Shown: positions 1 to 32,538 of the stretch, one piece after another
Numbering within the stretch: position 1 is the first letter of the stretch
Layout of the letters: the number at the start of each line of letters is the position of its first letter
Virus record (IMG/VR): IMGVR_UViG_3300046003_008487
Span: 1 to 32,538 of that record
Direction: 5' to 3' (one strand)
DNA from: a virus
DNA: 32,538 bases
Notes under the pieces: generated by a model
What the model was told of the DNA's origin: nothing
Seen by the model: only the letters and a program-made list of their open reading frames with translations
The model's database searches: none
Made by a program: the position numbers and the translations under genes

Positions 1-52
1 GAATTGTTGGTCCTGATGCGGGGCCAGATGCTGCTGTTATTTTATGTTTCAT
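1..52 (-). CDS. Partial unknown protein, N-terminus only
   Basis: An ATG at 52 opens a frame that runs off the window edge. The visible residues are MKHKITAASGPASGPTI. It starts 4 bases after the stop of the gene at 57-530 on the same strand, which suggests one transcript. I see no clear Shine-Dalgarno sequence. Seventeen codons are too few to assign a family. Confidence 0.45.
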   Translation of the reverse strand, partial: MKHKITAASGPASGPTI

Positions 53-56
53 AAAA

Positions 57-530
57 TCATTTACTAGTAGCAATGTCTTGATCTGCGCGACGATAAGCGT
101 CTTTAACTTTTCCGCCACTCTGCATTCTTAAAAATGTATTTACTCTCGCCATTGCCCATTGCGCTCTTGATTTACCGGGACGGTGGCTAGCGCTAAATGC
201 GCCTAATCCTCTTCTGTAAACTTTCTTTAGCTGTGACAATGTAACTTTTTTAGAATGTTTCGCATTGTGGTTTTTAACTTTTTCTTTTAATGCGTTTGTT
301 ACTTTTTCACTAAAAGTTATTTCAGCTTTGCTAATTAATTGTTTTTCGTCTTTTCTTTTAAGAACTTCTTTCGCCTTTTCTTTAGCTTCAGGGCTTGTTC
401 CTGCTGAACCAGGTTCATTTATTTTAGAACCTTTTTTACGCTCGTCTGGTTTAGCTGGAGTTTGGGCGGAGCTTTTGGGGCCTTGTCTTTTTTTTGCAAG
501 TAATTCGGAAAAATCTAGTACCAAGTTCAT
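57..530 (-). CDS. DUF5824-like phage protein
   Basis: This is a 157-residue soluble basic protein. The first 75 residues are low-complexity, rich in Lys, Ala, Pro and Ser, and probably disordered. The C-terminal part (about 85-157) carries the conserved block, with LKKVYRRGLGAF followed by SHRPGKSRAQWAMARVN. I recognise this as the DUF5824 type found in large phages, especially T4-like cyanophages; that is recall, not a search. Its function is unknown. The start at 530 is supported by a promoter-like box only 8 nt upstream (539-549). It ends in TGA, which shows that TGA is a normal stop in this genome. Confidence 0.75.
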   Translation of the reverse strand: MNLVLDFSELLAKKRQGPKSSAQTPAKPDERKKGSKINEPGSAGTSPEAKEKAKEVLKRKDEKQLISKAEITFSEKVTNALKEKVKNHNAKHSKKVTLSQLKKVYRRGLGAFSASHRPGKSRAQWAMARVNTFLRMQSGGKVKDAYRRADQDIATSK

Positions 531-546
531 TGTATAAGATTATACA
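531..546. promoter_or_regulatory. Palindrome over the promoter of the DUF5824-like gene
   Basis: TGTATAA-GA-TTATACA is a perfect 7-bp inverted repeat around two bases. It overlaps the AT-rich half of the box at 539-549 and touches the start codon at 530. It could be an operator, or a by-product of the AT-rich promoter sequence. Confidence 0.3.
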
Positions 547-549
547 CTA
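539..549 (-). promoter_or_regulatory. TAGTGTATAAT box, probable phage promoter
   Basis: On the minus strand TAGTGTATAAT lies 8 nt before the ATG at 530. The identical 11-mer lies 10 nt before the RNR start (2590-2600), with relatives before 24469, 32470 and 23018. No convincing -35 hexamer is placed upstream, and no Shine-Dalgarno sequence lies between box and ATG. If TATAAT acts as a -10, the leader would be about 2 nt. Confidence 0.6.
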
Positions 550-574
550 TAATAGCAACATGTAGAAAAAATTA

Positions 575-594
575 AAGCCGCCTTTCGGCGGCTT
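575..594 (-). terminator. Rho-independent terminator of the RNR gene
   Basis: An 8-bp GC-rich stem AAGCCGCC / GGCGGCTT with a GAAA loop (minus-strand reading) is followed by TAATTTTTC. It begins 5 nt after the RNR stop codon. It separates RNR from the DUF5824-like gene, which has its own promoter box. The GAAA tetraloop design matches the terminator at 20736-20759. Confidence 0.88.
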
Positions 595-599
595 CTTGA

Positions 600-2579
600 T
601 TATCTAATTGGACATATCCCTGCTGCGCATTCTGCCATATCTAACATTTCATTAGAATTGATAGATAATGCGCTCAATGGCTTTACTTTAGCTTTTGCAG
701 CTAAATATGACTTTTCATCAATTTCTTGATACGGAGCCTGCTTAAAGCCATGATTCTTAAATAGCAAGAAGCTTACGCTCTTGATATTTTTTTCATAGTT
801 TTCTTTTAGCCAATTCTGTAAGAATTCTAGCTCCTCTTCTTTATAATAAGCAGTAACTGATACAGCATTGTCTGACCAAACGGTCTGAAGCTTCTTAACC
901 ATATCAAGCTGCTTAATTACATCCATGTCTTTTGCTAGAATTGATCCTGCTGGTGTTTCGCATGGAAAATAAACTACAACAGTGTCATGGTTTTCTGTGC
1001 CATCAAAATTAATTAAATACTCAACATGGTATCCCATGTCTTTGCAGATTTGAACAAGAGCATCAGAACTGGACATGCGAACAGTACGCATATAATACTG
1101 GCTATATGCAGGATGAACGCCCGGAGTTGCTCCGCCAAGCAAGCTCAATGTTCCGCTAGGCTTAACCGTGGTGAGCTTGATGCTTTCGGGCCATCCTCTT
1201 TCCTTGCTCCATTGCTTGTCAAACTTACGCAAAGCAACATAACAATCATCAAGCCAATCGAGCTTATCAAGAGACTGGCAAACACCAGTAACGCCAAGAC
1301 CAAGACGCATGTTTTTATGAACGATACGATTTGTTTCTTCATGAATAAATGGAAGTGAAGCGATTGCTTTTTGTGTTTTATAAAGAAGTTTAGCGCAATC
1401 AATTAATTCTTCTTTTGATTGAATATTGTTTAAATATAATTCACAAAGGTTGCAGCACTCGTAATTTGAAAGACTAATTTCTGCACAGGGATTAGTCATT
1501 TCACAATTGTCTACATCTGTTGGATATAGTTTTGAATCGCTAATAGGCCCGTCAATAATACGGCCATATTTTTGAGAAAGAGGAAGATTAAACAAGCCAT
1601 AAGGTTCGCCGTTTGCGTATCCAGTTTGCTTATTGATCTCATAACCATTCTTCCAAACTTCTTCCATTATGTGGTCGTAGTTGTCAGCATAAATGGTATT
1701 GTTGCTCATTGCTCGCCAATTTGGAACATTACCTGAACTCCAATTTTTAGCGCGGAGATATAAAATATCATCCGGATCTCCAAGGGCAATTTCTGCTGAA
1801 CGCCTTACATTACCAGCAACCACAACACTTCCAATAATATTGCAAATATCAAGTACATCAATAGAGCGAAGTTTTTTACCTTCTCGACTCTGGAAGATCT
1901 TTGTAATCTTTTCGATTCCATCGATGAGAATTTGTGGTCCGCTTGCTTTTCCGCCAAATCCTCTGATAAGTTCTCCATAACCGCGAATTAAAATAGTAGA
2001 ATATGTAAAAGACTTACCGTTTACATAAAAAGCATCAAGAACGTTAGCTAATAACTTAACCCAACCTTCTCTCGAATCTGGAACAATAAAATCAGCGTCT
2101 TTTGTAGCTTCATGAGTAACAACTACACCTTTCTTGATCTTTGGAAGTTCATGAACGTCTTCACGGCGGATACTATATCCTACACCGCCACCAAGCATCA
2201 GATTTTCAAAAAGAAAAAGAAACGCTTTAGGTTCACGCATTGCTGTTGCCCAGCAATTAAGAAGAGAATTAGCGCCAAATCTATCTACGGTAGAAGTGCC
2301 AAGTTGCCAAAGCATTCGACCCGCAAAATTGCATTTCAAATTAAAAACATAATCATAAATTCTTTCAGCTTCTTCATTTGTATATTGAGCGCCAATCTTT
2401 TGCGCACCATTAATGCAGCGAGCAACTGTTTCCCACCATTCTTCTGTGTTGCCATCCTCTTTTAATCGAGCGTAAGTTCTTTTATATACTATATAGCCAA
2501 GGCCATTAAATCCCCAGTTGGGTTGTTTATTTTTGTATTTATTTAAAAAGGAATCAGAAAGAATATTTAAGTCGCTCAT
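600..2579 (-). CDS. nrdJ: Adenosylcobalamin-dependent (class II, monomeric) ribonucleoside-triphosphate reductase
   Basis: This 659-residue enzyme reduces ribonucleotides to deoxyribonucleotides using coenzyme B12, supplying DNA precursors. Family landmarks are visible: NSLLNCWATA with C109, NPCAEI (363-368) with the thiyl Cys C365 and E367, and C376 eleven residues later as the partner of C109. TVKPSGTLSLLGGATPG forms a phosphate-site loop. The C-terminal CAAGIC (C651, C656) has the C-x4-C spacing of the redox tail in the Lactobacillus-type monomeric reductase. No intein or frameshift is seen. A promoter box precedes the ATG by 10 nt and a terminator follows the stop. Its base composition is less AT-rich than the glycan operon. 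Being oxygen-independent and single-chain, it needs no NrdB, but the host must provide cobalamin. Confidence 0.96.
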   Translation of the reverse strand: MSDLNILSDSFLNKYKNKQPNWGFNGLGYIVYKRTYARLKEDGNTEEWWETVARCINGAQKIGAQYTNEEAERIYDYVFNLKCNFAGRMLWQLGTSTVDRFGANSLLNCWATAMREPKAFLFLFENLMLGGGVGYSIRREDVHELPKIKKGVVVTHEATKDADFIVPDSREGWVKLLANVLDAFYVNGKSFTYSTILIRGYGELIRGFGGKASGPQILIDGIEKITKIFQSREGKKLRSIDVLDICNIIGSVVVAGNVRRSAEIALGDPDDILYLRAKNWSSGNVPNWRAMSNNTIYADNYDHIMEEVWKNGYEINKQTGYANGEPYGLFNLPLSQKYGRIIDGPISDSKLYPTDVDNCEMTNPCAEISLSNYECCNLCELYLNNIQSKEELIDCAKLLYKTQKAIASLPFIHEETNRIVHKNMRLGLGVTGVCQSLDKLDWLDDCYVALRKFDKQWSKERGWPESIKLTTVKPSGTLSLLGGATPGVHPAYSQYYMRTVRMSSSDALVQICKDMGYHVEYLINFDGTENHDTVVVYFPCETPAGSILAKDMDVIKQLDMVKKLQTVWSDNAVSVTAYYKEEELEFLQNWLKENYEKNIKSVSFLLFKNHGFKQAPYQEIDEKSYLAAKAKVKPLSALSINSNEMLDMAECAAGICPIR

Positions 2580-2589
2580 GGTAAAAACA

Positions 2590-2600
2590 ATTATACACTA
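2590..2600 (-). promoter_or_regulatory. TAGTGTATAAT box upstream of RNR
   Basis: This is the same 11-mer as at 539-549, placed 10 nt before the RNR ATG. It overlaps the TAG stop of gmd (2598-2600), so RNR can be expressed separately from the glycan operon. A TTGACA lies further upstream, but 22 nt from the TATAAT, which is too far for a normal sigma-70 promoter. Confidence 0.6.
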
Positions 2601-3653
2601 TTTTAGAAAATTATCTATGTCAAAGCGTACCATTTTTTCTACCAGTTTGTCAAACGAAATTTTTGGTTCCCATCCTAATTCTTTTCTGGCTGGATTTGAA
2701 TCACCCCACAACAAATCAACTTCAGCGGGTCTATAAAATTTTGGATTTATTTTTACTAAACAAGATGATTCAACTTGTTTATCTTCTACGTATCTATCAT
2801 TAATATAATATTTTTCTTCAATACCTTCTCCATGCCAATAGCCTTCTATATGAGCGAAATTAAAAGCTTTTTCAATAAATTCTCGTATTGAATGAGTTTC
2901 ATTGCTTGATAAAACATAATCTTTTGGTTGTTTTTGATTCAGCATTTTCCAAACACCATCAATAAAATCTTCGCTGTCACTCCAATCTCGTTTTGAGTCT
3001 AAATTTCCAAGATTAATTGGTTCAAATATTTGTTTGTTTTTGATGGCATTATGAATTCTAGCAACGCCTTTGCTAATTTTTCTAGTTACAAATTCTTCTC
3101 CTCGTTTGGTTCCTTCATGATTAAATAAAATACCATGCACAGCATATAATTTATAAGAATCACGATATACTTTAACAACATGTCTCGCAGAAGCTTTAGA
3201 TGCTCCGTATGGGCTTCTCGGTCTTAATGGATGATTTATGTCTTGAGGAGAATAAGCAACATCTCCAAATTCTTCACTGGAGCCAGCGGAGTAAAATCTG
3301 CATTCTGGTTTAAATCTTCTTATTGCTTCTAGGCATCTAACTACGCCGGTTGCATTAACATCGAATGTTTGTAATGGTATATCCCAACTACAACCAACAA
3401 AAGACTGAGCGCCAAAATTTATAAAAAAATCTGGTTGAATTTCTCTTACCAAATTATCTATACTAACAGAATCTGTTAAATCTCCATAAACAAATTCAAA
3501 TCTTGAATTTTTTTCAAAGCTTTTACAGTTTATATAATTAGGATTAGCGCTCCTGCGCATCATGCCAAATATCTTTGCATTCGTATTCTGAAGTAAATAT
3601 TCAGCCATGTTTGCGCCGTCTTGGCCTAAAATACCTGTTATTATAATTTTCAT
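2598..3653 (-). CDS. gmd: GDP-mannose 4,6-dehydratase
   Basis: This 351-residue extended SDR enzyme converts GDP-D-mannose to GDP-4-keto-6-deoxymannose, the precursor of fucose, rhamnose and perosamine. The N-terminal Rossmann motif is GILGQDG (7-13). The active site reads SSEEFG (125-130), with Ser in place of the catalytic Thr and Glu127, and YGASK (149-153) gives Tyr149 and Lys153. FNHEGTKRGEEFVTRKI is the family's substrate-binding block. The length is normal for Gmd. The start codon overlaps the stop of the GDPD-like gene in an ATGA. No fucose synthase, Rmd or aminotransferase for the next step is seen here, so the host or another part of the genome must supply it. Confidence 0.95.
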   Translation of the reverse strand: MKIIITGILGQDGANMAEYLLQNTNAKIFGMMRRSANPNYINCKSFEKNSRFEFVYGDLTDSVSIDNLVREIQPDFFINFGAQSFVGCSWDIPLQTFDVNATGVVRCLEAIRRFKPECRFYSAGSSEEFGDVAYSPQDINHPLRPRSPYGASKASARHVVKVYRDSYKLYAVHGILFNHEGTKRGEEFVTRKISKGVARIHNAIKNKQIFEPINLGNLDSKRDWSDSEDFIDGVWKMLNQKQPKDYVLSSNETHSIREFIEKAFNFAHIEGYWHGEGIEEKYYINDRYVEDKQVESSCLVKINPKFYRPAEVDLLWGDSNPARKELGWEPKISFDKLVEKMVRFDIDNFLK

Positions 3654-4102
3654 TGTTGTTTATATTTTTTTATTTCATCGCTGCAAATTCCATAACAATC
3701 GTTGATATTTCCATTGTATCCCAGTTCCGGTAAAACGCAAATGCTATTTGGGTATAGATATTTATTGGGATAAGTCCAAATATATTTTTTGCTGGTTAAA
3801 ACCCAATCTTCGTTCGTATGCCAAAATACATTGCATTTTTTATTTTTTAAAAGTTTAAAAAACGCATCTCCATTTTTTGCGTGCAACCATAATTCTTTTG
3901 TCATTAAAAAATCAAATTTAATTTCGTTTTGGGGTTTATCATGTCCGAGATACCATTTTTCATTGATATTCCAAACGTCTATTTCTACATCATATTTCAA
4001 ATTCAAAGCTTGTTGTATATAGCTAATTGAGTTTTCTAATTTTTTATTTCTTCCGTTTATGTTACCTCTATGAGAAATCAATTTTTTTTTATTTTTGTAC
4101 AT
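3650..4102 (-). CDS. Short GDPD/PLC-like TIM-barrel protein
   Basis: This 150-residue protein has the beginning of a glycerophosphodiester phosphodiesterase-type barrel: SHRGN (10-14), E40-x-D42 in VEIDVW, and GHD (53-55), followed by LWLHAKN. These match the catalytic His, the metal-binding Glu/Asp and the second His of the family. At 150 residues it is much shorter than a full GDPD (about 240), so it is either a compact family known from capsule loci or a truncated copy. It may trim or transfer a glycerophosphate-like group on a glycan; that is inference. It starts inside the tail of the broken methyltransferase and ends in an ATGA overlap with gmd. Confidence 0.65.
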   Translation of the reverse strand: MYKNKKKLISHRGNINGRNKKLENSISYIQQALNLKYDVEIDVWNINEKWYLGHDKPQNEIKFDFLMTKELWLHAKNGDAFFKLLKNKKCNVFWHTNEDWVLTSKKYIWTYPNKYLYPNSICVLPELGYNGNINDCYGICSDEIKKYKQQ

Positions 4103-4648
4103 ATATTATGACTTCATTTGCGAGATTCATTTTTTTTCTATTGTCTATAACTATTGGTTCTTTTTTAAAAACTTTATTTATTTTTTTTTTAGTATATTAA
4201 TATTTTCGGTTGAATCTACATCTTCTATTATCATTAGCCCTTGTTCATTTAGTTTTTTATAATAATATTCTACAAATCAAATTTGATGTTCTATTTTATG
4301 CGATCCATCGTCGATTATTATATCAAACTTTTCATTTTCATTTATGTTTCTTTTATCGTATGCATCGTAGAATAAATATTTAACTTTTTGTGTTTTATAT
4401 TTTTGTTTTACGTTGTTAGATATGTCTACTCCTGTTATGTTTGCGTTTTTAAAATATAAGCTCCATAGTAACAATGAAGCTCCTGATGCAAAGCCTATTT
4501 CTAATAAGGAAATATTTTTATCTTTTAGTGGTTTCAATTTTTCTTCGTAGAATTCAGAAATATAAGAATGGCAATATTCTTTATCAGTTCCTTCGGAAAA
4601 ATGAAAATTACTTAATTTATATTGATCTATTATTTCTATTAATTTCAT
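4089..4648 (-). pseudogene. Class I SAM methyltransferase broken by TGA and a homopolymer frameshift
   Basis: The intact part (123 residues, 4277-4648) has SAM motif I LLEIGFASGAS, GVDIS, and FDIIIDDGSH. It stops at TGA (4277-4279), where a Trp-like position (Q-I-stop-F-V-E) would be expected. In the same frame the sequence continues as a convincing methyltransferase C-terminus (YYYKKLNEQGLMIIEDV), then hits TAA right after a run of ten A (minus strand; T10 at 4181-4190). Adding one base to that run restores a frame ending IDNRKKMNLANEVIIYVQK and then TAA at 4089-4091, which overlaps the next gene's start as the operon's other junctions do. So two lesions separate it from a 186-residue enzyme. 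Sequencing error could explain the homopolymer, less easily the TGA. Confidence 0.85.
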
Positions 4649-4974
4649 ATGTCGTTGTATTTATCATTTATTGCTGATGGTGTTTTAATTACTATTAATT
4701 CGCAATCTTCTAAGAAACAAGGTTTCACGGATTCATTTTTTTCAATAATAAAAATTTTACCTGCTTCCAATAATATATTATTAATTGTCATTGTGCCTCG
4801 GATTAAAAAATTAATTTCTGTGCTGATTTTATGATGATGTTTAGGCCAATCTTCCCCTTTGTGGTGAAGTTTATACGAAACCTCAAATAAGGTTGTTTTA
4901 AACACAGTTGGTTCAAAATTTCCAACAAACCAACCGCCTTTATCCATGAATGGTTTTGAGTCAAATATTTTCAT
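4645..4974 (-). CDS. Small cupin-fold protein
   Basis: This 109-residue single-domain protein reads as a cupin: a Trp-Pro-Lys-His-His-His segment, Glu after ISTE, a G-T-M-T turn, and the second motif around LLEAGKIFII. Such cupins in sugar loci act as epimerases or isomerases, or bind a sugar-phosphate or metal; the substrate cannot be read from the sequence. Its start lies 14 nt inside the nucleotidyltransferase gene, and its TGA overlaps the start of the methyltransferase (ATGA). Being translationally coupled to the nucleotidyltransferase and the RuBisCO-like protein, it is a good candidate for the same pathway. Confidence 0.75.
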   Translation of the reverse strand: MKIFDSKPFMDKGGWFVGNFEPTVFKTTLFEVSYKLHHKGEDWPKHHHKISTEINFLIRGTMTINNILLEAGKIFIIEKNESVKPCFLEDCELIVIKTPSAINDKYNDI

Positions 4975-5686
4975 CGATTTTTTTGAATTTTTCTAAATCT
5001 TGTGGAATGCCAATTGGAAAGTGTTCATTGAAAAAATACTGAACAACCTTCATTCCTTTGTTTATCATATAATTGTAACTAGGACCGACATAAAATTCAT
5101 TATTTACTCTGTCATTCCGAGAAAACATTTCATCACAGGAATCAAAGAAGTAAGATCCTTTTGACCAAAAGTGAAGTCCGTTAGTAGCATAATTGCTAAT
5201 AACTTCTTTTTCTCTAACCTGTGTTATCAATCCTTCATCATTTAATCTGACATAACTATTTTTTGGACTATTTGAATAAAATGTTCCAATTACGCCTTCG
5301 GCCAAGTTCTTTTCAGAAAAAGAAACTAACTTTTCCAAGTTCAAGTCAAAAATTATCTGATCACAATTGGTAATAATGAGTGGTTCACTAGTATTAATAT
5401 ACGGTTTTGCAAAATAGGAAGTTCGTGCGGGTCCATCAGTGAATTCGTCAATAATAATATATTTTACTTTTGACGTATCACAATGGTCTTGGATGTTGTC
5501 GATAATATTAAATTTCTGTTGATGTTCTTTGAGAACACACACAAAAAACTGTACATCACGATGATAAAAGTTGTTGATAACTCTCGCCAACATAGGCGAT
5601 CCATTAACATCCAACAAAGGTTTTGGAATGGTAGTATTAAACCTAGTACCAAGACCCGCAGCCGGTATAACAGCATTCAATGTCAT
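4961..5686 (-). CDS. Sugar-phosphate nucleotidyltransferase
   Basis: This 241-residue GT-A-like nucleotidyltransferase activates a phosphorylated sugar or alcohol with an NTP. It shows AVIPAAGLGTRF at residues 5-16, the catalytic-type Lys in PKPLLDVNGSPM, and the metal-binding Asp in NCDQIIFD. I chose the start at 5686 (MTLNAV), not the upstream ATG at 5701, because it overlaps the stop of the RuBisCO-like gene in an ATGA, the rule throughout this operon. It resembles the C-terminal half of the HAD fusion at 6924-8285, so the two may act in one pathway or be paralogs. Nucleotide and sugar are unknown. Confidence 0.88.
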   Translation of the reverse strand: MTLNAVIPAAGLGTRFNTTIPKPLLDVNGSPMLARVINNFYHRDVQFFVCVLKEHQQKFNIIDNIQDHCDTSKVKYIIIDEFTDGPARTSYFAKPYINTSEPLIITNCDQIIFDLNLEKLVSFSEKNLAEGVIGTFYSNSPKNSYVRLNDEGLITQVREKEVISNYATNGLHFWSKGSYFFDSCDEMFSRNDRVNNEFYVGPSYNYMINKGMKVVQYFFNEHFPIGIPQDLEKFKKIDENI

Positions 5687-6894
5687 TGCTTTAATCCCCA
5701 TGTTTCAATTGCTGTATAATATTCCTCACCATATATTTTTTGAATCGACTGAACCATGGCTTTTACTCCAGCTTTACTTCCCATGGGATGTGACGAAATC
5801 GATCCACCGACATTTGCCATCCAGTTAGAATGTCCTAGTTCAGATTTGATATATTCAATCAACCCCGGATGCATTCCACAACTCAAAGCTGGCACTGAAT
5901 TCAATTCAACCAATTTCTTGATCGTTTTCTTTAAACTATCAGAGTCGCTATTCAAATATCCACCAATCATACCAACATGAAGCGTTGAACACCCACATCG
6001 ACTAGCAATCTCAAAGAGAACAGACTCATCAATAGAATAATCGTGTTGAGAATTTGTCCACAACCTATCTCCACTCTTTTGGTAGTGAAGATATAAATTC
6101 AATCGTAGATCCTTGACCAACTTATACGCACCATATCCACTATGAATATTGATATGAAGTCCGTTTATGCCCAGATTATGGACTTTACGAACACGGTCTT
6201 CCAAATACAAGTGATCACATGTTATAGACGGAGCATATACCATCTTGATATTATTGGTTCTGAGATAGTCACTGATCTTCTCAAGTCGTTTTTCCATCGA
6301 ACAAAACGATTGATTAGAAAGAATTTCATCTTCTTTGATAAAATTACATCCATTATCTGCGTAAATTTTAACTACTTCGACGTAATCATTTACATTCAAG
6401 CCGATTTTAGGTTTAATTATACCGCCAAACAACGGAGTTTTATCGTCAAGTCCACACAACTGACGCATCTCATTCAAGCCACGATTTGGTCCGTTAAATA
6501 TCGATGTGAACTGATTTGAAAATTGAATACTGGTTATTCTACATTTTTGAATCGTGTCAATATCCACCTGTCCACCCATAATAGTGGTTAAAAAGTGGGT
6601 AATTCCATCTTCATAATAATTAAAGTTGGAATCTGGATAGTAAATGTCAACTAATCCTTCGTTTTTAGAAAAATCAACGTTATCAACAACAACTTTTGCA
6701 CAAAACGTTTCAAATAATTCGTTACTTTCAAATTCGGAGCGTTTTTCTGGATTTCCAACACTTTGTCCTAATGCAATAGCTTTCGCTGCATCAAACAAAT
6801 CTGTTTTCGATTTAATGTAATAAGTAACAATATTGCCAGAACATAAATTATCACGGTTTGTAAAAATAAGTTCTTTTATTGATTTTGTTATCAT
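5683..6894 (-). CDS. RuBisCO-like protein (form IV type)
   Basis: This 403-residue protein aligns by eye along the whole large-subunit fold. Conserved (spinach number in brackets): GGIIKPKIGL with K161 [175] and K163 [177]; FIKEDE with K187 [201], D189 [203] and E190 [204], the carbamate/metal set; H270 [294]; H306 [327]; S338 [379]; G363-G364 [403-404]. Changed: loop-6 K334 is Y313, R295 is Tyr, and N123 is Gly. Carboxylase activity is therefore very unlikely, but Mg-dependent enolisation or isomerisation of a ketose-phosphate-like substrate stays possible. It lies between a HAD-nucleotidyltransferase fusion (29 nt away) and a second nucleotidyltransferase (ATGA overlap). Its GC content is clearly higher than the glycosyltransferase genes to the right, suggesting separate acquisition. 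I know of no characterised phage homolog; that is a memory statement. Confidence 0.9.
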   Translation of the reverse strand: MITKSIKELIFTNRDNLCSGNIVTYYIKSKTDLFDAAKAIALGQSVGNPEKRSEFESNELFETFCAKVVVDNVDFSKNEGLVDIYYPDSNFNYYEDGITHFLTTIMGGQVDIDTIQKCRITSIQFSNQFTSIFNGPNRGLNEMRQLCGLDDKTPLFGGIIKPKIGLNVNDYVEVVKIYADNGCNFIKEDEILSNQSFCSMEKRLEKISDYLRTNNIKMVYAPSITCDHLYLEDRVRKVHNLGINGLHINIHSGYGAYKLVKDLRLNLYLHYQKSGDRLWTNSQHDYSIDESVLFEIASRCGCSTLHVGMIGGYLNSDSDSLKKTIKKLVELNSVPALSCGMHPGLIEYIKSELGHSNWMANVGGSISSHPMGSKAGVKAMVQSIQKIYGEEYYTAIETWGLKQ

Positions 6895-6923
6895 GGTGTT
6901 TTAAAAATTTTTATTTTGTTGTT

Positions 6924-8285
6924 TTATTTAGAGTGGTTTTTCAAAAAAAATTCTAGATCTTCAGGAGTTCCAAGTCCCCACATTTTTTCAATATTATATG
7001 TTCTGATTTTTTTTGAATCTTGTATAGCTTCGTTAAATACGGGGCATATATAAAATTCATTATTAACTCTGATGTTTTTATTTATCATTTGTTGAGCATA
7101 TTTAACATAATCGCTTCCTTTGTTCCAATAATAAACACCTACCGTTGCTATATCAGAAATGGGTTTTTTCTCAGCAACTTCAGTAACATAACCAAATTCA
7201 TTAATTTTAGCAAAAGACCATTTTGGGTGTGTAGATTTAAAACATAAAATGCCAGCATCTACGTCTTGTTCAATCATTTTGTACATGAACTCATTGCTAT
7301 CCCATTCAACAAATTGATCTGAGTTTGCCATTAGTAATGATTGATCATTATCAATAAATTTTTTTGCTAAAAGAGTCGTGCATGCTGCACCTTCGGTAAT
7401 TCCATCAACTTCAACTATTTTGCAATTTGGAGTTATTAAATTGAGAAGAGTGTCTAAATTGTATTTTTCTCGATGTTCTTTTTGAACTACGAAAATAAAA
7501 TTAGCTTCAACATTTAAATTTTCAATTACGGTTTGAATCATGGGCTTCCCTTTGACATCAATTAAAGGTTTTGGAAAAGTGTATCCGGCTTGTTGAAATC
7601 TACTTCCTGCTCCGGCCATTGGAATAAGAACGTTTAGTTTTCCTCCTTGCCATTTTGGAATATTCATAGTATTGATTATAAGTTTAGAATTAATTTTTTC
7701 TTCAGTTAGATCTTCTGGATTATTTACTCTTAATACATTGGCTCTGCTTCTGCTTGCAGATAATAAACCAGTGGGTGAATCTTCAATTATAAGAGTTTGT
7801 TCTGGCAATACTTCTATCATACTCATCGCTTTCCAATATATTTCAGGATGGGGTTTTGCATTCTTTACGTCTTCATTTGATAAGATAAGGTCTAGATATT
7901 CAATAAGTCCAGTCTTGGAAAGCATCACTAGTACTGATCTGCGAATAGAGTTCGAACAGCACGCTAGTTTAAAACCTTTATTTCTAAGATTGATAAATAA
8001 TTTGATTAATTTTTCGTTTTTGGATAATTGAGAAATAGCTTGTATTGTTAATCTTTGTTTTTCTTCCCATATCTGTTGATAGTATTTTTTTTCTAAATTT
8101 TTATATTTTGTTAAAAGCTCTAACTTTTGATTGGTTTTTAATCCATCGTATATTGATAAATGCTCTGCGATGGAAATTTCATACTTTGAATCTATTGAGC
8201 GTAAAGATTGGTTCAATGTGTCATAATGAATTTTTTTTGCATCAACCAAAACCCCATCAAGATCGAAAATAATTAGTTTAATCAT
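6924..8285 (-). CDS. HAD phosphatase-nucleotidyltransferase fusion
   Basis: This is a 453-residue two-domain protein. Residues 1-200 are a HAD hydrolase of the phosphoglucomutase/phosphoglycolate type: DLDGV (8-12), Ser111 in CSNS, Lys144 in AKPHPE, and IEDSPTG (168-173). Residues 215-453 are a nucleotidyltransferase: IPMAGAGSRF (221-230), PKPLIDVKGKPM, and an NSDQF metal-site motif. Such fusions can move or remove a phosphate and then form a nucleotide-sugar. The start at 8285 (MIKLIIFDLDG) is 2 nt after the stop of the TylF-like gene; a longer frame from 8333 would overlap that gene. It lies directly upstream of the RuBisCO-like gene. Confidence 0.9.
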   Translation of the reverse strand: MIKLIIFDLDGVLVDAKKIHYDTLNQSLRSIDSKYEISIAEHLSIYDGLKTNQKLELLTKYKNLEKKYYQQIWEEKQRLTIQAISQLSKNEKLIKLFINLRNKGFKLACCSNSIRRSVLVMLSKTGLIEYLDLILSNEDVKNAKPHPEIYWKAMSMIEVLPEQTLIIEDSPTGLLSASRSRANVLRVNNPEDLTEEKINSKLIINTMNIPKWQGGKLNVLIPMAGAGSRFQQAGYTFPKPLIDVKGKPMIQTVIENLNVEANFIFVVQKEHREKYNLDTLLNLITPNCKIVEVDGITEGAACTTLLAKKFIDNDQSLLMANSDQFVEWDSNEFMYKMIEQDVDAGILCFKSTHPKWSFAKINEFGYVTEVAEKKPISDIATVGVYYWNKGSDYVKYAQQMINKNIRVNNEFYICPVFNEAIQDSKKIRTYNIEKMWGLGTPEDLEFFLKNHSK

Positions 8286-8287
8286 TT

Positions 8288-8995
8288 TTAGTATTTTTTT
8301 ATATATGCTGTCGGACATGCATAATTTAAACATTTAATTTCTATATTTTTTTCTTCAATAAATTTATCAACTCCTTTTGATTCACTCCATTTGTGATACC
8401 CATACTCATCAAAAATAATTAATCCGCCTTTTGTTATATTGCTCCATAGATTGTTTAAAGCATTGTATGTAGGTGCTTCTAAGTCAACATCCATATATAA
8501 AAGAGATATTTTAAAACCGGGATTTTTTTCTGAAAATTCTTTGGTCGTTATTGAAATATCACCCTCTATTAATTCAAAATCAGAATTTAAAAATCCGTTT
8601 TGTATTATTTGTTTTGCAAAATCATTTTTAAATGATTTTTCATGTTTAAAAGATCTTTCAGAAAAAAGAATTTGCATCGATTCTTTTTCTTTTTTGCTTG
8701 CAATTGAATTTATTAATTCTTCGCTATTAAAAAAATCGAATCCTATTACTTTTTTTGAGGAATTAGAATTATATAGATTTTTTAATTTTAAAAATGTATA
8801 TATGCCGGTTCCTTTAAAAACACCGCATTCAACTATATCGCCGGGTATATCTTTAACTTCATGGTATAATAAAACTCTAGAAATTAATTTATTAAAAACT
8901 CTTTTATCTTCGCTTAGTATAAAATTATTGAAGTTGTCATATATAGATTGGGATACTTTAGATACTTCTAAATTATCAATTTTTAATTTTTCCAT
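8288..8995 (-). CDS. TylF/macrocin-type O-methyltransferase
   Basis: This 235-residue SAM-dependent methyltransferase belongs to the TylF family. Landmarks are GDIVECGVFKGTG, then VIGFDFF, the metal-type Asp in YMDVDLEAPTYNAL, and GGLIIFDEYG followed by W-x-S and a VDKFI stretch. Family members O-methylate sugar residues, so a late tailoring step on the glycan or nucleotide-sugar is likely. It is 9 nt downstream of the gene at 9005-9754 and 2 nt upstream of the HAD fusion. Very AT-rich. Confidence 0.85.
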   Translation of the reverse strand: MEKLKIDNLEVSKVSQSIYDNFNNFILSEDKRVFNKLISRVLLYHEVKDIPGDIVECGVFKGTGIYTFLKLKNLYNSNSSKKVIGFDFFNSEELINSIASKKEKESMQILFSERSFKHEKSFKNDFAKQIIQNGFLNSDFELIEGDISITTKEFSEKNPGFKISLLYMDVDLEAPTYNALNNLWSNITKGGLIIFDEYGYHKWSESKGVDKFIEEKNIEIKCLNYACPTAYIKKY

Positions 8996-9004
8996 AATCG
9001 TATT

Positions 9005-9754
9005 TTAAAATTTTAGAAACTTTAAACAAAATTTATTATTTTCTAATAGAAAATATTTGATTAGTAGGTGTTGATTTAACATGTGTATTTTATTTATTTT
9101 TTCAGTGCTTTGCGGTTTTTGATTAAATATTTCTTGAGAAAACCTATTTTCTGAATTGCTGTATGGAAATCCAGATGTGATGCATTTTTGATAATCGCTA
9201 TCTTCTTTTAAATAAATTAATAGTTTATCATAAATTCTTGATATAAAATCTATATTTTCGTTATTAGAAATAAAAAACCAATCTGCTAGTCCTGCATTAA
9301 GTTGATTCCAATACATTGAATATAAATAATTATTATCTATTTTATTTAAGTCAGGAATTTCAAAATTTTCTGTGCTTATGTATCCAAGATCTGGCCTGCA
9401 TAATACAATTATATCGTATTTTACATTATTATTTTTAGCGAATTGATTTTTGAGTTCACAAACTTTTTTTCTTGAATAAAAAAAACTAAAAACTTTTTTT
9501 GCGGTTGTTTTATCTAATATATGATAAATATCATCTATTTCATTTGAAAAATTTTCTTGCCTTTCAATTTGATATATTTTTGGATTGAAAATATTAACAA
9601 TCTCAGATTCGATTTCTTTTGAAAAAGAATATATGAACACATCAGCATTATATTGTTTTATTTTATTAACTAGATATGAAAATTTATTCTCATACGCTGT
9701 AGAGTAAGTTGTGCTTGGCTTGAACAATCCAGATATACAAAACGCTACTTTCAT
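9005..9754 (-). CDS. Putative glycosyltransferase-like polysaccharide protein
   Basis: This 249-residue soluble protein begins MKVAFCISGLFKPS. A central YDIIVLCRPDLGY resembles the R-x-D block seen in several poorly described capsule and LPS proteins. The order (KVAFCISG start, N-x-K stretch, R-P-D, then ADWFFISNNEN) fits GT-A-like transferases related to DUF7796/WavE-type families. I cannot name the donor or acceptor. It overlaps the FkbM gene by ATGA. By-eye count of one line (9301-9360) gives 11 of 60 G+C. Confidence 0.55.
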   Translation of the reverse strand: MKVAFCISGLFKPSTTYSTAYENKFSYLVNKIKQYNADVFIYSFSKEIESEIVNIFNPKIYQIERQENFSNEIDDIYHILDKTTAKKVFSFFYSRKKVCELKNQFAKNNNVKYDIIVLCRPDLGYISTENFEIPDLNKIDNNYLYSMYWNQLNAGLADWFFISNNENIDFISRIYDKLLIYLKEDSDYQKCITSGFPYSNSENRFSQEIFNQKPQSTEKINKIHMLNQHLLIKYFLLENNKFCLKFLKF

Positions 9755-10473
9755 TTTATCAAAAACTTTTTATTAATGAATACAATGTCCTCTTCGATTC
9801 CAAGATTATTAGTTAAACAACATTCGACAAAAAAACCATTTTCTTCCATAAATTGAATTAGCTCATTTTTTACTGTAGAGTTCTGATATATTTTATCTAA
9901 GCCAACTTCAGAATGAATAGCTTTTATATTTTGTAGGTGTTCGCCAAAACTTTTTAAAACTTCCATCTCAGCTCCTTGAACGTCCATCCATATTAAATCA
10001 ATTTTATCAATTGAATTATTTTTCAAAAAAGAATCTCCTCTTATGCATTCTACTTGAATTTCTTGTTGTACATAAGATTTACCATAATAATGATTATTAT
10101 TTGCTTTATATAAAGAACTTGCGCCTATGTTACCATTAACAACTTTATGAAACTTGATATAACCATCAGTTGGTCCTATGGCTTTTTCATAAAAATTTAT
10201 GTTTTTTCTATCTTTTATATTATTTTTGCACCATTGTGCTGTTTCTGGAACAGGCTCGAAACAATGAATTTTAGAATTAGGAAACCAATCTGATAATTCT
10301 AATGTTTGACAAGCGTCTCTTGAACCAATATCTAAAACATGATCAATATTTTCTAAATCTATTTTATCTTCGATTTTTTTTATAAAATCAAACGTTAAGC
10401 TTAAAACCGTTCCTTCCCAGTTGTTATATTTTCTTTCTGAATTTGAAGAAAATGCGTTTTTATTGTATTTCAT
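9751..10473 (-). CDS. FkbM-family methyltransferase
   Basis: This 240-residue protein has VLDIGSRDA (SAM motif I), IHCFEPVPETA (acidic end of strand 2 with the F-E-P signature), and IDLIWMDVQGAEMEVLKSF, which is the hallmark of FkbM-type enzymes (D-V-x-G-x-E). FkbM proteins O-methylate sugars or related hydroxyl groups. It is one of at least three intact methyltransferases in this operon, pointing to a heavily methylated glycan. It starts 1 nt after the stop of the preceding WavE-like gene. Confidence 0.9.
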   Translation of the reverse strand: MKYNKNAFSSNSERKYNNWEGTVLSLTFDFIKKIEDKIDLENIDHVLDIGSRDACQTLELSDWFPNSKIHCFEPVPETAQWCKNNIKDRKNINFYEKAIGPTDGYIKFHKVVNGNIGASSLYKANNNHYYGKSYVQQEIQVECIRGDSFLKNNSIDKIDLIWMDVQGAEMEVLKSFGEHLQNIKAIHSEVGLDKIYQNSTVKNELIQFMEENGFFVECCLTNNLGIEEDIVFINKKFLIK

Positions 10474-10474
10474 T

Positions 10475-11071
10475 TTATTTAATATAATCTAATGCTAGTT
10501 TTTCAGATTTATATGATGATAAAAATTTTTTATATTTTATCCAGTAAATATCATTTTCATCATTTATTTTATTTAAGAAAAAATTAAACTGTTCATTATT
10601 TAATTCCATTTCGAAAAAATTTTCAAGTATCATTTGTTCTGAAAATAAAAAATTTGTTTTTTTATTTTTGCTCCATAGCTTTATCATCAAATTTATATCT
10701 CCAGCCATTAGATAATCGCAAATATACCCACCATTATAATTATGCCAAAAAAAGAAGTTTATTTCATGCGTAAAAATATCAATTAGTTTATTAATATCTT
10801 TTACTATATAATCGCTTCTTATTTTTAAAGTTTTTTGAAATCCTAATTCTTTAGCTTTTAATAATCCATTTATAGTAGTTTCTTGTTGATAAAATAAATT
10901 ACCTGTTCCAGGATTTTGTGGTTTTTTATTAAAAATTACATTTTCTTTATTTATGTATTTATGCTCTTCACCTTCCCATGTTGAAAAAATATAGTTTTCA
11001 TCCTTCATAGATTTCTTAATTTCTTCCACATTTACAGAGGGGCCTTGAATTATAATGCACCATTCATTCAT
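10475..11071 (-). CDS. WavE-like LPS biosynthesis protein (copy 1)
   Basis: This 198-residue protein has the WavE pattern: WCIIIQGPS at the start, IFSTWEGE, NLFYQQETTINGL, and a KIRSDYIV block. It is related to the protein at 12986-13651, with which it shares each of these blocks. WavE is a putative glycosyltransferase of LPS core and capsule loci. The start codon directly follows the stop of the upstream gene's neighbour region with no gap. It is shorter than its paralog at the C-terminus. Confidence 0.75.
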   Translation of the reverse strand: MNEWCIIIQGPSVNVEEIKKSMKDENYIFSTWEGEEHKYINKENVIFNKKPQNPGTGNLFYQQETTINGLLKAKELGFQKTLKIRSDYIVKDINKLIDIFTHEINFFFWHNYNGGYICDYLMAGDINLMIKLWSKNKKTNFLFSEQMILENFFEMELNNEQFNFFLNKINDENDIYWIKYKKFLSSYKSEKLALDYIK

Positions 11072-11758
11072 TTATATTCTACCTCTTTTATTATTTAATA
11101 TTTTTTTTATTTTATTTAATTCATTTTCGTATTCCGTGAAATTCCATTTTCCTTTTATTGTCGCTGATGCAATATACGGCCACACATTTGAGTCGTAATG
11201 TCCCCCTCTTTTGGGTTCATCATTGAAATGACATAATCCAGATATTTTTACTTTTTCATTAATTATAGAAGAGCGTTCTTCAAGTTGCCATATATTTAGT
11301 TTACCTGATGAGTCTAAAAATTTTTGTAACGATTCTCTTTTCCATATTGAAGGTTGAATACAAAAAACATATTCGGATTTTTCTGAAATATTAAAAAGAG
11401 TTTTTCTCTCACTTGATTGAGAAAAAATGCAGTTTCCAGGCGCTCTGGTTAATCTGATAAAATCTTTTTTTGAATTAATTAAAATATTTTGATATTCATT
11501 TAAAAGATTTATATTTGGTTTGTCATATATAAGCATATCTTCATGATGAAAAAAAATAATGTTTTCTTTTATTTGATTTATGCAATTTAAAAGTTTTTCA
11601 GAATAACTTAATTCATTATTATAGAGAATTGTTTTTTCATTTTTATATTTTTTATCTGCACAGATTAAAATTTCTGATCCGTAAAATTGATTCCACTGAT
11701 CTAAAAAAATCTCTAACACATCGAAGTATTCGCTATGTGAATAAACTATGTTAATCAT
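11072..11758 (-). CDS. Putative GT-A-like glycosyltransferase
   Basis: This 228-residue protein starts MINIVYSHSEYFDVL. The longer frame from 11782 is less likely because the ATG at 11758 overlaps the previous stop (ATGA). A central YSEKLLNCINQIKENIIFF is followed by HHEDMLIY, where H-E-D may replace the D-x-D metal site, and CIQPSIWKRESL later. This order is familiar from unnamed capsule-locus glycosyltransferases. Donor and linkage unknown. Very low GC (12 of 60 in the line 11101-11160). Confidence 0.6.
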   Translation of the reverse strand: MINIVYSHSEYFDVLEIFLDQWNQFYGSEILICADKKYKNEKTILYNNELSYSEKLLNCINQIKENIIFFHHEDMLIYDKPNINLLNEYQNILINSKKDFIRLTRAPGNCIFSQSSERKTLFNISEKSEYVFCIQPSIWKRESLQKFLDSSGKLNIWQLEERSSIINEKVKISGLCHFNDEPKRGGHYDSNVWPYIASATIKGKWNFTEYENELNKIKKILNNKRGRI

Positions 11759-12303
11759 TGTATTACTTTTATTATTTTCCAACTTTTGTAACCTAAATGA
11801 GGATCTGAATTTGGATCATCTTCTTTTCTTGTTTCTATAACTTCATATTTGATAATTGATCCGAAATCATTAATTAACGCATTTTCAAACTCTTCATAAT
11901 GACACCAATCGTCTATTAATATTACTGTGCCGCTTTTGACGTTTTGTGTTATTTTTGAATACCAAAATTTTCGTAAAGATCCATTTGGACCGTCGATTAA
12001 TATAAAATCATATTTTTTATTTCCAATGTTTAAATTTTCGATTTCGTTTTCGTTATATATAAAACAATGAATTCCAATATGATTGACATGAAAATTTTGA
12101 TTCGATTCAAAAGCTTTGTATTCGACATTCCACTTTTTACTTAAAAGATTAAAAAGTTTTATTGAACTATCTCCGCATCCAAACTCTAAAACATTTAAAT
12201 TATCTTGTTCGGGTAAAAGAGACACTGCATTTTTCATTTCTTCGGCCATATAAGACCATCCGCCTTTAAATACTGAAAAATTCATATTTATATTTTGTTC
12301 CAT
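11755..12303 (-). CDS. Class I SAM-dependent methyltransferase
   Basis: This 182-residue protein begins at the ATG at 12303, which has an AGAAAG 9 nt upstream; ATGs at 12309 and 12285 are alternatives, and a frame up to 12372 runs deep into the preceding gene. Motif I is VLEFGCGDSSIKLF, followed by YKAFESNQNF (acidic strand 2 end), YDFILIDGPNG and VILIDDW. The LIDGP motif is common in small-molecule or sugar methyltransferases. Acceptor unknown; probably a sugar of the glycan. Confidence 0.75.
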   Translation of the reverse strand: MEQNINMNFSVFKGGWSYMAEEMKNAVSLLPEQDNLNVLEFGCGDSSIKLFNLLSKKWNVEYKAFESNQNFHVNHIGIHCFIYNENEIENLNIGNKKYDFILIDGPNGSLRKFWYSKITQNVKSGTVILIDDWCHYEEFENALINDFGSIIKYEVIETRKEDDPNSDPHLGYKSWKIIKVIQ

Positions 12304-12986
12304 ATACATTTTCTTTCTGAAAAATATCCTTTCATATAATAATCTCTTTTGAAACCTTCTGACTGTAGCCAAGGATTTAATGTTGATCCTATATCTAAAT
12401 ATATATTTTTTTTATTTATTTCATATAACTGATGAGCTAATAAATTGCCGAAAGGTCCAGCGCAAAAAAGAAATAATTTATTTGTTAAATTTTGTTGTTT
12501 TATCTGCTCAATTAAAGAATAATTATTTACCCAAGCGCTAAATGAAACAGGATAAAATTTTTCTATTTTAAAAGGAAGATTTTCTATCTTTGATCTTTCA
12601 TTTGCTACTAAATGAACATCGTAATTTCGATAAGATTTAAGAAATGTTTCTTTATAGATAGGATAATTTGCATTAACAAAAATATTTGCAAAAGTCATAT
12701 TTTCTTCATTTTGATCACTGAATTCTCTCATTTTTTGAGCACGATCACCGTTGCAGCATGGGCAACAGGTGCCTATATAATAATTAATATCTTTATATTT
12801 TATAGATTCAATTAATTTTTGTTTATAAAAAATAGGCGTATTTTTTGAAAATTCAAATTCTCTATTGTTTAAGTAATCATTTGAAATAATAGCCCATTCA
12901 CCATCAGCGTATTTGGAAAAACAAAATGGATTTCCTTTTTTAAATTTATCAAATATTTTGTATATTTCTTCAGTAAAATCTTTCAT
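12288..12986 (-). CDS. Putative GT-D/DUF1792-like glycosyltransferase
   Basis: This 232-residue protein has FSKYADGEWAII near residue 24, similar to the R/K-Y-G-D-G-E start of GT-D-like families, and a C-terminal YLDIGSTLNPWL (D-I-G-S-x-L). FLFCAGPFGNLLAHQLYE in between fits the second Rossmann-like half. Several cysteines (CCPCC near residue 75) could bind a metal, which is unusual for the family. The assignment rests on these motifs only. It shares one base with the stop of the WavE-like gene (TAATG). Confidence 0.55.
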   Translation of the reverse strand: MKDFTEEIYKIFDKFKKGNPFCFSKYADGEWAIISNDYLNNREFEFSKNTPIFYKQKLIESIKYKDINYYIGTCCPCCNGDRAQKMREFSDQNEENMTFANIFVNANYPIYKETFLKSYRNYDVHLVANERSKIENLPFKIEKFYPVSFSAWVNNYSLIEQIKQQNLTNKLFLFCAGPFGNLLAHQLYEINKKNIYLDIGSTLNPWLQSEGFKRDYYMKGYFSERKCIWNKI

Positions 12987-13651
12987 TATTGAAAATATTG
13001 TGAATAAGATTTATTTATGTATTTTTTTTCTAAATATTCTTGTTTGTTAAAATGTACGCATTGGGGGTCATATTTAATATCATTTTTTAACCATTTAAAA
13101 TAGTTATCTTCGGTCGCATTTTCTATTAAATATTCAACTTTTGAATTATCTGGAAATAACTCTGTGTATCTTTTTGTTAGTGTTATTTCTGGGTGAATAA
13201 ATTCATAACAATTTTCAAAAGACCATAACTCAATTAATTGATTTATTTCTCCAAAATTAATAAAATCTGTTAAATAACCAGGGCATCTTGGATAAAATGT
13301 ATTATTTGTTTGCCAGTGTAAAAATGCAAATTTGTCTGGTTTTTCATGTAAAAATTTTAATGTTTTTTGAGCATTTGTCATTATAAAATCGCTTCTTATT
13401 TTTAATGCATGCGAAAAGCCAATTTGTCTAGCTACATGTAAGCCAGCAAGCGTGGACATTTTTTGATAATTTAAATTGCAAAAACCCGGTAGTTTTGGTT
13501 TTTTTTGAAAAATAACTAAGTCATTATTATTATAAAAAAAATCCTCTCCAGCCCAAGTGCTAAAAATAACTGTTTCATTAATATTTTTTAAAGAATTTTT
13601 AACTTTTTCTATATCGAAGCTTGGTCCTTGATAAATAATACAGAGTTTCAT
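12986..13651 (-). CDS. WavE-like LPS biosynthesis protein (copy 2)
   Basis: This 221-residue WavE-type protein shows LCIIYQGPSFD at the start, VIFSTWAGED, NLNYQKMSTLAGL and KIRSDFIM, then a long C-terminal part ending near YLEKKYINKSY. The blocks parallel those of the gene at 10475-11071, so the operon has two diverged WavE-like transferases, presumably for different linkages. Its start overlaps the stop of the gene at 13648-14592. Confidence 0.8.
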   Translation of the reverse strand: MKLCIIYQGPSFDIEKVKNSLKNINETVIFSTWAGEDFFYNNNDLVIFQKKPKLPGFCNLNYQKMSTLAGLHVARQIGFSHALKIRSDFIMTNAQKTLKFLHEKPDKFAFLHWQTNNTFYPRCPGYLTDFINFGEINQLIELWSFENCYEFIHPEITLTKRYTELFPDNSKVEYLIENATEDNYFKWLKNDIKYDPQCVHFNKQEYLEKKYINKSYSQYFQ

Positions 13652-14592
13652 GATTTAATATATTTTTTAAAATCGTTATTTTTATCATACCACCATGAGC
13701 TAGCTTTAGCTTTGCTTCTATCTGTATCTAAATAAAGAGAATTCCATTTGGGTCCTTTGGGATCTGTTACTACTATATCTTGAGGTTGAGTTGATAATTT
13801 TCTAATTTTATCTCCATCTTTTATAAGCTCTTTCCATTGTAAAATTCTTTCTTCAAGAGTGCCTGAAGGAGGAGTTCCTCCGCAGAAAATACCAGAAAGA
13901 CCGACATGCATTGATCTTGTTTGATCAGGTTTTAAAGAAAACAAATTAAAATATTCCATTATTCTTTCAATTGCTCCATCATGATGTGTGTGTTCCCACG
14001 GTTTTATTCTTGAATTAAAAAAAAACATATTATTAAATTGAACAACATCTTCAAAGTATAATGGATGAGATAAAAATGGAACCATATATTTTTTTATTGA
14101 TTCCACGGAAACGCAAGATGGTGAAGTGCATTGATAATCACCAATTAATATTTCAGCATCACCATTTAACTCGGTTTCTGGTCTTCTTTTATGTGCTGCA
14201 CAAAAAATTCTACAATATTTTTTTAAATAATTATGATAAATATAATCATTAAATCTTATGTAATCTTCTGTTGGTAAAATATCTTCTTCTCCAATAATTA
14301 CATATTCTGAAGCTTCTTGAGCAGAAATTATATAGCTGGATAAAATATTATGAAAACCAGTTAGTGAGCATTTTGGGTGTTTAGGTTTTACTATTAATTT
14401 TAAATCAACACTTGGGTATTTATTTGCATAATGTTTTATCACTTCATTTTCTTCTTTGTCGTATCCAATTTCAGTATGTATTCTTATTTTATAATTACAA
14501 ATCGTTGCATCTTTATAGATTTGTTCTAGATAAATATATAAAAGATCAGGTTTATTATAAGCTGTTATGGCTATAATATTTTTATCATTCAT
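13648..14592 (-). CDS. GT-A glycosyltransferase, GnT-I/POMGnT-like fold
   Basis: This 314-residue protein starts IIAITAYNKPDLLYIYLEQI, a strand and helix typical of GT-A enzymes. YVIIGEEDILPTEDYI carries an E-E-D in the place of the metal-binding D-x-D. The C-terminal part has W-E-H-T-H-H-D and SMHVGLSGIFCGG. This layout resembles N-acetylglucosaminyltransferase I-like and related bacterial families. A four-base overlap couples it to the epimerase gene upstream. Confidence 0.7.
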   Translation of the reverse strand: MNDKNIIAITAYNKPDLLYIYLEQIYKDATICNYKIRIHTEIGYDKEENEVIKHYANKYPSVDLKLIVKPKHPKCSLTGFHNILSSYIISAQEASEYVIIGEEDILPTEDYIRFNDYIYHNYLKKYCRIFCAAHKRRPETELNGDAEILIGDYQCTSPSCVSVESIKKYMVPFLSHPLYFEDVVQFNNMFFFNSRIKPWEHTHHDGAIERIMEYFNLFSLKPDQTRSMHVGLSGIFCGGTPPSGTLEERILQWKELIKDGDKIRKLSTQPQDIVVTDPKGPKWNSLYLDTDRSKAKASSWWYDKNNDFKKYIKS

Positions 14593-15566
14593 AAAAGTTT
14601 AACGATTTTTTGAGAGCTTAATCCGTCTCCATATGGACAGTTTTTTGAAATTTCATATTGATCATGTATTTTTTTAAATATTTTTTTTAAAAATTTTGGT
14701 TTTTTGCAAAGTTTTATGTGTGCTGTTTTTATTCCTTCCGGTCTTTCGGTTGTTTTTCGACAAACAATAACTTTTTTATTTAAGAAGCAAGCTTCTTCTT
14801 GAATTCCTCCAGAATCGGTTATAACAAGTAAGCAATCTTTTAAATAATCTATTAATTCATTATGTTGCAGTGATTTGCAAATTTTTATATTTTTTGTTTT
14901 TTTTGATGCTTCAATTATTTTAGGATTTGGATGGACAGGAAATAAGAATTGAATTTCTTTGTTTTTTGCGGCGATCTGATCTATTTCTTTCAACCATTCA
15001 TGAATTATATTTATGTTTTCATTTCTGTGAAGAGTTATCAATATTTGTTTTTTATAAGAAGTTTTAATATTCTTTATATTATCTAAAGATGTATTGCCAA
15101 CAACATAAGATTGTCCTTTTGTTAATTCCTTTTTTAAATTTTTTTGAGATATTATGGTTGGGCAAAAATTGATATCTGATATTCTAGATACAATTTGACG
15201 ATATCCTTCTTCTGGATATGGATTTTCGAGATCGTAAGTTCTCAAGCCAGCTTCAATATAAATTATTTTCTTTTTTAAATGATAAGCAACCAAAGCTGTT
15301 GCTGCAACTGTTGCGGTATCTCCTTGGATAATGATTGAATCAAATTCATGAATTATTTTTTCAGCTTTTAAAAAAATTTGTTCAAAAATGGAATTCAATC
15401 TGTTTTCGCAAGAATTTTCTATTTCTATACAATAATCATATTTTTCGAAATTTATTATGTCTGTGTGTTGTTTTATAAATAAACTTTTAATCTTTTTATT
15501 TTCGGCAAGTATCGGTTTTATTTTCAAATATTCAGGTCTTGTTCCGTAAACAGCCAGTATTTTCAT
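14589..15566 (-). CDS. wecB: UDP-N-acetylglucosamine 2-epimerase (non-hydrolysing type)
   Basis: This 325-residue GT-B-fold epimerase interconverts UDP-GlcNAc and UDP-ManNAc. Catalytic landmarks are all present: IIQGDTATV (D83), YIEAGLRT (E105), NPYPEEGYRQ (E119/E120), TLHRNEN (H180) and TDSGGIQEEA, followed by TERPEG. The length is a little under the usual 360-380 residues, mostly from shorter loops. No UDP-ManNAc dehydrogenase (WecC) is in the window, so ManNAc itself may be used, or a host enzyme continues. Confidence 0.92.
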   Translation of the reverse strand: MKILAVYGTRPEYLKIKPILAENKKIKSLFIKQHTDIINFEKYDYCIEIENSCENRLNSIFEQIFLKAEKIIHEFDSIIIQGDTATVAATALVAYHLKKKIIYIEAGLRTYDLENPYPEEGYRQIVSRISDINFCPTIISQKNLKKELTKGQSYVVGNTSLDNIKNIKTSYKKQILITLHRNENINIIHEWLKEIDQIAAKNKEIQFLFPVHPNPKIIEASKKTKNIKICKSLQHNELIDYLKDCLLVITDSGGIQEEACFLNKKVIVCRKTTERPEGIKTAHIKLCKKPKFLKKIFKKIHDQYEISKNCPYGDGLSSQKIVKLL

Positions 15567-16303
15567 AAATCGTTTAAATATTTAAACCCTTTGTTTTTAT
15601 AATGAACAAGATTTCTTCCAAAATGGCTTGCGTGATGGTTGCAAGAGATAGCTACATTGTCAACGCCAAAGCCGTAAGCTGTTTCTTCTTGACTTCCCCA
15701 CATTTCTTTATCGTTTTTTGGGTGTGGTGGAACGTATGTTTTTAGGCCAAGATATTTTTGAATTGAATAAGAAAAATGAACGTCTTCTCCGGAAAGATAA
15801 TGTATTGGCATTTCTCCTTCTCGCCAATATGCGCCAAGCCATTCACGTTTAAAAAACCAACTGTGGCCAACAATATCGACTTCTTCTGTTTTTTCATTTG
15901 GATTTGCCCATCCGTGTCGAACGTAACTAGAATAATTTAAATCATTAAAGATTACGCCTATTGTTCCTAATAAGCCGTTTTTTTCTTTTATTGTTTCATA
16001 ACAATTTTCCAGCCATTTGTTTCCAGGTATAGTATCGTCGTCAAAAACACAAACGTATTCCGTCCTGCAATTCAAAGCGTATGCAAAACGAGCCCATACG
16101 CCAAAATTGCCATTCGATATAGAAGTCGTACATTGATTAGCAATATCTAAATCAAGCGGAATAAACGGGGGTTTATCGCCTTGGTTTTGCCAAATAAAAA
16201 TATTTTTTGGTTTTAACGTTTGATTTGTTAAAGCTTCAAATTGTTTTTTTAAAGTGTGCGGTCTTTTAAAACAATTAAGTACAATAGAAATATCTTGACT
16301 CAT
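15563..16303 (-). CDS. Family 2 glycosyltransferase
   Basis: This 246-residue soluble enzyme begins ISIVLNCFKRPHTLKKQFEAL, followed by NGNFGVWARFAYAL and YVCVFDDDTIPGNKWL with the D-D-D metal site. The C-terminal YLSGEDVHFSYSIQ has the E-D motif of the acceptor-side catalytic base. There is no membrane segment. It overlaps both neighbours by four bases. Confidence 0.88.
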   Translation of the reverse strand: MSQDISIVLNCFKRPHTLKKQFEALTNQTLKPKNIFIWQNQGDKPPFIPLDLDIANQCTTSISNGNFGVWARFAYALNCRTEYVCVFDDDTIPGNKWLENCYETIKEKNGLLGTIGVIFNDLNYSSYVRHGWANPNEKTEEVDIVGHSWFFKREWLGAYWREGEMPIHYLSGEDVHFSYSIQKYLGLKTYVPPHPKNDKEMWGSQEETAYGFGVDNVAISCNHHASHFGRNLVHYKNKGFKYLNDL

Positions 16304-17142
16304 AATGCAGATTTAATTAAATTAAATATTTCAACTGGTTTGGATTTTATATATTCTATCATTTTATTTGATTCATAATCAAAGAAACTTTCGTGAACTA
16401 CGGCGGTATAATCAGTGGTCACGACAGACAAACCCATCAATCTTGCCTCTATACACACTCTAGAAAGAGTCTCTGGGCTTCTTGGAAAGAAGACATAGGT
16501 AGAGTATCTAGAAAGATTCTTAAGAAATGTATGATGATCTGTCTTTGGAAGCAATTCATATTTTAAATGAACCTTTTTACAGAAATCGATAGAAACGTCT
16601 CTTCCTTTAATTCCATAGTGGTCTTCGCCTAAAATTGCTGCTTTTCCATTTTTGGGTGTTCGAGAAAGGGCTTCAATTAAATCCATTGTTTTCTCAGACC
16701 ATAAATTTCCTGAAAAATTAACAATATTTGAAAGCTCTAAGTTTTTATCAAAAATTGATTTTTGAAGGCCGCTTTGTGTTAATACAAATTTAGCATTTTT
16801 ATATAGTTCAAAATGTATTATATCAGATTTAGGGGCTAGAAAATTTTCGTAATAACAAGGATTTCTTGTTTGCAAAAATTTATAATCATGTTCAGTTATT
16901 ATATATTTTTTTGGATATAGAAATTGTTCGGCCTCTTCAGAGATAAAATAAAAATTTGACAGTATAAAAAGATCTATCTCTGTAAATTCTTTAAACTTGA
17001 TATTAAATTCAAATGTTGTAATAAATTCGCATTTATGTTCTCTGTTTAAAACTTTAATAAGTTCGTTATTATTTGATTCTGCTCCTCCATTTTGCAGTTC
17101 AGAATATTTTTCATCTGATATTAATAATATTTTCTTGCTCAT
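16300..17142 (-). CDS. GT4-like glycosyltransferase
   Basis: This 280-residue GT-B protein starts at 17142 (MSKKILLISDEKYSEL), one base after the previous stop; an upstream ATG at 17169 would overlap that gene. NGGAESNNNEL is the N-terminal glycine loop, and YVFFPRSPETLSRVCIEA is the donor-binding E-x7-E region of GT4 enzymes. It is shorter than usual (about 350-400), so it may be a minimal version. Confidence 0.82.
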   Translation of the reverse strand: MSKKILLISDEKYSELQNGGAESNNNELIKVLNREHKCEFITTFEFNIKFKEFTEIDLFILSNFYFISEEAEQFLYPKKYIITEHDYKFLQTRNPCYYENFLAPKSDIIHFELYKNAKFVLTQSGLQKSIFDKNLELSNIVNFSGNLWSEKTMDLIEALSRTPKNGKAAILGEDHYGIKGRDVSIDFCKKVHLKYELLPKTDHHTFLKNLSRYSTYVFFPRSPETLSRVCIEARLMGLSVVTTDYTAVVHESFFDYESNKMIEYIKSKPVEIFNLIKSAL

Positions 17143-17143
17143 T

Positions 17144-17938
17144 TTAAATATTGTTTTTGATAAAATCAACTATTTCATTTTGATTTTGTTTGATGTTTTT
17201 AGTTTTAAAAACTTTCATTACTTTATCTTCTTCATATTTTTTAATAAACATAGAGTCTCTGATTTCGTCTTCACAATCTGCTATTATGCAGAGCGTATTG
17301 ATTTTTTGCATAGAAGACATAGATTTGAAACAGCTGTCTAATCCTATTAGTGATGAGCAATATTTAACCGTTGATAAGCTGTCTAAAATATTATCGAAAC
17401 AAACGAATTTGATATTTTCTTCTTGTTGCATTCCGTATTCTAAAAGTTCTTTTTTTGATCCATATATTAAGTAATTATTTTTATTATTGATTATGTTTTT
17501 AGTTATTGATAATGGAATTGTTCTAGCAGGTAAATTTTTAATTTCGTAAACTGAATTTGCAAAGCCACTTCTGAATGGATGGATTCCAATAATTGGTTTT
17601 TTGTTTGAAAAGCTATTTACTAAATTTTCTGCCGTCAGATTAGATTCTATTCCAAAATTAAATTTACTATAAAAAGCTCTTGGAGTTTCATGTATTTTAA
17701 AATTCTTTATCTGAATAAGATTTTTAACTATGAATTCTGTTTGTTTTGCAAGAGAAAATATATTCTCGAATTCATAATAAAAACAATTGTAAATACCAAG
17801 GTGGTCAAAAATTGATTTTGCATTTTTATAATGCATATGTATCAAATACTGCTCGGAAGGATTATTTATTATATAATCGTAGCATTGCAGAAAATCTCCT
17901 AATCCTCCTCTTATGTACAAAATTCTATTATTTAACAT
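17144..17938 (-). CDS. GT9/heptosyltransferase-like glycosyltransferase
   Basis: This 264-residue GT-B protein shows YIRGGLGDFLQC (the G-G-L-G-D loop), PIIGIHPFRSGF, YLIYGSKKELL and SLIGLDSCFKSMSS, the order seen in ADP-heptose:LPS heptosyltransferases (GT9). It is the first gene of the glycan operon. Upstream is AAGTGT directly before the ATG and no Shine-Dalgarno sequence. No heptose-synthesis genes are seen, so the donor sugar is open. Confidence 0.75.
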   Translation of the reverse strand: MLNNRILYIRGGLGDFLQCYDYIINNPSEQYLIHMHYKNAKSIFDHLGIYNCFYYEFENIFSLAKQTEFIVKNLIQIKNFKIHETPRAFYSKFNFGIESNLTAENLVNSFSNKKPIIGIHPFRSGFANSVYEIKNLPARTIPLSITKNIINNKNNYLIYGSKKELLEYGMQQEENIKFVCFDNILDSLSTVKYCSSLIGLDSCFKSMSSMQKINTLCIIADCEDEIRDSMFIKKYEEDKVMKVFKTKNIKQNQNEIVDFIKNNI

Positions 17939-17983
17939 ACACTTAAAATAATATTAAAAAGAAGATTCTTTTACAGATTTTTC

Positions 17984-18012
17984 TTGACAAACACGCGAAA
18001 GCGTATTAATCT
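17984..18012 (+). promoter_or_regulatory. Possible sigma-70 promoter for the dNMP kinase operon
   Basis: TTGACA at 17984-17989 is a perfect -35. The -10 at the usual 17-bp distance (TAATCT, 18007-18012) is weak and lies inside the hairpin at 18005-18038, so activity may depend on a regulator. It is the only -35-like hexamer I noted in this divergent spacer. Confidence 0.35.
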
Positions 18013-18038
18013 TTCGAAGTCTTCGAAGAAAGATTAAT
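17993..18038. promoter_or_regulatory. Two adjacent hairpins between divergent operons
   Basis: ACGC-GAAA-GCGT (17993-18004) is followed without a gap by ATTAATCTTTC / GAAAGATTAAT (18005-18015 with 18028-18038), an 11-bp stem around a 12-base loop that itself repeats TTCGAAG. They sit in the 156-bp spacer between the glycan operon (left) and the dNMP kinase operon (right). They could form an operator, an RNA leader structure for the right operon, or a back-to-back terminator. Confidence 0.5.
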
Positions 18039-18094
18039 TAAATCTTAGGGTTTTCTCAAGAAATTTTCTATAGATTCTTAGGTAGAATATATAT

Positions 18095-18715
18095 ATGTCT
18101 AATTTTATACTTAAACGTAAAACAAAAATTATAAATAAACAGATTCCTTTGATTTTTGGAATAGCTGGAATAGCTAGATGCGGAAAAGACACTTTAGCTA
18201 AATATTTAAATTTAAAACTTGATCGCATGTCGATACCGTGCCTTAAAATATCTTTTGCTCAATCACTAAAACAATCATTAGATCCATTGTTGAATGAGTG
18301 TTTTAATATTTCAGCTTTTACTGAAAACGATAATGAAAAAAAACTAATAAGACCGCTCTTGGTCTGTTTTGGAACAGAAGTTGCCAGAAAGATAGATTCG
18401 GAATTTTGGATTAAAAAAGTAGAAAAACGAGTTGAAACATCTATTGAAAATAAAATAATAACTATTATTCCTGATGTCAGATATGAAAACGAAGTCAGGT
18501 GGATTCAATCTAAGGGTGGTTTTATTATTCATTTATCAAGAATGGGCATGAAGCCAGCCAACTTTGAAGAAAAATCAAATGATCCAATTATTAAAAGATT
18601 AGCTAACTATAAAATTCAGTGGAAGACTTTTTCAGACGAAAAAGAAACTTGCAATTATCATTTGAATAAGTTATTCTATGAAAATAAATGGTCAACATAT
18701 GGACAATTTAAGTGA
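18095..18715 (+). CDS. Deoxynucleoside monophosphate kinase
   Basis: This 206-residue P-loop kinase would phosphorylate dNMPs to dNDPs, like T4 gene 1. The Walker A loop reads GIAGIARCGKDTLAKYL (22-38) with Lys31 and Asp32. The PDVRYENEVRWIQSKGG block is typical of phage dNMP kinases. An AGG lies about 12 nt before the start. The stop (TGA) lies inside the next gene. Together with the class II RNR it completes a precursor pathway, since the reductase likely works at the triphosphate level. Confidence 0.85.
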   Translation: MSNFILKRKTKIINKQIPLIFGIAGIARCGKDTLAKYLNLKLDRMSIPCLKISFAQSLKQSLDPLLNECFNISAFTENDNEKKLIRPLLVCFGTEVARKIDSEFWIKKVEKRVETSIENKIITIIPDVRYENEVRWIQSKGGFIIHLSRMGMKPANFEEKSNDPIIKRLANYKIQWKTFSDEKETCNYHLNKLFYENKWSTYGQFK

Positions 18716-19292
18716 CATAGAATTAATAGACAATATTAAAAAAAACAAAAATGTAGATTTCTGCTTACAGGAACTAATTGATAGGCATTCTGGAATTTAC
18801 CTTGAAATGGTAAATTCATTCATGAAAAACTGTAACAACGACTCATTAAGAGAAGAGATAGTTAACGAAAAAGAGTATGTTATCTATAACTCCGTTCTTA
18901 AATACGATGAAAACAAAGGAACAAAGTTTTCAACATTTTTAGGAAACGAAGCTAAATGGACATGCTTAAACGCTTCTAATAAAAACAAAAAATATTTAGA
19001 ATTAAACGATCATTCTTTTGATTTTTCTGAACTTAAATGCGAAAACAACATAGAAGAAGAAAATTTTAAAAATTTAGTTCTTGAAAATTTCATGAAATAT
19101 GCCGCAGATCATCCTGATAAAAGAGTAGAAAAAATTTTTAGAATGAGATACGCAAGCACAAGAAAATTAACTCCTTGGAGAAAAATAAGCAAACAAATGA
19201 AACTCAGCATACAAGGCTGTATAAATATACATAATAATGCTTTGAATATTCTATCAAAAAAAATAAAATCTAAATATGAAATTAACAGTTAA
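18699..19292 (+). CDS. Small RNA polymerase sigma-factor-like protein
   Basis: This 197-residue protein has a region-2-like segment, ELIDRHSGIYLEMV, then KYDENKGTKFSTFLGNEAKW (68-87). The latter resembles the Y-D-x-x-K-G-x-K-F-S-T-Y-x-x-x-x-x-W core of region 2.3/2.4. The C-terminal 50 residues (WRKISKQMKLSIQGC) look like a helix-turn-helix. I take MDNLSDIE at 18699 as the start; a longer frame from 18678 is possible. It overlaps the dNMP kinase by 17 nt. It may direct host RNA polymerase to late promoters, as T4 gp55 does. Confidence 0.65.
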   Translation: MDNLSDIELIDNIKKNKNVDFCLQELIDRHSGIYLEMVNSFMKNCNNDSLREEIVNEKEYVIYNSVLKYDENKGTKFSTFLGNEAKWTCLNASNKNKKYLELNDHSFDFSELKCENNIEEENFKNLVLENFMKYAADHPDKRVEKIFRMRYASTRKLTPWRKISKQMKLSIQGCINIHNNALNILSKKIKSKYEINS

Positions 19293-20364
19293 CGCGCCAA
19301 TAAATAGCGTTTCATTTGGAAACGTTGCTTATAATATAATCAGAGAAATTTTTAAAAAGAACATTGAAATTTCTTATTTTCCCATAGGAGACAAAATCAA
19401 TCTCGAAACTTTTGATAAAGTTAGCCAATATTATATTCAATATTTAAACAACTCAGCCGCTAATCGTCTTTCATCTTTTGACGTTAATAATTTTTGTTTC
19501 AAATTATGGCATATCAATGGAAGCGAAATTAGACACGCAAAAAAGCAAGGACTTTTGACTTTTCATGAAACATCAACATTAACGCCTATTGAAGTTAATA
19601 TTCTTAGAAATCAAGATAAAATTTTTGTAACGAGTTCTTTTACAAAATCAGTTTTTGAAAATTACGGTATTCAAAATGTGCATTTTGTTCCGCTCGGTTT
19701 TGATGAAGATTTTTCAAAGACCAACAGAAAATATCTAGAAGATAAAATTCACTTTGGAATTTTTGGAAAAATTGAGCATAGAAAAAATACAGCTCGAATA
19801 ATTAAAAATTGGCTTAAACTGTTTGGAAACAATTCTAAATATCAACTGACATGTGCAATATTTAATCCTTTTTTAGACAAGAATACTCTTCAGAATCAAA
19901 TAATGGCCATTCTTGAAGGTAAATCTTACAATAATATAAATTTTTTAAATTTTATAGCAACTAATTCAGAAGTAAATGATTATTTAAATAGCATAGATAT
20001 TGATCTTGGAGGACTCAGCGGTTCAGAAGGATGGAATCTGCCATCGTTTAACGCAACATGTCTTGGTAAATGGAGCGTTGTATTAAATGCTACTGCACAT
20101 AAAGATTGGGCAACAAACACAAACTCTATATTAGTTCAGCCGTCTAGAATGAAAGAAGCCTATGACGGTGTATTTTTTCATAAAGGAGCGCCATTTAACC
20201 AAGGAGAATTTTTCGATATTACAGATGATGAAATGCAATCTGCTATTTTAAAGTCCCTCGATTATGCTAAGAAGCCAAACCCAGAAGGAGAAAATCTTAG
20301 AAATAAGTTTAGTTATTTAAACACAACTGAGACAATTGTTAATACAATACGCGACACAATGTGA
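19276..20364 (+). CDS. GT4-like glycosyltransferase
   Basis: This 362-residue GT-B enzyme opens with LTVNAPINSVSFGNVAYN. It then has TSSFTKSVFENYGI, HFVPLGFDED, IHFGIFGKIEHRKN, and a donor site with LSGSEGWNLPSFNATCLGK. All are typical of family 4. It lies apart from the minus-strand glycan operon, in the same transcript as dNMP kinase and the sigma-like protein (17-nt overlap). A different job, such as modifying DNA, virion or host surface, is possible. Confidence 0.85.
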   Translation: MKLTVNAPINSVSFGNVAYNIIREIFKKNIEISYFPIGDKINLETFDKVSQYYIQYLNNSAANRLSSFDVNNFCFKLWHINGSEIRHAKKQGLLTFHETSTLTPIEVNILRNQDKIFVTSSFTKSVFENYGIQNVHFVPLGFDEDFSKTNRKYLEDKIHFGIFGKIEHRKNTARIIKNWLKLFGNNSKYQLTCAIFNPFLDKNTLQNQIMAILEGKSYNNINFLNFIATNSEVNDYLNSIDIDLGGLSGSEGWNLPSFNATCLGKWSVVLNATAHKDWATNTNSILVQPSRMKEAYDGVFFHKGAPFNQGEFFDITDDEMQSAILKSLDYAKKPNPEGENLRNKFSYLNTTETIVNTIRDTM

Positions 20365-20414
20365 CAAAAGTTAACAAAAATAGTCAAAATGAACGAAAAA
20401 CAAGCGAGTAAAAT

Positions 20415-20430
20415 TGGCACGCTTCTTGCT
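20415..20430 (+). promoter_or_regulatory. Perfect match to a sigma-54 (-24/-12) promoter
   Basis: TGGCACG-CTTC-TTGCT matches the sigma-54 consensus TGGCACG-N4-TTGCW, with the exact 10-base spacing between GG (20416-20417) and GC (20428-20429). Transcription would start near 20441, leaving a leader of about 4 nt before the Hsp20 ATG. A sigma-70 reading (TTGGCA, 15 bp, GATAAT) overlaps it and is the alternative. No enhancer sites are recognised. Confidence 0.5.
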
Positions 20431-20444
20431 ATAAGATAATTACT

Positions 20445-20732
20445 ATGTATACTAAAACACTTAGATATTTAAAAGAAACAACACCAGACTCTCTTATTCT
20501 TAAATTTGAGCTAGCTGGAAAAACAAAAGAAAATGTTAAACTAACGTATATAGATGGGGTGCTTACCATAAAAGTTGATGAAAAAAATTTGTACCCCATC
20601 GATGTATATGACATATACGGATGGTATGAAGAATACGACGCTGAAAATCTTAAAGCTTCAATGAAAGAAGGATTGCTTGCAGTAACAATACCAAAGAAGA
20701 AACAAATAGAAAACCAAATACCAATAGAATAA
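20445..20732 (+). CDS. Small heat-shock protein, Hsp20/alpha-crystallin type
   Basis: This 95-residue protein is almost only the alpha-crystallin domain. LKFELAGKTKENVKLTYIDG corresponds to the first strands and DAENLKASMKEGLLAVTIPK to the end, with the conserved A-x-x-x-x-G-L-L motif. N-terminal arm and C-terminal I-x-I extension are minimal (IPIE at the end). Phage Hsp20s are thought to hold virion or host proteins in solution. It has its own promoter candidate and terminator. Confidence 0.85.
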   Translation: MYTKTLRYLKETTPDSLILKFELAGKTKENVKLTYIDGVLTIKVDEKNLYPIDVYDIYGWYEEYDAENLKASMKEGLLAVTIPKKKQIENQIPIE

Positions 20733-20735
20733 AAT

Positions 20736-20759
20736 AAAGCGCGGTGAAAACCGCGCTTT
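20736..20759 (+). terminator. Rho-independent terminator after hsp20
   Basis: A perfect 10-bp stem AAAGCGCGGT / ACCGCGCTTT around GAAA is followed by TTAATTT. It starts 3 nt after the Hsp20 stop. The next gene begins only 7 nt after the stem. Confidence 0.92.
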
Positions 20760-20766
20760 TTAATTT

Positions 20767-21159
20767 ATGGTATATCAGTTTAGAAATAAAAAAACAGGAA
20801 AGATCATTGATATAGTTATGTCAATGAAAGACTATCAACACTATAAAGGCCCAAACGGAGATGAAGATTTTTGGGAAAGGATTTATGATACGCCACAAGT
20901 TAATATAGGAAATGCTAAAACAGTAGACCCTTTCGATAATAAAGCGTTTGTTGATAAAACTGGAAAAATGAAAGGAAGGTATGGTGACATACTTGATTAC
21001 TCTTCTGAGCTATCAGAAAAACGAGCCGCACTAGCAGGTGGAGAAGATCCAGTAAAACGAAAATATTTTGACGAATATAAAAAGAAAACAGGCGGAAAGA
21101 AACACATTAAAGACAGACCAAAAAAAATTGACACGAAAAACGCAACAATTGAATTTTAA
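20767..21159 (+). CDS. FmdB-like phage protein without zinc ligands
   Basis: This 130-residue protein opens MVYQFRNKKTGKIIDIVMSM, similar to the start of FmdB-family phage proteins (Y-x-F-x-N-x-x-T-G), and the middle carries a GRYGDILDY segment like the G-F-x-D-x-L of that family. The usual Cys-x-x-Cys zinc ribbon is absent: there is no Cys at all. The tail is highly basic. The start lies in the U-tract zone of the previous terminator, so read-through must express it. Its TAA overlaps the TAA of the opposite-strand gene (21156-21158). Confidence 0.6.
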   Translation: MVYQFRNKKTGKIIDIVMSMKDYQHYKGPNGDEDFWERIYDTPQVNIGNAKTVDPFDNKAFVDKTGKMKGRYGDILDYSSELSEKRAALAGGEDPVKRKYFDEYKKKTGGKKHIKDRPKKIDTKNATIEF

Positions 21160-23018
21160 GAAAACACAGATTGATTGCGCCCCAAATTTAATTGAAGATT
21201 TTTTACTGCACTATATAAATTAATGCATTCTCCACTAGTTAATCCATCGCCAATTGAGAAAAAACCAAATTTTCTATCTCCATCAGCAGAAAAAGGAGAG
21301 CCATTATTATTAATATTTCCTAAATATACTGAATAATCCGGCCTAAGATTACCAGAAATATTTGTTGTATTAACAGAAGAAGAGGAAGGAGCAGTCGATG
21401 AATTAAACAATAATAAAAATCCAGAGATATAATTTATTCTGCTTCCAACATAAAATGCTTTTGAATTAACATTTGAAACCGTTACTCGCCCAGAAACGTT
21501 ATCATAGGAATCAAAAATTGCATTATTAGAATTATTATCTAAATAAATCAACAAATGCTTATCAAGAGCCTCCCAAGAACCAATATCGATAACACCTTGA
21601 GAAGAATCCTCTAATGATAAAGCCGATACATGAATAGGCAAACCTGTTAAATTAGATTTTGGATAAAAAAATGTGTCAGCATAATCATTAGATCCTAAAA
21701 ATTCAACACCACTAGATGTATGGACAGTTCCAGCCCCTTTAAAATCTAATCGAAAAGCAGAATCTAAAGAAACAGGATTTTTTAAATTATATTTATGAGT
21801 TTCAGCTGTTCCCCCAACAAAAGGATAAAGTCCAGAAATTTTATACCATAAATTTTTATCTTTTAATTCCTGAACAAAAGTATTAACAGCTGATCTAACA
21901 GTTACATCGTTAATATTAATTGCATTCAAAAAAGCTATTGCTGATGGATCAAAAGATTCAGATCTTCCAGAAATTTTAAAACCATTTGTTAAATCTATAG
22001 GAAACTCAAACGATCCATCAAAATTTACAGAAGATCCTATATCAAAATTAAAATTTTCATTTGTTAATTTAGCATTTTCGATTGAATATACTATTTGATT
22101 AACACCGTCACAATCATTAAATTCAATTTGCATTTGTGACGTTTCATCTAAATTAAAAACTTTAGAATAATTTCCTGTTAACAATTTATCAAAAAGCGCA
22201 TTGAATGAAACAGTACCAACAGATGGATACATTAATTTTTTATCAAAACTAAAATTATTTCCAAAACCAAGTAGATTTTTTCTTTCAAAAGGAATATTGA
22301 TTTGAAAATTTTGAATTTTACCTGTTAATTGATTATATACACCGCCTGCCAAAGACGGCTGCGAAATAATAACTTTGATATCACCAGGTCTTATTGCTGT
22401 TAATCGTTCATTTTGATTTGAAACGTAATTTGATTTATTAAAAACACCACTAGTAATAGAGTAACGGCAACCAGTTTGATTGCCCGTAATCGTTAAAGAA
22501 GGAACTAGATTATTTCCTGTATAAGTATCAAAAAGAATGTTATTAGCCGCGAAAGAAACAGTAGCAACAGGTATTTCACTAATCGAACCACGAATAGAAT
22601 AATTTGTAACAACTGCGTTTCCAACGCCAAAAACATTTAAACCAGTAAAAGAATTAAGACTAGTAATATCGCGCCCATCTTCTATATCAGATAATAAAAA
22701 TAAATTAATATCTTTTCCAGTTGTCGCAAAAGAAGAAAAAATAGAAGAATTATCGACTGGAATTCCTAAAATAGCCTCATTCGATGTATCAGAACAATAA
22801 TAACTAATCTCGCAATTTATTTCTGGAGCGGTATAAAAATTATTAAATAGAAAACTACTATATCCTATTTGTTTATATCTACTAACTTGAGAATTAATAG
22901 ATATAGACGCAGATTGAATTCTATCTATATTTTTTACTTCAAACAAACCTGTATGATTATCCGAACCCGGAGAATCAGAAGCCAATACAGTGTTTGCAGA
23001 ATATATTACTCTATTCAT
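21156..23018 (-). CDS. Virion structural protein with C-terminal phage jelly-roll-like domain
   Basis: This is a 620-residue protein. The N-terminal part (about 1-360) reads as beta-rich structural sequence, with I-D-R-I-Q-S-A-S-I-S and a SEIPVATVSFAANN segment that recall phage tail-tube-like domains. Residues from about 385 on (VQELKDKNLWYKISGLYPFV, GGTAETHKYNLKNP, FFSIGDGLTSGECINLY) match a domain I know from many phage tail and fibre proteins. I place it as a tail or surface protein; which one is uncertain. It is the last gene of the minus-strand virion cluster. Confidence 0.7.
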   Translation of the reverse strand: MNRVIYSANTVLASDSPGSDNHTGLFEVKNIDRIQSASISINSQVSRYKQIGYSSFLFNNFYTAPEINCEISYYCSDTSNEAILGIPVDNSSIFSSFATTGKDINLFLLSDIEDGRDITSLNSFTGLNVFGVGNAVVTNYSIRGSISEIPVATVSFAANNILFDTYTGNNLVPSLTITGNQTGCRYSITSGVFNKSNYVSNQNERLTAIRPGDIKVIISQPSLAGGVYNQLTGKIQNFQINIPFERKNLLGFGNNFSFDKKLMYPSVGTVSFNALFDKLLTGNYSKVFNLDETSQMQIEFNDCDGVNQIVYSIENAKLTNENFNFDIGSSVNFDGSFEFPIDLTNGFKISGRSESFDPSAIAFLNAININDVTVRSAVNTFVQELKDKNLWYKISGLYPFVGGTAETHKYNLKNPVSLDSAFRLDFKGAGTVHTSSGVEFLGSNDYADTFFYPKSNLTGLPIHVSALSLEDSSQGVIDIGSWEALDKHLLIYLDNNSNNAIFDSYDNVSGRVTVSNVNSKAFYVGSRINYISGFLLLFNSSTAPSSSSVNTTNISGNLRPDYSVYLGNINNNGSPFSADGDRKFGFFSIGDGLTSGECINLYSAVKNLQLNLGRNQSVFS

Positions 23019-23020
23019 TC

Positions 23021-23044
23021 AATTAAAGAGAAAACTCTTTAATT
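23021..23044 (-). promoter_or_regulatory. Perfect hairpin just before the structural gene start
   Basis: AATTAAAGAG-TTTT-CTCTTTAATT (minus strand) is a perfect 10-bp stem with a 4-base loop, ending 2 nt before the ATG at 23018 and just downstream of the AAGTGTAAATA box (23044-23054). It could be a weak terminator for the upstream gene or a structure that controls translation of this one. Confidence 0.5.
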
Positions 23045-23054
23045 ATTTACACTT
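23044..23054 (-). promoter_or_regulatory. AAGTGTAAATA box upstream of the 620-residue structural gene
   Basis: A variant of the phage box, overlapping the TAA stop of the FtsZ-like gene. Here 25 nt lie between box and ATG, filled by the hairpin, unlike the 6-10 nt seen elsewhere. It therefore counts as weaker evidence. Confidence 0.4.
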
Positions 23055-24261
23055 GTTTAGAAGCGTCAGAAGTTGCTGATTGATTTGTTTTAGCTAAAGG
23101 ATCAACTTCAACAGAACCAAGTTGTTTTAAAGTTTTAATTTTATCCACTGGAGCAGCAATACCACCAATGGCTGTAAAAATAGATAATCCCTGCTTAACT
23201 CCTTTATAAATTCCTTGATGAACTGTACTGTTTGTTTTTAGCGTTCTATTTAATTGATTAAATGCATTATCAAGATGTTCTTGAGGAATGCTGTCTAAAG
23301 TTTTTTCATCTCCAATTGCAATTGCAGCAGCAACAGTTCCAGTTGATAGATCCAATTCACTGCATAAAACATTACGTTTTAAATTATCTCGAACAGCTTT
23401 TGAAATAACAGCTTCATTATCAAACTTATTTATATTCATTGCGCCAAAAACCATAATTCCCGAATCTAAAACAGTTCTGTAATCATTTGAATCAAATGTA
23501 GAATAAGAACTACTCTTTGTAACTATATTATTAAATAAATGAAAAAGAGAAGTTATGTTAGCGTTAGCGACTTGCCAAAACTTATTAATCGGTAACTTAG
23601 GATACAAATCATTAATTTTTTCGTTATCTAATATAATTAAAGGAGAAACGATCTTTTGCTGAACTAATTCACAAGCTTCTTTTAATGTTTCGTAAGCGTT
23701 ATGACTTACTTTTTTACCTTCTGACAATTTTGGTAAAGCTAAAATTAATCCTACTTTTTGTGAAGAAGCTTTAATTGTTTCCTGATACGCTTTTATTGTT
23801 TTTGTTAATTCAGTGCAAACACCCGCGCCCGTACCACCACCAGCGCCAACAACAACAAAAATACGATCAACATCTGTTCCGATAGATGTTTTAATAAAAT
23901 CAACGACATCTTCACGCTGATCAACAAAAGCTGATTTAGCTATTTGTTTGTTCTTTCCAGCTCCCTGTTGATTCCCAAACTTAAATTTATTTGGAACATT
24001 AAGAGGCAATAAATCTTGATCAGCAGTATTTATTACAGCAACACGAACATATCCAGCTTGATGAAATGATTCGACTATTTTGCCGCCACCTTGACCCGCG
24101 CCAATAAAACCAAATTTAAAACCAACAGGATCGCGATCTTTTATTTCTTTTATTTCTTCCTCTTGCGTTTCTGGAATACTTGGTAGCTCTAACTCAACAA
24201 TATCATTAGACTGAGAAGCGGCGTCTGAACCTGTACCATAAAGCGGATTAAAATCACTCAT
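23047..24261 (-). CDS. Tubulin/FtsZ-superfamily GTPase
   Basis: This 404-residue protein has an N-terminal FGFIGAGQGGGKIVE (T1-type glycine loop), INTADQDL, the tubulin signature VGAGGGTGAGV (138-148), and a T7 loop reading TFDSNDYRTVL with D257 and D260 in the positions of the catalytic aspartates (N of N-x-D-x-x-D is Thr). It should bind GTP and may polymerise. The first 45 residues are acidic and probably disordered; there is no acidic PhuZ-type C-terminal tail. Phage tubulins (PhuZ, TubZ) position the phage nucleus or segregate DNA. Here the gene lies inside the tail cluster, so a virion or assembly role is also possible. Four bases separate it from the preceding gene. Confidence 0.88.
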   Translation of the reverse strand: MSDFNPLYGTGSDAASQSNDIVELELPSIPETQEEEIKEIKDRDPVGFKFGFIGAGQGGGKIVESFHQAGYVRVAVINTADQDLLPLNVPNKFKFGNQQGAGKNKQIAKSAFVDQREDVVDFIKTSIGTDVDRIFVVVGAGGGTGAGVCTELTKTIKAYQETIKASSQKVGLILALPKLSEGKKVSHNAYETLKEACELVQQKIVSPLIILDNEKINDLYPKLPINKFWQVANANITSLFHLFNNIVTKSSSYSTFDSNDYRTVLDSGIMVFGAMNINKFDNEAVISKAVRDNLKRNVLCSELDLSTGTVAAAIAIGDEKTLDSIPQEHLDNAFNQLNRTLKTNSTVHQGIYKGVKQGLSIFTAIGGIAAPVDKIKTLKQLGSVEVDPLAKTNQSATSDASKQV

Positions 24262-24265
24262 ATAT

Positions 24266-24469
24266 TTATATTAAATTTAAAGAATCACCTTTTCTAACAT
24301 CATCCCAAGAAGCTTCGCCTTTTGCCTTATGGCGAACTTTATATTGAGAATAACAAACAGCTGCACGTTGCTTTTGATCTTTAAAATCTTTATTCATCAT
24401 ATCATCACCCATGCAGCGACTTACGAATTCTTGCTCAGTTTCTTTTTTAGAAGGTTTAGGAAGTGGCAT
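24266..24469 (-). CDS. Small phage protein with the F-V-S-R-C-M motif
   Basis: A 67-residue protein, [20 protein letters not shown] followed by a [12 protein letters not shown] motif. This cysteine-containing module (P-x-x-x-E-x-x-x-x-F-x-x-R-C-M ... Q-R-x-A-V-C) is frequent as a stand-alone gene or N-terminus of structural proteins in tailed phages. Role unknown. It has its own promoter-like box 8 nt upstream and no Shine-Dalgarno sequence. Confidence 0.75.
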
Positions 24470-24477
24470 ATTATTAA

Positions 24478-24488
24478 AATTTACACTA
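24478..24488 (-). promoter_or_regulatory. TAGTGTAAATT box
   Basis: This variant of the recurring box lies 8 nt before the ATG at 24469 and abuts the stop of the 95-residue gene (24489-24491). It may start a late transcript for the 67-residue protein, the FtsZ-like GTPase and the 620-residue structural protein. Confidence 0.5.
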
Positions 24489-24776
24489 TTATAATTCAGA
24501 AAGCGAATCTTTTTCTAAATTTAATTTAGGCAGTAATTTTGAAATAATGTAATCTTCATCAAATTTTTCTTCATCACCCAAAGGCGCTGGCGGCCAATCT
24601 TGAAAATCCATTCCATCAAGAATCACAGACCCACCATCGATTGAATAATTATTTTGATTAAAAATTCGATATTGAAACTTTAATCCAACACCCAGTTCAA
24701 AATCATAAAAATTTAATTCTAATTTTTTTGCAGCTGAACCTACTGTAGAAACTACATTAACATTTAAAGTTTTCAT
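24489..24776 (-). CDS. Small hypothetical phage protein
   Basis: This 95-residue acidic protein starts [20 protein letters not shown], with a likely beta-rich middle and a [16 protein letters not shown] segment near residue 62. I do not recognise the family. It lies 5 nt after the fibre gene, so it may be a chaperone or accessory of the tail, but nothing in the sequence proves that. Confidence 0.6.
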
Positions 24777-24781
24777 ATTAA

Positions 24782-27700
24782 TTAAAATGTACCATCAAAT
24801 TCACTAGTTATCCACCAATCAGTACTATCTGACATAACAGTCATTGCTTTATTCTGCACTGTAATAGTTTTTGGACCAGTCGCTGTAGAGAAAAAATTCC
24901 CTTCAAATTTATTTGTTGATGTTCCAGTTACAGTAACTGTTCCAGGAGAAGCTACTTGTTTGATTACATATTGACGACCACCACATGTTGTAGCATTTGG
25001 AAGTGTTAATGTTAAAGTTCCGCTTCCTAAAATTAAATAATCAGTTTCTGTTAATGTATAATTTGATGTTTTTACCGAAACAGGAAATCCGATAGATCCA
25101 CCAAGATGTAATGTACTTGTTGGAGAGCTTTGCCTTAATCCTAATCTGCTATTTGTATTATCCCAATAAAAATTACTTGTATTTTTAAAAATAACATTAT
25201 TATCAGTATTAATGGGGCCAGACCACTGACCGTTTCTATTCCATAAGCTGATATTACTAGCAACATTCCAAGTGGCAGTGCTATCGCTAGAAGAATACCA
25301 ATTTACACCAACAAGAGGATCAAATACCATTAAACTTGAACTTGTTGTATCGCTATGATGAACAAATGCTCCATTTTGATAGTAATTTCCTATACTAATA
25401 TAAGCTGTATTATTCCATCCTAAAAAAGACATCGCAACAGTACTAGCTGCTTTTCTTATTGTTAATTGACCATTATTTGTTCCTGCTGAATCTACGCTGA
25501 TAGCGTTACCAGTCCTAAATGGAGCGCCAACAGTCAATAATGTGCCAGCAGAAGCATTAACTGCTGTTGTTCCAATGCCAACTTTATCATTACTTTCATA
25601 AATTGGCGTTGTTGTATTGCCTATAGCATTGGTAGCAGTAAATTTTGGAATATAATTAGCTGTTCCTGTCCAAACACCGCTAGTGCCACTAACACCTGAG
25701 CTGCCAGAAGATCCTGACGATCCAGAAGTGCCTGACGATCCAGAAGTGCCTGACGATCCAGAAGTACCAGCTGATCCAGAAGTGCCTGACGATCCAGAAG
25801 TACCCGAAGATCCTGAATTACCAGAAGACCCTGACGATCCAGAAGTACCAGCTGATCCAGAAGTGCCTGACGATCCAGAAGTACCCGAAGATCCTGATTT
25901 ACCAGAAGATCCTGACGATCCAGAAGTACCAGCTGATCCAGAAGTGCCTGACGATCCAGAAGTACCCGAAGATCCTGAATTACCAGAAGACCCTGACGAT
26001 CCAGAAGTACCCGAAGATCCTGAATCACCAGAAGACCCTGACGATCCAGAAGTACCAGCTGATCCAGAAGTGCCTGACGATCCAGAAGTACCTGATGTAC
26101 CAGATGTACCAGAAGACCCCGATAACCCAGAACTGCCTAATACATCAAATCTTATAGATTTAGGTATAGAATTTGGATCAGTTGTAATTTGTATTCCAGT
26201 GCCAGCAACAAATTCTATTGTATCTAACCCTTGAGCAACTAAATCTTGTTGACCATCAACTTGCCAAGTTTTAAAAGTTGAATTTAAAGAAATTTTAACT
26301 GCGCCACTAGTTAAATCAATAACATCAAAACCTGCTTCAGTATCAAATCTTAAAGCTGTTACATTGTTAACAACACCAGAAATTGTTGATCCGCTAATAT
26401 AACTAACTTGCAAATTTGAAGAACCAGATCCCGAACCCGGATTATGAACGCCTGTAGTAGCATAATCTATTCCACTTTTTGGAATATAAATTATATCTGA
26501 AAAATCAGTATAAGAATTGCGCGAAATAACTCCTCTTATTTTGACTTCATAATCAGCCGAATAAAAAAGAGGAATATAAAAACGTGGCTCTACACCCGCT
26601 AAAACAATTGAACCAGTTGGATAGTTCAAATTTATTTTTTCAGCAATTAAAATACCAGTATGATTTTCTAAGTAATTTAATCCACTTACATCACCAGTAG
26701 AAAACCCACCATAATATCCAGAATCATATATTCCTGATAAAATACCCCCAGATGGATAAAACTGAAAAGAGCCCGATCCAGTATCAAAATAATAATTTAA
26801 AAATAATTTATCTGAATTTATTGATCCAGAATCAAAATTGATAGAATATAGCAAATCAGAAACATTACCCGTATAAACACCAGATGGAAAGGAACCTTTT
26901 GAATCGGTATAAACAGTATGTTTTTCCCATTTTATTCCACTACCATCATCTGAAACAGAAAAAATTGGTGTAAAACCTGATCCTGAATAATATGGATTCA
27001 CACCACCGCTAGAATTTACAAACGCACCAGAACCAGTACCAAAACCAATAAAATTTATATTTTCAACAAAAGGACTCGAATAATTATATATTCTATGAAT
27101 TGCATTCGATCCAGTTGATCCACTAGGAGAAATATGAATCTCGTAGTCCAAAGGAACGCTTGATGAATTAATTGCCCATTTTAATAAAAAATATCTTTCA
27201 TAATTTTGAGCAACAGAATCATAATTAACAATAACGCCACCAGTTATATTTTGAGGCTTGTAATCAAATAAACTAGTATTAATAGGGCTAGGTTTTATTT
27301 GACCTATAAAATAAGAGATTCCAGTGTTGTAATAATCGCCTACATTTAAACGATAAAAATCCCTAGAAAAATCAGATGCATTATAAAAAATTGAAGAACT
27401 TAAATCACTAGAAACCGAGTCAACAACAATTCCAAAATCAGAAGAAAATCCTTTTTCAAAAAATACTTTTCTCGCATAAGTTTTTTCTTGCAAAGAATAA
27501 CTACAAAAAATGCCTTTGTATGTGTCTACGCTTACATTACTAAAATATGGAATTATAAAATTTAATACAAAAACACCTTGCGCTTTTTGACCAGCAACAT
27601 TGTAAGAAGTAATTAAAATTCTACAATCTCGTAAATAATTTGCGTCATCGAAAACTGAGTTTGATAAATTCGATAAACCAGCAGTATTAAAATTAAAAAA

Positions 27701-28000
27701 AGATTCTTTTAAAGACGAATTTAAAACAGAAACCACAGAGTTAGTTCGATCAACTAACTCAACAGTAAAATAAGAAAAAATACCATCATTTAAATTAGCT
27801 TGACCACCTGTATTCGGATCGATAACTTCCCAATTAAAAGCAATATTTTCCGAGTTTACTTTTACCAATCTTGCTGGAACCGTAGTTGAAAAACCATATT
27901 CTTGCTGATTTCTAATTTCAGAGGAATCAATGCTGCAAGTCAAATTTTGAAGCTTATAAGCGCCATTAACTATAATATTTGATGAACTTTCTGTAAACAT
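24782..28000 (-). CDS. Tail fibre with Gly-x-Ser repeat
   Basis: This is a 1072-residue fibre. Residues 1-600 hold fibronectin- or Ig-like beta domains (NIAFNWEVIDPNTGG and later D-Y-E-I-H-I-S-type strands). About 620-770 form a collagen-like run of G-S-S, G-T-S and G-S-A triplets without proline. The rest is a fibre tip with VGIGTT-type strands, ending in LTLPNATTCGGRQY and STDWWITSEFDGTF. A peptidase S74 domain is not visible. Immediately downstream of the gpJ-like gene (3-nt gap), as receptor-binding fibres often are. Confidence 0.88.
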   Translation of the reverse strand: MFTESSSNIIVNGAYKLQNLTCSIDSSEIRNQQEYGFSTTVPARLVKVNSENIAFNWEVIDPNTGGQANLNDGIFSYFTVELVDRTNSVVSVLNSSLKESFFNFNTAGLSNLSNSVFDDANYLRDCRILITSYNVAGQKAQGVFVLNFIIPYFSNVSVDTYKGIFCSYSLQEKTYARKVFFEKGFSSDFGIVVDSVSSDLSSSIFYNASDFSRDFYRLNVGDYYNTGISYFIGQIKPSPINTSLFDYKPQNITGGVIVNYDSVAQNYERYFLLKWAINSSSVPLDYEIHISPSGSTGSNAIHRIYNYSSPFVENINFIGFGTGSGAFVNSSGGVNPYYSGSGFTPIFSVSDDGSGIKWEKHTVYTDSKGSFPSGVYTGNVSDLLYSINFDSGSINSDKLFLNYYFDTGSGSFQFYPSGGILSGIYDSGYYGGFSTGDVSGLNYLENHTGILIAEKINLNYPTGSIVLAGVEPRFYIPLFYSADYEVKIRGVISRNSYTDFSDIIYIPKSGIDYATTGVHNPGSGSGSSNLQVSYISGSTISGVVNNVTALRFDTEAGFDVIDLTSGAVKISLNSTFKTWQVDGQQDLVAQGLDTIEFVAGTGIQITTDPNSIPKSIRFDVLGSSGLSGSSGTSGTSGTSGSSGTSGSAGTSGSSGSSGDSGSSGTSGSSGSSGNSGSSGTSGSSGTSGSAGTSGSSGSSGKSGSSGTSGSSGTSGSAGTSGSSGSSGNSGSSGTSGSSGTSGSAGTSGSSGTSGSSGTSGSSGSSGSSGVSGTSGVWTGTANYIPKFTATNAIGNTTTPIYESNDKVGIGTTAVNASAGTLLTVGAPFRTGNAISVDSAGTNNGQLTIRKAASTVAMSFLGWNNTAYISIGNYYQNGAFVHHSDTTSSSLMVFDPLVGVNWYSSSDSTATWNVASNISLWNRNGQWSGPINTDNNVIFKNTSNFYWDNTNSRLGLRQSSPTSTLHLGGSIGFPVSVKTSNYTLTETDYLILGSGTLTLTLPNATTCGGRQYVIKQVASPGTVTVTGTSTNKFEGNFFSTATGPKTITVQNKAMTVMSDSTDWWITSEFDGTF
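25680..26140. repeat. 81-bp tandem repeat array in the fibre gene
   Basis: The DNA word gatcctga recurs at 25809, 25890, 25971 and 26016: two steps of exactly 81 bp (27 residues), then one of 45 bp, which is 36 bp shorter. Units differ by only a few bases, e.g. Asn, Lys, Asn, Asp at the same place. This suggests recent copy-number change by slippage or unequal recombination. The array is coding. Confidence 0.88.
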
Positions 28001-28003
28001 CGA

Positions 28004-31000
28004 TTACGTTGGATTTATAAAAATATCGTTAACACCAATCATATACACTCTTAAATTTTCAAATGAAACATCCATTTCGGTTTTAGGAACGGCAATAAAT
28101 GTAGAATTTTGATCCCCCAATCTCCAAACGTATGAAATTTTCTTTGAATTTATAACATATTCGACAATAAAACCTTTGCAGCTAACATTTTTTAATACAG
28201 CAACGTTATAAAGAGAAGAATTTTTAATTTCAACAACAGAAATTAAATTAGAATAAGAATCATCATTATAGTCAGAAGTTGGTATTATATAATCATAACG
28301 ATCAGAAATATTAAATATTTTTGAACCTATATTTACATAAGCTGGATAATCAGCAACATTTAAAATATTGACTGGAATTATTTTTTGAATATTATCGTTA
28401 CTTGCTGAATACATTTTATTCAATTCTAACGCTTGTTGATTTTCAATATAAGAAAATTTTGTTTTTTGATATTCAGCGGCGCTAATATCAAATTCCACTT
28501 GACTCTTTTCTTTAATAGCAACAATTCGATATTGCTTTGAGAAAGAAATAGAGGAATTATTTACATCTTTATCATAAACCCACAAAGCAGATGGATAAAT
28601 AGACAATAAATTCCTTCTTTGTTCAACAGATGAAGCTGTTAAAGTAATTTGTGTTCTAAAATTACCATCTAAAGAAGTATCAAAAACTTCAAATTTATAG
28701 ATATAAGACGGCTGAAGCTCGTTTATTTGTGAATCTCTAACAAAATCGTTATTTAGGCTTTCTAAATTTAAATCCTCAACTGTTTTTGTGGGTGTTGGTA
28801 TAATAAAAGATAAAATATCTCCAGCTTTAATAAAATCATATTTATCATCTAAAACTAACACTTCACCCACGATACTTACAACTCTTCCGCCCCTTCTACC
28901 CGCTAATTTTAATTCATCTGTAACGCTTATTACGTTTCCCGGAGAAAGAAGAAGCGCTTCTGGACCAGCTGTAAAAGAAACGATTTCTTCTTCAACTTGA
29001 TTAGTAACTAAAAACCATTCGCCAATTCTTTTTGCTTGTGATTTTGAAGTAATACCGAAACCAATAATTTCTTTTTCAACATAACCATACCTTCTAATAT
29101 TTGTTTGATCTTCAACATAAATTGTTTTATCCTTAAAAGAATCTGATTCATCAGAATAAACAACTTTAGCTACAGTATATCTTGTGTCTTTTGATGTGCC
29201 TGCATAATTAAAAAGCCCATCTTTTACATTAGAATTATTAAAGAAATAAGTAGAAGACTTTGGCCTATCACTATCGAAATTTACAAAACTATTAGACCAG
29301 TAAACCATTCCCTTGAAAACAGATGAAATATTATTTAATAAATTAATAACATCTGTTTCATTAGAAATAGAAATATTACATCTAAACCGAGGCTCCACTA
29401 AAGGAAGAAATCCAGAAAACCTGCAAGCAGCTGAACCCGTATTTGAAACATAATTCTGCCTATCATCATCATTAAAAACACTTTGCGTTTTCATGTACTC
29501 AATAAAACCAAAAAATGGACTTGTAGAATCAACAGACGCATTACCTGTTTGAGATAAAACAGAAATCAATTTTTCTACGCAAGCTCTATAAATATTAGAA
29601 GTTAAATTGTTTTGAGAAATATAACTTTGAAGACTACTTTTTAAACCCGGAATAGAAGAAAATAATTTATGCAAACCAAATATATTAACTAAATAAACAA
29701 CCGCTTCTTTTCCAGACGCATCCACCGAAACAGAAGAAACAATAGCTTGATAAGATTTGAAAACATCAATTGGCTGACCATCATCATCTTCATTAATAAA
29801 TTTTAAATTAACCAAATCAATAATTGAGCCAGGTTGGAAAAAACTAGTTAAATCGTACTGAGAAGTAACACGAATGAAGTTATAATTAATGCTTTTTATT
29901 GCGCAAATTGGAAATTTAGAAATATTATTAGTCGGCACCATTTCATCACAATATTTTGCAATTTTATAAAGATTCCATTTATCAGCTAATCCTTCTTCAA
30001 ATGAAAATTTACCTAATCCATATCTATAATTAGTAATTATATCATATAAAACCCAAGCCGGATTATCCGTCCATCTCAAAACAGAATCAAATTCTCCATT
30101 CCAAAAGCCATCATAAATTTTGGCTTCGGCATCATAATTTTCAGGAACCTTCACTTTTAAACATTTTAAATCAAAACTTCTATTTGGAGGTTGAGTGAAA
30201 CCTCTACTATCAAAAACACTTAAAAAATAACAACTATTTGGATATTTATATTTTAAAGAAGTAACTTCAGTGACCCCATAAACACCAATACTTCTTGCGC
30301 TTCTAAAATTAGTAGCATCTTGCTTTGCCGAAAAATTATAAATTTTAATATACGGTTGAAGATTAAAATCAAAATCAGAAATATCTAAAAATAAATCAAA
30401 ATTATAAGGACTTGTAGCAATTCCATTAACCGAATGCAATATATAAGCTTTATATCTATCTGTAAGTTTATATCCCAATTCAACACCGAAAACAGCTGAA
30501 TTAGCTAAAGTACTTCCTTCATTACTGGTCGTATATAATGAATTGATTTTTAAAGTTAAAAATAAATAATCAGCATTAGAATCTTTAATTTCATGATAAG
30601 CCCCAAAAGATTCTTCGAAATTAGACGGACTAAAAGCAGCAGTAAAATCAATACTTTGTTTTAGATTTACATTTCCCAAAAGTTGTCCATTATCTAAAAT
30701 AGAAATACTTGAAATATGTTGTTCGCCAGCTATAAAATTTGGCGTAACAGGTTTTTCAATTCCATATAAATTTTTTTCAATAGAATAAAAAACCCCAGGA
30801 TTATTAAAAGAAAAATTTTCTACACCACCTAAAGGCAAATAACTTTGAAATTCTGTACCGGGTCTTGAATAAATTTGAAGACGATTATAATTAAAAGAAT
30901 TTGTTAAATTGTTTTTAATAGGATAATCGTTTAAATAAATACCCTTTAATATTTCTGTGTTGTTTTTGCCTTCGTCAAAAAGAACTAATTCATTTCCGTT

Positions 31001-31240
31001 AGGATCAACTAAACCAGCAATCGGCCCCTCACCAATTAAATCTTGAACAAAATATTTAGAACTTGATTCAAAAACAGATTGATTTGTTTTTGTAGTAAAA
31101 GGAGAAAACTTAGTATTTTTATTTAAATATTCAACCAATTTTCCTGCAAATTTAGAAGAAGTTAAATTTTGATAAACAACAGACTGCGAAGCAGTTTGTT
31201 GATTTGTAAGTCTAAGAAATAGTATATTTTTAATAGGCAT
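28004..31240 (-). CDS. Tail-tip protein, lambda gpJ-like host specificity protein
   Basis: This 1078-residue protein follows the gpJ plan. An early FVQDLIGEGPIAGLVDPNG matches the D-L-I-S-E-G block. A central VPENYDAEAKIYDGFWNGEF is followed by WTDNPAWVLYDIITNYRYG (about 370-410), a strong family signature. Later segments (EEEIVSFTAGPEALLLSPGN and further FN3-like strands) form the distal part. It would build the tail tip and touch the receptor. It follows the two gpI-like genes as in lambda (I then J). No frameshift is seen. Confidence 0.93.
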   Translation of the reverse strand: MPIKNILFLRLTNQQTASQSVVYQNLTSSKFAGKLVEYLNKNTKFSPFTTKTNQSVFESSSKYFVQDLIGEGPIAGLVDPNGNELVLFDEGKNNTEILKGIYLNDYPIKNNLTNSFNYNRLQIYSRPGTEFQSYLPLGGVENFSFNNPGVFYSIEKNLYGIEKPVTPNFIAGEQHISSISILDNGQLLGNVNLKQSIDFTAAFSPSNFEESFGAYHEIKDSNADYLFLTLKINSLYTTSNEGSTLANSAVFGVELGYKLTDRYKAYILHSVNGIATSPYNFDLFLDISDFDFNLQPYIKIYNFSAKQDATNFRSARSIGVYGVTEVTSLKYKYPNSCYFLSVFDSRGFTQPPNRSFDLKCLKVKVPENYDAEAKIYDGFWNGEFDSVLRWTDNPAWVLYDIITNYRYGLGKFSFEEGLADKWNLYKIAKYCDEMVPTNNISKFPICAIKSINYNFIRVTSQYDLTSFFQPGSIIDLVNLKFINEDDDGQPIDVFKSYQAIVSSVSVDASGKEAVVYLVNIFGLHKLFSSIPGLKSSLQSYISQNNLTSNIYRACVEKLISVLSQTGNASVDSTSPFFGFIEYMKTQSVFNDDDRQNYVSNTGSAACRFSGFLPLVEPRFRCNISISNETDVINLLNNISSVFKGMVYWSNSFVNFDSDRPKSSTYFFNNSNVKDGLFNYAGTSKDTRYTVAKVVYSDESDSFKDKTIYVEDQTNIRRYGYVEKEIIGFGITSKSQAKRIGEWFLVTNQVEEEIVSFTAGPEALLLSPGNVISVTDELKLAGRRGGRVVSIVGEVLVLDDKYDFIKAGDILSFIIPTPTKTVEDLNLESLNNDFVRDSQINELQPSYIYKFEVFDTSLDGNFRTQITLTASSVEQRRNLLSIYPSALWVYDKDVNNSSISFSKQYRIVAIKEKSQVEFDISAAEYQKTKFSYIENQQALELNKMYSASNDNIQKIIPVNILNVADYPAYVNIGSKIFNISDRYDYIIPTSDYNDDSYSNLISVVEIKNSSLYNVAVLKNVSCKGFIVEYVINSKKISYVWRLGDQNSTFIAVPKTEMDVSFENLRVYMIGVNDIFINPT

Positions 31241-31241
31241 A

Positions 31242-31859
31242 TTAAATTGAAGCTAAAGTAACACCAACAGCCGGTGTTTGATTATTTAAAATCTGAGAAG
31301 CGTCATAAGATAAATCAAAATTAACTATTAAACCATTTATAACATTAGAACCTAATCTTAAACGACCATAATTAACAGAAATAGGTGTATTTCTGGCAGC
31401 TATATTATCTTTATTGCCAAAAATATAAGAAGATGTTTTTATACCATTTCCAGCGCCTTTCGATCCCATTAATTTTGAAATTAAAAAACTTATGCCTATA
31501 GAAATAGCAGCTACAACAACTATAGCAACTACAGCTGCCCAAAATTTAGACAAACCAATAGCAACCAAAGCCGCAACCAAAGAAGTAACAAATCCAAATT
31601 TAGAGCAAGGGACAATTTCTATCTTATTAGCTTCTTTTATATAAAAATCAATAGCGTCCAAATCTTTTGAAAAAAGACGCCCATCAATAATAATCGCAAA
31701 ACCAAAACAGCTTTTTTTTAATTTATTTAATTTGTTGTGATAATCCGTATAATTGCAAGACAAAGATTTAAAAATATCTTTAAAGTTAAGAACATTTAAT
31801 TTAACTTGCTTGCAAAATAATTTTTTTAATAAACCGTGAAAAATAATTGTTTTCATCAT
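31242..31859 (-). CDS. Tail assembly protein, lambda gpI-like (second copy)
   Basis: This 205-residue protein has an N-terminal ubiquitin-like part (TIIFHGLLKKLFC), a hydrophobic helix around residues 90-130 rich in Ala, Ile and Val, and a C-terminal TSSYIFGNKDNIAARNTPIS then YGRLRLGSNVI, as in gpI proteins. Residues pair with those of the gene at 31856-32470 along the whole length. A start at 31859 or 31856 (MM) is equally likely. It overlaps the preceding stop and lies 1 nt before the gpJ-like gene. Confidence 0.82.
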   Translation of the reverse strand: MMKTIIFHGLLKKLFCKQVKLNVLNFKDIFKSLSCNYTDYHNKLNKLKKSCFGFAIIIDGRLFSKDLDAIDFYIKEANKIEIVPCSKFGFVTSLVAALVAIGLSKFWAAVVAIVVVAAISIGISFLISKLMGSKGAGNGIKTSSYIFGNKDNIAARNTPISVNYGRLRLGSNVINGLIVNFDLSYDASQILNNQTPAVGVTLASI

Positions 31860-32470
31860 ATTTTTGCGCTTAAAAAATTTGTTGCTACAGAACCTTGATT
31901 CTGCTCTGTAAAAACATCAAAATTACTAGCTAAATCAAAATTTAAATTAAAAGAACTAATGATTTGAGAACTTAATCGCAAACGACCGTAAGAAACAGGA
32001 ACGGGTGTATTTCTTTGAGCCAAATTCTCTTTACTAGAAAATATATAAGAAGAAGTTTTTATTTGATTAGGTTGCTTTGGACTCAATAATTTTGATAACA
32101 AAAGACTGATTCCTATAGAAAGCGCAACAAAAATAACAGTATTGATAGCAAAAGCTGCCCAAGCGCTCACTTTAATGCTTGTAAAAGCAATAGTAGCTGT
32201 AGCAGCCGCAGAAAACGTACACAAAGGAATCAGTTCAATTCGTTTTATTCTGTTAAAAATAGAATCTAAATATTTAATATTAGTTATTATTTTACCATCA
32301 GCTACTATCAACATTGAATTTGAATTTTTTAAAAACACATTAATTCGAGAATTGAATTTATCAAAATTACCAACAATACAAGACAATAATTCCTTAAACG
32401 AATGAACATTCGCCTTGAACATCGGACAAGTTAATTTCCTTAGTAAACCATGTAAAACAACCTGTTTCAT
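31856..32470 (-). CDS. Tail assembly protein, lambda gpI-like (first copy)
   Basis: This 204-residue protein has VVLHGLLRKLTCPMFKANV at the start, a hydrophobic stretch (about 84-128, WAAFAINTVIFVALSIGISL), and KTSSYIFSSKENLAQRNTPV followed by SYGRLRLSSQII. The Y-G-R-x-R end is the gpI hallmark. It is a clear paralog of the following gene. gpI-type proteins act in tail-tip assembly with gpJ and may be cleaved. A promoter-like box lies 6 nt upstream. Confidence 0.85.
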   Translation of the reverse strand: MKQVVLHGLLRKLTCPMFKANVHSFKELLSCIVGNFDKFNSRINVFLKNSNSMLIVADGKIITNIKYLDSIFNRIKRIELIPLCTFSAAATATIAFTSIKVSAWAAFAINTVIFVALSIGISLLLSKLLSPKQPNQIKTSSYIFSSKENLAQRNTPVPVSYGRLRLSSQIISSFNLNFDLASNFDVFTEQNQGSVATNFLSAKI

Positions 32471-32476
32471 TTTTAA

Positions 32477-32487
32477 TATTTACACTT
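32477..32487 (-). promoter_or_regulatory. AAGTGTAAATA box upstream of the tail-tip genes
   Basis: The box ends 6 nt before the ATG at 32470, without a Shine-Dalgarno sequence. It would start a transcript for gpI-like, gpJ-like and fibre genes. Upstream to the window end (32488-32538) I see only AT-rich sequence and no certain gene end. Confidence 0.5.
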
Positions 32488-32538
32488 AAAAAACGATTAT
32501 AATTTAAACTATATATTATAATAGGAATATCATAATCT

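Follow-up and report, generated by a model that had tools for sequence, protein, structure and literature searches.

To our knowledge, the functions known so far for RuBisCO-like proteins (RLPs) are all catabolic or salvage functions. The form IV protein MtnW is a 2,3-diketo-5-methylthiopentyl-1-phosphate enolase, and OiaX (3-oxo-isoapionate-4-phosphate decarboxylase) and the four-carbon-kinase RLPs sit with catabolic kinases and transporters. Global Ocean Sampling has yielded 65 RuBisCO homologues outside all four forms (PMC1821046). The nucleotide-sugar clusters of the cyanophages S-CAM9, S-SM2 and Bellamy (PMC7824862) combine a HAD domain and a nucleotidyltransferase (NT), as HAD-NT or NT-HAD, with a GDPD-like gene and glycosyltransferases, and cyanophages Bellamy and SynMITS9220M01 have a distant cupin.

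Here, we describe an RLP in comparable surroundings, in a 32,538-nucleotide stretch of viral DNA (the window; IMG/VR record IMGVR_UViG_3300046003_008487). The original prediction for this DNA had placed a HAD-NT fusion, an RLP, an NT and a cupin in one sugar-activation module. All four reading frames were found on the minus strand, and the domain calls stand: HAD_2 and NTP_transferase in one protein, RuBisCO_large, NTP_transferase, and a cupin with an HxH...E motif. The two NTs are related, as predicted, with 37% identity. No Rfam matches or tRNAs were found across the window. The features discussed are as follows.

2598–3653, minus strand: GDP-mannose 4,6-dehydratase-like SDR (PF16363, 354 bits), directly downstream of the GDPD-like gene
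3650–4102, minus strand: short GDPD-like phosphodiesterase, 150 aa, with the motif HR, E-x-D, H, H-x-K
4277–4648, minus strand: methyltransferase ORF, cut short, with an ATGA overlap with the cupin gene
4645–4974, minus strand: small metal-site cupin, 109 aa (H46, H48, E53)
4961–5701, minus strand: NT (PF00483 / phrog_3980), 246 aa (241 aa if translation begins at the ATGA, 5686)
5683–6894, minus strand: RLP of 403 aa, from a distinct clade dominated by viruses
6923–6930, no strand: mosaic breakpoint in DNA alignment, RLP cassette against HAD-NT/glycosyltransferase block
6924–8285, minus strand: HAD (beta-PGM/phosphatase-type) + NT fusion (HAD-NT), 453 aa, alternative opening at 8333; neighbouring alternative cassette
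8288–17938, minus strand: methyltransferase and glycosyltransferase genes plus a UDP-GlcNAc 2-epimerase homologue, a block presumed to use the activated sugar

A conserved cassette around the RLP

Co-occurrence was scored within 5 kb of RLP relatives in 59 non-redundant loci. An NT was present in 57, the GDPD-like gene in 51 and the cupin in 47, and all four genes occurred in 40. From these counts, we conclude that the association goes beyond chance and that the RLP, an NT of about 240 aa, the cupin and the GDPD-like gene form a conserved module. The recurrence of the RLP with NT and cupin at other loci is thus confirmed, but the membership originally proposed has to be revised: RLP, NT and cupin stay, the HAD-NT belongs to a separate cassette, and the GDPD-like gene (4102–3650) had been overlooked. 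The cupin tracks the RLP, being present in those 47 of 59 loci with an RLP versus 7 of 57 GDPD loci without one (Fisher p 7e-14), and 50 of 59 cupin loci hold an RLP. Distances between RLPs correlate with those between their partners (NT r 0.52, cupin 0.35, GDPD 0.28; Mantel p 0.001–0.004). Nonetheless, the cupin is not indispensable, because some RLP loci, and the SAR11 cassettes, lack it. The neighbours of RLP cassettes are mainly glycosyltransferases, methyltransferases and SDRs, with an SDR-family gene at most 4 kb from the RLP in 28 of the 59 loci; the shortened methyltransferase ORF of the window is not a conserved member of the module (5 loci).

The RLP clade is almost confined to viruses, with 237 IMG/VR stretches. 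A profile scan of 84,980 species genomes gave 10 loci of the clade, a single-sequence scan of species genomes gave zero matches, and two different queries found no member in 50,697 phage records. Plasmid matches were rejected as members, since they represent other RLP or RuBisCO families with at most 31% identity. The cassette is carried by numerous uncultured viruses of bacteria and by a small number of marine and soil bacteria. In SAR11, a minimal cassette (GDPD-NT-RLP-NT-glycosyltransferase) lies alone between housekeeping genes, and therefore no other pathway genes are needed nearby; the Azospirillum order is GDPD-RLP-cupin-NT. Further sampling of 297 SAR11-order, 385 Azospirillum-class and 395 Crocinitomicaceae-phylum genomes added one locus only, in SAR11, and those sampled genomes included no well-studied bacterium of known glycan structure with the cassette. 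The cassette is unreported in the open literature on RLPs with phage, polysaccharide or Pelagibacter, a search that lay outside most subscription papers.

Predicted chemistry of the cassette

The RLP is a member of the RuBisCO superfamily (RuBisCO_large, PF00016, 97.8 bits against a cut-off of 30.1), and in our tree the RLPs of these cassettes form a distinct clade. In the active-site alignment, the carbamate-site K187 and the metal ligands D189 and E190, equivalent to Lys201 and Asp203/Glu204 of RuBisCO, are kept in 59 of 59 members, and K161 and K163 are retained in the window RLP. Four carboxylase residues are replaced in the same 59 (Lys334 by Tyr, Glu60 by Gly, Asn123 by Gly and His294 by Gln), the loop-6 lysine being Y313 in the window RLP. 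Because these residues are lost throughout, CO2 fixation by the clade is very unlikely, and as RuBisCO homologues without carboxylase residues its members qualify as form IV. The active-site pattern is the same in all 59 RLPs at nearly all positions, as is typical of a working enzyme. The AF2 model of the RLP aligned with RuBisCO and RLP structures at Z 34–38, with a tie at the top between MtnW (2zvi) and form III RuBisCO (2d69), and with loop 6 (309–315) poorly predicted. The phosphate-site residues R295 and T65 are Lys and Asn in the clade, and the phosphate pattern of the predicted ligand is therefore unsure.

Both NTs pass the PF00483 cut-off of 21.2 (NT 40.7 bits, HAD-NT 45.7 bits). No NCBIfam equivalog model for NT specificity scored over its cut-off, and the nearest solved relative, 4evw, is annotated merely as a sugar pyrophosphorylase. 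In the cupin family alignment, H46, H48 and E53 (HxH...E) are invariant; Cupin_7 matches 9 of 11 members (best 4e-7), with the window cupin itself below the cut-off and giving weak profile matches to cupin structures. The motif residues of the GDPD-like family are likewise invariant. Pfam GDPD matched 1 of 11 family members, at E 0.026, and not the window protein, and Foldseek alone gave nothing at E 0.001 or better for the AF2 model (pLDDT 92.6). With VIA-align, this model reached Z 10.8 to GDPD 1o1z over 142 residues, and most top structural rows were GDPDs, for a chain of only ~150 aa.

We consider it reasonably probable that the RLP enolises or isomerises a phosphorylated keto-sugar, that the NT activates it and that neighbouring glycosyltransferases use the donor. 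Sugar activation as the role of the cassette is well supported; the enolisation or isomerisation we infer from the residues kept and lost. With Mg2+ bound through D189, E190 and a carbamylated K187, the RLP would form the enediolate, which, with E60, N123, H294 and K334 gone, would not add CO2 and would be reprotonated, yielding an isomer or an epimer. A further isomerisation or epimerisation could fall to the metal-site cupin, the NT would join the sugar phosphate to an NMP, and the glycosyltransferases would place the sugar on a host surface glycan or the virion. The GDPD-like protein may be an accessory phosphodiesterase that both this cassette and the HAD-NT cassette use, with editing, turnover or phosphodiester chemistry as conceivable tasks. 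A sugar-phosphate activation module around the RLP, as originally predicted, agrees with the gene association, the co-divergence of RLP, NT and cupin and the RLP active-site pattern.

Alternatively, the RLP may act on carbon-carbon bonds, its enediolate attacking an aldehyde in aldolase-like fashion, or the skeleton being rearranged or decarboxylated as by the 3-oxo-isoapionate enzymes, to give an unusual or branched sugar. RLPs of D-apiose catabolism do decarboxylate and transcarboxylate (PMC6302742), and in S-SM2 and Bellamy the clusters that carry a related NT and a GDPD-like gene contain class II aldolase genes (S-SM2 also a transketolase gene) in place of an RLP. However, H294, R295 and K334, all lost in this clade, are retained by OiaX and by the four-carbon-kinase RLPs, and the conserved cassette contains no aldehyde source or kinase, so that we regard this chemistry as unlikely. 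It is more doubtful still that the product is a small-molecule conjugate, such as a secondary metabolite or signal, and not a glycan donor. Cyanophages have been proposed to carry secondary-metabolite clusters that modify sugars and amino acids (PMC7824862), but the predominance of glycosyltransferases, methyltransferases and SDRs beside the cassette, and a fusion of the GDPD-like protein to a putative glycosyltransferase, argue against it.

The HAD-NT fusion and the mosaic border

The original prediction had further joined HAD-NT, RLP, NT and cupin into a single pathway of four steps whose genes moved together. The genes are adjacent in the window, and some RLP loci also have an apparent HAD-NT; a 706-aa call in the GC-rich DNA of locus L096 (Azospirillum oleiclasticum, RLP at 4396–5643) is probably no real HAD-NT but an artefact of ORF calling, and such loci therefore number at most 5 of 59. 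DNA homology to L003 spans 4658–6930 of the window (82%), whereas that to L038 spans 6923–8288 (72%) and that to L012 spans 6926–12397 (71% DNA identity), the last covering HAD-NT plus part of the glycosyltransferase block. The HAD-NT block is common to L038 and L012 without L003, and at the nucleotide level the mosaic border, at ~6924–6930, falls exactly between HAD-NT and RLP, whose best relatives sit on different contigs. This refutes movement of the four genes as one unit. The predicted tight coupling holds at three junctions, with ATGA overlaps for RLP/NT and cupin/next gene and a 14 bp overlap for NT/cupin, whereas HAD-NT and RLP are separated by a 29-nt spacer. Base composition, taken earlier as a sign of joint transfer, does not bear this out: G+C is 30.2% for HAD-NT, 34.9% for RLP, 32.7% for NT and 29.7% for the cupin, against 30.0% for the window. 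It is the glycosyltransferase block that is low (mostly 22–28%), while ribonucleotide reductase stands at 37.8% and the tail genes at 28–35%.

HAD-NT lies beside a GDPD-like gene in 41 of 57 loci without RLP versus 0 of 13 with RLP (p 1.4e-6), and the two form a sister cassette, an alternative to the RLP cassette. With this mutual avoidance and the mosaic breakpoint, the four-step pathway is largely refuted and has only a slim chance of being correct, and phosphate adjustment by the HAD is not a general step of the RLP pathway. The best HAD subfamily, TIGR02009, is below its cut-off. In the sister cassette, the HAD domain would provide the NT substrate instead of the RLP. Several cupin-less RLP cassettes have an NT that branches among HAD-NT proteins yet lacks the HAD, as if the RLP stood in its place.

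Comparison with known systems and significance

That the RLP belongs to methionine salvage, apiose-type catabolism or auxiliary carbon metabolism and lies in a glycan cluster incidentally is scarcely credible: the nearest solved folds do include the MtnW enolase, but NCBIfam cut-offs are missed widely (MtnW models 127.9 vs 409 and 89.7 vs 513.6 bits, OiaX 92.4 vs 700 bits), the clade is separate in the tree, and mtn and apiose genes are absent from a conserved neighbourhood of constant glycan context.

If the favoured reading of an RLP clade fixed in nucleotide-sugar cassettes is true, the RuBisCO fold gains an anabolic role, and aquatic viral metagenomes contain many RuBisCO homologues that are unrelated to carbon fixation, a point that affects how viral 'auxiliary carbon metabolism' is estimated from gene counts. 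The clade may explain some of the unassigned Global Ocean Sampling homologues, as a candidate identity only. The cassette also offers a small defined gene set for tracing the sugar made by phages, SAR11 and Azospirillum. Only tentatively do we suggest the fuller picture of a previously undescribed, virus-dominated RuBisCO-superfamily clade in anabolic nucleotide-sugar synthesis, whose enediolate chemistry would assemble or rearrange a surface sugar's carbon skeleton and which would be exchanged with SAR11 bacteria.

With MtnW, the RLP has in common the fold (Z 38.0), the metal triad with its predicted carbamylated lysine and the loss of the loop-6 lysine; it differs in its own active-site set (K177, N65, Q294, K295, D298, Y334) and in its glycan neighbours, with no mtn genes among the recurrent ones. 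OiaX and the four-carbon-kinase RLPs share the superfamily, the metal triad and sugar-phosphate chemistry (predicted here), whereas this clade adjoins a nucleotidyltransferase. By whole-sequence comparison, form III RuBisCO is the most similar (TIGR03326, 141 bits), and its fold score is equal (Z 38.0), but E60, N123, H294 and K334 are replaced in the clade. The cyanophage nucleotide-sugar clusters have similar partners, and none contains an RLP. GmhB/HddC heptose activation, in which a HAD phosphatase precedes a sugar-1-phosphate guanylyltransferase, differs from most RLP cassettes, which lack a HAD, and the HddC model matches the NT weakly (43.8 bits against a cut-off of 300); its HAD-then-NT logic is the same as that of the sister cassette.

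Gene layout and mosaic border

The window is a virus record of 32.5 kb from IMG/VR, with a GC content of 30.0% and lambda-J-like tail genes. Its glycan genes are listed here in minus-strand order.

before HAD-NT, minus strand: glycosyltransferase/methyltransferase block, first in order
8285-6924, minus strand: fusion of HAD and nucleotidyltransferase (HAD-NT)
6894-5683, minus strand: RuBisCO-like protein (RLP)
5701 or 5686-4961 (two possible starts), minus strand: nucleotidyltransferase (NT)
4974-4645, minus strand: cupin
4277-4648, minus strand: methyltransferase ORF, cut short, between the cupin and GDPD-like genes
4102-3650, minus strand: short glycerophosphodiester-phosphodiesterase-like (GDPD-like) gene
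3653-2598, minus strand: GDP-mannose-dehydratase-like gene, following the GDPD-like gene

ATGA overlaps occur at the RLP/NT and cupin/methyltransferase junctions, NT and cupin overlap by 14 bp, and a spacer of 29 nt separates HAD-NT from RLP. Only 123 aa long, against 199-216 aa in its relatives, the methyltransferase ORF is probably a gene decayed by a premature stop: past the stop codon, as far as 4103 (minus strand), the same frame is still similar to the longer relatives.

The window is a mosaic, with its border exactly between HAD-NT and RLP. Locus L003 aligned with 4658-6930 (cupin, NT, RLP) at 82% DNA identity, while 6923-8288 (HAD-NT) aligned with L038 at 72% and 6926-12397 with L012 at 71%. 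Protein identities agree with this border: the window RLP, NT and cupin are 92, 86 and 76% identical to those of L002/L003, HAD-NT is 77% identical to that of L037/L038, and the genes upstream of HAD-NT are up to 78% identical to those of L012. The original prediction that HAD-NT, RLP, NT and cupin moved as one sugar-activation module thus holds for the last three, which moved together, but not for HAD-NT; GC content, offered as a hint, does not mark a co-moving unit. RLP distances correlate with those of NT (r 0.52), cupin (0.35) and GDPD-like protein (0.28), from which we conclude that these genes are co-inherited with frequent swapping.

Outside these genes, 600-2579 encodes an adenosylcobalamin-dependent ribonucleoside-triphosphate reductase (TIGR02505, 366 bits); of the large genes next to the glycan cluster it has the highest GC content, 37.8%. 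A tubulin/FtsZ-family protein (23047-24261; Pfam Tubulin 44.9 bits, weak PhuZ match) is carried by what is seemingly a siphovirus with a lambda-type tail, and the tail fibre (24782-28000) has structured ends flanking a long SSGTSG-type low-complexity repeat.

Recurrence and partners of the RLP

Sequence search recovered 17 stretches with RLP relatives, representing 16 loci, and profile search of IMG/VR matched 237, of which 80 were kept. Scanning 84,980 species genomes added 10 loci: these lie in SAR11, a Crocinitomicaceae MAG (on a 3.3 kb contig that may be viral itself), a single cell of an alphaproteobacterium, and Azospirillum oleiclasticum. Co-occurrence was counted over the 59 RLP loci left once near-copies had been taken out. 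NT was present in 57, GDPD-like in 51, cupin in 47 (against 7/57 GDPD loci without RLP, p 7e-14) and all four genes in 40. Starting from the cupin, RLP occurred in 50/59 loci and NT in 59/59; starting from the GDPD-like gene, NT occurred in 62/70 and RLP in only 13/70. Cupin and RLP therefore form a close pair, and GDPD-like and NT a wider association. The short GDPD-like family, which has no Pfam name, is highly abundant among the glycan clusters of viruses (more than 590 IMG/VR stretches, a lower bound).

Where a GDPD locus lacked RLP, its NT was mostly the 454-aa HAD-NT fusion (41/57), compared with 0/13 where RLP was present (p 1.4e-6); at most 5/59 RLP loci had an apparent HAD-NT. Most RLP-linked NTs stand apart from the HAD-NT domains in the NT tree, and several from cupin-less RLP cassettes group with the HAD-NT proteins but have no HAD themselves. 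GDPD-like proteins of both cassettes are interspersed (27 label changes, against a mean of 37 after shuffling) and so serve both. This distribution, the NT tree and the common GDPD-like protein suggest that RLP and HAD are alternative suppliers of the NT.

Elsewhere, RLP loci are flanked by genes such as those for T4-type DNA polymerase, UvsX and PhoH, so the cassette is present in unrelated phage types. Fusion proteins link its components to glycan metabolism: an NT that ends in a HAD-like domain, labelled from a sequence motif (L020), GDPD with a putative glycosyltransferase (L031) and cupin with a methyltransferase-like domain (L018). SAR11 carries a GDPD-NT-RLP-NT-glycosyltransferase set alone amid housekeeping genes; in several genomes (L092-L095; e.g. 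L094:8741-12703) this compact island lies between thyX and mrp/hflK. The first of its two NTs has diverged strongly, perhaps to the point of inactivity. The Azospirillum order is GDPD-RLP-cupin-NT, all at L096:3891-6749; as a named bacterial strain, A. oleiclasticum is the most convenient place for testing the pathway.

RLP residues and proposed pathway

Judged by its sequence, the window RLP is a RuBisCO homologue, and its model matched the methionine-salvage enolase MtnW and form III RuBisCO equally (Z 38.0 each). A tree with a small reference set (form I, the decarboxylase OiaX, MtnW and kinase-linked RLPs) joins all 59 members in a single group (support 100/98). Its basal branches are Azospirillum and one SAR11 lineage, and the remaining SAR11 members fall within viral branches; the group's outer placement is unsure owing to long branches and the few references. 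All 59 retain K175, K177, K201, D203 and E204 (spinach numbering) and have the changes E60G, T65N, N123G, H294Q, R295K, H298D, K334Y and G380C. Given established RuBisCO chemistry, this pattern predicts that metal-assisted enolisation should still be possible and carboxylation should not.

The NT is a PF00483 member, and profile comparison gave 4evw, a structure without a stated substrate, as the closest relative of known structure. The cupin carries an HxH...E motif. The GDPD-like protein has a short GDPD fold (pLDDT 92.6; 142 residues aligned to 1o1z, Z 10.8), and its HR, E-x-D, H and H-x-K residues are invariant. That the cassette activates a sugar (or polyol) phosphate destined for glycans is well supported. 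For the individual steps, we infer that the RLP would convert a phosphorylated keto-sugar via an enediolate to an isomer or epimer and that the cupin would catalyse a further isomerisation; the NT would then form an NDP-sugar, to be consumed by glycosyltransferases that may act on either the host surface or the virion.

Comparison with known systems

Global Ocean Sampling revealed RuBisCO homologues beyond all known forms (PMC1821046), and a description of the RLP/NT/cupin/GDPD-like cassette was not found in the searchable literature. Cyanophage sugar clusters have been surveyed and interpreted as making altered surface polysaccharide, with RuBisCO unmentioned (PMC7824862). Cultured cyanophages carry HAD-NT or NT-HAD together with the GDPD-like gene, and two have a distant cupin, but this RLP is absent from them. 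In phages S-SM2 (L266) and Bellamy (L267), clusters with NT and the GDPD-like gene contain, in place of an RLP, genes for a class II aldolase and a short phosphoheptose isomerase, plus a transketolase gene in S-SM2; these are perhaps another route supplying the sugar.

Follow-up and report, generated by a model that had tools for sequence, protein, structure and literature searches.

A mainly phage-borne clade of RuBisCO-like proteins in a four-gene cassette with a probable role in surface-glycan precursor synthesis

Relatives of RuBisCO are known to act in CO2 fixation, nucleotide breakdown, methionine salvage and sugar-acid degradation. The closest described systems include the form III RuBisCOs of Thermococcus kodakarensis and Pyrococcus horikoshii; MtnW, the 2,3-diketo-5-methylthiopentyl-1-phosphate enolase (form IV-YkrW); OiaX, which acts on a branched sugar-acid phosphate and, like the apionate-type RuBisCO-like proteins (RLPs), is encoded at catabolic loci on plasmids, part of which include sugar-acid kinases; and the photo-type RLP of Chlorobium tepidum (1ykw) and rlp2 of R. 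palustris (2qyg). RuBisCO-family genes have also been published from viral contigs, where they are described as carbon-fixation auxiliary genes and can be compared with the present protein by description only. In landfill viruses rbcL was listed under carbon fixation, placed as ‘RbcL-like’ and noted in IMG/VR as well (PMC12607003), and in mining soils viral rbcL was presented as a carbon-fixation gene, with activity claimed for one copy together with rbcS and with Great Salt Lake viruses cited (PMC12615777). The 2007 Global Ocean Sampling study reported 65 marine RuBisCO-family sequences outside all known forms, with changes at N123, K177, H327 and other positions (PMC1821046), and a 2025 study of marine RuBisCO left genome clusters with form IV only out of its metabolic analysis (PMC12168267).

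The window analysed here is the whole 32.5-kb stretch of a virus record (IMGVR_UViG_3300046003_008487), which carries phage tail genes, with a central tail fibre J-like match at E 2e-107. It encodes an RLP within the following set of genes.

2598..3653, minus strand: GDP-mannose 4,6-dehydratase-like epimerase/dehydratase (PF16363, E 1e-105), overlapping the HRGN gene by 4 nt
3650..4102, minus strand: mini GDPD-like putative phosphodiesterase, ‘HRGN’, 150 aa (structure model and VIA-align)
4277..4648, minus strand: methyltransferase, truncated (in-frame stop and a later frameshift)
4645..4974, minus strand: small cupin (CUP), 109 aa, with an invariant metal motif HxH(4)E in the alignment
4961..5701, minus strand: stand-alone sugar nucleotidyltransferase (NTP; PF00483, E 2.7e-10), overlapping the RLP gene by 19 nt
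5683..6894, minus strand: RuBisCO-like protein (RLP), 403 aa (PF00016 match, AlphaFold model, own clade, dN/dS)
6924..8333, minus strand: HAD::nucleotidyltransferase fusion, a second NTP-family copy (HAD_2, E 3.5e-28, residues 21–202; NTP_transferase, E 7.9e-12, residues 239–452)
8288..17938, minus strand: remaining glycan region (ORFs and Pfam), with TylF (E 2.6e-12) and FkbM (E 1e-19) methyltransferases, UDP-GlcNAc 2-epimerase-like (Epimerase_2, E 4e-63) and glycosyltransferase-like genes

The flanking genes were confirmed as glycan genes, in agreement with the glycan-operon setting proposed in an earlier sequence-only reading of this DNA. The RLP is encoded by a 403-aa ORF on the minus strand, opposite a stop-rich plus strand. 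The Pfam family RuBisCO_large (PF00016) matches residues 153–386 with E 9.4e-28 and a score of 97.8 bits, its cut-off being 30.1, while the Pfam model for the N-terminal domain scores slightly below its own cut-off. Among proteins of solved structure, matches at E ≤ 1e-3 were obtained to 98 RuBisCO or RLP sequences. The AlphaFold model, computed with 61 family members as input (pLDDT 94, pTM 0.92), exhibits the full RuBisCO fold, with the two-domain arrangement and catalytic TIM barrel of the superfamily. The top Foldseek matches of this model are RuBisCOs and RLPs, and VIA-align superimposes it on P. horikoshii RuBisCO with a Z of 42.9 and an rmsd of 2.3 over 382 aligned residues. Compared with its nearest relative the gene shows a dN/dS of ~0.04 (dS 1.17, dN 0.047), and it is a real gene under strong purifying selection. 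The full-length RuBisCO-like protein called in the sequence-only reading is borne out by the ORF, the Pfam match and the model, and the family search, tree and structure model that it had proposed as checks, once run, returned a RuBisCO fold in a clade of its own.

Active-site residues were compared in an alignment of 63 family members with reference enzymes. The residues that hold Mg2+ in the RuBisCO superfamily, the carbamate lysine K201 together with D203 and E204, correspond to K187, D189 and E190, which are invariant in the 63 members. Also kept are K161 (K175) and K163 (K177); the phosphate-site residues S338 (S379), G340 (G381) and G363/G364 (G403/G404); and H270 (H292) and H306 (H327), both nearly invariant. 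Residues that mark CO2-fixing enzymes are replaced: the loop-6 lysine K334 is Tyr313 and its partner E60 is Gly43, both invariant in the clade, and H294, R295, N123 and T65 are Gln272, Lys273, Gly108 and Asn48, of which Gln272 is invariant and Lys273 nearly so. The H298 position is taken by Asp276, which varies within the family. Homology to RuBisCO combined with loss of RuBisCO active-site residues, as seen in the residue table and the tree, places the protein in form IV in its broad sense, under which earlier literature also names the environmental classes IV-GOS and IV-EnvOnly. The sequence-only reading had listed K161, K187, D189, E190, S338, G363/G364 and Tyr313, all of which are present and invariant in the 63 members; its H270 and H306 are likewise present and nearly invariant, although H270 aligns with H292 and not with H294. 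Its statement that equivalents of R295 and N123 are missing is right in that both are replaced, the change of R295 to lysine being a conservative one. In RuBisCO, loss of K334 abolishes carboxylation, and enolisation can survive. With K175, K177, K201, D203 and E204 kept and K334, E60 and H294 changed, the aligned sequences predict enolisation or isomerisation without CO2 fixation, and an enzyme that enolises or isomerises a phosphorylated sugar would agree with the retention of the metal site, of K175 and of the glycines at the phosphate sites.

The RLP shares its fold with the form III enzymes (Z 40–43, ~23% identity), along with the KPK motif K175/K177, the carbamate lysine, the metal acids, H327, S379, G381 and G403/G404. 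It differs from form III in the replacement of K334 by Tyr, E60 by Gly, N123 by Gly, T65 by Asn, H294 by Gln and R295 by Lys, and in its glycan context, which has no PRK or IF-2B-type partner. The MtnW of B. subtilis (2zvi, Z 42.5) has the carbamate/metal site and the loss of E60 and K334 in common with the RLP, but the latter retains the residues at H292 and K177, which are gone from MtnW, and falls in a different clade. The K177 equivalent, K163, is retained in the family and is lost in the compared MtnW, OiaX and apionate-type RLPs. OiaX resembles the RLP in having Tyr at K334 and Gly at N123, whereas OiaX and the apionate-type RLPs differ from it at the K177, H294 and H298 positions. The photo-type RLP of C. 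tepidum and R. palustris rlp2 have the common fold (Z 40.8) and lie on a separate branch. In a maximum-likelihood tree of 27 family rows with references from forms I, II and III, MtnW, photo-type RLPs and OiaX/apionate-type RLPs, the family rows were all grouped on one side of a branch with support of 100/100, with long branches meeting at the junction with the other forms. Judged by this tree, the RLPs form a previously undescribed clade distinct from every one of those reference groups. The unplaced branches of 2007, published without virus or gene context, can be compared with the clade by description only (PMC1821046).

An initial scan gave 16 viral loci with 44–92% identity to the window RLP, and a profile scan found the family on at least 237 viral contigs of up to 518 kb, of which 80 were kept for analysis. 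Of 24 large RLP contigs checked, nine have a match to one Pfam type of terminase. The nearest relatives, at loci L028 and L029 (92% identity), lie on 49-kb and 127-kb contigs and share the RLP-NTP-cupin order of the window. Since the same architecture recurs on contigs that are independent of each other and 49 to 294 kb long, an artefactual join of phage and host DNA near 4.6–8.3 kb, raised earlier as a possible explanation of the window, is excluded. Bacterial genome contigs contributed ten loci, from SAR11, alphaproteobacterial single-cell and assembly contigs, Crocinitomicaceae and Azospirillum oleiclasticum; the Crocinitomicaceae copy comes from a bin, on a short contig that may itself be viral. 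The gene is rare in cells, with 2 carriers among 247 SAR11-order genomes and 1 among 398 Pseudomonadota genomes. The SAR11 copies are chromosomal: one lies beside sugar-dehydratase-like genes on a 232-kb contig with housekeeping genes a few kb away, and others are flanked by a ThyX-like gene on one side and by mrp/hflK-like genes on the other (gene names read from the ORFs). With midpoint rooting, the Azospirillum and SAR11 proteins branch outside most viral members. With two different queries no relative was found among 50,697 GenBank phage records, in searches that may have omitted records very close to the window; predicted viral structures returned generic TIM barrels only and no RLP relative, and a PHROG search with the RLP matched no family.

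The RLP gene is accompanied by a recurrent set of three partners. Profile searches of 90 RLP loci found the NTP in 85, HRGN in 80, the cupin in 64 and all four genes in 57, which are minimum counts, since part of the loci are truncated and the one from Azospirillum is miscalled in them. Partners within three genes of the RLP share its strand in 74 of 74, 62 of 63 and 61 of 61 viral loci, and the junctions overlap, with medians of −4 nt for cupin-RLP (52 cases), −4 nt for RLP-HRGN (31) and −1 nt for NTP-RLP (23). In the cultured bacterium A. oleiclasticum the order is HRGN-RLP-cupin-NTP (profile E 1e-26, 8e-97, 2e-37 and 1e-45, respectively), followed by cysD, cysN/C (PAPS synthesis) and a TPR glycosyltransferase (names read from the ORFs). 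The occurrence of the four genes, reordered, in so distant a bacterium is the strongest sign that they form one functional unit. SAR11 chromosomes hold partial cassettes, and most SAR11 copies lack the cupin.

The nearest solved relatives of the NTP are 6-deoxy-D-mannoheptose pathway proteins, and its profile matches are of the HddC/AglF/GlmU type, with weak similarity to the IspD and ribitol-5-phosphate cytidylyltransferase profiles. The cupin, which corresponds to PHROG_24762 (unknown function), lacks the second-motif His in the alignment, and its profile weakly reaches mannose-6-phosphate isomerase-like and KdgF cupins. HRGN has no match in Pfam or NCBIfam and only weak matches with Foldseek alone. 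Its predicted structure (pLDDT 96.6) superimposes on the T. maritima GDPD (1o1z) with a VIA Z of 10.6, 142 of its 150 residues being aligned, and the top 43 VIA rows belong almost entirely to the GDPD or phospholipase D superfamily. The invariant residues H, R, E, D, H and K are what we take to be the GDPD active-site set, with roles as in GlpQ, except that one (the third) metal Glu is replaced by His. On the strength of this model HRGN is a miniature GDPD fold and a putative phosphodiesterase.

A search based on HRGN showed that most HRGN loci have the NTP without the RLP, with HRGN and NTP as the only cassette genes in 52 of 80 loci. In the RLP-free loci the NTP is usually fused to a HAD domain, either N-terminally (~455 aa) or C-terminally (~365 aa), or to RpiB, a sugar-phosphate isomerase; in the cyanophages Bellamy and SynMITS9220M01 an NTP::RpiB fusion (LacAB_rpiB, E 4e-32) adjoins the cupin. 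The nearest NTP is stand-alone rather than fused in a ratio of 39:1 at loci with the RLP and 6:36 at loci without it. Counting separate HAD genes as well, the loci around HRGN comprise 57 with the RLP only, 46 with HAD/RpiB only, five with both and 11 with neither (Fisher p 1e-16, with loci pooled from different searches). Within the HRGN search taken alone the figures are 0 of 4 loci with the RLP against 36 of 44 without it (p 0.0025, on just four RLP loci), and among seven well-supported independent pairs in the HRGN tree the two traits go opposite ways four to five times and the same way zero to one time, which is not significant. The RLP and HAD/RpiB co-occur in five or six loci, and the window itself carries its HAD::NTP fusion beside the RLP, five genes from HRGN and outside the counting limit. 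The RLP and HAD/RpiB are near-exclusive alternatives beside NTP and HRGN, the opposite of a first expectation that a HAD domain would be the partner of the RLP. This exclusion suggests that the RLP supplies by another route a sugar-phosphate made elsewhere by HAD/RpiB; as the alternative partners are mostly HAD domains (phosphatase- or mutase-like) and not isomerases, the step that it replaces need not be the same.

Several other functions have to be weighed for the RLP. On the 24 large viral contigs (95–294 kb, which may be fragments) neither RbcS nor PRK was matched, while controls were, and the MtnA/IF-2B family, including ribose-1,5-bisphosphate isomerase, was found on 0 of the 24 and in nine control genomes; carbon fixation, the archaeal AMP pathway and methionine salvage are therefore not indicated. 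A divergent viral RuBisCO, carried as an auxiliary metabolic gene that boosts host CO2 fixation, is suggested by the clearance of the Pfam cut-off and by the best NCBIfam profile being form III, at a score far under its cut-off, and a soil-phage rbcL1, not shown to belong to this clade, is reported to be active with rbcS co-expressed (PMC12615777). We consider it very improbable given the change of K334 to an invariant Tyr, of E60 to Gly and of H294 to Gln, the setting in a glycan cassette without RbcS or PRK instead of among CBB genes, and cellular carriers that are mostly SAR11, which are heterotrophs. Scarcely credible is an MtnW-like methionine-salvage enolase with HAD and cupin as MtnX and MtnD: the trio is reminiscent of MtnW-MtnX-MtnD and MtnW is structurally close, but the RLP lies outside MtnW in the tree, scores 90 and 128 bits with the MtnW NCBIfam profiles (cut-offs 514 and 409), and has neither an MtnA-type protein on the 24 large contigs nor a cupin with the second-motif His. 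The analogy was dropped on finding that HAD and RLP exclude each other, and the concern that the best matches would be ordinary methionine-salvage enolases with mtn genes nearby did not materialise.

A decarboxylase of the OiaX kind, shortening a phosphorylated keto-acid so that the glycan receives an unusual pentose or tetrose, would draw on known RLP chemistry, namely the decarboxylation of 3-oxo-isoapionate-4-phosphate, and would account for the Tyr and Gly shared with OiaX at K334 and N123. It is an unlikely reading all the same, as the clade is separate from OiaX, the OiaX-family score is 92 bits against a cut-off of 700, K177 is retained in the RLP and lost in OiaX, H294 is Gln in the RLP and His in OiaX, and the RLP loci lack the four-carbon-acid sugar kinase that neighbours apionate-type loci. 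Still more doubtful is a polyol- or ketose-phosphate product with non-anomeric activation, in the style of CDP-ribitol or CDP-glycerol, leading to a teichoic-acid-like phosphodiester glycan that the mini-GDPD would trim or proofread. The GDPD fold and active-site set of HRGN and the weak resemblance of the NTP to cytidylyltransferase profiles point that way, but the best NTP relatives are sugar-1-phosphate enzymes, and HRGN is found also with HAD::NTP where the RLP is absent.

The reading that we prefer is that the RLP, an enzyme of an undescribed clade, probably makes a precursor for surface glycans. The conserved gene set looks built for an activated sugar, so that the ancient RuBisCO fold has probably been turned to making glycans rather than to fixing CO2. 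In its wider form, which we favour with some reserve, the fold would have been recruited to anabolic nucleotide-sugar or nucleotide-polyol synthesis, with a new clade and a new reaction, in a swappable four-gene cassette spread mainly by phages and present in SAR11 and Azospirillum too. The RLP would most likely bind a phosphorylated sugar, with Gly340, Gly363 and Gly364 and with Lys273, His306 and Ser338 as the contacts at the phosphate sites of RuBisCO. Mg2+ held by carbamylated Lys187, Asp189 and Glu190 would promote formation of an enediolate, and reprotonation at another position would isomerise or epimerise the substrate with no carboxylation. The resulting sugar-phosphate is predicted to be activated by the neighbouring NTP; the cupin and mini-GDPD may act on the same intermediate or on a phosphodiester product, and the surrounding glycosyltransferases and methyltransferases would consume the activated sugar in building the final glycan. 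The glycan-precursor role put forward in the sequence-only reading is well backed by gene context, through the overlapping cassette in most of the 90 loci, the Azospirillum locus and the near-exclusion with HAD/RpiB.

Our literature search found no paper that links an RLP to a nucleotidyltransferase, a cupin and phage, or in a relevant way to capsule genes. The earlier claim that no phage example had been described was wrong in the letter, given the published viral rbcL and RbcL-like genes (PMC12607003, PMC12615777) and the unplaced ocean branches (PMC1821046), so the novelty lies in the carriers of the clade, its cassette and its probable role, and not in RuBisCO-like genes in viruses as such. 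If the preferred reading is right, one of the best-studied folds would have a use not described before, the making of sugars for surface glycans, in a clade carried by hundreds of contigs from uncultured phages and by a few bacteria, and part of the viral ‘carbon-fixation rbcL’ of virome studies would be glycan biosynthesis. Because RLP genes clear the Pfam RuBisCO cut-off, standard annotation may label them RuBisCO large chain, and counts of virus-driven carbon fixation may then come out too high. The cassette offers an experimental handle, since A. oleiclasticum is in culture and the cassette points to the enzyme that probably uses the product.

One gene of this region of the window is disrupted. 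By blastx, the similarity of the truncated methyltransferase to an intact 189-aa relative (locus L150) runs on beyond the in-frame stop and then continues in another frame.

HRGN, the miniature GDPD-fold protein that accompanies the RuBisCO-like protein (RLP), belongs to PHROG_34507, which carries the PHROG label "unknown function". The family is common in phage glycan clusters, occurring in at least 593 viral stretches, and its usual partner there is the sugar nucleotidyltransferase family NTP, also where RLP is absent; further members are found at the collected loci L193–L272. Window genes in or beside the glycan region include:

3650–4102, minus strand: HRGN, 150 aa
4103–4648, minus strand: methyltransferase, broken by an in-frame stop and then a frameshift
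600–2579, minus strand: ribonucleotide reductase whose domains are those of class II (B12-dependent) enzymes

An intact 189-aa relative of the broken methyltransferase is present at locus L150. The class II-type reductase directly adjoins the glycan region.

In SAR11 single cells (L023, L025 and L026), the gene order is HRGN-NTP-RLP-NTP, flanked on one side by a gene that we take to be ThyX-like and on the other by one presumed to be mrp-like. Elsewhere, in cyanophages and viral contigs, NTP is fused to RpiB, a ribose/galactose-phosphate isomerase domain:

L109, 5817–6974: NTP::RpiB fusion
L108, 3820–4977: NTP::RpiB fusion
L169: NTP::RpiB fusion
L218: NTP::RpiB fusion

The existing annotation of the fusion in both cyanophages, Bellamy and SynMITS9220M01, is "phosphatase".

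Other genes of the window are:

20445–20732, plus strand: phage-encoded small heat-shock protein (HSP20, E = 6e-9)
23047–24261, minus strand: Tubulin/FtsZ-family GTPase (PF00091, E = 2e-11)
24782–28000, minus strand: tail-fibre-like protein containing a long, collagen-like stretch of GSSGTSG repeats
31242–31859 and 31856–32470, minus strand: two neighbouring, overlapping ORFs of ~205 aa each

The GTPase, which has a weak PhuZ PHROG match, shares the genome with lambda-J-like tail genes. The two overlapping ORFs have similar starts and a common YGRLRL motif, and from their sequences they look like duplicated tail-assembly proteins.
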